DNA from: a virus
Length of the DNA stretch: 58,981 nucleotides
Direction: 5' to 3' (one strand)
IMG/VR virus record: IMGVR_UViG_3300031785_000001
Span: 1 to 58,981 of that record
Shown here in pieces: positions 1-58,981 of this stretch. Position 1 is the first letter of the stretch. Each line of letters begins with the position of its first letter. Under the pieces are notes generated by a model. It saw only the letters and a program-made list of their open reading frames with translations, did not search any database and was not told the origin of the DNA. The translations under genes and the position numbers were made by a program.

Positions 1-127
1 TCCAGTTTCTTATCTCTGATTGGTTGATTCCTCTAGGGAGATTGGGGTTTATACTGCTTAGAGGTATCTCTGGGTTTATAATAAAATCTGGCAATGCCCG
101 TTTAGACCTCGGAGGTCTATTCGGGTC
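1..127. repeat. Terminal direct repeat, left copy
   Basis: These 127 bases are identical to 58855-58981 at the other end. An exact repeat of this length at both ends of a contig is what a circular or circularly permuted molecule gives when assembled with an odd k-mer such as 127, so it is more likely an assembly overlap than a biological terminal repeat. The reading frame of the minus-strand gene here continues across the join to a stop codon. Confidence 0.95.
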
Positions 128-2035
128 GTCTTTCGCAGGATTAGGTATATAGACCCAATAGCTTCTACCACCTACATTTATTTTTTCCTGACCAAACACT
201 TCTGGAATACCAAAGCCTTCCTTTCTGGCACTAAGGTCAAGCTCGTCTTGATTGGTTTGGTTGTAAATTATGTTGTCTTTAATCTCATTAGCTCTGTTTC
301 TAACTTCCTCTAATTTCTGTTGTAGGTTTGTTACTATTCCTTCAACTGCTTCTGCATCCCATCCGCCTTTAGAAAAATCTAACCACTTAATTGTATTGGC
401 TCCAGCCCTTCTTATATCGTTTCTGTATCCAGCCATAACATTTGTGGTCTCTAGAATTATTTTCTCTAAAGCCTCTTGCTGTTTCGTTGGGTCTGTTTCG
501 TTCTCTATAGCTGTTAAATAACTATCCATTTTAGCTAGGTCGTCAGTTATCTCTGAATTAATATTTGTTTGCCATTGACTGAATCCCTGAGTCTCAAGAG
601 GAACAGGATGTGTTTTAGCAAAGTTGTCTTGAGACGCTTCACTTAGACCCATTCTAACTCTTTGGTAATCGGGATGATTTTTAATAAATTGAATACCCAC
701 AGAAGGATTTTCACTATCTTTTGTTACCTCTGCAAACTCTTCGCTCGCCATAATGCTATTGATTATTTGTATTTGCATTGGACCTAGGTAATCAGTTACA
801 GCTATGCTTGCTCCAACTGGACCAAGAGCGTTCTTACCTGTTTCCATATTTCTTTCTCTAAATTCATTACCTGCTTCGACTCTTGCGGCACTTAATTTGT
901 TAACATCTTGTCCGTATCCCTGTTGCTGATTCGCCGTGACAGTAGCATACGCTCTTTCCATTATGCTTTTAATTATCGGTGAGTTAGCTTTATTGGGGTC
1001 GTTCAAGAAGGTTGCTTTGTCTACTCCAAATTTACGGTTAAATGCTTCTGGAGTTATGTTGTTATGTAGATACTCAATGATTTGATTTACTGTAGTGGCA
1101 GTATCTGGGTTGGTCACTACTAAAGCACTTAGTTGTGGCATAAGTCTAGTTACAGCGTCCTCATAATCTGAATCATATTTTTCGTTTAACTCTAATTCTC
1201 TGTCATCATCTTCTCTTTTCTTTTCTTCTGTTGCTCTTGCAAAAAGAGATGATATTGTAGAATCATTTAACGAATACCCAGTGTTTTGTAAAAGTGGGTT
1301 GTCGTTCATCATTGTCTTCAAGTCTTCTTGAGTAGCACCACCTGCAATATATTCTTTTGCCAAGCCTAATAAATTACTTTGATTACCTAAAATCCACTCA
1401 GCAGTTTCTCTATCTTTTTTTGTTTTTTCGTTTGCTAATATGTTACTTAGTTCTGTATCGGTAATACTAAAAGTCTGTAAAATGTTTGATTTAGTCGCGT
1501 CATCTAAATTACCGCCAGCCGCGTTTATTCTCTCTATCACCTGTGGAGTAATACCTGCTATTTGGTCAAACCTAAGTTTTCCATAATTTTGAGTAGAAAA
1601 AGCATTATCTAATTGTGGAGTCCAGTAATCTTCTTTATTCCCACCAAGACTCTTTATAAATTCATCTCTCGCTTTATCAATACCAGCCTGACTTCCATCT
1701 GATTGAAGAATATACTGGTCAGCTAAAGCACTAACTTGACCGCCTATTCTTAATTTATCAGCCATCGCTTCTATTCTTTTTTTCTGGTCGTCTCTAGCTT
1801 TATTCTCTTTATTTGTTTTTGCTATACCTTCCAGAACCCAAGACGATGGCGCACCTCCTCTAAGGTAATTAGAGCCACCAGATATATCATCTATGTAGTC
1901 TTGAAACTCTTCTAGGCTTGCGTAAGGATTATCTCTTTTGAACTGTTGGAAAGCATCAGCGATTTCGCGTCTTTGACGCCTTAACTCATCACCTCTTTTC
2001 TGCCAAGCCTGTCCAAAATTTGTAAAATCAACCAT
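1..2035 (-). CDS. Internal virion (ejection-type) protein, 686 aa across the circular join; this part is the N-terminal 678 codons
   Basis: Reading from the ATG at 2035-2033, the frame stays open to base 1 and, once the ends are joined, closes with a TAG at 58829-58831. The full product is 686 aa, and its last 50 codons also appear at 58829-58981. It is rich in Gln, Asn, Asp and Lys, looks mainly helical, and has no signal peptide or membrane segment. It lies between a coiled-coil protein like T7 gp14 and the giant protein, the place of gp15 in the T7 ejection-protein order gp14-gp15-gp16. The start lies only 3 nt past the stop of the upstream gene, so the two are probably translationally coupled. 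I do not recognise a domain; the role is inferred from position. Confidence 0.85.
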   Translation of the reverse strand, partial: MVDFTNFGQAWQKRGDELRRQRREIADAFQQFKRDNPYASLEEFQDYIDDISGGSNYLRGGAPSSWVLEGIAKTNKENKARDDQKKRIEAMADKLRIGGQVSALADQYILQSDGSQAGIDKARDEFIKSLGGNKEDYWTPQLDNAFSTQNYGKLRFDQIAGITPQVIERINAAGGNLDDATKSNILQTFSITDTELSNILANEKTKKDRETAEWILGNQSNLLGLAKEYIAGGATQEDLKTMMNDNPLLQNTGYSLNDSTISSLFARATEEKKREDDDRELELNEKYDSDYEDAVTRLMPQLSALVVTNPDTATTVNQIIEYLHNNITPEAFNRKFGVDKATFLNDPNKANSPIIKSIMERAYATVTANQQQGYGQDVNKLSAARVEAGNEFRERNMETGKNALGPVGASIAVTDYLGPMQIQIINSIMASEEFAEVTKDSENPSVGIQFIKNHPDYQRVRMGLSEASQDNFAKTHPVPLETQGFSQWQTNINSEITDDLAKMDSYLTAIENETDPTKQQEALEKIILETTNVMAGYRNDIRRAGANTIKWLDFSKGGWDAEAVEGIVTNLQQKLEEVRNRANEIKDNIIYNQTNQDELDLSARKEGFGIPEVFGQEKINVGGRSYWVYIPNPAKDDPNRPPRSKRALPDFIINPEIPLSSINPNLPRGINQSEIRNW

Positions 2036-2038
2036 GCA

Positions 2039-3517
2039 TTAACCCCATAACCAATGTTTTGATGCGTTTTCCTCTCGTCCAGACCCCCACTTCTGTTTAC
2101 CCCATGAACCTACTTCGTCAAATAAGTCTCTGCCTGTAGCGGCTACACCTGCACCTGCTCGTTGAGCGTCATCTAAAGCATTTTGATAAGTCTGACTTGC
2201 GGCTGTCATCATTGCACTAGACAAAGCACTATTATTTCCAAACTCTTTAGTTCCTATGCTCATGGAGTAAGGATTGTAAACTCCTGTAGGAAGTTGATTG
2301 GCTCCCATATAAGCGGCAGTTCTTGGATTTAACCAAGGTGCAAGACGAGACATTCCATAAGCCCTGTCTCCTCCATCATAGATACCAGAACCTATAGCTA
2401 CAGGAGCGCGGTAATCATTGGCAGAACTTATATCTCTATTAAGTATTCCTGTTGGAGTTCCTGCTAATAGATTTAAGTAACCTCCAGCAGACGCCTCTTC
2501 AGGTAATAAGTTTAAGTATTCCAGACCTGCGCCAGCTAATGCACCTCGGTCTTGAATCATAGCTTTCCTTTGACCCATGATTGTTCCGATGTTTTGATTT
2601 AGTGCATCCGTTTTGCCAGTTATATAACTCAATGCATCGTCATAGGCTTGGCGTCTTGCGTCTTGATACTTGTCTGCAATTTCCCTTGTAATGTTTGCTC
2701 GTCTCATTGTCCCCGGAGTTGACATATCTATACCACCACGAATTAAATCAGCTTCATTAATTGAAGCTGTTAATGTAGCGGCTCTGTCTACATCTCCTTC
2801 GTATTCTCTTGAGCGTCTGTTAAATTCATCAGCAATCATTCTTCCATCTAGTCTTGCAGGCTGAGGTATGAATGGTAAATCTTGTTCAACACCTGCCACA
2901 GCAGAACTATATGCATCTATCCTATCTAAGATGTCTTGCCTTTGAGCTAAATCTAAATCTCTTTCTTGTTGGTATAAGTCTCTAGCACCAGCATATTCTG
3001 CTTCATAGAACTCTCGTTCTATTTGCTTTTCTTCCCTATCTTCTAAGAATCTAATTAACTCTTCGTCTCGCTCACCACTGGCTATTGCTTGAGCTTCTTT
3101 AAGTTGCTCAATAGCAAATGCCCTTTCTTCTTCAGCCAAGTCTTGACGCTCAAGTATTGTAGTAAGATAAAGCTCTTGCATCCTTGCGGCTTCTTTGTCT
3201 TCCTGAACTTGTCGCCTTATGCTTTCTGCTCTTTCAGATAGTATCCTTTTCTTGTAGTCACGAAGCTCGTCTTGTGCAAACCGCCTTTCCTCGCTAGTCT
3301 GCATACGATTAAGTCTTTCCATGACTCTACGATAGGCGTTCTCTTCTCTTTGGGCTTTTTGGTCAGCAAGAGTTATTGCAAGGTTTGCACCTTGCATTTC
3401 ACGAGTTCTTTCAAACTCATATTGCTGTTGCGCTAGGGCGGCTGAGGCTCTTTTATCGGCTTTGTTAGCACCGTATATTGAACCTGCAAACCCTAATGCC
3501 GCACTAAATAAACCCAT
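2039..3517 (-). CDS. Coiled-coil internal virion protein (T7 gp14-like position)
   Basis: The 492-aa product opens with a short small-residue hydrophobic stretch (residues 2-17, Gly/Ala rich). A long charged coiled coil follows at about residues 20-210, dominated by Glu, Arg and Gln heptads. The C-terminal third is Gly/Tyr/Asn rich. A hydrophobic N-terminus plus a long helix is typical of podoviral internal or ejection proteins. Together with the genes on both sides it fits a set of core proteins delivered with the DNA. The function is inferred from architecture and position. Confidence 0.75.
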   Translation of the reverse strand: MGLFSAALGFAGSIYGANKADKRASAALAQQQYEFERTREMQGANLAITLADQKAQREENAYRRVMERLNRMQTSEERRFAQDELRDYKKRILSERAESIRRQVQEDKEAARMQELYLTTILERQDLAEEERAFAIEQLKEAQAIASGERDEELIRFLEDREEKQIEREFYEAEYAGARDLYQQERDLDLAQRQDILDRIDAYSSAVAGVEQDLPFIPQPARLDGRMIADEFNRRSREYEGDVDRAATLTASINEADLIRGGIDMSTPGTMRRANITREIADKYQDARRQAYDDALSYITGKTDALNQNIGTIMGQRKAMIQDRGALAGAGLEYLNLLPEEASAGGYLNLLAGTPTGILNRDISSANDYRAPVAIGSGIYDGGDRAYGMSRLAPWLNPRTAAYMGANQLPTGVYNPYSMSIGTKEFGNNSALSSAMMTAASQTYQNALDDAQRAGAGVAATGRDLFDEVGSWGKQKWGSGREENASKHWLWG

Positions 3518-3529
3518 AGTACGACCTCC

Positions 3530-5437
3530 TTAAGCTATCGTTATAGCATTAGCTAACGAAGATGAGAACGGAGATGAAGACGATAAGTAGTTATCTTCTT
3601 CTTCGTCTACTGGATTATAGTTATAAGCCTGAACTCCAAATGGGGTTATCAGAGACTGCTGACCAAATGTAGGTACTCCTTGCTGTCCTATAACAAGATT
3701 GCCTTGAGCCGCATTTTGTCTAGCCATAACATTTTGAGCATCACGCTCTAGTCTTTGTTTCTCTGAATTAAGCCTATCTAGAATAGCTGTGATTTCATCC
3801 ATAGCTTGTTGAGATTTATACAAGTCTATTTCTGCTTTCATATCACCAGCAGTATCTTGGTCTCCAGTTAAATCTCCAACAGAATAATAGCTTCCATCTC
3901 TTACAGACTGTAAAAGAACTTTTGCATCGTCTTCTAGTTTTTGTCTATAAGCTGTTAGCTCACCAATCTTGTTGTCAATTTCATTACTTCTGACTCTTAT
4001 TTCTTCAGAAATATCTGAAACTCTTCCACCAGAGAATGGGCTTAACCTATCTCCAGCTTGGTCTACTCTGCCTCTGTAAGCATTAATTGCCTGCTCATCC
4101 CACAAAGGAACATCAGCAAGACCAGTTGTTGAGCCTTGAATATCAGCTAAGATGTCATCAAGTCTTTCGCCTCTTTCATCATATAGACCTTGAAGTCTTG
4201 TTGTGGCTCTAGGACCATAGAATCCTCCAGTAAATTCATCAAATGGAAGAAGGCTACTAAAGTTATCTGCTTGATAATTCGCATAATCAAGTTGGTCTTG
4301 AAGTGCGTCTAGCCCAGCTTTTGAATAAATTCCTGTTTCGCCAGCAACATTGTAAATGTCTTGAAGACCAGACCTATAGTCTGTTCTGAAGTCATCTATT
4401 CTTCCTTGCTCGGTAGTTCTTTCTTGCATTAACTGATTAAGTCTTGTTTGTAATGCTTCGAGTTCTGCCTCTTGACCTCCCCAACTTCCCGGTCCAAGAA
4501 CAGAAGAGAATGAGTTTTTGCTTCTGTTAATCTCATTTATCCTGTTTTGGATAGATTGCATTTCTGCAAGATTGGTTATGTTCAAGCCACCAAGTATGTC
4601 TGACTGAGCATCAATATCTGTATAAAGCTGGTCACCAAAAGCCGAAACTCTCGCGCCTTCAGCCGCTCTAGCAGATTTCAGGTTATTAATCGTAGTCAGA
4701 AGACTATTGATTTCATTCTGCGCTCTTTCTCTGTCTGCGCCAGTCATTAACTGGTTAGCTATTTCAGACTGAGGATTATCTAAAGCAAACTGCAACTGAT
4801 TTAACTGTCTCTCTATATCGCCAGTATTGGAAGTTATATCCATGCCACCTAGAGAAAAGCCCATATCATTTAGGTTTTTAAAGCCGTCATATATTTGCTG
4901 TTTAATCCCTGCCTCTGCGTCTCTCCTATCTGATACAAGACCTGTTAAAGTACTTCTCGTTCCAGATAAATCATCTCTAAAATTTTGAAGACCAGAAGTG
5001 TCGTAACTTGAAAGAGTTGGAAGTTCAGATTCAGATATTGTAACTGGACCCCACTCTGTTTGAAGGACACTATCGAACAATGGCTTATCTATACCAAGAC
5101 CACCAGAATATTGGTCTATGTTACTAATGGTTGAATCAAGCCACTGACCATATGTCTGACCAGAGTCGTTTGTTCTGGTAGATATATTTTCATTTACATC
5201 TGTAGTTGTTGGGTCATCCCACAAAGATGTAACTGTCGCACCTTGAACCAAATTATCAACATCGCTATAGACATTTCTTGAGTCTTGCAATGCTGTATCA
5301 TATTCACTAACAGCCGTGTTCCATGCGTCTGCTTGTGTTTGAGCGTCTGCAAGATATGCCGCTTTAGCCGCTTGTTTCTGTGCTGTATAATCTGGGGGTG
5401 GTGGTGGTGAACCTCCCCCTCCGCCATAAAGTCCCAT
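3530..5437 (-). CDS. Large structural protein, probably internal or tail core
   Basis: The 635-aa product starts with a Gly5 run followed by a Pro5 run within the first 15 residues. It continues as a long Gln/Asp/Leu-rich, largely helical protein with repeated coiled-coil segments (roughly residues 150-560), and ends in a Ser-rich tail. It has no membrane segment. Its start overlaps the stop of the 179-aa gene upstream by one base. I recognise no catalytic motif. Late-operon position and helical composition suggest a virion protein that works with the ejection proteins. Confidence 0.65.
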   Translation of the reverse strand: MGLYGGGGGSPPPPPDYTAQKQAAKAAYLADAQTQADAWNTAVSEYDTALQDSRNVYSDVDNLVQGATVTSLWDDPTTTDVNENISTRTNDSGQTYGQWLDSTISNIDQYSGGLGIDKPLFDSVLQTEWGPVTISESELPTLSSYDTSGLQNFRDDLSGTRSTLTGLVSDRRDAEAGIKQQIYDGFKNLNDMGFSLGGMDITSNTGDIERQLNQLQFALDNPQSEIANQLMTGADRERAQNEINSLLTTINNLKSARAAEGARVSAFGDQLYTDIDAQSDILGGLNITNLAEMQSIQNRINEINRSKNSFSSVLGPGSWGGQEAELEALQTRLNQLMQERTTEQGRIDDFRTDYRSGLQDIYNVAGETGIYSKAGLDALQDQLDYANYQADNFSSLLPFDEFTGGFYGPRATTRLQGLYDERGERLDDILADIQGSTTGLADVPLWDEQAINAYRGRVDQAGDRLSPFSGGRVSDISEEIRVRSNEIDNKIGELTAYRQKLEDDAKVLLQSVRDGSYYSVGDLTGDQDTAGDMKAEIDLYKSQQAMDEITAILDRLNSEKQRLERDAQNVMARQNAAQGNLVIGQQGVPTFGQQSLITPFGVQAYNYNPVDEEEDNYLSSSSPFSSSLANAITIA

Positions 5438-5976
5438 TATATTTCTCCTTCTCTAATAATATTCCTAACATTGCTATTACTTTCACCCTTGTCTTGAGCG
5501 TTCGTAGTAGCATTAGGGTTGTCATAATTTCTATACTCAGCCATTTTTCTCATATGCTCCCACCCTCCTGTTAGATAAGATACATGAGCAAAAACATCTA
5601 AATCACCGCACCTTATTATATGTGCTGAATCCTTTTTTAATTGGTTATCGCTGTTTTCCCATTCATCACCAATGATAGCTCTGTGTGCCATTTGAATTAA
5701 AAGAGAATAAAGTTGCTCTTTGTGTTTTAAATAAAATGGATTGAAACTAACCATATGAATGAAAGCCATAAATTCCTTTATAGCAGTTTCGCCATGCTGT
5801 TGATTTTTAGATACCTCTTCATAGTCTCCATCAATTAAGTCATCAAATGCTTGAGACCAATTCCAGACTCTCCAAAGAAAATCATAAGCACCTTTGTCCC
5901 CATTAGAAGCGGCTCTGAGCCAATCCTTCATTAGTGGGTTTTTAGATAGTTCCTTATTTGTGTCGCAATAATCCAT
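5437..5976 (-). CDS. Hypothetical late protein, 179 aa
   Basis: A Trp- and Asp-rich, mostly helical cytoplasmic protein with many aromatic residues and no signal or membrane segment. It sits between a tail-fibre gene (8 nt upstream) and a structural gene with which it overlaps by one base, so it is co-translated with virion genes. It could be a fibre-associated or assembly factor. I do not recognise the family. Confidence 0.6.
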   Translation of the reverse strand: MDYCDTNKELSKNPLMKDWLRAASNGDKGAYDFLWRVWNWSQAFDDLIDGDYEEVSKNQQHGETAIKEFMAFIHMVSFNPFYLKHKEQLYSLLIQMAHRAIIGDEWENSDNQLKKDSAHIIRCGDLDVFAHVSYLTGGWEHMRKMAEYRNYDNPNATTNAQDKGESNSNVRNIIREGEI

Positions 5977-5983
5977 GTTGTTC

Positions 5984-7543
5984 CTATGTTGAAGAAATAC
6001 TTATAGCCATTGTCACTTCTAATACACTGGCTGATGCGTTGTTAGTAACTACATAACCAATACTATGAGATACTGTTGTTGCGTCTATTTGTATTGGTGT
6101 TCCTAAAACAAACTCAGTTGGTGTTGTTGATACAGAATAAGTATCTCCGTATGGAGTTCCATCAACTTGTAATTGTACTGAGCATGTTCCAGAAGTTGTC
6201 ATTAAAGAAAGAGCTTCAATAGTAATAGCTTGCCTAAAGACTCTCTTTACATGAATCGTTCCATTAGCAACCGTAGCTACTGTGTGGTATACGCTGTCCC
6301 TTGATAGGGTGCTAGGTAATTGAGAGGCTGGCAATCTTCCGTTTGAATCCAGAGAAGCCACTCCACTTGCCGCGCCTTTTTGGTTTACGCCAATAACTGA
6401 AGACAAGTCTTGTGTGCCGTATTCTAATGCTGTTCCAGTACCATTTACCTTTACATATTTACCAGCGTCTAGGGTAGTGAATGTAGGTAACGATGACTCT
6501 GGAGATGTTTTTAACCATTGTGTTCCAGTATAGAATTTTAATTGATAAGGGTTGTCGGATGTATCCATCCATAAATCACCAGACGCAGGTCCAGTTGGGG
6601 ATGTTCCTGATACTGTTAACTTAGCTTTTGAGTTAAGTCCGTTTACAAGACCGCTAACTTTCGCTTGAGTTATGTCTCCGTCTGCAATTCCAAGTTTTTC
6701 AAACTTAATAAGACCAGTAGATGAATCGGCAAAAGCCTCTTCCATCATCAATCCAGTTACAGCCTGAACAGATGTGTTTTCAACTGTGATGATTGTAACT
6801 GTGTTCCCTGTTGTTACAGCAGTATTAAACTGAACGGTATTCTGGTCAGGAATAGTTGTGTAGTCATTTGAACCACCTTCCTTTTGAAGAAGACCGTTTA
6901 GATAAACTTGCAGTTTAGTATTTGAGTCGTGAGTGAATGGGAAGTTAATTTGACTGGATGTTGTTGTTGTGTCGCTTCTTGTATATCCAGTAATCGAAGT
7001 AGCTCTAACTTTAAATATAGTTACATTCTGACCTGTAGTAAGACCAGCGTTGAATGTAACAATTCCAGCACTTCCAGTTCCACCAGTCGCGCTTGATACA
7101 TAATCATTTAATGCTCCAGATTGCTTTAAGATACCATCAACATAAACAAGCAACTCATCTGTAGCTTCGTGAGAATAATCAAAATCTGTTTGTCCTGATG
7201 TAGCAACAGAGTCTGCTCTTCCGTAGAAGATAGGCGCACCAATTTCTCCAGCTTGAGAACCGGGAGTCCCCCTAAGTTCAGCTAGAGTCATTAATGTTGT
7301 CCATCCAGCAGAAGAATCTGTGTATGTGCCAACTCTATACTGTATGCCACCTGAAGAGTCTTTTCTAAACTCTACTGGTCCAATCCAGCTTCCTTGAGCA
7401 TCGAAGATTTTTCCAAGCAACTCACCTATTGTATTTTCACCTAACTCAGCCGCGTTTATATATCGTATAACGCTTTCAAATTCGGTGTTGATGTTGCCTG
7501 AAGAACCGTAGTTCTGTGGAAATTGTTGTCTAATTCGCGCCAT
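5984..7543 (-). CDS. Tail fibre protein (shorter of two)
   Basis: A 519-aa product. Its first 100 residues resemble the N-terminus of the other fibre (18833-20947): both have a segment around residues 35-95 with Gly-Glu-Leu-Leu-Gly-type, then Val-Gly-x-(Tyr/Phe) and Gly-Trp-Thr-Thr signatures. This is probably the tail-attachment domain. The rest is Thr/Ser/Gly/Val-rich beta sequence with repeated modules of the form Thr-x-Phe-x-Phe-x-His-x-Ala/Ser followed by Val-Tyr-x-Asn/Asp-Gly (about residues 105-260). A compact C-terminal beta domain (about 410-519) probably binds receptor or trimerises. It lies just below the nozzle gene, as expected for a fibre docking on the tail hub. Confidence 0.8.
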   Translation of the reverse strand: MARIRQQFPQNYGSSGNINTEFESVIRYINAAELGENTIGELLGKIFDAQGSWIGPVEFRKDSSGGIQYRVGTYTDSSAGWTTLMTLAELRGTPGSQAGEIGAPIFYGRADSVATSGQTDFDYSHEATDELLVYVDGILKQSGALNDYVSSATGGTGSAGIVTFNAGLTTGQNVTIFKVRATSITGYTRSDTTTTSSQINFPFTHDSNTKLQVYLNGLLQKEGGSNDYTTIPDQNTVQFNTAVTTGNTVTIITVENTSVQAVTGLMMEEAFADSSTGLIKFEKLGIADGDITQAKVSGLVNGLNSKAKLTVSGTSPTGPASGDLWMDTSDNPYQLKFYTGTQWLKTSPESSLPTFTTLDAGKYVKVNGTGTALEYGTQDLSSVIGVNQKGAASGVASLDSNGRLPASQLPSTLSRDSVYHTVATVANGTIHVKRVFRQAITIEALSLMTTSGTCSVQLQVDGTPYGDTYSVSTTPTEFVLGTPIQIDATTVSHSIGYVVTNNASASVLEVTMAISISST

Positions 7544-7544
7544 A

Positions 7545-9056
7545 TTATTCCCTCACTGTAACAGCAAAACCGATGATTCTTAATAAGCCTCTTCCGCCAG
7601 TAGTTTTAATTCTATACTGCGCGGCTCTATATCGGTGTTGCCACTTTCTTTCATATTGCCGTGATAATGGCACATCCGCAAAGTAGTTGTCGTCCGATGT
7701 GTCATCAACTTCCATAACTAATTCACCTATTATTTTCCCGTTTTCGTCTTGGGCGTCTATAGTTATAACTCCCTTACCAGCCGCTTGTATCAAAAGGCTA
7801 GATGTTTCCTTGGTTTGCTCAAGACTTCCGTGCCATAACAAGGGCGTCTTGATGTCCATATTTGGAGTAAAGGAATTGTCATTTTCTTTCTCAACTTTAA
7901 GAACTTCATACACTCCACCAGTAGTTCCAAATAAAAGTTTTCCATTCAAGAAAGCACCGCTTCTTGAATTTAAGAAATCACCAGTGCTGAACTTAGGTTG
8001 GGCTTCTCCGCCCTCTGGGTTCATCGCCAATGACAATCTTCTACATAACTTCCCTCCGCTCTGTGGAAAGAAGACATGATAAATAGCTTCGTCTTGGTCA
8101 AATACTGCGCTGATTTGTTCCTTCTTGGGTACGGAGTTGAATAGCTCTCGATAAAGCAGGTCTATCTTGTCCGATAGGCTGTAAGAATACACTAGGATTC
8201 CGTTTTCTTCCGAGCGTTTTATCGAATGGATACCAGACCGCGAGCAGAATAGGAGGTCTGTCCCAGCGTTCTGTATTGTGTTGTGCGATGCGCACCCTAT
8301 GTATATGTTTGCGTTGTCGTCTATTGTCCATTGAGTTATGTCTGGGTCTATTTTGTAAATTATGGCTCTATCAGCCGTGAAGATTACGAGTCGATTCTGT
8401 TCAAAAGCCCCCAATCCGGTTATTTGGTCTGCTGTTCCTAAATTGTTAGCTATGTCAATGTAGCCTCCCCTTAATACACTTGTCTCCCCTGCCGCTTCAT
8501 CAAGAGGGAAAATCTCGTCTTGGTCAACTCTAGTGATATGAACTTCTGTTTCTCTTCCTGTTATTCCTCCCACCACAAGACGCCTTTGCACCGATGTGCA
8601 AAAAGCAGGTAATAGTTCGTTGGCTGAAGGAGATTGATTTCGACTAAATGTAGACCCATCATATCTATACATAGGTCTGCCCTTAGATGTCAGTATGGCG
8701 TTTTGGTTAAATACTGTAGAAGAAACAATAGAGTTAGCTGAGTGGACATTCTCAAGAGTATGACCTCTTTGAGATTTAAAATTAAGTCCAGCTTCTGTGG
8801 ACTCAGCCCAGACAGCCTCATCTTTAGAAAAGAACCTTATATGGTCTACATTGTATTCGCCGTAAATATATTTACATGCAGGGTCACGCACAATTTGACC
8901 GCGCCAATCTGTAGTAGCGTTGTTAATTACTGACAGGTGTTGGTCTTTTCCTGTATCAAGACTCGTAACATCTCTCGATGTATCAAGACCTTGAAAATTC
9001 TCATAGGCGTAAGTCTTGACCTTCACCCCAGAAGGGCTTTTTGTTGTTGAAGTCAT
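7545..9056 (-). CDS. Tail tube / nozzle protein (P22 gp10 or T7 gp12-like position)
   Basis: A 503-aa beta-rich protein of the size and place of the podoviral tail nozzle, just after the head-tail adaptor gene (4-nt overlap). The N-terminal region carries an Asn-Asn-Ala-x-x-Asp-Trp-Arg-Gly-type stretch (about residue 46) of the kind seen in phage 'stabilisation/hub' proteins that begin with ground-state DNA-exit propeller repeats. No enzymatic motif is visible. The assignment rests on synteny (capsid, adaptor, nozzle, fibre) and composition. Confidence 0.7.
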   Translation of the reverse strand: MTSTTKSPSGVKVKTYAYENFQGLDTSRDVTSLDTGKDQHLSVINNATTDWRGQIVRDPACKYIYGEYNVDHIRFFSKDEAVWAESTEAGLNFKSQRGHTLENVHSANSIVSSTVFNQNAILTSKGRPMYRYDGSTFSRNQSPSANELLPAFCTSVQRRLVVGGITGRETEVHITRVDQDEIFPLDEAAGETSVLRGGYIDIANNLGTADQITGLGAFEQNRLVIFTADRAIIYKIDPDITQWTIDDNANIYIGCASHNTIQNAGTDLLFCSRSGIHSIKRSEENGILVYSYSLSDKIDLLYRELFNSVPKKEQISAVFDQDEAIYHVFFPQSGGKLCRRLSLAMNPEGGEAQPKFSTGDFLNSRSGAFLNGKLLFGTTGGVYEVLKVEKENDNSFTPNMDIKTPLLWHGSLEQTKETSSLLIQAAGKGVITIDAQDENGKIIGELVMEVDDTSDDNYFADVPLSRQYERKWQHRYRAAQYRIKTTGGRGLLRIIGFAVTVRE

Positions 9057-9532
9057 GTCGCAACTGTTGTCCCGTTATATTGACTTGTCTTTGTGTTGTT
9101 CTTGTTTCTCTTATTTGTCCCATCATCAACAACTCGCATCCTTATTTTAGTATTTCCATTAAGTTTGTTCCATAAGTGTTGATTAAGAACCCTGTTATAA
9201 ACAGGCATATACATCTGAGTCTTGTCGCTTCCTTGCTGTAATGCATATTGGAATATAAGACCAGCTACTATTACTGGGTCTGGGACATCTCTAACTTCTT
9301 CCGCAGATTCATAGTAATTAATATCTGTACCATCATGGTATGGGTGCTGTCTTATCTCGTCTATGATTGTATTAGCAAATTCAATAAACATTAAAAGAAC
9401 ATCACCATCCACAGTGCCGGGGTTAAAATCCCCATATCGTCTTAAAGCCTGCATAGCCAAGACAGATAAGGGGGAGTGCTTATCCCTTATGTGTGGATTT
9501 GTATTGCTTGTTGCATTAGATGTGTTTGCCAT
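9053..9532 (-). CDS. Head-tail adaptor / connector protein
   Basis: A 159-aa helical protein with a conserved-looking centre (residues 30-110: Gly-Asp-Phe-Asn-Pro, then Ile-Arg-x-His-Pro-Tyr, then Pro-Asp-Pro-Val-Ile) that resembles podoviral gp4/gp11-type adaptors joining portal to nozzle. Its stop overlaps the start of the nozzle gene by 4 nt. Position between capsid and nozzle supports the call; the family match is by eye only. Confidence 0.6.
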   Translation of the reverse strand: MANTSNATSNTNPHIRDKHSPLSVLAMQALRRYGDFNPGTVDGDVLLMFIEFANTIIDEIRQHPYHDGTDINYYESAEEVRDVPDPVIVAGLIFQYALQQGSDKTQMYMPVYNRVLNQHLWNKLNGNTKIRMRVVDDGTNKRNKNNTKTSQYNGTTVAT

Positions 9533-9539
9533 ATTTCAC

Positions 9540-9860
9540 CTATTTGCGTCTTACTCTTCCGCTTTGTACGAAATGATGTTGTTCAAATCTTTCTACATCA
9601 CTCGCTTGTACTTTCCAGTTTAGTCTTCCATCAGAAAAATCTCTCGTAGACGAGATGTCAGCAACATCAAACATTGATGGCTCTTTTTCTCTAGACTCAT
9701 AATAAACTACTCCCGAAGCTGGGGTAGATGGTTTCGCAGGCTTTTCTTCCTGTACAAATGCTTCATTCACATCTGGAGTCTCTGGATTGTCAGCCTGATA
9801 ATGACCTTTAGAGTTCCTCGCTCTGACAGGTTTCTTTGTTGATTTGGTTTTTGCGTTCAT
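9540..9860 (-). CDS. Hypothetical structural-region protein, 106 aa
   Basis: The product has a very basic N-terminus (residues 1-20), a Pro/Ala-rich acidic linker (about 25-55) and a polar C-terminal half ending in basic residues. It follows the capsid gene beyond a terminator, so its expression may depend on read-through. A head decoration or completion role is possible but not shown by the sequence. Confidence 0.55.
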   Translation of the reverse strand: MNAKTKSTKKPVRARNSKGHYQADNPETPDVNEAFVQEEKPAKPSTPASGVVYYESREKEPSMFDVADISSTRDFSDGRLNWKVQASDVERFEQHHFVQSGRVRRK

Positions 9861-9869
9861 GTTTAGCTC

Positions 9870-9902
9870 CTAAAATAAAAAAGGGGGTGCTATTGCACCC
9901 CC
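9870..9902 (-). terminator. Rho-independent terminator after the major capsid gene
   Basis: Bases 9883-9890 and 9895-9902 form a perfect 8-bp GC-rich stem with a 4-nt loop. On the minus strand it is followed by a run of six T and then further T-rich sequence. It lies about 34 nt past the capsid stop, so it should cap a capsid-rich transcript while letting partial read-through feed the tail genes. Confidence 0.85.
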
Positions 9903-9927
9903 TTACTATGGACTAACATACTGAAAA

Positions 9928-9935
9928 GGTCGTCC
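9928..9935 (-). promoter_or_regulatory. GGACGACC motif touching the capsid stop codon
   Basis: On the minus strand the eight bases GGACGACC follow the TAA stop of the capsid gene (9936-9938) with no gap. The same octamer lies next to the stops of the large terminase gene and the 686-aa gene, and in the early/late divergent region. It could be a protein-binding site, promoter part or RNA signal; the role is unknown. Confidence 0.5.
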
Positions 9936-11123
9936 TTATTTAGTTGACCAATTCTTAATGTATGTATGTACCTTGTCTTGAAGTAATTCAAGACCGCACT
10001 CTGTCAGATACTCGTGTTTTACGCTATCTGCGTCTGGTGACTGTCGGTTTTCCAATAGTGATGTATCTCTGCCCTCAAGATACCTGTAAGACAGATATGG
10101 GAAATCTACAATAATCATTGCATTTTTCATGCCCGGAACTTGTCGGAACTGAGGATGCAAGTGAACAAGTAGGTCTCCAGCAAAGGTATTATATCGAGTT
10201 AAGTTAACTCCATATGCACCTTCATATGCTGTAGGTTGCCATCTGTCTTTACCAATCTGTTGAAGATTGTTAGCTACAGTTTCACCAACGAAAGCAATCT
10301 TCTGCTTAGAACCGTATTTGAATACGGATGAAATTAGAAGACTATCAAACCCAGCTTCAGTCATCTGACCTGCGGCTGAACCGCCGTAGCTTGAGTATGA
10401 AGTTGTGATGTCTGTAACATTAGTAAGACTATTTAGCAAACCACCAGTGAAACGAGTTGGTTGAGCAGAGGAGCCGTTTGACTCATGCTTTGTACCAAAG
10501 AACATAGCTCTTTCAATATCACTCATGTGAAGTTTAAGAGCTTTGGTCATAGCCTCGTCCAACTTATCGCCAGTACGCAAATATGTAGACTGTAATGTTC
10601 CTGATACTTGGAACGCAGTTCTGAATATTTGTGTGTAGTTACTAGCTACAGTTGCGTCAAAACTAATTGCTGTAGGAGAGTTTCCACCTTCCTGAGCCGC
10701 GAAGCCCGCAATAAATAGTTCTGCGTTATCAGCAATCTGGTGAGTAGTACCGCCAATGTTACGAGTTACTGCAAGAGTAGTTCCTGTAGTATCTGCTGTA
10801 ACATGCATTACTTCGCCAGTTTCACTGTTAACAACAATGGAGCCAGTGATAGCAAATTTGTTGTCGTCACTAGAGTCAATGGTAATAGATGCTGTAGTAG
10901 CAGAAGCTATTGCCCCATCAACTTTTAGTTTTCTGTCTGGTAGCTCATCTCTAAAGTTTTTGAACTCAGGGTCGTCAGTTGATTCTGAAGAACCCATTGC
11001 AAGCAAAGCGTTTAAAGGTGCGTTACCGTTTGGTTCGAGAAGCGTGAATAGCTCTCTATAGTTTTTTGGGCGGAAATCAGTCGAAAACTCGCCTGTTCCG
11101 CGCAATCCTTGAATAGCCGCCAT
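9936..11123 (-). CDS. Major capsid protein, SU10/DUF5309-like HK97 fold
   Basis: A 395-aa product. The N-terminus has the Asn-Tyr-Arg-Glu-Leu / Leu-Glu-Pro-Asn-Gly-x-Ala-Pro-Leu-Asn-Ala-Leu pattern (residues 21-42) seen in SU10-type capsid proteins. A Thr/Ile-rich insertion follows (about 75-145), then a long helix region and a C-terminal Tyr-Leu-Thr-Glu-Cys-Gly-Leu-Glu segment typical of the end of this family. Length is normal. The gene has its own leader and is bracketed by terminators on both sides, which would allow high, independent expression. The ATG has a strong AGGAGG site. Confidence 0.88.
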   Translation of the reverse strand: MAAIQGLRGTGEFSTDFRPKNYRELFTLLEPNGNAPLNALLAMGSSESTDDPEFKNFRDELPDRKLKVDGAIASATTASITIDSSDDNKFAITGSIVVNSETGEVMHVTADTTGTTLAVTRNIGGTTHQIADNAELFIAGFAAQEGGNSPTAISFDATVASNYTQIFRTAFQVSGTLQSTYLRTGDKLDEAMTKALKLHMSDIERAMFFGTKHESNGSSAQPTRFTGGLLNSLTNVTDITTSYSSYGGSAAGQMTEAGFDSLLISSVFKYGSKQKIAFVGETVANNLQQIGKDRWQPTAYEGAYGVNLTRYNTFAGDLLVHLHPQFRQVPGMKNAMIIVDFPYLSYRYLEGRDTSLLENRQSPDADSVKHEYLTECGLELLQDKVHTYIKNWSTK

Positions 11124-11285
11124 GATAAAATCCTCCTGTGGCTGGTTAAAAAATTACGAAACATTCGAGCAACGAGGGGTCAAAACATCCCAAGACTGCC
11201 CATTTTTTTATGCGAATCGAGCCGTAGCGTGATTCATTGCATAATCAGAATATATTACACAAAAAAAAGTTTTTCGTCCTTATGT
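11124..11285 (-). promoter_or_regulatory. Capsid gene leader, probable promoter region
   Basis: This gap of about 160 nt lies between the terminator after the scaffold gene and the capsid start. On the minus strand it holds a partial copy of the repeated motif (AAGGACGA, 11273-11280), then T-rich sequence with TAATATAT-like bases (about 11250-11257) that could serve as a -10. An imperfect hairpin (GAATC/GATTC, about 11212-11236) follows, then the AGGAGG ribosome site about 7 nt before the ATG. The promoter is inferred; no clear -35 box is visible. Confidence 0.45.
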
Positions 11286-11330
11286 AAAAAAAACCCCTCA
11301 CTCTTTGCTCAAAGGCTCCGAAGTGAGGGG
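11286..11330 (-). terminator. Rho-independent terminator after the scaffold gene
   Basis: Bases 11294-11302 and 11322-11330 form a perfect 9-bp stem with a 19-nt loop, followed on the minus strand by eight T (11286-11293). It lies 15 nt past the scaffold stop and would separate scaffold from capsid transcription. Confidence 0.85.
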
Positions 11331-11345
11331 AGTCTCAGGGAGAAA

Positions 11346-12407
11346 CTAAGAAATTCCCTTTTGCGCCATTTTACCTGCGGCGAATTTATCGAAGGTTGAT
11401 TCGCCTTGTGGCTCTGTTCCCTGTGCTGTTGGAGATGAACCCATAGAGCCAGTAAATGCTTGGCGTCTTTTGGCTATCTCTCTCATTCTATCCATCTCAG
11501 GTCCGTCCATATTGTTCTTAAAGTCAGACATAACTTTTAAGGTTAGATTGCCGTCAATAAAGTCTTCCATAGTGTAACCGCGTTCTGCGGCAAACAGCAT
11601 GAAGTCTTGTGCTTTATCGTCTTGCAGACCTAGATGACCTTGTACTCTATCTAAATTGTTAGCTATTTGTTGTCTTGCGGCAGACACTTTGTCTTGCTGT
11701 CCTTGTTGAGACGCATTTTTAGCCGCATCTGCTATACCTTGACCTTGAGCCATGACTTGTCTCAGCATTTGCTGAGTCCTTCCTAGCTCTGCTTTTATTT
11801 GGTCTACCTCGCTTACTCCAGAAACGAGGATGTCTTTATATCCGGGTGGTAATTCTATAGCGTTGTCATCAGACCATTTCTTTAGCAAACCATCTAAATT
11901 GCCGGGTGTTTTCTCTTGAGAGTCTCCAGACTTCTCGCCAGTAGTATTACCCATAGTTGGATTGCTTTGAGCCGCTTTGTAAAGAGCCGTCATTTCCTTA
12001 GCAAGTTGCTGAGGATTCATGCCGGGGTTCTCTCTCATTACAGCTTCGATGACATCGTTAACAGGCTTGTATTGAGCGTTCTTAAAGTTCATTGCAGAAT
12101 ATCTATCGAATGTAGATTTAATCTGATTGGCTGTAAGCTGACGCTTTTCTTGACCTTCACCCCAATCAACATCATAGACAATAGCCTCTTCGACTACTTT
12201 GTCTCCTTCTGTTTCAGGTGAGCCTTGTTCTGCGGCTTTTCCTTGATTGGTTTCTTCTGGTGCTGGTGGTGTTTCACCTGTTGGTTCTCCTGCTTGAGGA
12301 GAAGGTTGAGGAATCGCTCCCTCTTGTGGACCTGCTGGACCTAATTGTTTAGAAGCCAAAGCGTCTATTAAGTTAGCGGCGTCCTCTGGTTTTTGTGGCT
12401 GTGCCAT
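11346..12407 (-). CDS. Capsid assembly scaffolding protein
   Basis: A 353-aa, highly charged, Gln/Glu/Ala-rich protein placed directly before the major capsid gene, as scaffolds usually are. Residues 1-75 are a Pro/Glu/Gln/Gly-rich disordered segment. The centre (about 80-300) is helical with Gln-rich coiled-coil stretches, and the C-terminus is short and basic, which would suit binding to capsid subunits. Size and composition match podoviral scaffolds. No protease motif is visible. Confidence 0.8.
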   Translation of the reverse strand: MAQPQKPEDAANLIDALASKQLGPAGPQEGAIPQPSPQAGEPTGETPPAPEETNQGKAAEQGSPETEGDKVVEEAIVYDVDWGEGQEKRQLTANQIKSTFDRYSAMNFKNAQYKPVNDVIEAVMRENPGMNPQQLAKEMTALYKAAQSNPTMGNTTGEKSGDSQEKTPGNLDGLLKKWSDDNAIELPPGYKDILVSGVSEVDQIKAELGRTQQMLRQVMAQGQGIADAAKNASQQGQQDKVSAARQQIANNLDRVQGHLGLQDDKAQDFMLFAAERGYTMEDFIDGNLTLKVMSDFKNNMDGPEMDRMREIAKRRQAFTGSMGSSPTAQGTEPQGESTFDKFAAGKMAQKGIS

Positions 12408-12457
12408 TTTTTACTCCTTTCCCAGCCGTAGCGGGGGGTTGTTACAAAATTACCCTA

Positions 12458-12727
12458 CTATGTATCACTACTAATAGGCTTGTCGTCCTCATTAAGAGCT
12501 ATACTAGCCTCTAGTTTTGCTATCATCCTGTCGGGCATCTCTAGCATCCTATTTGCCGCCCAAATAGAACCACGCCTAAAATTGACTTCATTAATATCCA
12601 TCGTAGGTGATTCGCCTATTTGCATAGCCGCACTTAGAATTTCTTGCTCCATGACCTCTTTAAGGATTTCCCATCCTCTTGAGTTCTTTAAGTCATGGAC
12701 AGCTTTAATATCTGTCTTGTCTGACAT
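12458..12727 (-). CDS. Hypothetical protein, 89 aa
   Basis: A small acidic helical protein with a Trp-Glu-Ile-Leu-Lys-Glu segment and a Met-rich middle. It starts two bases after the stop of the 40-aa basic gene and lies before the scaffold gene. Similar small genes of unknown role sit in this place in other phages. I do not recognise the family. Confidence 0.6.
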   Translation of the reverse strand: MSDKTDIKAVHDLKNSRGWEILKEVMEQEILSAAMQIGESPTMDINEVNFRRGSIWAANRMLEMPDRMIAKLEASIALNEDDKPISSDT

Positions 12728-12850
12728 TTACTTCTTTAATTTTTTTGAAACCTTTTTAGATTTTCTTGTCTTAGCTTTTCCAGCTATTGTTAGATGTTTT
12801 CCTACATCTCTTATGGCTGGTTTAACTAACTTAAGTTCTAATTTGTTCAT
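12728..12850 (-). CDS. Small basic protein, 40 aa
   Basis: ATG at 12850-12848, stop at 12730-12728. The product is strongly basic: the last 17 residues are almost all Lys, Arg, Ser and Val. Its stop and the next start are adjacent, so it fits the tightly packed late operon. A nucleic-acid-binding or packaging-linked role is possible, but there is no recognised family. Confidence 0.55.
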   Translation of the reverse strand: MNKLELKLVKPAIRDVGKHLTIAGKAKTRKSKKVSKKLKK

Positions 12851-12851
12851 G

Positions 12852-13127
12852 TTAATCTCCTACATTAATTCCGAGTTTCATAAAAACCGCAACAGATATA
12901 AAAACAAGAACTGCGGTGGTAACTATTTGGAGTATGGTTTTACCCATAGTAGACTTAGCTGAACGCCAAGCTGTTAGAAGGTGTCGAAGTTCTTTGATGT
13001 CTTCGGGAGCAGTATCTCCTTCAAGACCAACTTCTTTTAGTGCTTTTCTAGCACCCTGAGTCGCCGCCTCGCTTAGAATAACTTCTAGCTCTCCACGACT
13101 AAGAGTAACCATTACATCTTTATCCAT
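12852..13127 (-). CDS. Small membrane protein with cytoplasmic helical domain, 91 aa
   Basis: Residues 1-60 are a charged helical domain. Residues 64-86 form a single hydrophobic segment rich in Val and Ile, followed by a short tail, as in a tail-anchored protein. Neighbours are the second 2OG oxygenase gene upstream (one base between them) and the 40-aa gene downstream. It may act in lysis or virion-membrane contact; the function is unknown. Confidence 0.6.
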   Translation of the reverse strand: MDKDVMVTLSRGELEVILSEAATQGARKALKEVGLEGDTAPEDIKELRHLLTAWRSAKSTMGKTILQIVTTAVLVFISVAVFMKLGINVGD

Positions 13128-13128
13128 C

Positions 13129-13698
13129 TTAAAAACCGCCCCATATTACTAGAGACCTCCGTTTACCGTAAAAAACAGTGTTTGCTCTATGCATCATATA
13201 CGATGGGAATATAGTCATCGTCCCCTTTTTAACATTAGGCTTAGGATTTGGGTGATGATAGAACTGTAATCCGCCTCCGATATAACTTTTAGGGTCGTCT
13301 AATTCAACAGACGCAGATACTAACCGATGAGGTCCGCTTAAGCCAACATCCATATGCCAGCCGTATACATCTAATAAACCATAGTGGGTATATTGTATGT
13401 ACTCAACAAAAGGTAACTCTACCCCCCATTCTTTATGCGCACCTTGTTTAAAACATTCTACAACTTTTTGAACCACAGGAGCCAAAACTTCAAAATGCTC
13501 AGACTCATCAATAAAACATATTTTACCCCGTCTCTTGCTCCACATCTTTTTTGCAAAATTTGGTTTTTCAGTTTTACCTTCTGATGTGATTTTTTCCTCT
13601 GTAACGAAAGCTGTTTCCAATCTTTTGTCTACGGTGTCTGTAACAAGTTTTACTTCTTCATCATTAAGTAACTCGCATTGTATGTAATCAGGTCTCAT
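13129..13698 (-). CDS. 2OG-Fe(II) oxygenase (prolyl-4-hydroxylase-like)
   Basis: A 189-aa protein of the double-stranded beta-helix dioxygenase type. The iron-binding triad is visible as His115-x-Asp117 and a distal His170. Arg180/Arg181, about ten residues on, can hold the 2-oxoglutarate carboxylate. Such enzymes hydroxylate side chains using O2, Fe(II) and 2-oxoglutarate, and are common in aquatic phages, where substrates are mostly unknown. The stop of the 269-aa oxygenase gene upstream overlaps this start by 4 nt. Possible targets are virion proteins or host proteins; that is inference. Confidence 0.85.
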   Translation of the reverse strand: MRPDYIQCELLNDEEVKLVTDTVDKRLETAFVTEEKITSEGKTEKPNFAKKMWSKRRGKICFIDESEHFEVLAPVVQKVVECFKQGAHKEWGVELPFVEYIQYTHYGLLDVYGWHMDVGLSGPHRLVSASVELDDPKSYIGGGLQFYHHPNPKPNVKKGTMTIFPSYMMHRANTVFYGKRRSLVIWGGF

Positions 13699-14504
13699 TT
13701 ATTGCCTTGTTTTTTATTTTTCTTAGGTTCGTTTTTTCTATAACGATTAGATACTGTCTCGTGAGGTCTGCTCCACTGGTTCATCCTGTATTGAGTCCCA
13801 CTACCAATAACACTTTGCCTAAAAACAAAATTACCTGAATAAATTATTCTATCTTCATCTCCTTGATGTTGCTCTGTGTAGTGATTCATAAATGATGGGA
13901 AAACATAAAAGCATCCAACCTCTGGCGGTAGCTTCCATGTCTCGCAAAACAAACTAGCATCATCGTTGTATAACATTCTGAAATGAGCATTAGCTGGATT
14001 CCTAAAAATTATCTTTCCAGTTTCTCCATCTGAAGCTCCATAAAAAACCCAAGACAAGTGTGAATCGGTATGAACATGTTCTGGGATAAAATGTCCTTTA
14101 CCATAGATACTAACCCAAGCATGATTTAATAAGCCTAAGTTTTCTAAGTCTGCGTCTTTCATGTATTTTTCTACCCAGAAAGGGCTGGCACTACAATACC
14201 TATAGCAGGCTTGAAAAGCCTCTTCATGTATTTCTTTGAATGGAGTTAGCCAAGGTTCTGAGAAAAGACTTATGCCAGAGCGGTAGGAACTGTATCCATG
14301 CTCATCATAATCTTCTTTTTTCTCGGCTGTTTGCATCTCGAAAGTGCCTTCGTTTCGCCAAGCATGCGAAAGTTTTGCACCGAGCTTTGGGTCTTCTTTT
14401 AATTTTTCTGCTTGTTCACATAAGGTTTGCGCCAGACTTTCCCATTTTTCTGGTTTGTATCTTATGATTGGAAAGCAGAAGGGTTGGTCTATTGCATAGT
14501 CCAT
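13695..14504 (-). CDS. 2OG-Fe(II) oxygenase (TIGR02466-like)
   Basis: A 269-aa protein whose second half carries the dioxygenase signature: His145-x-Asp147 within a Pro-Glu-His-Val-His stretch (His143 is also present), a Pro-Ser-Phe-Met-Asn-His motif giving the distal His208, and Arg219 for 2-oxoglutarate. The order Trp-x-x-x-Tyr...His-x-His...Pro-Ser-x-x-x-His...Arg-Ile resembles the TIGR02466 family of putative 2OG oxygenases. The C-terminal 35 residues are a basic tail ending in a run of Lys. It is translationally coupled to the second oxygenase (4-nt overlap). Confidence 0.85.
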   Translation of the reverse strand: MDYAIDQPFCFPIIRYKPEKWESLAQTLCEQAEKLKEDPKLGAKLSHAWRNEGTFEMQTAEKKEDYDEHGYSSYRSGISLFSEPWLTPFKEIHEEAFQACYRYCSASPFWVEKYMKDADLENLGLLNHAWVSIYGKGHFIPEHVHTDSHLSWVFYGASDGETGKIIFRNPANAHFRMLYNDDASLFCETWKLPPEVGCFYVFPSFMNHYTEQHQGDEDRIIYSGNFVFRQSVIGSGTQYRMNQWSRPHETVSNRYRKNEPKKNKKQGNK

Positions 14505-14528
14505 ACTTTCCTCTCTAAGTTTAAATTT

Positions 14529-14831
14529 TTACTCTTCCATCTCCTCTTTGACTTGTTCTATAGTCTTATCACCTTTTTCACAGGCGTCAATATCTTCTAG
14601 ACTAAAGTTCAATCCAATGTAAGCCTCTGGAATCCTATCGCCTTGGTCTTCAACTTCAGGAAGCTCTGCTGTTTCAGAAAACTTTCCATCAGAGTAAGTC
14701 CAGCCAACTTTATCTAAATCGGCTTTTTTAGCATCCACCCATGTGCCAACACTATCTGCATCAGCGACATGGGATTCTCTAACTTCAATGACGATGTCAT
14801 TTTCTATCCTTGCTTTGTATTTAGTAGCCAT
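14529..14831 (-). CDS. Hypothetical protein, 100 aa, possible fibre accessory
   Basis: A small, very acidic protein (N-terminal half beta-like, C-terminal half Glu/Asp-rich helix). It lies directly after the glycine-rich adhesin gene (4 nt), where tail fibre assembly or chaperone proteins often sit. That placement is the only hint to function. Confidence 0.5.
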   Translation of the reverse strand: MATKYKARIENDIVIEVRESHVADADSVGTWVDAKKADLDKVGWTYSDGKFSETAELPEVEDQGDRIPEAYIGLNFSLEDIDACEKGDKTIEQVKEEMEE

Positions 14832-14835
14832 GTCT

Positions 14836-16344
14836 TTACTCCCACTCTATCATTATGAATCCGGGTCCACCGACACCGCCGTAACCATTTGAACTTGAAG
14901 AGAAGTTTCCTCCTCCTCCGCCACCGCCTCCGCCGAGACCGCCTGCGCCACCGTCACCGTAGTAACCGCCACCTGCTCCGCCTCCACCGAGGATTCCACC
15001 ATTTCCGCCATGACATGAATGTTGGTGAGGAGTGTAAGAGAAGTTATTAGTTCTCATCATACCTTTGTCGTAATAGTAATAAAAATAACTATCGGTGTTT
15101 GAGTGACTGCCCCAAGAGCTTTGGTTGTAGCAACCTGCTCCACCACCTCCGGCTCCGGGTCCACCGTCTCCACCTTTAAAAGCATATTGATAACTTGAAT
15201 AACCAGTTCCACCTGCGCCACCTGCCCCGTAAGCAGAAGCTAGTGGTCCCCAAGCAAAGGTGTCTTCACCTAAAGTAAAACTAGTACCGCCACCGCCACT
15301 TTTAGACGCTAGATAAGAAGTAGCTCCGCCACCGCCAGTAGAACCTACACTACTCGCTAGGGTTTGGTCTCCGTGTATGTCTGCATTTTCTGTATGCCAA
15401 TTTTGGTTACTTGAGCCGTAACTAGAGCTACCGTTAGGATATTTTCCGCCAGCAGTACCGTATTTGCCAGCACCACCTTGTTGTGGATTGTTGCTCTGTA
15501 CGCCATTACTACCTGACGCACCGCCGCCTGCGCCACAGCCAGACCAATATTGGACATTACTTGTTGAGTTTCCGCCATGAGTCCAAGCACCGCCATTATT
15601 GGCTCCAACTCCGCCACCAGCACCTGAGTTACTGGTATATCCGCCTGAGTTAGATGCGCCGCCGTTACCGCCGTTACCTAAGACGAAACCTGCCGCTCCG
15701 CCTCCGCCTGAACCATAAGGTTCTGGACCAAATCCAAAAGAAAGAGTTGAGCCTGAGCCTCCAGTACCGCCTGAATAATTCATAAAACTGTTTGCAACTA
15801 ATCTTGTGCCACTAGGCTGGCTTGAGCCTCCGCCTCCGCCTGCACTGTAGAAACTTCCTCCAGTTCCACCATTAGATGACATGTTGATTTCGGTAGAACT
15901 TAAAGTTCCACTACCTTGTACAGTACTGCTTTGACCATTGGCTTGTTGTCCAGTGCCTTGAGAGTATCCAGAACTGCCGGGGTGTATTGATAAAGTTTCC
16001 CCTGCTGATACAGTAAATTTCGCTAGAGAGAAGCCACCGCCTCCTCCACCACCACCGCCGTGATAGTGTGTGCCTTGAGGACTTCCGCCTCCTCCGCCTG
16101 CTCCTACACATGTAACTCTAATCTCAGTTACACCTGATGGAACAGTCCATGTTGTTGCACTGTTGTACCAGTTTGAGCTAGTTGCTCCTGAAATGTTATT
16201 GTAGTTCTGACAATAACCTGTATTAAACCCAGTTGCTACTAGGTCTGGTCTTCCGAAGAAAAGAGAAAAGTTTTTATATTTTCTTTGGTCTCCTCCAGAA
16301 GTTGAACCGCTACCTGCTGTTTGTTGTGATAATAAAAAAGCCAT
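14836..16344 (-). CDS. Glycine-rich adhesin / receptor-binding protein
   Basis: A 502-aa product that is extraordinarily rich in Gly, Ser, Asn and Tyr, with many Gly4-Gly8 runs from about residue 70 to the C-terminus. Poly-glycine sandwich adhesins of this kind (as in the gp38 adhesins of T-even-like phages) cap fibres and set receptor choice; the link to that fold is inference from composition. I chose the ATG at 16344, which overlaps the previous stop as TAATG and has GGAGG 8 nt upstream, over an ATG 15 nt earlier. It is followed by a small acidic gene that may be its helper. Confidence 0.75.
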   Translation of the reverse strand: MAFLLSQQTAGSGSTSGGDQRKYKNFSLFFGRPDLVATGFNTGYCQNYNNISGATSSNWYNSATTWTVPSGVTEIRVTCVGAGGGGGSPQGTHYHGGGGGGGGGFSLAKFTVSAGETLSIHPGSSGYSQGTGQQANGQSSTVQGSGTLSSTEINMSSNGGTGGSFYSAGGGGGSSQPSGTRLVANSFMNYSGGTGGSGSTLSFGFGPEPYGSGGGGAAGFVLGNGGNGGASNSGGYTSNSGAGGGVGANNGGAWTHGGNSTSNVQYWSGCGAGGGASGSNGVQSNNPQQGGAGKYGTAGGKYPNGSSSYGSSNQNWHTENADIHGDQTLASSVGSTGGGGATSYLASKSGGGGTSFTLGEDTFAWGPLASAYGAGGAGGTGYSSYQYAFKGGDGGPGAGGGGAGCYNQSSWGSHSNTDSYFYYYYDKGMMRTNNFSYTPHQHSCHGGNGGILGGGGAGGGYYGDGGAGGLGGGGGGGGGNFSSSSNGYGGVGGPGFIMIEWE

Positions 16345-18254
16345 TAGACTATCCTCCATCCATTTGTGGCATCTGAATAGACAAGTTCAAAAGCCGCGTT
16401 TTTAACATCGCATGTCATATCATCGGAATTTCCCTGTATGACAAGACCATTTCTAGCAACAGTTAAGTTGTTGCTACCTCCAACCGCGAAGCTACCAGAC
16501 TGGTCAACTATTGCGACTGTATCTCCATATGTGGCTGAAGCAGGAAGCGTTAGGGTAAATGCACCCCCTGATGTATCAACAAAATATCCATTGCCTGAAG
16601 TTGCAGTTGTATTGGCACTTATATTAGTCCAACTTAAACCTGAAGTTTCCCAGACATAATTTGTTCCATCAGTTTGAAGGAATTTACCAGCTTGTCCTGT
16701 TGTAGAAGGTAAAACATATGACCCACCAGCCGCAAGTTGTGTCCATTTACTTGCGCCCAAATCTGTTGCGAATGTACCAGAAGTGTGGGTAGAAGCGGCT
16801 ATGTAGGTTGAAGAACCTTGAGTAACAACATCATCTTTTATGTAATCTGTTGCTGTCGCCCATGCTCCAGTAAACCTAATACCACCAGCGAATAGCTCCC
16901 ATTTACTAGCCGCTAAATCTGTAGCAAATGTTCCAGAAGAATGTGCTACAAGACATCTATAAGAGTTACCCCCATGAGATACGATGTCTCCGGGTTCGTA
17001 TGCAGTTGTAGTGGACCAAGTCCCCTCGTTCTTTATACCAGTTATGAAAGAGTCCCAGTAGGTCGTATCTGTAGGGAGGTTTCCAGTGGTGTCTTGTTTA
17101 GCTTTATAAAGCGAACCACCATAGGAAACTAAATCGTTTAATGTATAAGCTGTTGTATTGTTATATGCGCCCTCAGCAACGAAACCTTGTAGATATACTG
17201 CCCAATAAGTTCCGTTAGATACTGCGTTGCCTGTACTTGGCTGTAAGCATCTGTAAAGGTTTGCACCAGAAGACACAACATCATTTAACACATAAGCTGT
17301 TGCCGCATCGTAAGCACCTTTAAATGCATTACCTGCTACTAGCTGTGACCAATATGATGTGTCTGTTGGAACATTACCTGTTGTCTCTGCTGTACACACA
17401 AAAGATGATGCGCCGTAAGACACAATATCGTTAACTTTGTATGTTGTTGCCGCTTGGTAAGTTCCAGCGTGAGCCATGCCGGGGACAAATAATTCCCAAT
17501 GAGTTGTAGATGTAGGAGCGTTTCCTGTTGTTTCTACTTTAGCTCTGAAGGTATTACCTCCATAAATAACTACATCGTCTGGGACATAAGCTGTGGAGCC
17601 ATTGTAATCTCCTCTAGCTTTTACACCGCCAGTAAACTTCAGCCAGTATGCTGTGTCTGTTGGTAAGTTTCCTGTAGTGTCTTGGATAGCTATATATGTG
17701 CTTGCTCCGTAAGCTACAACACTATGCTTTCCGTAAGCTGTTGAATTGTTGTAGACGCCTTCTACACCAATACCTTCTAGCATTACTTCCCAATAAGTAG
17801 TGTCTGTTGGAACATTTCCAGTAGTGTCTAGCTTTGCTATGTATATTGATTTACCACCATACTGAACCATATCGCCTTTTTGATAAGCGGTTACGGCATC
17901 ATAAGTGCCTTCCCACTGTATTCCGTCTGCGAATTGTGACCAGTATGTGGCGTTAGGTGGTGTGTTGCCTGTGCTGTCTAGAATACAAATGTAAACTTTA
18001 CCACCATGAGCTACACCATCACCAACTCTGTAGTTGGCACTGTTTGAGTAATCTCCAATAAAACGGAAACCTTCTACCATCAATGCCCAATATGCTGGGT
18101 CTGTTGGTACTTTACCTGACTGTTTTAATCCATATGTGTAAACATAAACATTACCGCCATACTTGACGATGTCATTGGCTTCGTATGTTGTTGCGGCGTC
18201 ATACGCGCCTGCGAAGTGAAATCTCAGCTTCCCTAAATCTATTATCTGGCTCAT
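16344..18254 (-). CDS. Fibre or surface protein with ten carbohydrate-binding-like repeats
   Basis: A 636-aa product built from ten tandem modules of about 48 residues (about residues 10-505). Each has an aromatic pattern: Gly-x-Tyr/Trp, x-x-x-Thr-x-Tyr, Asp-x-Val-x-Tyr-Gly-Gly-x-x-Tyr, Thr-Gly-Asn, then a closing Trp. This matches the small chitin-binding-type carbohydrate module (ChtBD3/CBM5-12). The C-terminal 130 residues form a separate beta domain, perhaps for trimerisation. It probably reaches out to glycans on the host or on particles. The final two repeats are longer and differ from the others, which suggests domain gain or loss over time. Confidence 0.8.
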   Translation of the reverse strand: MSQIIDLGKLRFHFAGAYDAATTYEANDIVKYGGNVYVYTYGLKQSGKVPTDPAYWALMVEGFRFIGDYSNSANYRVGDGVAHGGKVYICILDSTGNTPPNATYWSQFADGIQWEGTYDAVTAYQKGDMVQYGGKSIYIAKLDTTGNVPTDTTYWEVMLEGIGVEGVYNNSTAYGKHSVVAYGASTYIAIQDTTGNLPTDTAYWLKFTGGVKARGDYNGSTAYVPDDVVIYGGNTFRAKVETTGNAPTSTTHWELFVPGMAHAGTYQAATTYKVNDIVSYGASSFVCTAETTGNVPTDTSYWSQLVAGNAFKGAYDAATAYVLNDVVSSGANLYRCLQPSTGNAVSNGTYWAVYLQGFVAEGAYNNTTAYTLNDLVSYGGSLYKAKQDTTGNLPTDTTYWDSFITGIKNEGTWSTTTAYEPGDIVSHGGNSYRCLVAHSSGTFATDLAASKWELFAGGIRFTGAWATATDYIKDDVVTQGSSTYIAASTHTSGTFATDLGASKWTQLAAGGSYVLPSTTGQAGKFLQTDGTNYVWETSGLSWTNISANTTATSGNGYFVDTSGGAFTLTLPASATYGDTVAIVDQSGSFAVGGSNNLTVARNGLVIQGNSDDMTCDVKNAAFELVYSDATNGWRIV

Positions 18255-18496
18255 AGCATCTCCAATAATAAGTGACCCGAAGAGTTAATTGTGAATCTGA
18301 AAGTGTCTTCAGACCACACATAAGTTTTATACCCTGTAGGGTCGGTTATATTCTCGTCTGGAAGTACCACAGTTGTCGTCCCATCATTGATGATTTCTAC
18401 TGTTAAGTCTCCAGTTGCATTATCTAGCTTAAAGCCATAAAAAGTCTTATCCGCTAGTGCAGTTCCTGTGTATATTCCCTTCGCTGGCTCAGACAT
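18251..18496 (-). CDS. Hypothetical tail-region protein, 81 aa
   Basis: A small beta-rich protein with no charged clusters, overlapping the repeat-protein gene by 4 nt and the 110-aa gene by one base. It is probably a fibre-complex adaptor, judging only from packing between two fibre genes. Confidence 0.55.
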   Translation of the reverse strand: MSEPAKGIYTGTALADKTFYGFKLDNATGDLTVEIINDGTTTVVLPDENITDPTGYKTYVWSEDTFRFTINSSGHLLLEML

Positions 18497-18828
18497 TAAT
18501 CAACATCCTCTAATACTGACACGACACAATCAAGGCTGTTATCGACTTTGGAACTAACATTTATTTTTTCTCCAGCTTGTAACACTAACTTTTTACCACT
18601 GAGGAAGTCTTGTGTCGTCCCGCCTTTAACCCTTGTGCTAAGTGCTAAGTGAATGACAGTATTGTCTGCTTTTATGAGCTTCACCTCTACAGGAAGTGAT
18701 GCCCCAGTTATGTTGGAAACAGCACAACCTATGAGAATAGATTTCTTTGATGAAGGAACAGTATATACATCTGTCCCTGTCGTTCCTATTGCGTCTGATG
18801 TAGCATTTTTAAAATTGTAAGCCGCCAT
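18496..18828 (-). CDS. Hypothetical tail-region protein, 110 aa
   Basis: A Val/Ser/Thr-rich, beta-type protein whose stop overlaps the next start by one base. It lies 4 nt after the large fibre gene. Composition and place suggest a small virion or fibre-linking protein; no family is recognised. Confidence 0.55.
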   Translation of the reverse strand: MAAYNFKNATSDAIGTTGTDVYTVPSSKKSILIGCAVSNITGASLPVEVKLIKADNTVIHLALSTRVKGGTTQDFLSGKKLVLQAGEKINVSSKVDNSLDCVVSVLEDVD

Positions 18829-18832
18829 ATTT

Positions 18833-20947
18833 TTATCCTAAAGCTACCGCCATAGCTACAGACCTTGAGTCTATATATACGGCATCTGAGTTTTGGTCAG
18901 TCCTGACCTTTGCTCCTCCAAGTCCATAAAATTGTAATGAGTCTGCACCATTATCTGCCGTGATGTCGTCCGTATCGCCACTTGTTCTTTCATCACCTAA
19001 GATTGTTGTGAAGGCAGTACCTACCGCTTGTGCAGTTGCGGCATAGTGTTTTGCTGAGTATTCAATATTTCCATCACTGTCTGTAAATGTGGAATTAACC
19101 CCGTGCGTTGCATATTTTTTTGCATCGTCTGCATAATCGTCAGCTTGAAGTATTTGTGTCATATATGAGGCGATAGTATTTAAGCCAGATATATTTGTTC
19201 CGATTGATGCTATAGCAGTCGCATTATTAGCAGTCGTTGTAACATCAGAAGAAATTCCAGATAGTGTCTGAATGTGATTTAAGTTGCTCGCAACATTATT
19301 AACATCAGTAATAGATTGCCCCACCAATGTCACATCGTTACCAGTTCCTACATAAGGAGCTACTGTGTTTACATTGGCTATATCACTAGCAACAGTGTTA
19401 ACACTTGATATGCTATTAGCGAGAGTAACAATGTTAGCTATATTTGCGCCAAGAGGTGTAATAGACGCTAAGTTTGAATGAAGACCTGTTAAAGCATTAG
19501 TTGCTGTTGTTCCGTCTTCAATATCCGCTAATGCGGATATTTTTGAATTTATACCTGCTAATGTATTTACATCTGCAATACTGTTACCAACAGTTACAAC
19601 AGAAGACCAGTTAGCATTATTAGCAAGACTTGTTACTGCTGATATATTTGTTCCTACAGTATTAACATTTGCTATGTTTGTTGCGACTGTGTCTATCTCA
19701 GATAACGACTCTAATAAATCGTTAGCTACTTCAGTAACTTTTGAAATGTTTGTTGCGACAGTATTAACAGCAGTAATATTTGTGGCTACTGTTTGAACAT
19801 TGCCAATTCCTGAAGCTACGATTGTTATGTCTTGACCTGAACCAACCTTAGCGGCAACTGTTGTAATGTCTGAAAGATTTGTTACAACATCATTGACATC
19901 ACTAATGTTAGAGGCAACCGTTCCTACATTCGTTATTCCAGCACTTACTGTATTAATTGCTGGTAAGTTTGTAGCTACAGTGTTTACATTTGCGATAGAA
20001 CCGCCAACATTATTTACATTAACAGTGTCAGCCGCGACTGTGTTTACATCAGCTATATTTGTAGCAACCGTATTTACATTAGCTATATCGGTTGCAACTA
20101 TATTTACATTGCCTATTGAAGGAGCAACGGTGCTTGCTGTTGTTGTTATCGCTGTGTCTATAGAGGCTAATAAATCTAAGTTGTGGTCTTTTACATTTAT
20201 CGAATCACCCATTCCTGAGTGAGCAGTACAATAATAGTGAAGAGAATTAGGCGCATCAGAAGCTACAACAATCTCTATTTTTGCTCCAGTTGTACCTTGA
20301 GTTCCTGTTACTGTGACCCCATTTGTATACTGGGACGCAGGACTATTATTTGCGTTATTTGAAAACCTAAACGGATGCGTAGATAAAGAAGAATCTGATA
20401 AATCAAATGTATATGTCCAACTTCGTTTAAATTCTATGGCTGGGCTTGCTACTCCATCTAAATAAAATTCTCCGCCAGACGCTGTAACTGTATAAGTTTT
20501 TGTTCCTGCAATTTGACCAGAAACTGTGTTTACATTCGTAATACTTCCAGCAACTAGGTTTACATTATCAATACTGTTAAGTATTGGCATAACGGCTGTG
20601 TGAGCCGCTTGAGCTTGCGTCTTGGCTGTTTCTGCCGCGTTCTTATAAGCTAATGCGTCTGCTACATATTGAGCAAAATCAGTAAATGTAATTGTTGTCC
20701 AGCCAGTGTCTGCGTTTACAAACTGCCCTACCCTTACTTGGAAGTAGCCCGGATTACTTGGGTCTTCTCTAAACTGGAATAAGTCACTTCTAAATACGCC
20801 TGTAGTACTATTGAATAAATCTCCCAGCATATCTGAGAGAGTTCTGTTTCCTTTCTCAGCCGCTTCTAGGTAATCATCAAGGATGTGGTCCCCTGATTTA
20901 GAGGACAAGAAGCGTAGCTGTTCACCAATAGGTCTAGTTTGAGCCAT
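18833..20947 (-). CDS. Large tail fibre protein
   Basis: A 704-aa product. Residues 1-95 share an attachment-domain pattern with the 519-aa fibre. A beta domain follows (about 145-260) with a plastocyanin/cupredoxin-like stretch containing His-Tyr-Tyr-Cys-x-x-His-x-x-Met (about residues 243-252). The rest is largely a shaft of about 12-residue repeats of the type Asn-(Val/Ile)-x-x-Val-Ala-x-(Asn/Asp)-Ile (about 275-590), found in many phage fibres as a triple helix. The C-terminus (about 610-704) is a compact head. It overlaps the stop of the 147-aa gene by 14 nt. Confidence 0.85.
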   Translation of the reverse strand: MAQTRPIGEQLRFLSSKSGDHILDDYLEAAEKGNRTLSDMLGDLFNSTTGVFRSDLFQFREDPSNPGYFQVRVGQFVNADTGWTTITFTDFAQYVADALAYKNAAETAKTQAQAAHTAVMPILNSIDNVNLVAGSITNVNTVSGQIAGTKTYTVTASGGEFYLDGVASPAIEFKRSWTYTFDLSDSSLSTHPFRFSNNANNSPASQYTNGVTVTGTQGTTGAKIEIVVASDAPNSLHYYCTAHSGMGDSINVKDHNLDLLASIDTAITTTASTVAPSIGNVNIVATDIANVNTVATNIADVNTVAADTVNVNNVGGSIANVNTVATNLPAINTVSAGITNVGTVASNISDVNDVVTNLSDITTVAAKVGSGQDITIVASGIGNVQTVATNITAVNTVATNISKVTEVANDLLESLSEIDTVATNIANVNTVGTNISAVTSLANNANWSSVVTVGNSIADVNTLAGINSKISALADIEDGTTATNALTGLHSNLASITPLGANIANIVTLANSISSVNTVASDIANVNTVAPYVGTGNDVTLVGQSITDVNNVASNLNHIQTLSGISSDVTTTANNATAIASIGTNISGLNTIASYMTQILQADDYADDAKKYATHGVNSTFTDSDGNIEYSAKHYAATAQAVGTAFTTILGDERTSGDTDDITADNGADSLQFYGLGGAKVRTDQNSDAVYIDSRSVAMAVALG

Positions 20948-21377
20948 TCAATTTCTCCTCATTTATTATCTCTGTAATGATTCCTTTTGTAATACTGTAT
21001 TTCTCCTTCTCAAAATATCTGTGGAGCTTGCTTGTCATTTCATCAACAGAGATTTGGAAATTAGAAACTTGTTCGGACATTGAGTCTATTTCTTTTTTTA
21101 CTTCTTCTTTAAAAATTTCATTGACACTAGAGTCTGAGCCGAGTTTCGCGTCTATTATTTCTTTTGTGCGTATTGCTATTGTGTCTATACTATTTTTTAC
21201 CGCATCTACAGATTGGCTTAGTTGCACCATGTCTTTCTGAACGCCTGCAACTACACCTTCGTTTTCCTTCAACTTGAGGATTAAGTCTTGTAGCTCTTTC
21301 ATGCTTTGCTCGACTGTCGCATTGACATAAGCGACTATCGCTGGTGACACATTCTTTTCTAGAATCTTTTTCGACAT
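20934..21377 (-). CDS. Coiled-coil protein next to the portal gene, 147 aa
   Basis: An almost wholly helical, Lys/Glu/Ser-rich protein with heptad repeats over residues 10-125 and no membrane segment. It overlaps the portal stop by one base and the fibre start by 14 nt. It could be a portal-linked or fibre-linking coiled coil. I do not recognise the family. Confidence 0.6.
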   Translation of the reverse strand: MSKKILEKNVSPAIVAYVNATVEQSMKELQDLILKLKENEGVVAGVQKDMVQLSQSVDAVKNSIDTIAIRTKEIIDAKLGSDSSVNEIFKEEVKKEIDSMSEQVSNFQISVDEMTSKLHRYFEKEKYSITKGIITEIINEEKLNGSN

Positions 21378-23314
21378 TAAGCACCTCTCGCTTCAGACAT
21401 CGGTATGAGGTTTCCTTTTTCAATCTCATTATTAATCTGCCCTTCTGGTCTCACTGATGCCCCTCTTGCTTTTTCCATAAGCATCATTTGTTGAGAAGGA
21501 CTTGGACCCTGTTGCTGTAGTTTCTCTTGGCTTACTCTAAATCGGTCTAGGTCTGTAATACCCATAGCTCGGATTGCTTCCTCAGCTATTTGACCTGCGT
21601 CATACTCCATATTCAAACCTGTCTGGTTCATAATTTGGAGCATATTCATCCACGACTCGGCATTTCTTGTAGGCTCTAAAGGAAGAGTTCCATCAATAAC
21701 CAAGTAGTCAATATTACCCTGCAAATCTTTAGAAACATCGTAATCAAGGTATCCATCCTTCACCATACTTTCTAACTGATTTGGCATATTAGATGAATCA
21801 ATTTTTATAGAACCTTCAAGACTTAATGAATCCTGTATGTTTGCAACCATCATCCTTACCATTGGTCGGATTGTAGTAGCTGACATTATTCGAGATAGGA
21901 CTCCTAGTCTTTGTGAACCAAGTTGTGTTAACCTTGAAATCTCAGTAGCGGTTCTTATGCCGTCAGTTGTAGGCATACCTTGTTGCGCATCTGAAGCCGC
22001 ACTGACTCTTTGCTTTAGTTCAGCCATTTGAGCTATGTCTTGGAAATGACCTCTGGTTACATCTGGAACTTGAGCTATAAAAACTCCATCGCCCGGTTTG
22101 GTTCCCGGTAATGTCCTTACAATTCCCCAAGGATTACGGTCAATCAAATCGGGTATGGAGACCTGAGTCGGGTCTGCAAAAATAAGATTATTCAAAGCGG
22201 CACTAATATTATCTATACGACTTCTCATTAGGTAAGTCGCAATATCGTGCATAGGAAGAATTAAATCATACAGCGATTGACCATAAGTTTTATGGGCGTC
22301 TTGGTATAGACCTCCTATAACTATTGGGAACTGCTGACCATATGGATTTAATTGTAATCTAATGCAAACATTTTCATCCATGATGGTTACAACAAGATAT
22401 ATCTGCTCAATGCTAGGTATACCTATTTCATGTCCTGTTAACTTTACCCATGCTTCATCTACAACTCTGGAATCTCCAAGAGTAAAGTAAGCATGGTCTG
22501 CTCGCTCTCTTTGATTAGGAGATGCGGGGTCTATAGAAAGACCCCTTCCCTCATCCCTATGCCAATGGTGTGCGTTCCATCCTTGTCTAGGTGGTGACAT
22601 CCTTTTTCTTAAGGCTGGAAATTTTTTCAACTTCGGGTATAGCCCTGTATTTACCAGAGAGTTGAAAGAGGCATAGTCTGCGAATACTATAAACTGCATG
22701 TTGTCCCAATCACCCCAATTAACTCTTGGGTCTGGGAAACATCTTCGTGGGTCGAAATTAACTAATTGGTTTTGGTTAGTCTTAGCGTCCCAAGAAACCT
22801 TTGTAGGAGCAAAGCCATATCTAATACTGTCAAGTAGAAGTTGTGCAAGACGAGCCTCTCCTGCTGTCCTTCTCATTTGTTGATGAAGAACTCTTTCAAG
22901 TATTAAAGCTGACTCTCTAGACTTTCTATTTAAACCTTCAAGCTGGAACATTGGGTTTCGTCCACCCAAAGCCGCCATTAGATATGTAAGAACTGTATCA
23001 CTGATTGCGCGAGTATCAGCAATAACTGCTTTTTCTCGGAACTCAGTTGCATCTGGTGGCACATATACATCGTGTGCGCGGTCTGCCTCTTTCCAATGAG
23101 GATACCTTTTCTGAATCTTGCCATGAGACATGTCCATCATAGACTTTACATAATCTACGATTCTTCTTTCTTGTTCATCATTTAATAAATGAGAGATGTC
23201 ATCATAATTCACAAGCTGTTCAGCATACTCAGATAAATCAACAATAATCCCTTCTCTATCGCTACCAGTGTACTCTGCATTACGATAGCCTGCGCTACTA
23301 TTCATTTCCGCCAT
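21377..23314 (-). CDS. Portal protein (podoviral head-tail connector)
   Basis: A 645-aa product, the usual size of a podoviral portal and located directly after the large terminase. The early region has Arg-Ala-x-x-Val-Tyr-Val-Pro-Pro-Asp (about residue 60). The middle has the Pro-Tyr-Gly-Gln-x-x-Pro and Tyr-Gly-Gln-Ser stretches (about 320-350) and an Asn-Arg-Lys-Ser-type segment. The C-terminus is a Gln/Met-rich helix, as expected for the barrel region. I chose the ATG at 23314 over a GTG 12 nt upstream because AGGTGG lies at the right distance from it. The portal is the dodecamer through which DNA is packed. Confidence 0.85.
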   Translation of the reverse strand: MAEMNSSAGYRNAEYTGSDREGIIVDLSEYAEQLVNYDDISHLLNDEQERRIVDYVKSMMDMSHGKIQKRYPHWKEADRAHDVYVPPDATEFREKAVIADTRAISDTVLTYLMAALGGRNPMFQLEGLNRKSRESALILERVLHQQMRRTAGEARLAQLLLDSIRYGFAPTKVSWDAKTNQNQLVNFDPRRCFPDPRVNWGDWDNMQFIVFADYASFNSLVNTGLYPKLKKFPALRKRMSPPRQGWNAHHWHRDEGRGLSIDPASPNQRERADHAYFTLGDSRVVDEAWVKLTGHEIGIPSIEQIYLVVTIMDENVCIRLQLNPYGQQFPIVIGGLYQDAHKTYGQSLYDLILPMHDIATYLMRSRIDNISAALNNLIFADPTQVSIPDLIDRNPWGIVRTLPGTKPGDGVFIAQVPDVTRGHFQDIAQMAELKQRVSAASDAQQGMPTTDGIRTATEISRLTQLGSQRLGVLSRIMSATTIRPMVRMMVANIQDSLSLEGSIKIDSSNMPNQLESMVKDGYLDYDVSKDLQGNIDYLVIDGTLPLEPTRNAESWMNMLQIMNQTGLNMEYDAGQIAEEAIRAMGITDLDRFRVSQEKLQQQGPSPSQQMMLMEKARGASVRPEGQINNEIEKGNLIPMSEARGA

Positions 23315-23366
23315 ATTAATGCCCACCTATAATTACATGTGTAAAGATAACCGTTGAGATGCATTT

Positions 23367-23374
23367 GGTCGTCC
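23367..23374 (-). promoter_or_regulatory. GGACGACC motif one base past the terminase stop
   Basis: On the minus strand the octamer follows the TAA stop of the large terminase gene after a single A. It lies in the only sizeable gap between terminase and portal (about 60 nt). It has the same sequence and the same stop-adjacent position as the copies at 9928-9935 and 58821-58828. Confidence 0.5.
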
Positions 23375-23375
23375 T

Positions 23376-25004
23376 TTACATTAATCCCCAGCCTTGCCAT
23401 GTTGCTTTTGCTTTCTTAACTGTGTCTGCTAATGATTTACCCAAATCTTTATCCCTGTTGTTATTCAAAGATAGCTGTGGGTTTGCATGCATTTCCCATG
23501 CGTCTGGAGAGACAGCAGTTCTAGATAAAACATCTAAAGCAATAGTCATGGCGTCCACTTGGTCGTCATGGTTGCCGTTTGGAAAAGAAACACTCTCATC
23601 TATAAACGCATCGAGCCAAGGTGCTTCTTCTGGAATAAAGACTCTACCTCCTTCTATGAGAGGGAGAATCGTATTTGTTCTTGCTACTTTATCAGTATTC
23701 ACTTTATATGGAATAACAGATACGCCAGATTCTCTTTTCATTTCTTGTATAAGAGATTGACCACTGGCTTTATCTTCTATGTACATACCTCGGAGACCTT
23801 TGCCTCGCCATACATTATTAAGTCTTATTATTCTTTGTTTAAGTTCTGGAAAGTCATACTTGCCTCGCATTATGTCAACAAGGTATATGTCTCCGTTCTT
23901 ATCCATTCCAGCAACTACAGCAACGCTGTAGTCTGCTGTTTCTGTTTTCTTGAACGCTGTATCAACCCCTATAACTAAAGTGACAAAATTTTCTGGAGAT
24001 AAATCTACTGGGTACTTTCGCCACCATTCTGTTTTTATTAAGTTACCCCCTTCTATGTATGGTTGTTGCTGATACAGGGAAGCGAACTCTCGTGGGTTTA
24101 AGCGTTCTCTTCTTTTTAAGTCTGTTAAAGGAAAGCGTTCTTCCCATAAGGATTCTTCTTTTTCTGTTTCTATGTATCTCTTTTTGTGGGATAGATTTCT
24201 AAACTCATCTGGAGTCACCCAGTTGGGGTCATCTTCTTCTAAATGCCGTCTTGATATTTTCCCAGACTTAACTTTTTTTATAGCTGGAAAGTTGATGTGC
24301 TTCCATCTGCCTTCTTTCCAGTCTTCTGTATCCATAAGACGCCCAGCAAGGTCATCTGGATGCCAGCGAGTTAGGATTACTATTTGTTTAGGCGTTGTCC
24401 CATCATGCTCTGGCTGAAGACGAGTTGCTAATGCTGATGTGTAATAGTTCCATGTCTTGTTACGCTGGGTCATAGACTCAGCATCCTCACGAGACTTGAT
24501 AGGGTCATCCACTATTAATAAGTTTGCAGGACGACCTGATGTTGTACCTCCTACGCCAACAGCAAAATACGCACCGCCTTCTTCAGTTCGCCATACATCT
24601 GCCGCTCTAGACTCCTGTGAAAGTCTAAATGTTTCAAATGCCTGTGTAATTTGTTTCTGCTCTATGATTCCCCGAACTTGTCTACCAAAGTCTGTAGCAA
24701 GCTGGCTGTTATATGAGCAAGACATAATATATCTGTTAGGATTCCTAGCCATATACCAGCAGGGGAACAGCATTGTAGAGAATGTAGACTTTGCATGTCT
24801 TGGCGGCATGGTTATTAAAAGGTTGTCTGCGTCTAGCGAACCTTTTTCTAGTCTATCTAGGGCGTCTATTAGCTCTAACTGAAAGTCAGCTATTTCCCAT
24901 TCTGGATAAATTAGTTTTACAAATCCTAAGAATCCGTCTTGGGCGTCTTTAAGCGTTAATAGGTATTTAGCTACCTGAGCTTGTGATAATTTTGCTTTCT
25001 TCAT
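23376..25004 (-). CDS. terL: Terminase large subunit
   Basis: A 542-aa DNA-packaging motor. The ATPase half shows a Walker A variant, Pro-Pro-Arg-His-Ala-Lys-Ser-Thr (residues 67-74), and a Walker B Leu-Leu-Ile-Val-Asp-Asp (162-167). The RNase H-like nuclease half shows Asp348 (Gly-Val-Asp-Thr-Ala), Glu410-Asp411 and the His-Asp-Asp-x-x-Asp cluster (479-484), which bind the two metal ions. Length and domain order are complete. The start overlaps the stop of the EF-hand protein gene as ATGA. It works with the small subunit upstream and the portal downstream. Confidence 0.95.
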   Translation of the reverse strand: MKKAKLSQAQVAKYLLTLKDAQDGFLGFVKLIYPEWEIADFQLELIDALDRLEKGSLDADNLLITMPPRHAKSTFSTMLFPCWYMARNPNRYIMSCSYNSQLATDFGRQVRGIIEQKQITQAFETFRLSQESRAADVWRTEEGGAYFAVGVGGTTSGRPANLLIVDDPIKSREDAESMTQRNKTWNYYTSALATRLQPEHDGTTPKQIVILTRWHPDDLAGRLMDTEDWKEGRWKHINFPAIKKVKSGKISRRHLEEDDPNWVTPDEFRNLSHKKRYIETEKEESLWEERFPLTDLKRRERLNPREFASLYQQQPYIEGGNLIKTEWWRKYPVDLSPENFVTLVIGVDTAFKKTETADYSVAVVAGMDKNGDIYLVDIMRGKYDFPELKQRIIRLNNVWRGKGLRGMYIEDKASGQSLIQEMKRESGVSVIPYKVNTDKVARTNTILPLIEGGRVFIPEEAPWLDAFIDESVSFPNGNHDDQVDAMTIALDVLSRTAVSPDAWEMHANPQLSLNNNRDKDLGKSLADTVKKAKATWQGWGLM

Positions 25005-25327
25005 TTCGTTGGCTTATGCATAAATGCAGTAGCTCCCATATATGTTCCAACTATTCCACACATAGAGAAATAGAATAAGCCAAGTAAGTCTGAAAGAGCA
25101 GATACTCTCTCATCAGATATGATAGGGGTAAACAAAGTTATGGTTACTACAACCATAATAAGTATTGCCAACCAAGCCATCATCTTTTGTGCTTCAGATT
25201 TTTCCTCACGAAGCTCTATATCTACCATCTCTTTAGAACGAGCTATCTCATCATCTGTAACAATGCCATCTTCATCTAAATCAAACTCGTTATACTTGGA
25301 TTTAACTTGTAGTTTTTTAGGAGTCAC
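25001..25327 (-). CDS. Two-helix membrane protein with an EF-hand loop
   Basis: A 108-aa product. Residues 16-27 form a textbook EF-hand loop: Asp16, Asp18, Asp20, Gly21, a hydrophobic residue at position 8, and Glu27 at position 12. Two membrane segments follow (about residues 47-68 and 80-102). The loop would lie in the N-terminal soluble part and bind Ca2+. Overlap with terL (4 nt) and with the gene upstream shows it is part of the packaging operon. A holin or membrane-sensor role is conceivable but not shown. Confidence 0.75.
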   Translation of the reverse strand: MTPKKLQVKSKYNEFDLDEDGIVTDDEIARSKEMVDIELREEKSEAQKMMAWLAILIMVVVTITLFTPIISDERVSALSDLLGLFYFSMCGIVGTYMGATAFMHKPTK

Positions 25328-25542
25328 TTTTTATTCCTCATTAGTCTGGATATATGGATTATTTGAGCCTGCTCTTTGTCTTTAATTGTGTCAGCCATAA
25401 CTTTCATTAAATGGTCCATTATGGCTTTGCTTCTATTATGCTCTGGAACGCCATCTAAGTTAAGTTGCGACATAGCTTTTCCGAAATCGTGGACAGTTAT
25501 ATTTGTTTCAAGTGCGTCAGCTTCCTGATTCTTTATCTTCAT
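25324..25542 (-). CDS. Hypothetical protein, 72 aa
   Basis: A small helical, polar protein between the small terminase gene (26-nt overlap) and the EF-hand membrane protein gene (4-nt overlap). The tight packing suggests translational coupling inside the packaging cassette. There is no recognised domain. Confidence 0.6.
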   Translation of the reverse strand: MKIKNQEADALETNITVHDFGKAMSQLNLDGVPEHNRSKAIMDHLMKVMADTIKDKEQAQIIHISRLMRNKK

Positions 25543-26011
25543 TCTTTACCTCCAATGCTTCTACTTCTATAGAAGATATACCAGAAGCTATAGCCTCTAA
25601 ATCTTCCCTAGATAGTTCTGTTATTTGCTTTGTCGTGTGTTCATGTTGAACAAACGATGCATTTAAGTCTGGTATTACCTTATTAAGAAGTATTCCAAAC
25701 ACCCTAGCCTGAGTTGGGTTCCATTCAATGCCTCCCATAACCACAGAATGAGCGTCTTTTATTTGGTCAGTTACATAAGTTGCTATTTGACCTCTTATTT
25801 TTGCTGATTCAGCCGGGGTTAGTTTTTCTTTTTGTACAAGTGATGTCATTTCTTCAGCCTTTCTAATATTGGGTGATAACTTTCTACATTCCATTGAGCA
25901 ATATTTTCTTCTTTCTTTATGGCTTGCTTTAGTTTTGAACTTCTTTTTGCAAGTAGCACATGTAATTTCAACAGAGTTCTGAACTTTATCCTCTTCATCT
26001 AGCGTTTTCAA
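25517..26011 (-). CDS. terS: Probable terminase small subunit with N-terminal zinc finger
   Basis: A 164-aa protein. Residues 19-41 hold a Cys-x2-Cys...Cys-x3-Cys zinc-binding cluster. The centre (about 85-125) has the helical pattern Ala-Arg-Val-x-x-Ile-Leu-Leu-Asn-Lys-Val-Ile-Pro-Asp-Leu seen near the C-terminus of many small terminase subunits, where oligomerisation occurs. It starts at TTG (26011) with GGAG 8 nt upstream; no ATG fits. As the first gene of the late block, beside the packaging motor, it should choose the packaging site. The zinc finger is an unusual addition. Confidence 0.7.
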   Translation of the reverse strand: MKTLDEEDKVQNSVEITCATCKKKFKTKASHKERRKYCSMECRKLSPNIRKAEEMTSLVQKEKLTPAESAKIRGQIATYVTDQIKDAHSVVMGGIEWNPTQARVFGILLNKVIPDLNASFVQHEHTTKQITELSREDLEAIASGISSIEVEALEVKNEDKESGS

Positions 26012-26068
26012 AATTTGCTCCGCTTAGTAGAGCCGTAGGGGAGGTGGCGATTTGGCGAAAACGGACGC

Positions 26069-26087
26069 GGGCGGGGACGCCCCGCCC
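26069..26087. repeat. Perfect 8-bp GC palindrome with 3-nt loop
   Basis: Arms 26069-26076 and 26080-26087 are fully complementary and made only of G and C, with the loop ACG. On the minus strand it lies in the leader of the small terminase gene, about 60 nt before its TTG start, and could form a very stable RNA hairpin or a DNA cruciform. Confidence 0.8.
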
Positions 26088-26300
26088 CCCACTGCGCAGA
26101 ATCGGGCATATCCTAGTCCCAAAAGCCCGCAAACCCTTGATTTCCCTAGGTTTTCCGTCCCTTGTTAAGGGATTTTTAGCCCTTCTCGCGTGTATGCAAG
26201 ACGCAGGCGTTTTGAGTTCCTTGCTCGCAAGACCGATTTCGATAGGTTTTTCGCGCATGAGTGTAACCATTTCAGCAACTTAGCACCAAAGCCGAGGTCA

Positions 26301-26308
26301 GGTCGTCC
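26301..26308 (-). promoter_or_regulatory. GGACGACC motif in the divergent region
   Basis: A fourth exact copy of the octamer, on the late strand, upstream of the small terminase gene and not next to any stop codon. Its presence here argues that the motif has a role other than ending translation. Confidence 0.45.
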
Positions 26309-26360
26309 CACGCGTAGTCCCGAAGGGACTTAAGGGGTGAGCCGACAGCAAGTCGGATTG

Positions 26361-26394
26361 CCCTCGCTGTGTGCGGAGGGTTCAAACGCACACA
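26361..26394 (+). ncRNA. H-type RNA pseudoknot before the first early gene
   Basis: Stem 1 pairs 26361-26365 (CCCTC) with 26376-26380 (GAGGG). Stem 2 pairs 26368-26375 (TGTGTGCG) with 26387-26394 (CGCACACA), all perfect. The two stems abut at 26375/26376 and can stack; the linking loops are 2 and 6 nt, the geometry of a classical H-type pseudoknot. It ends about 8 nt before the AGGAGG ribosome site (26402-26407) of the next gene, so folding or ligand/protein binding could gate translation, as in the T4 gene 32 leader. The regulation is inferred. Confidence 0.65.
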
Positions 26395-26413
26395 CATTCA
26401 CAGGAGGTTCCAA

Positions 26414-26794
26414 ATGGAATCACAATCAGCGAAACAGTGCGCGCAAGCGTATGTGGACGCGAAAACCGCGTCTGCGAAGAAGAAAATCCTCACACAGGTA
26501 GGCGCGAAAGCCAAGACCTCGAAGCGAGTAAGGTGGTCACGCCTTCACGCGGACATGGTCGCAGGAGACGAAACTCGCATACTCGCGAGAGCGACAGGCG
26601 ACTGGTCAAAGGTCGAGCGCAAGCCCGCGAAAGCGAAGCCAACGGCTTCGGCAAAGCCGAAAGCTAAGGCAAAGCCAAGCGCGGATGTGAGCGTGATTAA
26701 CGCACTAGCGCAAGAGTTAGCCGACTCAGGCGCGGATGAGCAAGCGCAACTAGCGTTCCTACGCGTTGCAACGAAGTTGCTCAAGAAGTCCTAA
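26414..26794 (+). CDS. Basic Ala/Lys-rich protein, probably nucleic-acid binding
   Basis: A 126-aa product. Residues 1-68 form a helical basic domain with many Lys and Ala. Residues about 72-95 are a Lys-Pro-Ala repeat tail like those of histone H1 or bacterial DNA-compacting proteins. The C-terminal 30 residues form an amphipathic Ala/Leu helix. The start is the ATG at 26414, behind AGGAGG. It has its own structured leader and its own strong terminator, so it is probably an abundant early protein. Its G+C is higher than most of the genome. DNA compaction or transcription control is possible; the family is not recognised. Confidence 0.7.
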   Translation: MESQSAKQCAQAYVDAKTASAKKKILTQVGAKAKTSKRVRWSRLHADMVAGDETRILARATGDWSKVERKPAKAKPTASAKPKAKAKPSADVSVINALAQELADSGADEQAQLAFLRVATKLLKKS

Positions 26795-26802
26795 CTCCCA
26801 AG

Positions 26803-26841
26803 ACGCAAGTGAGGGCGCAAGCCCTCGCTTGTGTGTTTTTT
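26803..26841 (+). terminator. Strong rho-independent terminator
   Basis: Arms 26803-26816 and 26821-26834 form an almost perfect 14-bp stem closed by a GCAA tetraloop, followed by seven T. It ends the transcript of the basic-protein gene 9 nt after the stop codon. Confidence 0.92.
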
Positions 26842-26872
26842 TGTTTTTTTTCATGCGCAATAGGAGACAGCT

Positions 26873-27079
26873 ATGCGAGTAAACAACGAGCGAACAAGAA
26901 CGATACTTTCGGCTATCGGCTATGTCGCGTTCACAGTCCTCTTCGGGCTGTTCATGGGCGTGATAGTCGTTGAATGGCTAGTAGGTTGTGGAGAGAAAAT
27001 CTACTACGCGGACGGAACATGGGTAACAGGCGAATGTATTTTTGTCCCATACGAGCCAACAACAGGCGAGTGGGGTTAA
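26873..27079 (+). CDS. Small membrane protein, 68 aa
   Basis: Residues 12-36 form one hydrophobic segment after a short basic N-terminus (positive-inside). The C-terminal half is outside and holds two Cys (residues 39 and 52) with several Tyr and Gly. AGGAGA lies upstream of the ATG. The stop codon falls inside the outer part of hammerhead stem II that follows directly. The function is unknown. Confidence 0.6.
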   Translation: MRVNNERTRTILSAIGYVAFTVLFGLFMGVIVVEWLVGCGEKIYYADGTWVTGECIFVPYEPTTGEWG

Positions 27080-27148
27080 GACGAAATCCGCCCAATCGGG
27101 CGGGTAAGTGTGGTGTGAGAGACCACGCTCTGATGAGTCATCTCAACT
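27074..27148 (+). ncRNA. Type II hammerhead self-cleaving ribozyme
   Basis: All conserved core parts are present in type II order. C27082-G-A-A-A27086 leads into stem III (27086-27093 with 98-105, loop AATC). It ends in T27105-A27106, the UH cleavage triplet. Stem I follows (27107-27114 with 27122-27129, loop of 7). Then comes the invariant CTGATGA (27130-27136). Stem II is closed by GAC 27080-27082 with GTC 27137-27139, then an internal loop and GGTT/AACT (27074-27077 with 27145-27148). Predicted cut: between 27106 and 27107. It lies between two early genes and would split their shared mRNA just before the ribosome site of the next gene. Confidence 0.88.
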
Positions 27149-27165
27149 AGCAAATGGAGGTGCTA

Positions 27166-27501
27166 ATGCACATTCAATTTATCGCATGGTCGAGCGAGAA
27201 TCGACCAAACAACGAGTGGCGAACGATACAAACAGGCGACATCAGTCCTGAGTTTTCTCTAGACGAGAACGGACTTGAAGAAACTAGCTTGTCTTGGTTC
27301 TTCGCAACCAAGTTTGATGAGCGAGGCAGTATCAACCCTGACGCAGAGCCTTGCGAGTCTTTTAACAACAACCCAATCATCTTACACGAGGGAGACATAC
27401 GAGAATTATCTCGCATGCCTAGTGCGTCAAGAGATTTTATCGAATTTGCCAAGAGTGCTATGGCAGACGATAAATGCGTGTATGTAGATGTATCTTGGTA
27501 A
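27166..27501 (+). CDS. Hypothetical early protein, 111 aa
   Basis: A Trp/Glu/Ser-rich, acidic soluble protein. I chose the ATG at 27166 over one at 27154 because the latter lies inside the GGAGG ribosome site (27156-27160). It is the first gene after the predicted ribozyme cut, so its mRNA would begin with a 5' hydroxyl about 59 nt upstream. No family is recognised. Confidence 0.6.
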   Translation: MHIQFIAWSSENRPNNEWRTIQTGDISPEFSLDENGLEETSLSWFFATKFDERGSINPDAEPCESFNNNPIILHEGDIRELSRMPSASRDFIEFAKSAMADDKCVYVDVSW

Positions 27502-27512
27502 GGAGGGAAACT

Positions 27513-28103
27513 ATGCCAAATTGGTGTGAAAACATAGCCACAATATCGCATGACAACAAAGAGTCCATGCAACCATTAGTCAATGCTCTCAAGAGCGTTA
27601 CGCAAGCGAGAAAAGAATACTATGACAAGCTAGACAACGAGTCTGTCACGGATACTTTTCAGGTGTGTTACGAAGCAAATTATGACGACTGTCCTGAGTT
27701 CTTTCAGGCAACACACCCAATGCCAGACGAACTTAAGGGAACATCATCCCCACAGGATAGCCCTAACTGGCATGACTGGAGACTAGCAAATTGGGGAACA
27801 AAGTGGGATGTCCGATACGACTCCCTCAAAATCCACAGCATGTCTGACACGAGCATAACAGTTCAGTTCGACACAGCTTGGTCTCCACCTCAAGAGTGGT
27901 ATGCGCACATGAGATTGTGGAATTTCAAGATAGACGCATACTATTTCGAGGGTGCTATGGACTTCTGCGGTCTAGACACGGAAGAGGACGGAGAAGAGAC
28001 CTACTCTTGCAGTCAACTAGACTTGATTCCAACTCGCATAGACCAGTTATTCGGTATCTCCGAATACTACAAGGAAATGGAAGAAATGCAGGAGGATGAA
28101 TAA
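27513..28103 (+). CDS. YubB/Api92-like protein (ferredoxin-fold domain)
   Basis: A 196-aa product that opens with Met-Pro-Asn-Trp-Cys-Glu-Asn, the hallmark start of the Api92/YubB (DUF1281-type) family found in phages and plasmids. A second signature, Asp-Trp-Arg...Asn-Trp-Gly-Thr-Lys-Trp-Asp (about residues 89-103), and a Phe-Asp-Thr-Ala-Trp-Ser-Pro-Pro stretch (about 119-127) are also typical. The biochemical role of the family is not known; it is common in accessory early regions. AGGAGG precedes the ATG at 27513. Confidence 0.75.
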   Translation: MPNWCENIATISHDNKESMQPLVNALKSVTQARKEYYDKLDNESVTDTFQVCYEANYDDCPEFFQATHPMPDELKGTSSPQDSPNWHDWRLANWGTKWDVRYDSLKIHSMSDTSITVQFDTAWSPPQEWYAHMRLWNFKIDAYYFEGAMDFCGLDTEEDGEETYSCSQLDLIPTRIDQLFGISEYYKEMEEMQEDE

Positions 28104-28198
28104 TGCCCCCGTCAATCATCATTCTCATAGTTGTGTGGCTTGCATTGTTTGGACTAGCCATACTTTTAGGTTTCACCGCGTCCAATGGTGGAAAATAA
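28103..28198 (+). CDS. Tiny membrane protein, 31 aa
   Basis: The ATG overlaps the preceding stop (TAATG), with AGGAGG about 9 nt upstream. Residues 4-24 are one hydrophobic segment of Ile, Leu, Val and Ala; the short tail is polar. It lies directly before the large structured noncoding stretch. A role with that RNA or in the membrane cannot be told from sequence. Confidence 0.55.
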   Translation: MPPSIIILIVVWLALFGLAILLGFTASNGGK

Positions 28199-28860
28199 TT
28201 CATTATGCGCAGGTCTGCGCTTCCCCTGAAAGGGACTTATATAGTGAGATTTGAATTTCGAGTTGTTCCGACTCGGAATAGGTCTAGCTGTGTGCTATCA
28301 GGACACATGGCTAGACCAACAAGAATTTGTCTCGGTTGTCAGTTAAGAATCCAATAAAACCCGCATGGCGAACGAAAAGTGTCTAGTGCGTGGAGACACT
28401 GTGGTGGAAAGTCACAGACGACTAAAGGAGACGAGTATAGGTGGGTAATAGCCGTCCTAGGTCACTACCCTTAATTCGTAGAGAATCAGTTGCGAGCTAA
28501 TCTGCGAACCTTCTGCGCGAGGTTATTAGTGCGTGTGTGTCTAGCCAATCTTGTTAGAACTGCTGACACAGTCATCTACCTCGTAGCAGACGAGCCATGT
28601 ATTCAAACATGAATAGACAATCCTCAACATATCCTGTTGGTGCTTTATGCACATATCAGGGGTGGTCACATACTGTAAGGAAGACCACAGCAAGTCGTTC
28701 ATTCGTGTTTGTCTAGTCTTGCACAACGCAAAGGCAAGACAGAGGTATCCCAAGATAGAGAATTGGGAGTTCACCTCGCCACCTAGGGGTGGTATGCACT
28801 TCTACTCCTAGGATTTGACATTAGGTGTAACGCATATTATACACATACCTAATGTGCTTT
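28199..28860 (+). ncRNA. Candidate large ornate structured RNA, about 660 nt
   Basis: No convincing gene lies here, yet the stretch is dense with perfect inverted repeats in series. Examples are 28281-28288/28310-28317 (8 bp), 28378-28384/28394-28400 (7 bp), 28536-28545/28562-28570 (9 bp with one bulge), 28580-28584/28590-28594, 28596-28600/28607-28611, 28662-28667/28683-28688, 28716-28722/28734-28740 (7 bp), a nested pair 28742-28753/28763-28777, 28779-28783/28788-28792, and 28818-28826/28847-28855 (9 bp). The hexamer GTCTAG recurs four times. Size and layout recall the ornate RNA classes GOLLD, ROOL and OLE, of which GOLLD is linked to phages. Class membership is not established. Confidence 0.72.
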
Positions 28861-28898
28861 AACTTTAATTTTAACTTTAACCATTTACGGAGGTAAAT

Positions 28899-30842
28899 AT
28901 GGCACTTGAATGTTGCTTAGAGGAACTTCAACGAGTCCTCAGTGAGCCTAAGTTTGTCGATAGACGCAAAGGCTTACGAAAACTAGCTACTCCTATCCTA
29001 GAAAAGGAACTATCTCAGGCAGAAATTGAGTCTTGCAAAGCAGATAGTCCTGTCTGGGGTTCACGGGAGGGGCAAATCAACCCTAGCACAACAGTCTCAG
29101 GGTTGAGAGACAGTCTAGATACATCCACCTTGCTTGTTCTTATAGCTACACATCTAGATTGCAGAGGCGGTAAGACTCCGCCTGTTAACCCACTTATGAT
29201 TCTCGACAGTCTTTCAGACACAGACAATCTACACAAGTCTGAAAAGTCTTCGACAGGATACATATTTGGGAGACCAACCTTTACAGAGGATGATGATGTG
29301 ACCGAACTAGAAAAACACATCTTGTCCTTAGACACACCAACAACCGCAAAAGAGGAGACATCTATGTCTGGAAATCCATACGAAGAACTAGCTACTGATG
29401 AAATCATGCAAGTAATCCTGTCTCTTAGACAAGACTACGAAGAAGAAGATGTTAGGTCTGAGTTTAAGGATGTTCTTAGCAAGACCAAAGTGGTTGCTAT
29501 CGAAAGCATGCTTGAACTTGGTGCTGAGTATGACAGAGGTTATGTGTTTAGTCAGGTCGGCAGGCAGTTGAGGGTAGACATATCCACAAGGATAGATGCT
29601 CTGGACGAAGACACATCAGATGTGTCCGAGTCTAAGCCTGTTGTTTCTGAAGAGTTTGCTCCCTTACCAGATGAGGCAAGCTCTAACATGATTGACATGG
29701 TCTTGAAGAACGCAGGCTACACAGACATAACGACTAAGGCTCTGTGGGATAAGATTAGTGGTCAGAGCGACACCATAGCCAAGTTGAACGAGAGAGTAAG
29801 CACTCTTGCATTATCGAGTTCAGATGTTAGCGGTGGCTCAGACTCCATGCCCTCTAGTGAGGATATGCCAAACGGTAAGGTCGTAGTCAAACAGGCATAT
29901 GAAGTCTTCAATGTGGGTAGGCAGAAAAATCAATTCCTATTCAATGTCCCCGTTTATGAGTGGGATACACCACATCCTCATGTTCCTGAGATAGACAGCA
30001 ATTACCAATGGAACTACGACATCTTAAGACGAGTGCTTTACAGCATAATCTCTAACACAAGATGTTATTTGCATGGTCATACTGGCACAGGCAAGACGAC
30101 ATTCGTTGAGCAAGTTGCCGCGTGTCTTAAGTATCCGTTTATGAGAGTCAACTTTGATTCAGAGGTTACTCGTATGGACTTGATTGGTAGAGACACACTC
30201 AAGCAAGAGGACGGTGTAACTGTCTCCAAGTTTGAGGATGGAATACTGCCACAAATGATGAGTGGTCCATATATAGGGTGCTTTGATGAGATTGACTTTG
30301 TTAGACCTGATATTGCCTATGTAATGCAGAGAGCCTTAGAGGGTAATGGTCTGATGATTACAGAGGACGGTGGTCGTGTCGTTAAGCCACATAGAATGTT
30401 CCGAATGTTTGCTACAGGCAATACTGTGGGGCAAGGAGATGAGTTTGGTATGTATCAAGGTGCAAGACCACAATCTCTAGCCATGCTTGATAGATTCCAA
30501 GTCTGGGCGAATGTTCCTTACATGACCTCTCCACAAAGAAAGAAACTTATCAAGGCTAGTGTTCCCACATTAGAAGAGAAAGACCTAGATTCGATTAGCC
30601 AATATGTAGATGAGCATATGGTTGCTTTCAAATCTAGTGAGGTTATCCAACCGATTAGTCCTAGAGGTTATGTGTCATTAGCTAAAGCGGTGGTTGCTTT
30701 CTACGAGTTCTATCCTGACGCAAAAGCTGACAAGGCATTTCAGTCTGCCTTTGAGACTGTTGTTTTGGATAGGGCAAATGTTCAGGACAAGGTAGTTCTG
30801 AAAGCGATTGGTGACAGAGTATTCAACAAGACGGAGGTGTAA
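28899..30842 (+). CDS. cobS-like: CobS/MoxR-like AAA+ ATPase with long N-terminal extension
   Basis: A 647-aa product. The AAA+ core occupies about residues 335-620: Walker A Gly-His-Thr-Gly-Thr-Gly-Lys-Thr (393-400), Walker B Cys-Phe-Asp-Glu-Ile-Asp (461-466), and sensor-1 Asn508 in Ala-Thr-Gly-Asn-Thr. This is closest to CobS, the ATPase subunit of aerobic cobalt chelatase, and to MoxR remodellers. The 330-residue N-terminal part is unlike CobS, Ser/Asp/Glu-rich, and of unknown role. The next gene is the CobT-like VWA partner, one base away. With no other cobalamin genes present, a protein-remodelling machine is more likely than a metal chelatase. Confidence 0.88.
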   Translation: MALECCLEELQRVLSEPKFVDRRKGLRKLATPILEKELSQAEIESCKADSPVWGSREGQINPSTTVSGLRDSLDTSTLLVLIATHLDCRGGKTPPVNPLMILDSLSDTDNLHKSEKSSTGYIFGRPTFTEDDDVTELEKHILSLDTPTTAKEETSMSGNPYEELATDEIMQVILSLRQDYEEEDVRSEFKDVLSKTKVVAIESMLELGAEYDRGYVFSQVGRQLRVDISTRIDALDEDTSDVSESKPVVSEEFAPLPDEASSNMIDMVLKNAGYTDITTKALWDKISGQSDTIAKLNERVSTLALSSSDVSGGSDSMPSSEDMPNGKVVVKQAYEVFNVGRQKNQFLFNVPVYEWDTPHPHVPEIDSNYQWNYDILRRVLYSIISNTRCYLHGHTGTGKTTFVEQVAACLKYPFMRVNFDSEVTRMDLIGRDTLKQEDGVTVSKFEDGILPQMMSGPYIGCFDEIDFVRPDIAYVMQRALEGNGLMITEDGGRVVKPHRMFRMFATGNTVGQGDEFGMYQGARPQSLAMLDRFQVWANVPYMTSPQRKKLIKASVPTLEEKDLDSISQYVDEHMVAFKSSEVIQPISPRGYVSLAKAVVAFYEFYPDAKADKAFQSAFETVVLDRANVQDKVVLKAIGDRVFNKTEV

Positions 30843-30843
30843 T

Positions 30844-32820
30844 ATGAAATCGACTCTATTTCAGCATGAGGTTAACAAGACTAGCACAATCTTTGGTCGT
30901 GACGAGAAAGTTAAAGTGGTTTTTCAAGGCGACCAAGCATGCACAGACGGAAACACAATCACGATTCCTACTCTTGATGACACACAGGATATTCCTGTGG
31001 AGAAACAACAGATAATTCGTGGGTATGTTGACCATGAGGCAGGGCATGTAAGACACACAGACTTTAGTGTTCTTCACGATAACCAAAAGTTGTTTGCTAG
31101 GGATAATTTACTTGCCCAATGCAACAATGCTTTAGAAGACATTTGGTTAGAGCGAAAGGTTATTTCTGAGTATGCAGGCGCAGAGAAAAATCTTAGGGCT
31201 GTGTCTAGCGCAGTCAATAAGGAGTTCCTTGACAGCATAGACAAGGATGATGAACGCATTGAAGACCCCAAGTTCATTGGTCCTGTGTCTCTCACATGGG
31301 AGGGTAGGAAAGACTATGGTGGAGAGGGCAATCAGGAATGTATTGACCTGTTACCCAAAGATTTTGCCAACAAACTACCTAACTACATCAAAGGTCTAGA
31401 CGCCTGTAAGGATAGCAAGGATGTCTTTACTCTTGCCAAGATAATCAGAAATCAATTCTCTTCTGACAAGCCAATGAGTGAGGAAGAGTTTGATGAGTTG
31501 GTTAAGGAAGCAATCAAGGACAAGACGAAATCTGTATCAGTGCCAGCAGAGCATGAAATTGAGGGTGCATCTGACGATTCTCGTGAGGGCGAAGACGGTT
31601 CTTCTGGTGACGGAGAAGAGAAATCCGACAAGACATCTAGCGTTGGAGATGATTCGGTAAGAGAAGAGGGTAATGATGATTGGAAGAGTGACCATGAATC
31701 AAAACATGATGAAACTCCTAGCGAACATTCAGGAGGGAGCGGTGTTGGTGCAGAAGAGAGAGCAACAACATCCGAGACCTACGAGAACTTTGATGTCGGC
31801 ACTATCTTGCAGAAAGAAATCTCTGATTACACATCAAAGTCAGGGGGTGGAGTTTATAGACCATTCTCTACTGCCTTTGATAAGTGGCATCACAGGAGCG
31901 ATGAGCATGGTCTGTATGGAACATACGATACTCTAGGTCACAGCATCCTATCTCATGGGCGTCCTGCAAAGTATGACAGGATACTCAACCAATCAAGTGG
32001 TCCAATAAATGTGATGAGACGCAAGCTAGAGAGATGTCTCCTTGCCAAGCAGAATAGAGATTGGTTAGGCAACCAAGAGGATGGGAGGTTAGATACTAGG
32101 CGTCTTGTTGGTGCGTTTAATGGCAGTGCCAATGTGTTTAGACAGAGGTCTCCTCTTCAGGAATTGGATACTGCTGTTACTGTTCTGATTGATTTGTCAG
32201 GCAGTATGCATGGCTCACGGGCAACCTTAGCTATGCAGGCTAGTATATGTCTTGCCGAAGCACTTGAGAGAACAGGGTGTGTTTACTCTGTGTATGGTTT
32301 CAATAACCAATCGAGTATGGCTTGGGAGAAACTAACGGAAGAGCAGAGAGAAGATTACTACAATGGTTCTTGGTCTCGAACAGAGTGTATGGATATGTTC
32401 ATATTCAAAGACTTTCAAGAGAGACTACACGATTGTAAGGGTGCTATGTCTCGCATAGCAGACTGCTCTAACGGTAATAACTCTGACGGCGAATCCATAC
32501 TTAAGGCTTACGGTAAATTAAAGAACAGGCGCGAGAGCAGAAAGGTTTATCTCGTTATGTCTGACGGATACCCCGCCTGTCACACCAACTGCACCGATAC
32601 TTTGTATCAGCATACAAGAGACGCAGTTAAGACTATCGAAGATGACGGTGTTGACATCATTGGTATAGGCATTGAGTCCAAAGCTGTGTCTAGGTTCTAT
32701 CCTAAGTATGTAGTGCTAGACAAAGTAGAAGACTTATCTGGTGCGGTTATGGATAAGCTGAGTAAAGCATTGTTAGGAGAGAGATTCGAGATTGATAACT
32801 CGGTCTTGCTCAATGCGTAA
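30844..32820 (+). CDS. cobT-like: CobT-like protein: HEAGH site plus VWA domain
   Basis: A 658-aa product, with start ATG at 30844 behind GGAGG. An N-terminal domain (about residues 15-200) holds His64-Glu-Ala-Gly-His68 and a downstream Asn-x-x-Glu-Asp-x-x-x-Glu helix (96-103) that could supply a third zinc ligand. An acidic, Ser/Asp/Glu-rich linker follows (about 235-330). A C-terminal von Willebrand A domain (about 445-640) has the MIDAS motif Asp450-x-Ser-x-Ser454. In CobS/CobT and MoxR/VWA pairs the VWA protein presents substrates to the ATPase ring. The HExxH motif raises the option of a protease. Substrate unknown. Confidence 0.85.
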   Translation: MKSTLFQHEVNKTSTIFGRDEKVKVVFQGDQACTDGNTITIPTLDDTQDIPVEKQQIIRGYVDHEAGHVRHTDFSVLHDNQKLFARDNLLAQCNNALEDIWLERKVISEYAGAEKNLRAVSSAVNKEFLDSIDKDDERIEDPKFIGPVSLTWEGRKDYGGEGNQECIDLLPKDFANKLPNYIKGLDACKDSKDVFTLAKIIRNQFSSDKPMSEEEFDELVKEAIKDKTKSVSVPAEHEIEGASDDSREGEDGSSGDGEEKSDKTSSVGDDSVREEGNDDWKSDHESKHDETPSEHSGGSGVGAEERATTSETYENFDVGTILQKEISDYTSKSGGGVYRPFSTAFDKWHHRSDEHGLYGTYDTLGHSILSHGRPAKYDRILNQSSGPINVMRRKLERCLLAKQNRDWLGNQEDGRLDTRRLVGAFNGSANVFRQRSPLQELDTAVTVLIDLSGSMHGSRATLAMQASICLAEALERTGCVYSVYGFNNQSSMAWEKLTEEQREDYYNGSWSRTECMDMFIFKDFQERLHDCKGAMSRIADCSNGNNSDGESILKAYGKLKNRRESRKVYLVMSDGYPACHTNCTDTLYQHTRDAVKTIEDDGVDIIGIGIESKAVSRFYPKYVVLDKVEDLSGAVMDKLSKALLGERFEIDNSVLLNA

Positions 32821-33004
32821 GGCTAGGAAGATTAGGGTGCGAACTGAATGGATGAGATTACATCCTAAGCGAAAAGGTAATCTGAGATTTTGGATAACTG
32901 TAGGCAAGAAGATTGCTGATAAAGGTATCAAGAAATCAGATGTGTCCGCAATTTATAACATTATTAAGGAGGTTGAGAATGAATATTTATTTTCTAGACG
33001 ATAA
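32813..33004 (+). CDS. Small basic protein, 63 aa
   Basis: The ATG at 32813 overlaps the end of the CobT-like gene; a TTG 21 nt earlier is an alternative with a better-placed AGGAGA. The product is basic in its first half and helical in its second. It overlaps the next start by 26 nt, which suggests coupling. There is no recognised domain. Confidence 0.5.
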   Translation: MRKARKIRVRTEWMRLHPKRKGNLRFWITVGKKIADKGIKKSDVSAIYNIIKEVENEYLFSRR

Positions 33005-33506
33005 GCCTGAGAGGGCTTGCGAGTATTTAGCAGACAAGCATGTCTTCAAGATGCTCAAAGACGCAGTATCAATAATGATTTCTGCAACAGCAGGAGAAGA
33101 GTCTTACTACCAGCAGATGAAAGCTGGGAAAGGAACCAATACCCAACTGATTGATTTCAGTATGGTTGATTGGGTTGTCAAAAGTCCAAAGCATTACTCT
33201 TGGGTATGGGATTATGGACTAGGTTGTTCCAAAGAAATGGAACACCGTTTTGGCGAAATTAATGACGCGGCAAACCAATATTCTAAACAGTTAATTCCTC
33301 TCTCGCTTATGCGAGAGGAAACTGAACATGATGTTTGGATTAATCCCCCCCGTATGATTCCCGATAAATACAAGATGAATTGGGGAGACTATATCGAGGG
33401 AGATAGAGTCGATAGTTGTCATGTTCAAAGCTATAGGAATTTCTATCGTGACTGTCACGGTGATAGCCATTGGACAAAGAGAGGTGCGCCGACATGGATA
33501 AGGTAA
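32979..33506 (+). CDS. Conserved phage protein with DKHV-FKM motif, 175 aa
   Basis: The start (Met-Asn-Ile-Tyr-Phe-Leu-Asp-Asp) and the following Ala-Cys-Glu-Tyr-Leu-Ala-Asp-Lys-His-Val-Phe-Lys-Met (residues 14-26) match a family widespread in marine phages. Pro-Lys-His-Tyr-Ser-Trp-Val (about residues 70-76) is also typical. Some members are loosely labelled pyrimidine-dimer glycosylase-like, but the function is not firmly known. AGGAGG lies 7 nt before the ATG. Confidence 0.65.
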   Translation: MNIYFLDDKPERACEYLADKHVFKMLKDAVSIMISATAGEESYYQQMKAGKGTNTQLIDFSMVDWVVKSPKHYSWVWDYGLGCSKEMEHRFGEINDAANQYSKQLIPLSLMREETEHDVWINPPRMIPDKYKMNWGDYIEGDRVDSCHVQSYRNFYRDCHGDSHWTKRGAPTWIR

Positions 33507-33802
33507 AACACTGCGACAAGAAACTTAAATGGTGGGCTTGGCACAAAGATAACCCTCATGTCTATGACACATTCGAGAAGTATGCATTTGATGTGATAGA
33601 CGCAGGCAAAAAGAAGACAAGTGCGTGGCTCATCATCAATCGTATTCGGTGGGAGTATGAAATAGAAACCAAGGGTAGTGAGTTCAAAATCAGTAATGAT
33701 TACATAGCTTATTACTCAAGGTTGTTTATGGCATACCACCCTGAACATCAAATTTTTAACATCAAACCATTTAAACATGAGAGAGGAGGCTCGTATGAGT
33801 AG
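33494..33802 (+). CDS. Hypothetical protein, 102 aa
   Basis: A basic, aromatic-rich small protein with a Lys-Thr-Ser-Ala-Trp-Leu-Ile-Ile-Asn-Arg-Ile-Arg-Trp-Glu segment (about residues 44-57) and Ile-Ser-Asn-Asp-Tyr-Ile-Ala-Tyr-Tyr-Ser-Arg-Leu (about 70-81). Similar stretches recur in small phage proteins of unknown role. The start at 33494 overlaps the previous gene by 13 nt; the end overlaps the next start. Confidence 0.6.
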   Translation: MDKVKHCDKKLKWWAWHKDNPHVYDTFEKYAFDVIDAGKKKTSAWLIINRIRWEYEIETKGSEFKISNDYIAYYSRLFMAYHPEHQIFNIKPFKHERGGSYE

Positions 33803-34406
33803 GCAAGAGAGACGCAAGCAACAGCTTGCAGAAAAGAAAACAGCTAAGAGATTAGCGAAGAAAGACTTGGTTCATCCTGTAGGTGGACCACTTGAGAGGG
33901 CTGAGATTATTCCCAAGACCTCTGCACAACTAGAAGCTATGGCAAAGCGCATGTGTGAAGAGATGCCTGACATGACATGGGAGTTAGCCATGCAGTCGCT
34001 TCTTGAAGCAGAGAAAGACCAAGAGGTTTACATCAATGATGTTTACCAAGTGTTGGTTTATCGTGGGGTTAACGCAGATGAGATGATTCATCAGCCAAAC
34101 CTTAAAGGTAAGTGCGTCTGGCTATCTATTAAGCGTAGAGACAAAACGCCTTGCACATCTTGGCAAGACTTTCAGACCATCAAGAATCGTCTCATAGGCA
34201 CAAGACATGATGCGATACAGATTTATCCAAGCGAAGAGCGAATGGTTAACACATCAAATCAATATCACATGATAGTGTTTCCAACACATTACACCATACC
34301 TTTTGGTTGGATGAGTAGGGCTGTTTCCACAGAAGATAAAGGACACAGCGAGCAAGAAGAACTTAACCGTGAATCTAAACAAAACTTTAAAGGAGAAATC
34401 ATATGA
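33795..34406 (+). CDS. Hypothetical early protein, 203 aa
   Basis: A strongly basic N-terminal helix (residues 1-28, Lys/Arg/Gln) precedes a mixed alpha/beta domain with several Trp and His (about 60-180). The ATG at 33795 follows AGGAGG. The stop overlaps the next start as ATGA. It could bind nucleic acid through its N-terminus; no family is recognised. Confidence 0.6.
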   Translation: MSRQERRKQQLAEKKTAKRLAKKDLVHPVGGPLERAEIIPKTSAQLEAMAKRMCEEMPDMTWELAMQSLLEAEKDQEVYINDVYQVLVYRGVNADEMIHQPNLKGKCVWLSIKRRDKTPCTSWQDFQTIKNRLIGTRHDAIQIYPSEERMVNTSNQYHMIVFPTHYTIPFGWMSRAVSTEDKGHSEQEELNRESKQNFKGEII

Positions 34407-35011
34407 GTAAAGAAGATACAGCAGATAAGTTAGTCAAGAAGAAACTCAACGAGGTTGTTGACCTCAAAAAGGATGAGCCAATAGTTGATGTTGGTCCTAT
34501 GTTGGGTGTTCCTTTTGACGATAAGTTTCCTTGGGAAGATGATGACTTCTCTGACCTTGACGACTTTGACAAGGAGAGAGATGACTGGGACAGGAGTCGT
34601 CTTGAGGATTCATTACCTTCAGCATCCCCGGCGATAACACGCAAGACAAGAATCAAACCACAGACTGCACCTAAGTATGTGTCTAGAGACCTGTTCGATA
34701 GCGATGTCACTAGACCAAGCACAGATAAGAAGCTGTCTAGCATGCGTGATATTGGAGAGGTTGGTGTTCCCATTAAGGGATACACAAACTTTTCATTGGA
34801 TGACTTCAGCAAAATTACAGACACCATGTATATGCAAGTCTTGGATATGTGTGAAGAGGTTGGTTTCATTTTGAAAGGTGGAACTTTCTCAACAGGATTC
34901 AAGAAAGAGTTTAGACGCATGGTCTATGACGCGATGATGCATGAAGACGATGAGGGTAAGCGTAGGTGGATTTCAGTTAACAAAAAATTGCATGGTAAGG
35001 AGGATTTCTAA
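34403..35011 (+). CDS. Hypothetical acidic early protein, 202 aa
   Basis: Residues 1-80 are very acidic and probably disordered (Asp/Glu-rich). The C-terminal half (about 125-200) is a compact domain ending in basic residues. Overlaps with both neighbours (ATGA and TAATG) place it in one coupled unit. An acidic DNA-mimic or scaffold-like role is possible but unsupported by motifs. Confidence 0.55.
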   Translation: MSKEDTADKLVKKKLNEVVDLKKDEPIVDVGPMLGVPFDDKFPWEDDDFSDLDDFDKERDDWDRSRLEDSLPSASPAITRKTRIKPQTAPKYVSRDLFDSDVTRPSTDKKLSSMRDIGEVGVPIKGYTNFSLDDFSKITDTMYMQVLDMCEEVGFILKGGTFSTGFKKEFRRMVYDAMMHEDDEGKRRWISVNKKLHGKEDF

Positions 35012-35523
35012 TGAGCAATACAGTTGATATGGTAATGAATGTGTTTAATGGCTTGAATAAAGAAGAAAAGAAAGAGGTCATTATAAGAATAGGCGAGCAG
35101 GCGGAAGACATACTTGGGAGGAAAGCATTTCCCGAAAAGGCGTCTGTGCCAAAGGGTAAGAGTAAGAGGTGGAAATCTACAGGGAAGAGTCCTTACTGGA
35201 TTAAGACTGTTCAAGGTCTCAATGAGGGAACCGACAGTAGAGGTAAGCCTTACCAAGGTGCTTTCAAGATTGAGGGGTCTTTCATCAAGGACTTGCATAA
35301 GAACTGTGGAAATGACGAGGTCTTGTTACTTGGCACAAGAAGCCCCAAGGAATACAGGATTGCTCTATGGAAAGGTGAGTCGTCTGGTAAGGAGTTGAGT
35401 ATGCACCTAGACGATGTCGGAGAGGTAATCATCAAAGGTCTTGAGTGTATTAAGGTGAGTGACAACATAGACGACATCATTGAACACATGAAAGACAATG
35501 GTCCTTTGGAGTCATACAAATGA
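35011..35523 (+). CDS. Hypothetical early protein, 170 aa
   Basis: An N-terminal helix (residues 1-35), a basic Lys/Ser-rich linker (about 42-60) and a beta-rich C-terminal domain (about 65-165) with Gly-Thr-Arg-Ser-Pro-Lys-Glu-Tyr-Arg. There is no membrane segment. It overlaps the genes on both sides by one to four bases. The family is not recognised. Confidence 0.55.
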   Translation: MSNTVDMVMNVFNGLNKEEKKEVIIRIGEQAEDILGRKAFPEKASVPKGKSKRWKSTGKSPYWIKTVQGLNEGTDSRGKPYQGAFKIEGSFIKDLHKNCGNDEVLLLGTRSPKEYRIALWKGESSGKELSMHLDDVGEVIIKGLECIKVSDNIDDIIEHMKDNGPLESYK

Positions 35524-35699
35524 GTCCGAGGAAAAAGGTAGAGACTCTCGACCTAGGGGTCGAGTGTCTCGTCTTGCCCCAAGGTTCGACCTATGATTTC
35601 ACAGACCTAGACCATTTAGTTAGGGTGTTACGCTTCCAACACAATAACGGTATGGCAATAACAGGAAGCCTACTCATTACAGATAGGAGGAAAAAATGA
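35520..35699 (+). CDS. Small protein with a large hairpin in its reading frame, 59 aa
   Basis: ATG at 35520 (ATGA overlap) and TGA at 35697-35699, overlapping the next ATG. The product is polar with basic ends. Bases 35541-35570, inside the gene, form a 13-bp hairpin with a TAGG loop, listed separately. There is no recognised family. Confidence 0.5.
   Translation: MSPRKKVETLDLGVECLVLPQGSTYDFTDLDHLVRVLRFQHNNGMAITGSLLITDRRKK
35541..35570 (+). repeat. 13-bp inverted repeat with TAGG loop
   Basis: Arms 35541-35553 and 35558-35570 pair in 12 of 13 positions around a 4-nt loop. It is not followed by T residues, so it is not a simple terminator. Placed seven codons into the coding region, it could be an RNase III processing site or slow ribosomes. 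Confidence 0.7.
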
Positions 35700-35881
35700 C
35701 AGTAGAAGAAAGAGAAGACCGCTTTAGAAAGTGGATAGAGGCACACCCTCTTTACGAAGAGGATAGCCCACCTGATATACAGGATGTCTTGGCAGACATA
35801 ATCTGTTTTTGCAGGGCAGAGAACATAGACTTTGACCAAGAACTTAACATGGCATATGTCTATGCCGACCAAGGAGAATGA
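35696..35881 (+). CDS. Hypothetical protein, 61 aa
   Basis: A small acidic helical protein (many Glu, Asp and Arg). Its ATG overlaps the stop of the previous gene (ATGA) with AGGAGG 7 nt before it, and its stop is next to the start of the basic 47-aa gene. No family is recognised. Confidence 0.55.
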   Translation: MTVEEREDRFRKWIEAHPLYEEDSPPDIQDVLADIICFCRAENIDFDQELNMAYVYADQGE

Positions 35882-35882
35882 C

Positions 35883-36026
35883 ATGGCTAAAGAAAGAAAC
35901 CATAAAGGTAAGCTGAGTCATGCGAGAGCAATCAAGGTCGCCAATGCATGGAAAGGTAAGAAAGCAATTAGAAAAAACGGCAGATGGTTTTCTGTTGAAG
36001 AGGAGTCTAAGGATGGGAGTATATAA
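35883..36026 (+). CDS. Small basic protein, 47 aa
   Basis: The ATG at 35883 lies one base after the previous stop, with AGGAG 8 nt upstream. The product is Lys/Arg/Ala-rich over residues 1-37 with a Gly-Arg-Trp-Phe patch, then a short acidic end. It may bind nucleic acid; no known family. Confidence 0.5.
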   Translation: MAKERNHKGKLSHARAIKVANAWKGKKAIRKNGRWFSVEEESKDGSI

Positions 36027-36330
36027 TAACATGGGTATGGTAACTACAAGAATCGCCAAGTGTAAAACCAAAGAAGAAGATGAAAGACGCATGGCGAAGA
36101 AAGTATTTAGGTTTAGTGTTAAGTGTTCTTATGAGTATGACATCGAGGCTGATGACGAACACACAGCCAAGACAATTCTTGTTCAAGAGGGAGGTCTATC
36201 TATTGAGGGAGAGTTATGTCTCGACAATCAGGACTATGAGAACGCAGAACTAATTGAGACAGTTTACAGAGGAGGAACTAGCGATGAAAACAGAGAGGCA
36301 AAAGTTATTCGCACAAAGAAAAAAGATTGA
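36013..36330 (+). CDS. Hypothetical protein, 105 aa
   Basis: The start could be 36013 (GAGGAG about 6 nt upstream), 36031 or 36091; I use 36013. The second half is a small alpha/beta domain that begins Phe-Arg-Phe-Ser-Val-Lys-Cys-Ser-Tyr, acidic, with a basic tail. The end overlaps the next gene by 47 nt. The function is unknown. Confidence 0.45.
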   Translation: MGVYNNMGMVTTRIAKCKTKEEDERRMAKKVFRFSVKCSYEYDIEADDEHTAKTILVQEGGLSIEGELCLDNQDYENAELIETVYRGGTSDENREAKVIRTKKKD

Positions 36331-36469
36331 CGAAGAGCGAGCAGAGTTAAGAGCCAAGCTGAACGAACACTTTGGAGAAGAAATAAACTTTGTTGGAACC
36401 TTAGTGTTCTGCACAATAATCTTTGGCTTCCTTATATTTATGAGTTTAATTTTCAAACTCTCGATATAA
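36284..36469 (+). CDS. Small tail-anchored membrane protein, 61 aa
   Basis: Residues 1-38 are a charged helix (coiled coil), and residues 39-59 form one hydrophobic segment rich in Phe and Ile at the very C-terminus. GAGGAGG lies upstream of the ATG. It is the last gene before the early terminator. The function is unknown. Confidence 0.6.
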   Translation: MKTERQKLFAQRKKIDEERAELRAKLNEHFGEEINFVGTLVFCTIIFGFLIFMSLIFKLSI

Positions 36470-36540
36470 GAAAGGGCGAGTTTATAGGATAAAAAAATCG
36501 TAATTTCAAGATTTATTTTATAATAATTTATACAAACAAT

Positions 36541-36573
36541 ACCCCCTAGCTTTGTGATAGGGGGTTTCGTTTT
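36541..36573 (+). terminator. Rho-independent terminator ending the early operon
   Basis: Arms 36541-36548 and 36558-36565 (ACCCCCTA and TAGGGGGT) pair perfectly around a 9-nt loop and are followed by a T-rich run. It closes the plus-strand unit that starts after 26.8 kb. Confidence 0.88.
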
Positions 36574-36769
36574 GCCGAACGAATGGAAACTGATTACATG
36601 TAATGCTTTGTGTTTACTTATTGTAATCGTTTGTAATTATATTACTTACGACAAATTTGATTACGGCGCAACAGATATTGTCTGCGCTTACTCAAAGCGA
36701 AGTGGTAAGAAAAAAAATAAAACAAAATCATTTACTAATGAATTAGAAGAGCTAAACGAGAACGCTTAA
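36572..36769 (+). CDS. Doubtful small membrane protein, 65 aa
   Basis: The open frame has one hydrophobic segment (about residues 9-24) and a basic, then acidic tail. There is no ATG. The TTG at 36572 has a purine-rich AGGGGG 7 nt upstream, but this lies in the terminator stem; a GTG at 36554 lies in the terminator loop. It may be a real gene or a chance frame. Confidence 0.35.
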   Translation: MPNEWKLITCNALCLLIVIVCNYITYDKFDYGATDIVCAYSKRSGKKKNKTKSFTNELEELNENA

Positions 36770-36953
36770 GCACCCTAAGTAAGTGATGAAGATGACAATT
36801 TTTATCAGGTTATCAAAGTATTTTTCAAGCATAGCCTGATATACACCCACCCCAAACAGAGTCAAGCACAATCGTGCAATTCCTAATGACTTATAGTCGC
36901 ACTTGACTATTTTGCTGTATGCTGTATAACTAATAATACAGGGAGCAATATTA
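36770..36953 (+). promoter_or_regulatory. Integrase upstream region with promoter, possible attP
   Basis: A 184-base gap before the integrase. A sigma-70-type promoter is visible: TTGACT (36903-36908), 16 bases, TATAAC (36925-36930). Upstream are two sets of inverted repeats, TATCAGG/CCTGATA (36803-36809 and 36835-36841) and GTCAAG/CTTGAC (36861-36866 and 36902-36907). Such repeats beside an integrase could be arm- or core-type recombinase sites, but no tRNA-like core is present, so attP is not proven. Confidence 0.5.
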
Positions 36954-37967
36954 ATGTTAAAATTAATTAAACGAAACAAGATATATTATGTGTGCGGATA
37001 CGCGCACCTCCTAGACGGACGCTCAATCCGTATTCGCCAATCAACAAAAACCTCAGATAAATTTCGTGCCGAACACAAACTGCGCGGTATTCTTTCTGAC
37101 TTAATGGTAGGCGAATATGACCACCCGAAGAACGAGACCGTTAGCGATGCGATAAACCATTACTTGCGGAGACCTACTCAGGCGAGGAGCAACACAGACA
37201 AGACGAATTTGTGTGGTTCTTTTGAGCGAGCGTTCGGCAAAGAAAGAATTTCTGTTCTCGACCAGAAAGAGGTGAACGAGTACTTCACCGACAGAGGAAC
37301 GAGAATAAAACCTAACTCTCTAGCCAGACAGATAACATCCTTCAACGCGATGATTAATTATTGCGAATCTTCTGGTTGGAAAGTTCCGTCTTGGCGTATG
37401 AAGAAACCAACTTATAGTGATGAACGAGTAAGATGGTTAACCGAGGCGGAGCGGGATGATTTTTTATTATTTTCTCATCCTGCGATAACCGATGTCTTGA
37501 CATTCTTGTTTTACACGGGAGCAAGAAAGGGAGAGGCATTTAACTTAAGGAAGCAAGACATCTTGCATGGTCAAGCACATCTAACTACATACAAGAAGAG
37601 AGGGAAGAAGCATGTCCGAGCAGTCCCTCTTACAGACAACCTAGTTAGTTTGTTGAATACCCTTACCATGAAAGTATCAGGTAATGCTCTTGTCTTCAAA
37701 GACGAAAAGGGTGAGGCGTGGACTGACAAAAGTTTTTCTCCTTACTTTAAAGAGAGTCTAGCTCTCGCGTCTATTAGTGACTTTAAACCTCACGACTGTA
37801 GACATACCTTCGCGTCTTTGCTTGTGCAAAAAGGAGCAAGTCTTAAAGCGGTAGCAGACTTACTTGGACATAGCTCATTAGATATGGTTATGAGATACGC
37901 GCACCTTGCGCCATCTCACCTTTCCGAAACAATTTCCCTTATTGATTCAGACAAGGCGTCTAAGTAA
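36954..37967 (+). CDS. int: Tyrosine recombinase (integrase)
   Basis: A 337-aa phage integrase. The catalytic set is complete: Arg191 in Tyr-Thr-Gly-Ala-Arg-Lys-Gly-Glu, a Lys in the beta hairpin (about 214-219), His280-x-x-Arg283, His306 in Leu-Gly-His-Ser-Ser, and the nucleophile Tyr315 in Met-Arg-Tyr-Ala-His. The N-terminal 60 residues form an arm-binding-like beta domain and residues 60-145 a SAM-like core-binding domain. AGGGAG lies about 8 nt before the ATG, behind a visible promoter. It should integrate and excise the phage DNA, which supports a temperate life cycle. Confidence 0.92.
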   Translation: MLKLIKRNKIYYVCGYAHLLDGRSIRIRQSTKTSDKFRAEHKLRGILSDLMVGEYDHPKNETVSDAINHYLRRPTQARSNTDKTNLCGSFERAFGKERISVLDQKEVNEYFTDRGTRIKPNSLARQITSFNAMINYCESSGWKVPSWRMKKPTYSDERVRWLTEAERDDFLLFSHPAITDVLTFLFYTGARKGEAFNLRKQDILHGQAHLTTYKKRGKKHVRAVPLTDNLVSLLNTLTMKVSGNALVFKDEKGEAWTDKSFSPYFKESLALASISDFKPHDCRHTFASLLVQKGASLKAVADLLGHSSLDMVMRYAHLAPSHLSETISLIDSDKASK

Positions 37968-38010
37968 GTCGTTGCTATTTTTAAACTCGTGGTCAGAAAG
38001 GAGAAATGAA

Positions 38011-38241
38011 ATGCTGACGAACCAAAAGAGAGGGGAATACTTAGTAAGGTTGCCCTATACCGATGAGGAGATGGTTGAGATTAGAGAACTCTGTGAAAAT
38101 ATTATTGTTGTTATAGAGCAGAGGAAAAAGAATATGGCTGAACAGTCTAAAGCTATAGCCGATGACATCATAGATACTATTATAGATATAAAGATAGATG
38201 TCACAAACATGCACAAACAAAATAAGGAGAAATTAAATTGA
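38011..38241 (+). CDS. Hypothetical helical protein, 76 aa
   Basis: The ATG at 38011 has AAAGGAG 8 nt upstream; a longer frame starting inside the integrase gene is not used. The product is Ile/Asp/Lys-rich and helical (about residues 18-75) with no clear membrane segment. The stop overlaps the TTG start of the next gene. Confidence 0.5.
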   Translation: MLTNQKRGEYLVRLPYTDEEMVEIRELCENIIVVIEQRKKNMAEQSKAIADDIIDTIIDIKIDVTNMHKQNKEKLN

Positions 38242-38552
38242 ACGATAACGAAAAGAAAGATTCGGAAATTAGGTTCATACCTGTCGCCCAATGCACTCTT
38301 GTGCAGAGGGGCGATGAGTTTATTGGTATGGAATTAGATTACACGGAGAATGTTAAAGACGCGAGAGGCGCATCTTACATTCTTAATGTCTTGAGAAATT
38401 GTATTAACGAAGCAGGCTGGGTAACTAGCACTGTCCTGAAAGTACGAGGGAGCGATGCACCGAATGAAGGAACAGCAAGTAAAGAGAGCGATACTAATAG
38501 TGAAGTATCTGAGGAAGAAGAACGAGCAAGCAAATCTGTCGGAGCTATCTGA
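38238..38552 (+). CDS. Hypothetical protein with acidic tail, 104 aa
   Basis: Starts at TTG (38238) with AAGGAG 8 nt upstream. Residues 10-70 are a small alpha/beta domain. Residues 72-104 are Ser/Glu/Asp-rich and probably disordered, and this tail is encoded in the stretch that also carries the start of the next gene in another frame. The function is unknown. Confidence 0.5.
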   Translation: MNDNEKKDSEIRFIPVAQCTLVQRGDEFIGMELDYTENVKDARGASYILNVLRNCINEAGWVTSTVLKVRGSDAPNEGTASKESDTNSEVSEEEERASKSVGAI

Positions 38553-38700
38553 ACAGATTGACTTAGGTCTGTCTTCTACTTCAAGACTAATAAAAGAACT
38601 GACAAGAATTGGTATTATGGAAAGAAATTCTTATATCAATGGGTTTCAGTTAGGTAAGAACGCCGACAAGTATATGACTTGGTGGCTAAACAGTGTATAG
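38455..38700 (+). CDS. Winged helix-turn-helix regulator, 81 aa
   Basis: Residues 8-62 fit a small winged HTH: Leu-Ser-Glu-Leu-Ser-Glu-Gln-Ile-x-Leu-Gly-x-Ser-Ser-Thr-Ser-Arg-Leu-Ile-Lys-Glu-Leu as helices 2-3, then a short wing. It resembles the DNA-binding part of MarR/IclR-type proteins. The first 98 bases overlap the preceding gene in another frame. It could control the integrase neighbourhood or lysogeny; the target is unknown. Confidence 0.6.
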   Translation: MHRMKEQQVKRAILIVKYLRKKNEQANLSELSEQIDLGLSSTSRLIKELTRIGIMERNSYINGFQLGKNADKYMTWWLNSV

Positions 38701-39135
38701 AATAAAGGCGACTAAGGCGACAAGACAAGACATTAGAAAAAACACTCCTCCCCCTAGGTAAATTAAATCTAATCTTTCTCTAGCCTTTCTCGCCCTCTCC
38801 TTTTCTTCTTCTTTTCTTCTCGCTCTTATTTCGGCTCTCAGCCGTAATAACTCCGACCAAGCAGACAACCCTCTTGTCTGAACAATAAGTTCTCTAAGCT
38901 GTGCTTCTAAATCTTTAGCTTGTTGTTTAGCTATGAATGTCTGCATAGCTTCTTCATTGGGGGATACAAACTGATTAACCACACTATTCTTTTTCTTTGA
39001 GTGCTGGTCTCTGCAATCATCTATCGCGTCAAACAATTTGCCTATGTCGCCAGCCATAGACGAAATGCCCTTGCCTGCTTCCGCGCCTGCTTTTATCGCA
39101 CTAAATGCTCCAAGAGCGATTGACAAGGGGTCCAC
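38686..39135 (-). CDS. Membrane-anchored coiled-coil protein of marine-phage type, 149 aa
   Basis: The N-terminus (Met-Asp-Pro-Leu-Ser-Ile-Ala-Leu-Gly-Ala-Phe-Ser-Ala-Ile-Lys-Ala-Gly) and the Lys-Leu-Phe-Asp-Ala-Ile-Asp-Asp segment (about residues 33-40) resemble a protein often seen in marine phages. The middle is an Arg/Glu-rich coiled coil and residues 125-147 form one membrane segment. It overlaps the HTH gene tail to tail by 15 nt. The role is unknown; a cell-envelope or lysis role is possible. Confidence 0.6.
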   Translation of the reverse strand: MDPLSIALGAFSAIKAGAEAGKGISSMAGDIGKLFDAIDDCRDQHSKKKNSVVNQFVSPNEEAMQTFIAKQQAKDLEAQLRELIVQTRGLSAWSELLRLRAEIRARRKEEEKERARKARERLDLIYLGGGVFFLMSCLVALVAFILYTV

Positions 39136-39148
39136 ACTATCACCTCCT

Positions 39149-39301
39149 TTAAGAGATAATAAGTATTAGTAGGATTGCTAAGACAACACCAATGATTATG
39201 TATGCTGTCTTGTTTTGTAGGCTCTCTGGTAAAAGAGATACTGCACTATTTAATAGTGAGGTTCCTACGCTTTTTGCTTTTTCTAAAATTGTATTTAACA
39301 T
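39149..39301 (-). CDS. Small membrane protein, 50 aa
   Basis: ATG at 39301-39299, stop at 39151-39149. After an amphipathic N-terminal half (residues 1-30) comes a strongly hydrophobic Ile/Leu/Val segment (31-49) at the C-terminus. It lies in a row of small envelope-type genes (38.7-39.7 kb) that includes a lipoprotein. Confidence 0.55.
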   Translation of the reverse strand: MLNTILEKAKSVGTSLLNSAVSLLPESLQNKTAYIIIGVVLAILLILIIS

Positions 39302-39302
39302 T

Positions 39303-39527
39303 TTAACCTCTGGTCCTTCGACCTCTTCTCATACCATACAGTGGTTTATATGAAGCCTTAGTAGATGTGCTTCCTTTGATGTTCCCATCAGTAATGCTTT
39401 TACCAAAGTGTGTAGGTAAATTGCCCGCCTGTCTGTATGGATTGGTTACTAAAATCGCCTCTTGTGTATTGGGTCGTCTTGGTTTAGCACCAAAAACAAC
39501 ACCTCTATCTTTTGCAATACGGCTCAT
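39303..39527 (-). CDS. Hypothetical basic protein, 74 aa
   Basis: An Arg/Lys/Gly-rich soluble protein ending in Arg-Arg-Gly-Arg-Arg-Thr-Arg-Gly. Its ATG lies 2 nt after the lipoprotein stop, with AAGGAG inside the end of that gene, so the two are coupled. The function is unknown. Confidence 0.5.
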   Translation of the reverse strand: MSRIAKDRGVVFGAKPRRPNTQEAILVTNPYRQAGNLPTHFGKSITDGNIKGSTSTKASYKPLYGMRRGRRTRG

Positions 39528-39529
39528 GT

Positions 39530-39667
39530 TTACTCCTTTGGTTCGTGTTTAGTAGACTTAATAACTATCTCTAGGTCTGTGTTAGCAGGTGTCTGTGTCG
39601 AAACATTTACATGACCTGCACAACCAATGAGAGCGAGTGCCACTAATGGTAGTATTAAATTTTTCAT
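39530..39667 (-). CDS. Small lipoprotein, 45 aa (possible o-spanin)
   Basis: ATG at 39667-39665 behind AGGAGG. A signal peptide (residues 1-15, Leu/Ala/Val rich) ends in the lipobox Leu-Ile-Gly-Cys16. The mature part would be 30 residues, Thr/Lys/Pro-containing. Size and lipobox fit an outer-membrane spanin of the Rz1 type or a superinfection-exclusion lipoprotein. It lies far from the endolysin and holin, so the spanin call is tentative. Confidence 0.65.
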   Translation of the reverse strand: MKNLILPLVALALIGCAGHVNVSTQTPANTDLEIVIKSTKHEPKE

Positions 39668-39695
39668 CTTTCCTCCTTACTTTCTACGCCCTCTC

Positions 39696-40394
39696 TTAGT
39701 GGAGGGCTTTTTTTTCTTGACTGTAGTCTTCCTGACTTTCAGTACTGGACGCAGTTTTTTCTTTCCATACATAATATTCATCCTGCCTTTTCTTTAGTTC
39801 AACTAAGTCGTCATAGTGATATGCCTTGTAGTAATCTGTAGCCTTAGCTAATAACTGAGACATCTCTACTAGATGTTTGTATTCTTGCACAATTATTACC
39901 GCGTAGTCGTCCCCCATCGTTATTAATTCTTCGCCTTCTGGGATTGCCGCCAACTTGTCTTGCGTCTTGTGTTCTTCCGGGGACACCGGGGAACCCCCGG
40001 TGGACTCGGCAGGTAAGTGGTAATTGATGTCTAGCGTAGGATGTTCTGGGTGTATGCCAGCTATCCAGACGCCGAAGTGATTCTTGTTATGCTCATTTAT
40101 CCATGCGTCAAAATCAGTAACAGACATATTATTCCAGTCAGTCCAAGCAACGATATGGACAAGGTCTTCTGTCGGTGGGTGAAAAGCCTTAAGCTCATTA
40201 ACAGCTTGAATATCGCTAGATACATGTATCATAACCCTCTGACTTTGCCACGCTCTCTTTGCGAAAGGACAGGGAGGAACGCCATTAAAGGTATCGCTCG
40301 CAAGTTCTAGCCAGTTGGCTGACCATTCCCTGATTTCTTGAGCTATTAATACAGCGTTTTCATCCCAAGATAATTTCTTTATTGATGTCTTCAT
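39696..40394 (-). CDS. Hypothetical protein with CPFA motif, 232 aa
   Basis: Residues about 30-50 read Trp-Leu-Glu-Leu-Ala...Pro-Pro-Cys-Pro-Phe-Ala-Lys-Arg-Ala. This resembles the start of DUF1415-type proteins, in which a CPFA motif follows a Trp-Leu-Glu helix. The rest is an alpha/beta domain with several His and Trp and a charged C-terminal tail. The function is unknown; the link to DUF1415 is by eye and weak. Confidence 0.5.
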   Translation of the reverse strand: MKTSIKKLSWDENAVLIAQEIREWSANWLELASDTFNGVPPCPFAKRAWQSQRVMIHVSSDIQAVNELKAFHPPTEDLVHIVAWTDWNNMSVTDFDAWINEHNKNHFGVWIAGIHPEHPTLDINYHLPAESTGGSPVSPEEHKTQDKLAAIPEGEELITMGDDYAVIIVQEYKHLVEMSQLLAKATDYYKAYHYDDLVELKKRQDEYYVWKEKTASSTESQEDYSQEKKALH

Positions 40395-40418
40395 AGCCTA
40401 TTATTATGTACACAAAGG

Positions 40419-40904
40419 CTACATGTCGTCCAAATGACCTAGTATGTCTTCGCACCAACCCTTTAAGTCTTCGTCTGACATCTCATTTCTCATCCAGTTA
40501 GACGCACGACATGTAAGTCTTATGTTATCCATCGTGTAACCTTTATCATTGTCTATTCTATCTAAAGACATATTACTAGGAACAAGACCTTTACCCCAGA
40601 TAATAGTCATAATTCTGCCAGATAAAGCACACCTCCCTCGTTGCTGTTTATACATCTCAAGCAGAGCGTCTTTGTCTAGAGAGTACTCAAGACCAGTATG
40701 TTTGCATCTCCGTTTTGCACCTGAACACAGGTTTGAAAAAAACTTATAAGGTGTGTCTGCTCCAGCGAGTGAAGAGCAGGGCTTACAGTATCCGTAAGGT
40801 TTTCCGTAATCACCTCTGTTTTTAGAGGCTTCTCCCTTACGAGTGTTAAATAAACTAATCGGTTTCTTCTTGTTGCACCTCGGACATTTGCGAGTCTCCG
40901 TCAA
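40419..40904 (-). CDS. HNH endonuclease with N-terminal zinc finger
   Basis: A 161-aa product. Cys7, Cys10, Cys40 and Cys43 form a zinc finger. Residues 90-135 hold the HNH core, Gly-Arg-Cys-Ala-Leu-Ser-Gly followed by Ser-Leu-Asp-Arg-Ile-Asn/Asp, Gly-Tyr-Thr-x-x-Asn-Ile-Arg-Leu. Such proteins nick or cut DNA, as homing or packaging-linked nucleases. The start overlaps the upstream nuclease gene by 50 nt, so the zinc-finger codons share bases with that gene's 3' end. Confidence 0.82.
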   Translation of the reverse strand: MTETRKCPRCNKKKPISLFNTRKGEASKNRGDYGKPYGYCKPCSSLAGADTPYKFFSNLCSGAKRRCKHTGLEYSLDKDALLEMYKQQRGRCALSGRIMTIIWGKGLVPSNMSLDRIDNDKGYTMDNIRLTCRASNWMRNEMSDEDLKGWCEDILGHLDDM

Positions 40905-41271
40905 TAATTCCCTCTATCTCTAAATACGATTTATAAAAAACAAGAAAGTCGTCTAGCGAGATGAGCAGTAATGAATCACCTGTCTTCATGCGGTTCTTGC
41001 GGTTGATAACTACAGGAAGTTCGGGAGATTGTGATGTCTCTTTGTTCCTCTTAGCTTGTCGCATAGCGTCATGGAAGTTAAGTCTTTCCACTCGCTTGGC
41101 TTCGACAAATAAATTTGGTGTGGCTAATAGGTCTGCGCCACCTGAATGTTTGTGAATGGTTCCACCGCCAGATAACGGTGCGCGAAAAGACTGGAGTCCT
41201 GTCTTCTCGTTAATGTAACGGGCTAGTTCTCTTTCGTAGCCATCTCCTTTTTGTTTTCTAGGGTTACTCAT
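40855..41271 (-). CDS. Holliday-junction-resolvase-like PD-(D/E)XK nuclease
   Basis: A 138-aa product with Lys-Gly-x-x-Tyr-Glu-Arg-Glu-Leu-Ala (residues 8-17, the first acidic residue), Gly-Ala-Asp47 and Val-Glu57-Ala-Lys59, the D...ExK pattern of Hjc/RecB-type resolvases. It could resolve branched DNA before packaging. It overlaps the HTH gene upstream by 4 nt and the HNH gene downstream by 50 nt, forming a small nuclease cluster. Confidence 0.75.
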   Translation of the reverse strand: MSNPRKQKGDGYERELARYINEKTGLQSFRAPLSGGGTIHKHSGGADLLATPNLFVEAKRVERLNFHDAMRQAKRNKETSQSPELPVVINRKNRMKTGDSLLLISLDDFLVFYKSYLEIEGIIDGDSQMSEVQQEETD

Positions 41272-41564
41272 ACATCCTCGTATCCCATTTTCTTTCTACA
41301 TGGACGACAGAAGAACCAGTTCTTTGGTCTTTCTTCAGTGTCGCCACAAGACATACATGGTCTTACCCATGTCTTGCCACTGAAATCTCTACGCACTTGG
41401 TACTTTGCGCCGTCAAATTCCTGAAGTCCCTCCCTGACTAGGATTCGTTTTAAGGTATCGACACAGCAACCTATCCTTTCTGCCATGTCTGTGTAAGAGT
41501 GTTTGTTATGGTTATCTCGGAGCCAGTTCAAGTCCGTGTCTTTTACACGAACTACTTTAGGCAA
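41268..41564 (-). CDS. HTH plus zinc-ribbon DNA-binding protein, 98 aa
   Basis: I start it at TTG (41564), with GGAGG 8 nt upstream; the open frame continues upstream, but that part is hydrophobic nonsense crossing an RNA-like element. Residues 8-45 include an HTH of resolvase or sigma-4 type (Tyr-Thr-Asp-Met-Ala-Glu-Arg-Ile-Gly-Cys...Thr-Leu-Lys-Arg-Ile-Leu). Residues 65-90 hold Cys-x2-Cys and Cys-x2-Cys pairs of a zinc ribbon. It is probably a transcription factor for the nuclease cluster or for late genes. Confidence 0.6.
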   Translation of the reverse strand: MPKVVRVKDTDLNWLRDNHNKHSYTDMAERIGCCVDTLKRILVREGLQEFDGAKYQVRRDFSGKTWVRPCMSCGDTEERPKNWFFCRPCRKKMGYEDV

Positions 41565-41654
41565 ATGTGAAGCCCTCCATCTAAAAAATTTAAAGTAATA
41601 TAAGTTAGACACAGAAAAAACACAAACAAAAACCTTGATGTTTGCGTAAAAAAT

Positions 41655-41766
41655 TGATAAAACTACGGTGAGTTTTCTAACAGAGAACGAGCCAATCCGC
41701 CGTAGGCGGTTGTCTCGGAACTGTTTTAACTCGATAACGAAGTTATCTTCCTGAGTAGTTTTATCA
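41655..41766. repeat. Three-way-junction element with 12-bp closing stem
   Basis: A perfect 12-bp inverted repeat, TGATAAAACTAC (41655-41666) and its complement (41755-41766), encloses two further hairpins. One is 41679-41683/41721-41725 with 41688-41691/41714-41717 and CCGCC/GGCGG around a GTA loop (41697-41709). The other is GATAAC/GTTATC with a GAA loop (41733-41747). This folds as a three-way junction in DNA or RNA. It lies between divergent genes, close to the primase-helicase gene, so an origin, recombination site or regulatory RNA are all open. Confidence 0.65.
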
Positions 41767-41783
41767 CCCTTTATACACACCGA

Positions 41784-42143
41784 ATGGCTAAAAAAACAGA
41801 CAAGCAAATCAGACAAGAGAAAGAATATTTTGCATGGAAGGCGAAAAAAGATAGTCAAAAAATTGACGCCCCTGTCAAGAAAAAGACTATCCCTGTCAAA
41901 CCAAAAGTCACAAGAACAGAACACATCAAGATACAGAGAAATAAGTTATATGAGGAAACTGCTCAGAAAAATCGTGAGAAGTATCCAGAGATTGCGGAAC
42001 TTGTAGATGAGTTACGAAAGCATTTCGGTGAAGGGGTAAAGGTAGTAAGCGTCACCCCTCGCACCGCAATTAATGTTAATCCTCATCAAGCTCCAACCAA
42101 TTCCGAATCTGAAATAGAGGACGAGACAGACGAGAAGCAATAG
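41784..42143 (+). CDS. Hypothetical basic protein, 119 aa
   Basis: A Lys/Glu-rich soluble protein, basic in residues 1-55, helical in 55-85, acidic at the end. No ribosome site is obvious; it follows the three-way-junction element by 17 nt. Its last 68 bases overlap the 3' end of the primase-helicase gene tail to tail. The function is unknown. Confidence 0.5.
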   Translation: MAKKTDKQIRQEKEYFAWKAKKDSQKIDAPVKKKTIPVKPKVTRTEHIKIQRNKLYEETAQKNREKYPEIAELVDELRKHFGEGVKVVSVTPRTAINVNPHQAPTNSESEIEDETDEKQ

Positions 42144-43995
42144 CTTGAGGTTCCATTCCATCTAAAGCCATGTCTTTTGCTCTCTGTTTCGTTGACTTGC
42201 TAGACACAATAACCTTCTCATCTGTAAGGTTATTAGATGCAAAGCCAATCCATTGAACCCTATCATGTAGCTCTGTCCACTCTCTGACTTTCCCATACCT
42301 GATTTCCATAACCATATAGAGAGTAAAGTCTGAGGGTAGCTTTGCTTCTAGCTGTGGGAAGATAGGTTGCTCATAGTTTCCGTCATACAAAGCCGCATTT
42401 TGTTTAGCTGTGTCTTCATCTCGATAGACTTGAGCTACTCGTATCTGAGTCTCCAAGACGGTTAACTGGTTAGTACTTCCTGCTTCTCTACCAATTCCGT
42501 TCTCACTAGGCTTGTTTGAGTGGTGAATCATAATAACGCTAAGACCACTATTCCTTAAGGACACCGCCAATTTATTGACTCTCGCCCACTCGTCTGCTGA
42601 GTTTTCTGCAAGACCGGGGTACGCAGACCTGATAGTGTCTATCACGACAACATCTGGTCTAGAAAATTCTATCCAGTTTTGCAGTTCCATCAGACCTTCT
42701 CTCTTGTTTAAATCTATCTCTACCGAATCAACAAAAGGGGTCCATATGTTTAGTCTATCCTGAGTGTCTCCGTGTATGTCTCGCAAGTCCATCAGTCGTC
42801 TTGCTATCGTAGCCATACCCATTTCAAAATCCAGATAAAGAACTCTTGCTGGTCTTCCGATTTCAAAACAACCAAAATATTTTCTGCCAGACGACAAGGC
42901 TGTCATAGCATGCTGGACGAACAAAGATTTTCCATGACCACTGAATCCAAAAACTTGAACTATCGTGTTAGCAGGGAGCCAAGGCTCTATAAGATAGGTC
43001 TTTGCCATAGACTCATCTAATAGTGTCTGAGCATCCTTCATATGTATTAGTTTTCTTGGTCTGTTTTCATCAACCTCTGCGTTGCTAGGTGCTTGAGGAG
43101 ACAGTAAAAATTCACCCCTATCATTAAAATGATTAGGATGATTTCTTTTTTCTGCTTGCTCCATGCTAGAGACAGTTGCCTCAAACTCCCTCTCATCTAA
43201 TACTTCCTCAAAGAACTCGCGCATAAATGCGTGACCTCTAACCCTCAACTCTGAGCCAAAGTATCCTTCCTTGATGCTCTCTGATATATGCCTCATCACC
43301 CTTTCGTTTCTTCCGTTCCCCAAACCACTGGGTATCTTAAGACTATTAGGGAATGAATCTCTTACATACTTAGCAGTCCTATCCCACTCAGATAAAAACT
43401 CATCTGGGTCTATAGGATTTACTCCAGACAAATCTAATTCAGAAAAAGTAAATTCACCTGCAAATGTGGGTGCTTGATAACTAGGTTTCCAATCTTTCCA
43501 GATAGGCATATCCATAGCCAAATCAAAAACATCTTGAGCATAATCCCAATAATAATTTTTTGATGGTGGTAGTAGTGCGTAACTTCCATCACCTCTGAAA
43601 TCTAATCCGTTAACCTTTAACCAATCATCACCTCTTGAGTTTACGCCTGCCCTTGGACCTCTTCTTATCCCATCCTTCGGATGTTCAAAGTAAAGATGCA
43701 GACCCCTCTTGGTCTTAACAGTTATAGGTGAACGCATGCCTGCATCATAAGCCGCATGCTTTGCTTCCTCGTTATCACAGTCAACAATAACAACACCACT
43801 TATCTCTCCAGTAACGAGAGCTATGTCGTAGTCTTCCCATTGAGTCCACCACTGTGTAACTTCTTCTTCGGTAGGTTGCCTGTTTTGATACTCCGCCCAT
43901 CTAATTGCAGGGCGTTTACCTTTAGGCTTAATCGGTATTATCGACCATCCGTTCTCCAGATATTCCAGAGCCGCTTCCAGTTTCGTCTTGGACAT
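42076..43995 (-). CDS. Primase-polymerase / RepA-type helicase fusion
   Basis: A 639-aa bifunctional replication protein. The N-terminal archaeo-eukaryotic primase (prim-pol) domain has Asp72-x-Asp74 in Val-Val-Ile-Val-Asp-Cys-Asp and a Lys-Arg-Gly-Leu-His-Leu-Tyr-Phe segment (about 95-102). The C-terminal RecA/RepA-like ATPase has Walker A Gly-Phe-Ser-Gly-His-Gly-Lys-Ser (about 349-356) and Walker B Val-Val-Val-Ile-Asp (about 450). A short HTH-like tail ends the protein. It should unwind DNA and make primers, with DNA synthesis left to the host, as no phage polymerase was found. GGAG precedes the ATG. Confidence 0.88.
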   Translation of the reverse strand: MSKTKLEAALEYLENGWSIIPIKPKGKRPAIRWAEYQNRQPTEEEVTQWWTQWEDYDIALVTGEISGVVIVDCDNEEAKHAAYDAGMRSPITVKTKRGLHLYFEHPKDGIRRGPRAGVNSRGDDWLKVNGLDFRGDGSYALLPPSKNYYWDYAQDVFDLAMDMPIWKDWKPSYQAPTFAGEFTFSELDLSGVNPIDPDEFLSEWDRTAKYVRDSFPNSLKIPSGLGNGRNERVMRHISESIKEGYFGSELRVRGHAFMREFFEEVLDEREFEATVSSMEQAEKRNHPNHFNDRGEFLLSPQAPSNAEVDENRPRKLIHMKDAQTLLDESMAKTYLIEPWLPANTIVQVFGFSGHGKSLFVQHAMTALSSGRKYFGCFEIGRPARVLYLDFEMGMATIARRLMDLRDIHGDTQDRLNIWTPFVDSVEIDLNKREGLMELQNWIEFSRPDVVVIDTIRSAYPGLAENSADEWARVNKLAVSLRNSGLSVIMIHHSNKPSENGIGREAGSTNQLTVLETQIRVAQVYRDEDTAKQNAALYDGNYEQPIFPQLEAKLPSDFTLYMVMEIRYGKVREWTELHDRVQWIGFASNNLTDEKVIVSSKSTKQRAKDMALDGMEPQAIASRLSRPLFQIRNWLELDED

Positions 43996-44203
43996 TTGCT
44001 TTCTCCATCAGTTCATTTTCAAAGTAAGAGTTTAGGTCAAGTTCAGGATGTGCAGATTTTATTTTTTCCAAAACAGGAGACGATAGATAGTGTCTATTAA
44101 CCCAACCATATGGTGCTGTTCTCACTACTCCTGCAAGTTTTGCAACAGAAGAAACTCCACCTAGGTCTTCGATTAGTCTACTAATATTCAACCTCTTGTT
44201 CAT
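43928..44203 (-). CDS. Cro/YdaS-like HTH regulator, 91 aa
   Basis: I start at the ATG at 44203, with AAGGA upstream. Residues 3-45 fit a Cro-like HTH: Ile-Glu-Asp-Leu-Gly-Gly-Val-Ser-Ser-Val-Ala-Lys-Leu-Ala-Gly-Val-x-Arg-Thr-Ala-Pro-Tyr-Gly-Trp. The C-terminus is acidic and polar. It sits head to head with the recombination operon, with a palindrome over both promoters. It probably represses that operon and itself. It overlaps the primase gene by 68 nt. Confidence 0.8.
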   Translation of the reverse strand: MNKRLNISRLIEDLGGVSSVAKLAGVVRTAPYGWVNRHYLSSPVLEKIKSAHPELDLNSYFENELMEKANVQDETGSGSGISGERMVDNTD

Positions 44204-44221
44204 TAACATTTCCTTTTTCAC

Positions 44222-44281
44222 TTGTAATTACGAATGTATAATGTATACTACAAACTCTTTTAATGTAAAGACATCATTCGT
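44222..44281. promoter_or_regulatory. Overlapping divergent promoters with central operator
   Basis: Plus strand: TTGTAA (44222-44227), 16 bases, TATACT (44244-44249). Minus strand: TTTACA (44264-44269), 16 bases, TATACA (44242-44247). The two -10 boxes coincide on the palindrome GTATA-ATG-TATAC (44236-44248). Outer inverted copies of ACGAATG (44230-44236 and 44275-44281) flank it. This is the layout of a Cro-controlled switch. Binding by the adjacent HTH protein is inferred. Confidence 0.65.
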
Positions 44282-44313
44282 TAAATGCTGATGCTAATTT
44301 GAAAGGAGCAGTT

Positions 44314-44835
44314 ATGAAAGCAAAAACCGATGACACGGCTTGGACTGAATTTAATCCCAAACCGTCTTCCCCCTCTAAATCTTTATCAATACCAAAGGGT
44401 ATGACCATAAGGCATGGTGCTGTCGTTCCTATGCCAGAGGATGATTTAGAGGAGGCTAAAACAAAACGCGACAAAGCTATGAACGAACTAGCCAAAAGGT
44501 TATTCGCTCTAAAGGCAAGGTCTGAAGAAGACGCGCAAGAGATTGCACGGATGGAGGCAGAGCTTGGCACTTATTTCCCAGAAGAAGCAGGAGAGATTTC
44601 AGTTTCAACCGAAAACTTTACTGTCACTTGTAACCGCCTAGAGAGGTGGTCGTGGGACAAAACACTTCTTGAAGAAATTTTTAATCAAGAAGAACTTCCA
44701 GAGTGGGTGACTAGAAACCTATCTGTGGATAAAAGGAAGTTTCAAAAACTTCCAACTGAGGAGCGAGAGAAAGTTAAACCCGCTCTGACTCGTAAACTTA
44801 ATAACCCTCGAATAAAGGTGACAAAAAATGTTTAA
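44314..44835 (+). CDS. Hypothetical recombination-operon protein, 173 aa
   Basis: A charged protein with a coiled coil at about residues 48-90 (Glu/Lys/Ala heptads) and a C-terminal domain (about 95-170) that includes Trp-Ser-Trp-Asp-Lys. It starts at 44314 behind AAAGGAG and overlaps the Sak4-like gene by 8 nt. Proteins of this shape often precede phage recombinases and may be nuclease-inhibiting or clamp-like; that is inference. Confidence 0.6.
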   Translation: MKAKTDDTAWTEFNPKPSSPSKSLSIPKGMTIRHGAVVPMPEDDLEEAKTKRDKAMNELAKRLFALKARSEEDAQEIARMEAELGTYFPEEAGEISVSTENFTVTCNRLERWSWDKTLLEEIFNQEELPEWVTRNLSVDKRKFQKLPTEEREKVKPALTRKLNNPRIKVTKNV

Positions 44836-45616
44836 GACTATGAACACGAGTGATATAACTCATGGTGGACCAACCAAGGTGTTGCTATATGCGCATCATG
44901 GTTGGGGCAAAACATACCAGTGTAGGTTCTACCAAAAGCGTTTTGGAAAAGGTCTCATAATTTCTGGTGAGGCTGGCTTAAAATCTGTTGAAGATGTGGA
45001 TATTGACTATCTTCCATTTACATCTTGGGACAAAGAGCATAACCCTGATGAAGGAGTTTATTCTTTCAAAGGTATTATAGGTATGCTTAATACTCCTGAG
45101 TTTAAATCAGCAGGTTACAAATGGATTGCAATAGATTCATTAACAGAAATGTCTGAGCGTCTTATCGAGCAACTCGAAGAAGAGCATAAGGGAGGTAACA
45201 ACTTTGCCTTATGGGGAGATTATAACAGACTAATGCTTGGTGCATTGAAGTGGGTTAGAGACCTACCGTACCATGTATATGTGTCTGCCCTTGCTAAAGA
45301 AGAGAAGGACGCAAATGATGTCACACAATACTGGGTCTTAGTTAAGGGAGCATCTGTTTCTAAACATGTTCCTGCATTATTTGACCATGTATTTTGTGGA
45401 GTGAGGACTACTGAGAAGACAGATAACGGTCTACCCAAGGTTCGTAGATATGTAGTTACAGACGAAGTATCTGGGTGGCACGGAAAAACAAGAGACCCTC
45501 GCAACCTTCTTGCACCTTTTGAAGAGGTGGACGATATAACCGAACTGTTAGCCCGAATGTCTGCACCAGCAGAAAATTCAAAAACCAAATCTCAACCTAA
45601 AGGAGGAAAAGAATAA
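44828..45616 (+). CDS. Sak4-like RecA-family ATPase (AAA_24 type)
   Basis: A 262-aa product. The P-loop Ala-x-x-Gly-Trp-Gly-Lys-Thr (about residues 22-30) and Walker B Trp-Ile-Ala-Ile-Asp-Ser-Leu (about 98-104) match small RecA-like phage proteins of the Sak4 group, which anneal single strands and support recombination with an SSB. Its stop overlaps the start of the SSB-like gene by one base, the usual pairing. The first Gly of the P-loop is replaced by Ala. Confidence 0.8.
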   Translation: MFKTMNTSDITHGGPTKVLLYAHHGWGKTYQCRFYQKRFGKGLIISGEAGLKSVEDVDIDYLPFTSWDKEHNPDEGVYSFKGIIGMLNTPEFKSAGYKWIAIDSLTEMSERLIEQLEEEHKGGNNFALWGDYNRLMLGALKWVRDLPYHVYVSALAKEEKDANDVTQYWVLVKGASVSKHVPALFDHVFCGVRTTEKTDNGLPKVRRYVVTDEVSGWHGKTRDPRNLLAPFEEVDDITELLARMSAPAENSKTKSQPKGGKE

Positions 45617-46104
45617 TGAGTGAATGGAATGGTTTTGGCGGATTAGACCTTACCGCCGTTGAAAACTCAGGTGGCGGAAGTATGAGACTGCCTGTCGGAA
45701 AGTATACTGCTAAGTGTACTGACGCTAAGATTGAAACAATATCAGGAACTAATAATAAAAAATTAGTTCTATCTTTTGAAGATGAAGGAGGTCTTGGTGA
45801 TATTCGCCAGAACCTAAACATCCATCATAAGAGTCAGCAAGCTCAGGAGATTGCGCTAAGACAACTCAAGTCTTTTCTTGTTGCGTCTGGTCATCCTAAT
45901 CCTGATAAACCTGATGATGTTGAATCTCTCATTGGACTGAGGTGTCAGATTGTTGTCGGTGATGGTAAACCATACACCAACAAGGATGGACAGAGTGTTC
46001 AGTATACAGAGATAAAATACTTTAATCCTGTAGACGGAGTTGTAATGGACTCTGCAAACACCAAGGAAACTCCAGAGAAACTGGACGATGACATACCATT
46101 TTAG
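45616..46104 (+). CDS. SSB-like single-strand DNA-binding protein (DUF669-like)
   Basis: A 162-aa beta-rich protein ending in Asp-Asp-Asp-Ile-Pro-Phe, the exact kind of acidic tip by which bacterial SSB recruits partner proteins. The body (about 5-125) resembles the DUF669 family, which accompanies Sak-type annealing proteins. The linker before the tip is Glu/Thr/Asp-rich. It is likely to coat single-stranded DNA during annealing and replication. A terminator follows 17 nt after the stop. Confidence 0.82.
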   Translation: MSEWNGFGGLDLTAVENSGGGSMRLPVGKYTAKCTDAKIETISGTNNKKLVLSFEDEGGLGDIRQNLNIHHKSQQAQEIALRQLKSFLVASGHPNPDKPDDVESLIGLRCQIVVGDGKPYTNKDGQSVQYTEIKYFNPVDGVVMDSANTKETPEKLDDDIPF

Positions 46105-46120
46105 TGGTATAAGTAATAGA

Positions 46121-46150
46121 AGGGGGCTTTCCTAGCCCCCTTTTTTCTTT
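46121..46150 (+). terminator. Rho-independent terminator
   Basis: Arms 46122-46128 and 46134-46140 (GGGGGCT and AGCCCCC) pair perfectly around a 5-nt loop and are followed by six T. It ends or attenuates the transcript between the SSB-like and nuclease genes. Confidence 0.9.
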
Positions 46151-46161
46151 GGAGATGTACA

Positions 46162-46983
46162 TTGTCAAATATAAAAGAAGTAGCAGAGGCTGTTGTCAAA
46201 GATATTGATGAAGCCTACGAAAAAGATAAGCGTGAGAAGTCCAGAAGATACATAGGTGCTTCTATCATAGGTAATCCATGTGATGCCATGATTGCTTTTA
46301 ACTTAAGGGGTTTCCCCAATGATGAGCCTTCTGCTCGACTAAAAAGAATTTTCAAACTTGGTCATATACTTGAGGACGAAGTCGTTAAAGACTTAAAGAA
46401 ATCAGGCACTTACCAAGTTTATGAAGTAGATGGTCTTACTGGAAAACAACACACATACACAGAGATGGGCGGACATGTTGTCTGTCATACTGATGGTCTT
46501 ATAGAAGTAGACGATAATGTTAGCATCCTAGAAATTAAATCTATGAACGATGCGTCTTGGTCTAAGTTTAAGAAGAGCGGAGTAAAAGTTTCTCACCCAT
46601 CATATTACGGTCAATGCCAAATGATGATGGGATTAAGTTCAATTCCAACAACATTATTTATTGCGGTCAACAAAAACAATTCTGAGTATCATGCAGAGAT
46701 TGTTGAGGCTGATGTTTTTGAATTTTCTTTTATTAAAGAAAGAATAGAGAGAGCGATAAGCGGTAATGTAACTAAGATTAGTGTAGACGAAACTGATTGG
46801 AGATGTAGAGGTTGCTTTAAAAGAAGTGTCTGTTGGGAAAAAGTTACTCCTCAACCAGACTGTACCTTCTGTGTTTTTGCAGAAGCTACTAAGAATGGAG
46901 AGTGGCATTGCAATAAGCACGACACAAGGGCAAGGAAAGTGTGTTCCGAGTATGAGCAATTTAAACCTCAAGACAAGGAATAA
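46162..46983 (+). CDS. PD-(D/E)XK exonuclease, Cas4/RecB-like, with Cys clusters
   Basis: A 273-aa product that starts at TTG (46162) with GGAG 7 nt upstream. Residues 104-130 hold His-x-Asp-Gly-Leu-Ile...Leu-Glu-Ile-Lys-Ser, the D...ExK nuclease core. The last 75 residues carry two Cys groups (Cys-x2-Cys-x5-Cys at about 213-221, then Cys-x2-Cys...Cys...His, about 233-251) that could hold zinc or an Fe-S cluster, as in Cas4/AddB-like enzymes. Next to Sak4 and SSB-like genes it would supply single-stranded ends for annealing. Confidence 0.8.
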   Translation: MSNIKEVAEAVVKDIDEAYEKDKREKSRRYIGASIIGNPCDAMIAFNLRGFPNDEPSARLKRIFKLGHILEDEVVKDLKKSGTYQVYEVDGLTGKQHTYTEMGGHVVCHTDGLIEVDDNVSILEIKSMNDASWSKFKKSGVKVSHPSYYGQCQMMMGLSSIPTTLFIAVNKNNSEYHAEIVEADVFEFSFIKERIERAISGNVTKISVDETDWRCRGCFKRSVCWEKVTPQPDCTFCVFAEATKNGEWHCNKHDTRARKVCSEYEQFKPQDKE

Positions 46984-46987
46984 GAAT

Positions 46988-47296
46988 ATGAATTATGGAA
47001 CCAGCTTTACAGAGTTGCAAGAAAAAATCTTAGAGTTAAATGAATCTCGAAACGACATACTTAAAGATATAGAAGATAGTCAGAATGAAATTCTTTCTAT
47101 AAGCGAACGCATACAAGAATTACAAGACATAAAAGAAGATACCAAATGGTGGAAAGACCAGATAACAAAAGCTAAAGATAAGAGAAAAAGAATTAGAGAA
47201 CAAATATCTTTACTAAATCACGAAGTTAGAACTGTTGATGCTCTAAAGAATAGTGTAGAACTAGAGCTTAAACATACGGAATACTATCAATCTTAG
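46988..47296 (+). CDS. Coiled-coil protein, 102 aa
   Basis: Almost all helical and highly charged (Glu, Lys, Asn), with continuous heptads over residues 8-95. It starts 4 nt after the nuclease stop. Likely a dimeric partner or structural factor of the recombination cassette; no family recognised. Confidence 0.55.
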   Translation: MNYGTSFTELQEKILELNESRNDILKDIEDSQNEILSISERIQELQDIKEDTKWWKDQITKAKDKRKRIREQISLLNHEVRTVDALKNSVELELKHTEYYQS

Positions 47297-47298
47297 GG

Positions 47299-47595
47299 AT
47301 GAATATGAAAAAGAAAAGTATTTTAGACAACGCCTCTATGTTAATAGACGGTGAAAGAGCTAAAGATTATGGACCAGCATTATTAAATCACGAGAGAATT
47401 GCAGACGGATGGAATGTCATTGTTAAGTCTGCGATGGAGAAGCATGGAGAACTACTCCCCTCACATGTTGCTATGATGATGGCTTGGGTAAAGATAGCAA
47501 GACTATGTAACACAAAAGACCATCAAGATTCTTGGATAGACTTAGTTGCATACGGTGCTTTAGGAGGAGAATTTTCTGAAGAAGAAGATAAATGA
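47299..47595 (+). CDS. DUF6378-like phage protein, 98 aa
   Basis: The pattern Asp-Gly-Glu-Arg-Ala-Lys-Asp-Tyr-Gly-x-x-x-x-Asn-His-Glu-Arg-Ile-Ala (about residues 17-35) followed by Val-Ala-Met-Met-Met-x-x-x-Lys-Ile-Ala-Arg-Leu and Asp-Leu-Val-Ala-Tyr fits the DUF6378 family, common in phages and of unknown function. A second ATG lies two codons later. Confidence 0.75.
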   Translation: MNMKKKSILDNASMLIDGERAKDYGPALLNHERIADGWNVIVKSAMEKHGELLPSHVAMMMAWVKIARLCNTKDHQDSWIDLVAYGALGGEFSEEEDK

Positions 47596-47722
47596 TTGTC
47601 CTGTTTGCGAGAAACTAAATCTAGAAGTTTGTGCAAACTGTAACCCACCAACTTTATTATCTTGGAAAATAGCTATGTCCTTTTCACAAAATATGAAACC
47701 AGAGGACGAACAGAATAAGTAG
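47576..47722 (+). CDS. Small zinc-ribbon protein, 48 aa, possible CTG start
   Basis: The frame carries Cys-Pro-Val-Cys and Cys-Ala-Asn-Cys ten residues apart, enough for a zinc ribbon, then a Lys/Glu tail. There is no ATG. A CTG at 47576 has AGGAGGAG about 6 nt upstream, within the end of the previous gene. The tetra-Cys pattern makes a real gene likely; the start is uncertain. Confidence 0.4.
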   Translation: MKKKINDCPVCEKLNLEVCANCNPPTLLSWKIAMSFSQNMKPEDEQNK

Positions 47723-47739
47723 TTCATATATTGTGAAGT

Positions 47740-47820
47740 ATGACCCTTACTTATTTTGATATAGCAGGAATCTCCGCACTTATTGTTTTGTTATTAAACT
47801 ACTGGGCTAAAAAAGATTAA
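47740..47820 (+). CDS. Tiny membrane peptide, 26 aa
   Basis: ATG at 47740, stop at 47818-47820. Residues 5-21 are hydrophobic and the tail is basic. The ribosome site is weak (GTGAAG). It ends tail to tail with the lysis-side small membrane gene, overlapping by 4 nt. Confidence 0.35.
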   Translation: MTLTYFDIAGISALIVLLLNYWAKKD

Positions 47821-47960
47821 TTCTTTTTATTGTATAAGTCGAAGAGACTGGTGATTTGTTTTTTCATATGCTCAACATCAACATAGAGTTTTATGACAGC
47901 GAACACTAATGCTCCAACAAAACCTATCAAGGGCATATATGTGTTTATTTCCTCAAACAT
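47817..47960 (-). CDS. Small membrane protein at the end of the lysis cassette, 47 aa
   Basis: The ATG at 47960 overlaps the endolysin stop (TAATG), so it is coupled. Residues 9-25 form one membrane segment and the tail is Lys-rich. It could be an antiholin, a second holin or an inner spanin piece. The family is not recognised. Confidence 0.55.
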   Translation of the reverse strand: MFEEINTYMPLIGFVGALVFAVIKLYVDVEHMKKQITSLFDLYNKKN

Positions 47961-48409
47961 TACATTAACTCGAAGTGTGGACCATCTATGAATGGTCTTC
48001 TTCCTTCACCGCGTCTTGTGTCAATATAAGAGTTCATCGCGTCTTCCATACTTCCTTCCCACGCACCTATATCCCTGACTGTCCAAGCCGCGCCCCATCT
48101 TAATGGTGTGCCAAGACTCCTAGACGCAAGAGCAAATGCGTCTGCTATGTCATCATACACTCCAATCTCCCAGCAGATTTCGCCATCTATCACAGCGAAA
48201 ACATCTATAGCTTTTCCGTCAATATGTTTTGACTTTAATGTCTGGGAGCGTTTCTGCTCAACTAATTTCTTTTGTCTTTCGATGGTACGCAAACCTTCTG
48301 AAATGCCGAAGTCCACTGATGTAAGGCTGATGGCTGTTCTAGCCAGTTGCTCAAGCTCAGGATTAATACCCTCCATCTTTTCAAAAGATTTTTTACTAAA
48401 AGAGAACAT
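47960..48409 (-). CDS. Endolysin, M15-type peptidase
   Basis: A 149-aa product. The zinc-site pattern Ser-x-His62-x-x-Gly-x-x-x-Asp69 and the late Gly-Pro-His145-Phe-Glu-Leu fit VanY-like M15 peptidases such as L-Ala-D-Glu endopeptidases of phages. Arg104-Trp-Gly, typical of the substrate cleft, is also present. There is no signal peptide, so it needs the holin to reach the wall. It cuts peptidoglycan cross-bridges at the end of infection. Confidence 0.88.
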   Translation of the reverse strand: MFSFSKKSFEKMEGINPELEQLARTAISLTSVDFGISEGLRTIERQKKLVEQKRSQTLKSKHIDGKAIDVFAVIDGEICWEIGVYDDIADAFALASRSLGTPLRWGAAWTVRDIGAWEGSMEDAMNSYIDTRRGEGRRPFIDGPHFELM

Positions 48410-48426
48410 TTCAAACTCCTTCTCCT

Positions 48427-48810
48427 TTAATGGTTATTGTTTACGCCTTTCACTTTTTCAAAACTTCTAGCTCCTGCAAGACCTAGCATACCCATCAAGA
48501 CGGGCATCATAATAGACATGTCTGCTTGAGGTATTTGAACGCCGAAAGGCGCGGCGAGTGGTGAAACAAGAAAGTTAACCGTGAATCCAAGCACACAAAC
48601 CCAAGCGGTGGCAGGTCTCCAAGACGACTGGAACCAGTTGCCTTTAGCTTCTTCCTTGTTAATTTCCAGTTGGGCAATCATCAATTCTTGATGATGCCTG
48701 TCAGACATCGTTGCTATTTCGTGAGCAAGCCTGTTCTTTGTATCTGCGTCTGGAATAAATTTGTCTAGTATTTGTGTTACTGGACCTACTAATGTTGTTA
48801 TTATACTCAT
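48427..48810 (-). CDS. Holin of the GTA 3-TM type
   Basis: A 127-aa product. The Asn-Trp-Phe-Gln-Ser-Ser-Trp-Arg-Pro-Ala-Thr-Ala-Trp segment (about residues 56-70) is the hallmark of holins of the gene-transfer-agent superfamily. Two clear membrane segments follow (about 67-90 and 97-118) and the N-terminus may form a third. It lies between a signal-anchor gene and the endolysin gene, as in a lysis cassette. Confidence 0.85.
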   Translation of the reverse strand: MSIITTLVGPVTQILDKFIPDADTKNRLAHEIATMSDRHHQELMIAQLEINKEEAKGNWFQSSWRPATAWVCVLGFTVNFLVSPLAAPFGVQIPQADMSIMMPVLMGMLGLAGARSFEKVKGVNNNH

Positions 48811-48821
48811 GTTAAGTCTCC

Positions 48822-49142
48822 TTACTCTTTCTCATTTAATTCTTTTTTCATTTCTTTCATCTCAAGCCTTAAATCTTTTACATCTTCTTTCAGTCTTTCG
48901 ATAAATAAATTTTGTTCTTTATCAAGAGGTAACATCCCCCCAGACTCCCACTCATCAATCCAAATAGAATTAGCGTCTATATCTTTTTCTAAATTTATTG
49001 TTGAGTTTTCCAAAGTCTGTAATCTTTGGTTGATTGTAAAATATGCGTACAGTCCAGAACATATAGCTACGATTAAACCTATTAAATTTTTTAGAGGGAT
49101 GCTTACATAAGAAGCATCACTCATTCTTACATCATCTGACAT
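48822..49142 (-). CDS. Signal-anchor coiled-coil protein, 106 aa (possible i-spanin)
   Basis: Residues 18-37 form one membrane segment, followed by a Glu/Lys/Leu coiled coil to the end, the shape of an inner-membrane spanin of the Rz type or of a lysis accessory. It sits at the head of the lysis cassette, 5 nt after the giant gene. The lipoprotein at 39530-39667 could be its partner, but the genes are far apart. Confidence 0.6.
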   Translation of the reverse strand: MSDDVRMSDASYVSIPLKNLIGLIVAICSGLYAYFTINQRLQTLENSTINLEKDIDANSIWIDEWESGGMLPLDKEQNLFIERLKEDVKDLRLEMKEMKKELNEKE

Positions 49143-49146
49143 TTAA

Positions 49147-52100
49147 CTACCATTTATTACCCCATCCTTTTTGCCATTCAGAACCCCAGCCGTTTTGTTT
49201 TTTCTTTCGCCCGGTTGGTTCTCCAGCTACTGCATCAGTAATACCTTCTCTCCAATCTCTTACACCACCAACGATTGGTATTCTAGTAGCAACAGTTCTA
49301 ACCGCAGTTCTTTCTTTAGCGTTGCTATCTGTGCTTCCTAGGATTGCATCTTTCACGCCACCCATGACATGAACTGAGTCTTGGAAGAGACCTACAGAAG
49401 GACCGCCAATGTTAGACATAAGTCTGTTAACCCCATAAGCTCCGTTGTCTGCTTGGGTCGCCGCGTTATGCGCAAGCTCTCCAAAAATTCCAAGACCACC
49501 CATATGCATTATGCCTTCCATGTACCAACCTAAGACATCATGCTCGTTGCCATGTATCTTTTCGTCATAACCCATAAACTTTAATGCGTTCCTAACTCTT
49601 ACATCAGCTTCTCTTTCTGTGTCTCCACCTCTAAGCTGTATTGTATCTTTTGCCGCTAGAGAAAAAGCACCAAAGGCAGGTCCAACACTTAACGCATACA
49701 TAAGAGGAGCCTTTCGCCCATCCTTTTTCATAGCTTCTTTCCATACATCCCAAGACATCTTTTGCATCATCAATGTAAAAGACTTAAGCTGGAATATCAT
49801 TGCGCCCCAAGGAGTTTGCGCCCACAAAGGTATGTCATTTTGATTCGGCTGGAAGATAGATTCATCAGCAAATCTTATTATTGCTTGTCTTAACTCTTTA
49901 TCATCTGCAAATTTTGTCAATGCTTCAGTAGAATCTAAAGACACTTTACCTTCATTACCTTCTGGTAAAAACTTCTCAAGACCATATCCTTTTAAATACC
50001 TATGAGCTTGTTTGTATTCAACGCTTTGTTTGTCAAAAGATACTCTAGGATTGTAATGTCTATTAGCTTTTGCCTGCATGGTCTTGAATGATTCAAACCC
50101 TACTGAGCCAGCGAACTTTCTGTTTAAATCCGTCCAAGGAGTTAGTAATGTTGTATTAAAGAAGGCGTTACTTAACTTACTACCTGTTCCGCCATACATA
50201 TAAAGCTGTCTTTCATGCAGAATGTTTTCTATAGCAACACCTGTGTTATACATGAAACGCCTATAGTCAGGGTCTCTCGCCCACTTACTTAAACCTTTAA
50301 CATAATCTTGCATTGAGCCAGACCTAATAAGAGGTAACACAAGGTCTCCAAGAGATGTAAGAGTTGTAAATCCTAATAATGATATATTGTTAAAACCTCT
50401 TACGGTCTTAGACATTTTCATTAATGCTCTGTTGTAATCAGCATCTTGTGGCTTCTTCATTGCTACCGCTAAAGACTTGTCCATAAATCTAAAGTCTTCA
50501 TTAGTCCAGCTAGGAGCTTTATCTCCTTTAAAGTCTTGTAGTGCGCCTAGTATTGCTTCGGCTCTCTTTACATAGCCTTCAGTTGGAATACCAGAACTAT
50601 CGACAGGAGCGACATCCATAAGAAGTTTTCTAGCAGAAGCTATTCCGTGTCTTTGATACTCTTCGACAAGACCATCAACAAATGCACTAGCCTCACCTTC
50701 TCTATTCAAGAAAGGCATGGTCACAGTATCGGTTAAATCGTACTGAGTCATATTGCCGTCTAAATCTAAACCATATTTATTCCAAGTAAACTCTCTTGGT
50801 GTTGACAATAATTTTGCTATGCCAGATTTACCATGTTCAGCAACATGCATGTAGTCATACCAAGCGTGGGAATTTATACCTAGTTTTTCTGTATGAGCTA
50901 ATCTTCTGGAGCTTCCCTCAAAATACTTAGTAAGCAAGAACTCTAAGTCATGCTCAAGAAACTCTTCCATATTAGCCATATGGTTAGGGTATTTTTCTAA
51001 CTCTATAACTCGGTTGTAATCAATGGCGTCTGATGTTGGGTTACGAGAACCTCCTCTATGAGGAATAAACACACCATCTGAACCTTCACCAGCTAAAGTT
51101 TCATACATCCTTCTAGCAAACTCTTGAGCGTCTGCTTCATTAACCATCTTACCGAAACCAGCTTGCTCATCTATATAGTATTGCCTCATACCTTCTAAGA
51201 ATTTACCTCTATTCTTATCTATAGCTTCTTTGTTCCAGACTTGAGGTAAATAATTTTCTCTTCTTCCCACCATAATTCCAGCTTGGGTTAAAGATTGATG
51301 CTCTGTTTCAAAAGCATTTCTTACATCATCATAGATTTCTAATTCTTGTTTACTTAAAGCAGAATGTTGTCTTGAGCCATCACCGTTCCTTAAGGCTCTA
51401 ACTATTCTTTGATAACTTTCAGGCTGTGTGTCACGAGTAAAGAATTGTCTTGGACCTCTTCTGTACCAAGAGTTTATTCTTCCGTGAGCGTCTGGAAGTT
51501 TCCTTAACTTTTCTTGTATTGGGAAAAACTTACCAGCAAATTTCTGCTGTACATCTGAGAAGTGCTGTTTGTACCAATCGGCTATCCAGTTAGCACCCAT
51601 TCTTTTCATTCTTCCAGATTGAGAAGAGAAAATTTTACCAACCGAATTATCCTTAAGAGCCTGTTCTTCATTTGCGTTTAGCTGTCTGCCTTTAATCATA
51701 GACATCATTGCGCCACTAAGACTTGAGTCGCCACCAGCTTTTTCTACTGACTCTCCAATAAGCCCCGGATTAATTGCATCAAGACCGCCTAATTTCTCAG
51801 CCATCATTGCTTCAATTATTCCACCGTTTATAGCTTTAGGAATACCAGCTTCTGGGGAATGATAAAGTCTTGCGTCTGCCTCATTAAACTCAGCCGCGTC
51901 AACATGCTTTACATTAGCTGTGTCAAAAACCAAGACGCCTTTATGACTTACGAAGTCTCCTTCATATGTTTCTTGGTTTCTCATTTTAGGAGTGCCATCA
52001 ACATTTGTTGTGTTGAAGTGTGTAGTTATAATTCCATCATAACCCAAGTCTTCTAATGCTCCATTAAGTTCTGTCTTTGCTTGATGCATACCTCTGCCAG

Positions 52101-55100
52101 AATCTCTAAGGAGTTGAGTAAGAGCTAAATATGTATCTCTTCCGTTTGTTGGGTTAGATAACTTATCAGAAAATTCTCTTATAGCTTTAGGTTTAATGCT
52201 GTCTGTGGCTTGGAAGTATTCTAATACTGCGCCTACCAATCCATCAGATATATTATAAGAAGCACTCTTTTGGAAGTCGGCAGGATTCTGGACATTCACA
52301 TATAAAGGAATAACCAGTGGGTCAGTTGTAATGCCGTGCTTAGTTAGGTTGTCTAAAGAAGCCTGTTCCATTTCGACAAGCTCATCTAATTCTTTTTTCA
52401 ATACAGATAGTCTTGTCTTGTCTTGGTCTCCAACATTCTCAAGATAGTAAGCCCTTCTCTTAGCAGATATTTCTTTTCTTACATCATGTAAGTCTTGAAC
52501 TTCAAAAATTAATTCTTCTTTTATTTCATCTGTATTATTACTCTCCATGATAGCTCTGTGTTGAGATTCTGGAGTTGGCTTCTTTGCGTATGTCTGACTA
52601 GCAACACTTGGGTTGTCTGATATATAAACCCCCGGTCCATAAAAACCATTAACACTTGGGTTCAAGACAACATCTGGATTGTCTGCTCTATTAAAAGCAT
52701 ATCCGTTAGGTGTGCCGTGATAGAAAGTTATAATCGAATCTACTTTAGGATTGTATCCTAATCCATTTCCTGTAAATTCTTTTATCTTTTCTAGTCTCCA
52801 CTCTGGAGAACTTAAAACTAAATCGTTTACTGCATTGGTTGCATTTGATGGGTGTAAGGCTGGTCCGCTCTTAGCTATAGCATCAGACATAGGAGCAACA
52901 TTTGGCTTCTCAAACATATCGCCAAACATCACAAGTCTTCTGAACTCTTGTTTAATGCTGTTTCTACCAATCAATCCGTTAACAACATAAGCTACATATT
53001 CAACGGTTCTATCTATCGCTCTTTCAAATGCGTTCCTTAACTTAAGATTAGACACATCACGATTAAGAACTGAGTTTAGTAAGTTTCCTTTACTTACTCG
53101 CTCTGACATATATAAAGCTAGTTGCTCAGAGAACCATTCTTCGGCTAACAAATCTTCTAAAGATTCATTTGTGTAATCCGCATATTTACTTGCATACTGA
53201 CTATTAATTTTTGTTTTAATTATGTCATCAGCACCTCTATACAAATCTACTATAGCTTGCTTTTCATCAGGCTTTAATGCGCCAGACCTAATGACCATAT
53301 GACCAACTTCATGCATAGCATCAAAAGGTGTAGCCGTATCTTTGTTTAAGCCTATAGCAACTCTTCTTAAATCCTTTCTTAACTTATTAAACTCAGGAGT
53401 TTTGGTGTCATAAAAAACTGCCGCGCCAATTTTTGAAGGCTTTACTCCAGCTAGTTTTGCTACAGTTTCTGTAGAAATAATATCTACTTTGTCTAGGTTT
53501 TCTTTTTGAGTTTTATTAAGAAGGTTAAACATCCTATAACCAAGAGTTCTAGCTGTGTACTGAATCTCTGGGTCTCTGTGTGTAACATAACTAAGAATGT
53601 CTCTAATAGAAGCGCGAGCAGAAGCAGGTATGCCATCAGAAGAAGACACTCCAACGCTATCTTTTATTTCTGTTTCTATAACTAAGTTGGTCTCAGTAAA
53701 CTTAGGTTGAATTATTTGCTGACCTGTAGACTTAAGACCTTTGTTAGTATATCTGCGCCTCATTTCATAACTAGCTTGGTCTATTTTTGTAGTGTTGTTT
53801 TCTGCAAGACCATTAAGCATGATGTCTTCTAATTCTCTACCGCTCATATTCTTCATTTCTGGAGGAATAGGAACAGCCCTTGCTGGAAGAGAAGTAGCTT
53901 TGTTTTTTCTAAGAAGCTCTATAGCAATTTGGTCGCCATACTCTGTGCCTCTATGCTCTACATAAAGTTTTCTTAGTTCTTCAAGACCAATAGACTTAAC
54001 CTCTTTGGCAGTCTTCTTATCTAATTTCTGGTTGTATTTAGAAGTTCTAGGTCTATCTTTGGGTGCAGTTTTAGCTGTCTTTAGTGCTTCGTTATCAACA
54101 GCTTCTACAGATTTTCTATTTTGATTCCTTGCTCTCTTAAGCGATTTACTTGAACGACTTCGTCTCGACTTCTTACTGTTGTCTAACTTTGGCTTTCCAG
54201 CTAAAGCACGACCTTCTGTCTCTGAGTACCTAGCTTTTAAAGTTTGTTCAATAGTATCTAGAGTATTAGACAAAGATGTCTTGCCTATATTTTTGTCTGT
54301 TACTTTTGCTGGCAATCCGTTAGCTGGTTGGAATACACCTTCATATCCGTTGTAATAAAAATCTCTCAACCTATCAGCAACTTCTTGAGGGTCAGCAACC
54401 TCTGTAAGACCATCATCTATATAATCATTAGATGTCTTGCCTTCTACTTTAGGACCAAGAATCATTTCATCAATATCATCTATCCTATTATGAATAAGTG
54501 CTGTTCTTTTTCTAAGAGGGATAAACGACTGAGGAAGTTTCTCATCTGGGTTTGCATTTATTCTTCTACCCAGCCTAATCTTTGGATTTGTAGATAGCAT
54601 TATTTTAACTAATGCTTTATGCGCTTCAATTATTCCATCAGCACTATCTCTTAAGAAAGCATCTTCTAGGTCTGCTCTTGCTAATGTGTATTCAACATAA
54701 CGCTTGTTAATATGTTTACCAAGTTCTGTCTTTGGTTTGGCTTCTACACCTAATTTAAACTCAGCCCTTTGTGCAGGAGGGAGTATCTTAGAGAATAAAG
54801 GCTCTAAGTCTGGGTCTATTTCTACACCTTGAGCGTAACGCTTGAAGATAGCTTTCATCTTTCTCATTACAGAGGTCCAGAAATTATCATCTCCAGAAAG
54901 ATGCCTTTGTCTTGTAGCCCATAATTCAAACTGATTAGCAAACAGTTCTGCTGGAGACTCAAACATATTGGCTATTTTTATTACGCCATCAGGGTCAACA
55001 GGACCAACTCTTCGCATAATAGACATGTTGTCTACGCCACCGCCATCAACATAATACTTCTCCATCCCCTTCCAGAATGTCGCTCTTTCTTGAGGAGTTA

Positions 55101-58100
55101 AAATATTAAGATAAGCCCAGTGAGCTACCTCATGGTATAGGGGAAGACTGCTTGGTACTTTAGGGTGAGGAGTTGAAGATAAAGCTACTTGTTCTCCTGC
55201 GTCTGTGTATTGAGTACTTAAATTATTTGCGTCTCCAGAATCAATAAATCTAGGACCAACAGTATTATCGCCGCCAAGTTTTTCTATGAAGTCTACAGCG
55301 TTTTCTATTTCTTCTGCTGAATACTTTGAGAACAACGACCTAATATCTTCTACAGACCTAGCTCTAATGTTGTCTGGTTGCACATAACCTTCAGGAACTA
55401 TCTCATCCATAAGGCTATAAATTTCAGAAAGTCTTGAAGCATGCTCTCTGTGGTATTCAACAGTAGGCATCCATTCGGCTGTCTCCATATCTCTACTAAA
55501 TTGCTGTAAATCAGAAGCAGTATTTAATTCTCTTGGATTATCTGGATTAGCTTCTCTCGCAACTTTTTGTAGTGCTTGGAAAGATTCTCTTTCTTTTATT
55601 TCGTCTGGAATAATTCTTTCATGCAAATCTAGTATGTTCGTAGGCTCACCTACACCAGTTGCATCTCCAACATATAGCCTTTGACCTGCTGGTCTTGCGC
55701 CTTCCTCTGCTGGTAAGGATTCAAACAGCGCACTTAAGACTCTAGCATTTGAAGTCCAATCTTCTTTCGGTGCGTATTTAAACTCCCAATTATCTGGGTC
55801 AGATTTAGGTCCACCTTTCTGACCTATAATAGCTGTAATGTCTTTACCATCTTCAGCTTGTTTGCGGTTAATCATCCTTACATCAGTAGGGTCTATTGTG
55901 CTTCTTGCGATAAGAAGTTTGTCTCCCTTTGAAACAGGTTGATGTAGTTTAGGTGTCTCTGTCTCAACTGGAGCATCACCTGAGCGTTTCTTAGTAACCC
56001 TAAGTAATTCCCTAAATTGGTCTAGAGCTAATTCTGGCTCTCCATTCTCAGCAATAGTAAGAATCTCTCGGAGCTTAGTAGCATCTGTATTAGGAGTAGG
56101 CTCTGGTGCTGATTCAGTACCAAGCTCTGGTGCATTATCCCTAACGACTTGAGGTTCTTGAAGTTTCCTTTTTGGCTCCCCTCCTTCTCTTACTTGCACG
56201 GCTAATTCTTGAGATTCGTATGCTCTCTTTGTAACTCCATCAGCATAAAGAGTTGTCCCAGCAGGAACTTCTTTAATACCATTTGCAGTTATTACTCCCC
56301 TCATTGGATGAGTTGTAACAAAAGGAACTATGTCTGGTCCTGCTTTGCCGTCACCATAAGCCACAGCGTTCTGTGCTTTTATAAGAGCTTCATCAAAAGC
56401 AAACTCTGTCGGATTAACAGCGTCTATTGTTCCGTGCTTGGTGGTTCTCCTCATAAAGGATTGGATTCTTCCAGCAGAAGTTTTACCAGCACTTCCTACA
56501 AAACCAATATCTTTGTCGGAGGCAAAGATATTTGCTTGTTCTATTCTTTCACCAGTCCCTCTAACTGGAGTTGGGTCAACCTCAGACACCCTAAGAACAT
56601 TGTCTGTAGCCATTCTTTCTGCTACCAAATCGCTTATGCCCGGATATTGTTTCTTAATGATTCGGGTTTGTTTTTTAATAGCTTTTTCTTGCGTCTTGGT
56701 TAGCTTGATTTCCATTCTCTGCGAACCGCCAGTAGGCGCATTTATGTGCAGAGCATCAAACAAAGCCAGTATGTCGTCTGTAGATACTGGAGTTCCTCTT
56801 GCGAGAAGTGCTACTCCTCTTCTTAAATCTTCGGTAGGAATCTCTCCTAAATCTTTTAGCTCATCAAGTATCCCAGACAATTCGTCTTGAACTTGAGTGG
56901 CATAGGCACTAGGCTCTCCTCCTTTTTTAACTTCAGCATTAACTGTAGCTTTCGTTATCTTCTTACTTTTTCCTCTAGGTTTTAAGGCGTTAGGGTCTAT
57001 GCCATTCATTAAGGCATGACCTTTTACATCATCTTTAATTGAGAATATTTCTTCTGGTACGGAATCTTCTACTAGATTACTGGTTTCATTAACTTCCACA
57101 TCCGTCTTAGGCATAGCCTCGTCTGTGTCTACAGTTTTCTGTATACCAGTTAACTCTTCATCATAAGCCTTTAATGTATTGTTAGTTACTTGCTTAGGTT
57201 TCTTCTTGCTTCGGCTTAATGGTAGAGGATTTTCAGTGTCGTTAATTCTTGCCCTGAAGTCTTCTTCTGTAACTCCGTGTTTTGCAAAAATCCTTTTAGC
57301 TTTTGCGCCAATTCCTGCTGTTGAATAGGGAACAGGTGCGTCATCTTCTATAACTTTAGGAATACCTGTGTCGGTTGTAGTCGCCCCTGCGGTTTCAGGA
57401 GAGAGAGGTTCTGTTGTTCCTGATTCCGCAGGGACTTCAACTACTTCAGCTTCACGGTTTAGGGAGGAATCAGCCGACCCTTCATTCGACTGAACTTGTG
57501 AAGCGTCTGTGGTTGCCTCTGCACTTGCGCCATCTGCACGAGTGACTAATTCTTCTCCGTCTGGACCATCAACACCATTTACCGCCGCTCTCCAATCAGC
57601 ATAATCATCTTCAAACTTAGATACTCTAGCTTCTCTTTGTTTGATTTTAGCGGGGTCTTGTTCATCTACATTAAAACCAACAATCTGCTCTTGTTCTGTT
57701 TTAAGTCTTGCAGACATTTGTCTTAGTCTACTTATTCTTTTTACTACTTCACTCTGAGCGACCCATTCATCAGAATCTCTTCCATGAGTCTGAGCAACTT
57801 TATCTAATTGCTCTCTAGCATCTCTTAATTTTTCAACTAATAAATCTTCTTTAGCTTTGAAGTCCGCTTCCTCTACAGAAACCTCCTCTACAACTTCCTC
57901 AGCTTCTGTCTCAGGAGCCTTAGCGTCTTCGTCTATCTTTGCCTTAGTTTGCTCAACTAAATCTTCTGGAGTAGTTCCTGCTCTCTCCATAGAAACTACA
58001 TCATCAGCTTTCCAGCCAAGTGCCTCGGCTTCTTGTACTGGCTTTAATGCGCCTCTTGTTCCTACCGCACCACCGACACCACCAAGACCACCACCTATTA

Positions 58101-58767
58101 CACCGCCTGCGACTCCTCCGACTGCTGTAGATAATCCAAGTTCTCCAAGACTAAACTCGTCTCTAAGACCAATATTTTTTTCTGTTATTTGGTGGGCTGT
58201 ATTAACTAGACCTTCTTGACCAGCACTAATACCGCCTTCAATTATTGCACCTCTTTTTGCACCAGCTTTTACGCCAGCCCATGTAGTATTTTTCCCAGCC
58301 GCGTAAGCCGCTCTAGCCGCTTGACCAGCAGTTGTGAATCCTTTTACTGGAGCTATAAAGTTTGTTGGGTCAGCAACCATTGCTGGTACTGCGTCTTTAA
58401 CAAACTCCCATGTTCCCCTACCACCTTCTTCCCAGAAATCTGGGGAAGCGTTATATACTTGAGCTATTCTATTGGCTCTTTCTTTCTGCTCTTTGCTGTA
58501 TCCGCTAGACTGATATGCTTCTTTACCAGCAGAGAAAACATTTAAGAACTGCCATGTCTTGTCTGAGTAGAGCTTATCTACTAAGTCTTCGTCTGAAAGG
58601 TTGTGGGTGTTTTCGCCTTTTTCGTAATAGAAATCACGAAGGTCTTTAAGAAATCGAGGGTCTGACATAGCGTTTCTAGGGTTAGAAACAACTTCAGATA
58701 CATAATTCCCTGCCGAATTATTATTGCCTATGTCATTTTCGCCATAGACTAAATTAAATTTACTCAT
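49147..58767 (-). CDS. Giant polyvalent internal virion protein, 3206 aa
   Basis: About 16% of the genome. From the N-terminus: a helical region; a Gly/Val-rich hydrophobic stretch (about 213-240); low-complexity acidic linkers (about 290-560). Next is a zinc-protease-like His1212-Glu-Val-Ala-His1216 and a second, His1819-Glu-Val-Gly-His1823. An ADP-ribosyltransferase-like domain of the polyvalent type follows (about 2010-2295: Phe-Tyr-His2017-Gly-Thr, Gly-Pro-Gly-Val-Tyr, closing Val-Leu-Val-Phe-Asp-x-x-Asn-Val-Lys). Last is a long helical C-terminal part (about 2300-3150) with hydrophobic patches. Such proteins are packed in the capsid and enter the cell with the DNA. It holds the T7 gp16 place. 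Confidence 0.85.
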   Translation of the reverse strand: MSKFNLVYGENDIGNNNSAGNYVSEVVSNPRNAMSDPRFLKDLRDFYYEKGENTHNLSDEDLVDKLYSDKTWQFLNVFSAGKEAYQSSGYSKEQKERANRIAQVYNASPDFWEEGGRGTWEFVKDAVPAMVADPTNFIAPVKGFTTAGQAARAAYAAGKNTTWAGVKAGAKRGAIIEGGISAGQEGLVNTAHQITEKNIGLRDEFSLGELGLSTAVGGVAGGVIGGGLGGVGGAVGTRGALKPVQEAEALGWKADDVVSMERAGTTPEDLVEQTKAKIDEDAKAPETEAEEVVEEVSVEEADFKAKEDLLVEKLRDAREQLDKVAQTHGRDSDEWVAQSEVVKRISRLRQMSARLKTEQEQIVGFNVDEQDPAKIKQREARVSKFEDDYADWRAAVNGVDGPDGEELVTRADGASAEATTDASQVQSNEGSADSSLNREAEVVEVPAESGTTEPLSPETAGATTTDTGIPKVIEDDAPVPYSTAGIGAKAKRIFAKHGVTEEDFRARINDTENPLPLSRSKKKPKQVTNNTLKAYDEELTGIQKTVDTDEAMPKTDVEVNETSNLVEDSVPEEIFSIKDDVKGHALMNGIDPNALKPRGKSKKITKATVNAEVKKGGEPSAYATQVQDELSGILDELKDLGEIPTEDLRRGVALLARGTPVSTDDILALFDALHINAPTGGSQRMEIKLTKTQEKAIKKQTRIIKKQYPGISDLVAERMATDNVLRVSEVDPTPVRGTGERIEQANIFASDKDIGFVGSAGKTSAGRIQSFMRRTTKHGTIDAVNPTEFAFDEALIKAQNAVAYGDGKAGPDIVPFVTTHPMRGVITANGIKEVPAGTTLYADGVTKRAYESQELAVQVREGGEPKRKLQEPQVVRDNAPELGTESAPEPTPNTDATKLREILTIAENGEPELALDQFRELLRVTKKRSGDAPVETETPKLHQPVSKGDKLLIARSTIDPTDVRMINRKQAEDGKDITAIIGQKGGPKSDPDNWEFKYAPKEDWTSNARVLSALFESLPAEEGARPAGQRLYVGDATGVGEPTNILDLHERIIPDEIKERESFQALQKVAREANPDNPRELNTASDLQQFSRDMETAEWMPTVEYHREHASRLSEIYSLMDEIVPEGYVQPDNIRARSVEDIRSLFSKYSAEEIENAVDFIEKLGGDNTVGPRFIDSGDANNLSTQYTDAGEQVALSSTPHPKVPSSLPLYHEVAHWAYLNILTPQERATFWKGMEKYYVDGGGVDNMSIMRRVGPVDPDGVIKIANMFESPAELFANQFELWATRQRHLSGDDNFWTSVMRKMKAIFKRYAQGVEIDPDLEPLFSKILPPAQRAEFKLGVEAKPKTELGKHINKRYVEYTLARADLEDAFLRDSADGIIEAHKALVKIMLSTNPKIRLGRRINANPDEKLPQSFIPLRKRTALIHNRIDDIDEMILGPKVEGKTSNDYIDDGLTEVADPQEVADRLRDFYYNGYEGVFQPANGLPAKVTDKNIGKTSLSNTLDTIEQTLKARYSETEGRALAGKPKLDNSKKSRRSRSSKSLKRARNQNRKSVEAVDNEALKTAKTAPKDRPRTSKYNQKLDKKTAKEVKSIGLEELRKLYVEHRGTEYGDQIAIELLRKNKATSLPARAVPIPPEMKNMSGRELEDIMLNGLAENNTTKIDQASYEMRRRYTNKGLKSTGQQIIQPKFTETNLVIETEIKDSVGVSSSDGIPASARASIRDILSYVTHRDPEIQYTARTLGYRMFNLLNKTQKENLDKVDIISTETVAKLAGVKPSKIGAAVFYDTKTPEFNKLRKDLRRVAIGLNKDTATPFDAMHEVGHMVIRSGALKPDEKQAIVDLYRGADDIIKTKINSQYASKYADYTNESLEDLLAEEWFSEQLALYMSERVSKGNLLNSVLNRDVSNLKLRNAFERAIDRTVEYVAYVVNGLIGRNSIKQEFRRLVMFGDMFEKPNVAPMSDAIAKSGPALHPSNATNAVNDLVLSSPEWRLEKIKEFTGNGLGYNPKVDSIITFYHGTPNGYAFNRADNPDVVLNPSVNGFYGPGVYISDNPSVASQTYAKKPTPESQHRAIMESNNTDEIKEELIFEVQDLHDVRKEISAKRRAYYLENVGDQDKTRLSVLKKELDELVEMEQASLDNLTKHGITTDPLVIPLYVNVQNPADFQKSASYNISDGLVGAVLEYFQATDSIKPKAIREFSDKLSNPTNGRDTYLALTQLLRDSGRGMHQAKTELNGALEDLGYDGIITTHFNTTNVDGTPKMRNQETYEGDFVSHKGVLVFDTANVKHVDAAEFNEADARLYHSPEAGIPKAINGGIIEAMMAEKLGGLDAINPGLIGESVEKAGGDSSLSGAMMSMIKGRQLNANEEQALKDNSVGKIFSSQSGRMKRMGANWIADWYKQHFSDVQQKFAGKFFPIQEKLRKLPDAHGRINSWYRRGPRQFFTRDTQPESYQRIVRALRNGDGSRQHSALSKQELEIYDDVRNAFETEHQSLTQAGIMVGRRENYLPQVWNKEAIDKNRGKFLEGMRQYYIDEQAGFGKMVNEADAQEFARRMYETLAGEGSDGVFIPHRGGSRNPTSDAIDYNRVIELEKYPNHMANMEEFLEHDLEFLLTKYFEGSSRRLAHTEKLGINSHAWYDYMHVAEHGKSGIAKLLSTPREFTWNKYGLDLDGNMTQYDLTDTVTMPFLNREGEASAFVDGLVEEYQRHGIASARKLLMDVAPVDSSGIPTEGYVKRAEAILGALQDFKGDKAPSWTNEDFRFMDKSLAVAMKKPQDADYNRALMKMSKTVRGFNNISLLGFTTLTSLGDLVLPLIRSGSMQDYVKGLSKWARDPDYRRFMYNTGVAIENILHERQLYMYGGTGSKLSNAFFNTTLLTPWTDLNRKFAGSVGFESFKTMQAKANRHYNPRVSFDKQSVEYKQAHRYLKGYGLEKFLPEGNEGKVSLDSTEALTKFADDKELRQAIIRFADESIFQPNQNDIPLWAQTPWGAMIFQLKSFTLMMQKMSWDVWKEAMKKDGRKAPLMYALSVGPAFGAFSLAAKDTIQLRGGDTEREADVRVRNALKFMGYDEKIHGNEHDVLGWYMEGIMHMGGLGIFGELAHNAATQADNGAYGVNRLMSNIGGPSVGLFQDSVHVMGGVKDAILGSTDSNAKERTAVRTVATRIPIVGGVRDWREGITDAVAGEPTGRKKKQNGWGSEWQKGWGNKW

Positions 58768-58828
58768 AACGGTTCTCCAGTTTTCCGCATATAGTAAAAA
58801 CTATTATATATATTGCTTTTGGTCGTCC
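58768..58828 (-). promoter_or_regulatory. Leader of the giant gene, with GGACGACC motif and TATAAT box
   Basis: On the minus strand the octamer GGACGACC (58821-58828) follows the TAG stop of the 686-aa gene (58829-58831) with no gap. A perfect TATAAT lies at 58808-58803, 12 bases past the octamer, so the octamer overlaps the place of a -35 element. The ribosome site of the giant gene is weak. Confidence 0.5.
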
Positions 58829-58981
58829 CTATTGAGGAGGCGTTTGTTCAAGCATCCAGTTTCTTATCTCTGATTGGTTGATTCCTCTAGGGAGATTGGG
58901 GTTTATACTGCTTAGAGGTATCTCTGGGTTTATAATAAAATCTGGCAATGCCCGTTTAGACCTCGGAGGTCTATTCGGGTC
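58829..58981 (-). CDS. C-terminal end of the 686-aa internal virion protein
   Basis: The last 50 codons and stop of the gene at 1-2035; bases 58855-58981 repeat 1-127. The frame runs into the TAG at 58831-58829 without a break, which confirms that the two contig ends join. Confidence 0.88.
   Translation of the reverse strand, partial: DPNRPPRSKRALPDFIINPEIPLSSINPNLPRGINQSEIRNWMLEQTPPQ
58855..58981. repeat. Terminal direct repeat, right copy
   Basis: Identical to 1-127. Removing one copy gives a circle of 58,854 bp. Confidence 0.95.

Follow-up and report, generated by a model that had tools for sequence, protein, structure and literature searches.

Genome and locus

The window, by which we mean the whole stretch of DNA analyzed here, is a viral record of 58,981 bp. 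The nearest cultured relative of the phage is Roseobacter phage CRP-810 (TerL, 78% identical; CobS, 46% identical), the type of a marine phage family described with 251 uncultured genomes, of which almost every one carries cobS and cobT (PMC11288001). The window phage encodes a Prim-Pol, an integrase, and a CobS/CobT-like AAA+/VWA pair, and it is a CRP-810-type phage by TerL, the cobS-cobT pair, Prim-Pol, integrase, and gene order, features shared with that family (PMC11288001). No relatives of CobS were found among representative bacterial genomes.

The region of interest extends from position 28199 to the start of cobS (28899). An initial annotation had read it as one ornate RNA of about 660 nt; it consists of three pieces, namely, a copy of a leader element, a middle of ~530 nt, and the cobS promoter. 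The relevant features are as follows.

26316 to 26365, plus strand: leader copy 1, 5′ of the small basic gene
26414 to 26794, plus strand: small Lys/Ala-rich basic gene, the first behind leader copy 1
26803 to 26842, plus strand: strong intrinsic terminator directly after this first gene
28103 to 28198, plus strand: 31-aa hydrophobic open reading frame (ORF) (MPPSIIILIVVWLALFGLAILLGFTASNGGK), overlapping the stop of a 196-aa gene; no PHROG match
28224 to 28259, plus strand: leader copy 2, in three parts
28281 to 28317, plus strand: strongest hairpin of the stretch, GGTCTAGC...GCTAGACC, with AGGA and an ATG (28307) in the loop/3′ arm
28285 to 28813, plus strand: the middle, structured and apparently untranslated, ~530 nt, in a slot that varies among relatives
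28741 to 28779, plus strand: double hairpin, GAGGT[TCCCAA...TTGGGA]ACCTC
28815 to 28843, plus strand: sigma70-like cobS promoter, TTGACA-17 nt-TATACA, with the dyad GTGTAACGCANNTTATACAC
28899 to 30842, plus strand: CobS-like AAA+ ATPase gene
30844 to 32820, plus strand: CobT-like VWA gene

Leader element

Leader copy 2 comprises a GAA-loop hairpin (28224 to 28234), a core, AAGGGACTT-N5-GTGAG (28230 to 28248), and a weak second hairpin, GAGAT-TTGA-ATTTC (28246 to 28259), which was not significant on its own. The search pattern was an AAGGRACUU core followed by 3 to 10 nt, GNGAG, and a hairpin. Core matches numbered two in the window (26323 and 28230) and three in CRP-810, and at least one was present in 13 further records of the 47 searched, compared with two matches in all 47 records for a reversed control pattern. 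Two to three copies per genome are common in many CRP-810-type phages, and one contig carries at least six. The GAA-loop hairpin precedes many copies, not all, with a stem that may covary (UUCC/GGAA, UCCC/GGGA, UACC/GGUA): both partners of one pair had changed in 13 of 25 sequences, with a covariation score above all 500 shuffles, and this concerns only one of the four pairs. The second hairpin is formed by differing sequences in different phages (median P = 0.05 per copy). Near position 1806 of contig L146, two leader elements stand almost in tandem, the second core ~80 nt past the first. Positions 27085 to 27150 of the window, before a 115-aa gene, hold a hairpin, GTGAG, and a second hairpin, and resemble a divergent third leader lacking the AAGGRACTT core.

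In phage lambda, the nut site has a small gene and a terminator behind it (nut-N-tL1). Leader copy 1, with its small basic gene and strong terminator, resembles this layout and that of HK022 put. A strong intrinsic terminator was found ~480 to 550 nt past copy 1, after the small basic gene, at 12 of 13 loci scanned (the thirteenth, L040, ends short of the terminator position), placing the leader upstream of early-operon terminators as is typical of put/nut-type sites; an upstream promoter was seen only for the cobS copy. Like lambda nut and the put RNA of HK022, a phage antitermination site (PMC9378689), the leader is a short hairpin element of ~60 to 70 nt present at least twice per genome, but its sequence differs from both. 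In contig L205 (G039:C1:9000-16602, reverse strand), seven core matches occur within 7.6 kb; six small genes each have one of them 61 to 80 nt 5′ of the ATG, in most cases immediately behind the preceding stop codon. Such a pattern of one copy per small gene is better fitted by a per-gene leader or promoter than by one antiterminator per operon. Antitermination is not required by it, and from sequence the element could also serve as a promoter, in RNA processing, or in translation.

Three more specific readings of the leader were rejected: a promoter for a phage RNA polymerase, because no polymerase was found among the window proteins scanned (a partial set, including a 3,206-aa ORF); an ECF-sigma promoter at GGAACTT, because no conserved second element was seen by eye downstream; and a conserved leader peptide behind the core, because its start codon, judged by eye, is not conserved. 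The available part of the CRP-810 family description mentions neither a leader element nor a promoter or noncoding RNA (PMC11288001). The leader is a more general find than the middle RNA, and it offers a testable candidate for an element that controls genes in a marine phage family of wide occurrence.

Cargo slot and cobS promoter

The leader occupies the equivalent position in L017, L021, L023, L029, L030, L037, L129, L143, L147, and CRP-810, followed by a slot of variable content. The slot holds an 88-aa gene in L017, a gene of about 65 to 77 aa in L029, members of one family in L143 and L147 (127 and 134 aa, respectively), and two genes each in CRP-810 and L129; L030 and L037 have no clear gene, only a doubtful 50-aa ORF in under 300 nt, and L021 and L023 have none. 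Whereas protein genes occupy the slot in CRP-810, that of the window consists of 530 nt without a gene. None of the relatives' slot genes showed homology to the window stretch, in which no trace of a gene decayed from these or from its neighbors was found.

The slot ends at the cobS promoter. The promoter motif with GTGTAACGCANNTTATACAC occurs once in the window and recurs 5′ of cobS in L004, L007, L032, and CRP-810 and, by pattern, in further relatives. Its flanks became complementary in the window lineage, giving the last of the stems listed in the initial annotation.

Coding status and folding

The initial annotation had seen no plausible gene here and had named conserved reading frames as an observation that would count against its RNA. 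ORFs within 28199 to 28898 gave no Pfam or PHROG match (best E = 0.095, on the minus strand). In the 3′ half of the stretch, two indels relative to a same-species contig, L001 (34 nt and 1 nt), break the ORF frames, and since neither length is divisible by three, a conserved frame is excluded there. The absence of a gene seen in the annotation was confirmed.

Folded as a whole, the plus strand of the stretch had a minimum free energy of −225.4 kcal/mol (z = −5.6; minus strand, z = −3.9). Fourteen perfect stems were counted (nonoverlapping, ≥5 bp; 7.4 ± 2.3 in shuffles, P = 0.01), yet as many were reached in 5 of 176 same-size segments of this genome, and the last stem of the initial annotation is the promoter dyad. 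The ~530-nt middle alone gave z = −3.2, within about one standard deviation of the genome background (−1.6 ± 1.7). Local fold signal was strongest at 28160 to 28320 and 28640 to 28880 and weak at 28320 to 28640. In the strongest hairpin (28281 to 28317), the ATG at 28307 opens a 16-aa ORF 77 nt past the leader core, and the placement of AGGA and ATG may be functional.

The hexamer GTCTAG was confirmed at 28282, 28381, 28539, and 28711, and CTAGAC at 28311; the proposed role of GTCTAG as a repeated submotif was not borne out. The hexamer is enriched genome-wide (50 occurrences against 30.6 expected) and densely spaced over 27.2 to 29.1 kb, and so is no marker of the stretch. CCTAGG palindromes at 28456, 28782, and 28807 make up three of the nine in the whole genome.

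Conservation and distribution of the middle

L001, which is nearly identical, is the only relative of the middle that was found. This contig starts partway through the stretch, at the equivalent of 28579, so that statements on structural conservation apply to the 3′ half, the part represented by a second genome. Its predicted fold matches that of the window in every helix, with only minor end effects. Before the promoter, L001 differs by an inserted G, C28669T, and a 34-nt insertion; all three differences fall in apical loops (19% of positions), and the 34-nt insertion, in the apical loop of the double hairpin at 28741 to 28779, itself folds as a nested hairpin. With the inserted G scored as one indel and one A-to-G substitution, the middle shows 2 substitutions in 229 positions, a lower rate than at fourfold sites (38 of 850; Fisher P = 0.009); this low count is modest evidence, because some same-size coding segments also show only 0 to 2 differences from L001.

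A search of IMG/VR with four exact 16- to 17-mers returned only L001 as a true homologue of the middle, with very near records possibly outside the set searched; L068, L102/L106, and L108 were rejected as chance 16- to 17-mer matches. No homologue beyond L001 was found in the whole records of 47 relatives or via CobS-carrying relatives, no close contig was found with the upstream 196-aa gene, and annotated phages yielded no DNA homologue of the stretch. Antisense targets of the middle within the phage did not exceed chance.

To judge from its sequence, the middle probably represents a real RNA, transcribed, folded, and untranslated, with a narrow distribution.

Interpretation of the middle

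We tentatively favor the reading that the middle is an accessory-cargo RNA, structured and untranslated, of one CRP-810-type lineage that would act in trans. It stands behind the family-wide 5′ leader, in the slot that ends at the cobS promoter, and would be transcribed from upstream as part of the early operon, no terminator having been found between leader and cobS; the folded RNA, coding for nothing, might then serve a takeover or defense-related accessory function in trans. This reading is favored because the cargo slot is occupied while cobS keeps its own promoter. The wider proposal, that the repeated leader drives an exchangeable early-cargo slot in this marine phage family and that one lineage swapped in a functional structured RNA, is possible but doubtful. 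The known cargo of phage accessory slots is protein genes, and a structured RNA would be unusual content, easily missed because gene callers annotate nothing there. The recurring leader provides a handle for finding such slots across CRP-810-type phages.

Alternatively, the middle could act in cis as an extended 5′ leader for cobS/cobT: upstream-initiated transcripts would pass through it, and its hairpins would adjust how far cobS is read through, how stable its message is, or how well it is translated. Consistent with this are the leader element at the 5′ end of the stretch, the promoter-overlapping hairpin perfected in the window lineage, and the terminator pattern: many relatives carry a terminator within the slot or ahead of the cobS promoter, whereas none was found here from 28199 to cobS. 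However, cobS has its own promoter 3′ of the hairpin chain, and most of its mRNA may therefore lack the chain; moreover, the promoter-to-cobS stretch (3 changes in 47 relative to L001) varies more than the chain does; we consider a cis role somewhat unlikely. Nonfunctional filler, be it what is left of a former cargo gene or a fragment picked up from elsewhere, with hairpins partly due to chance, would account for the narrow distribution and the weak z-scores over 28320 to 28640, and the slot is dispensable, being empty in L021 and L023. Against filler stand the excess of stems, the slow divergence of the 3′ half with changes confined to loops, and the failure to trace a decayed relative-derived gene; we consider filler unlikely. 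It is very unlikely that the stretch centers on a very short gene whose start is sequestered (the 28307 ATG, its AGGA and ATG held in the 28281 to 28317 hairpin): the 77-nt spacing from the leader fits the 61 to 80 nt of the six L205 genes, but the ORF has only 16 codons, lies outside the part covered by L001, and accounts for 50 of the 530 nt.

The initial annotation had likened the stretch to GOLLD, ROOL, and OLE, which form RNA-only homo-oligomers (PMC12286853). Like these, the middle is several hundred nucleotides long, has many hairpins, and encodes no protein, and GOLLD and ROOL are also phage-borne (PMC12286853); moreover, the three CCTAGG palindromes could in principle make kissing contacts. 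A giant RNA that self-assembles into a cage or dimer is nonetheless the least probable reading here, and a very improbable one. No Rfam family matched the stretch at the gathering threshold, only two chance-level matches appeared at E ≤ 5 over 28000 to 29000, and the covariance models of GOLLD, ROOL, and OLE gave none. Unlike those RNAs, the middle is known from a single species-level lineage, and the ends of the stretch are elements shared with other loci, the leader and the promoter; for the most part, it forms simple hairpins in series. GOLLD and ROOL frequently lie near phage tRNA genes (PMC12286853), whereas the window contains no tRNA gene. What survives of the earlier proposal is a structured, probably untranslated RNA, without the single ~660-nt giant. 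The tiny hydrophobic ORF directly preceding the stretch was confirmed, but the speculative OLE-like membrane-protein parallel drawn from it gained no support: the only candidate nearby is this 31-aa ORF, which has no family match. A cobalamin riboswitch, considered because of cobS/cobT, had no Rfam match upstream of these genes.

Other features of the genome

Further noncoding gaps lie at about 25850 to 26413 and at 36470 to 36953. Within the former, a divergent intergenic region (26010 to 26320) separates terminase-side genes from early genes and contains several inverted repeats that appear to be conserved in the family; GC skew switches sign near it, a possible packaging or origin site. The latter is AT rich, with a terminator-like hairpin directly 5′ of the integrase gene, and is a possible attP/lysogeny control region. 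The 3,206-aa ORF (49147 to 58767, minus strand) has a subthreshold ART-PolyVal match and a structural-protein PHROG match and probably encodes a giant, polyvalent virion protein. A tail-fiber-like protein (16344 to 18254, minus strand) carries nine matches to the carbohydrate-binding module CBM_5_12.
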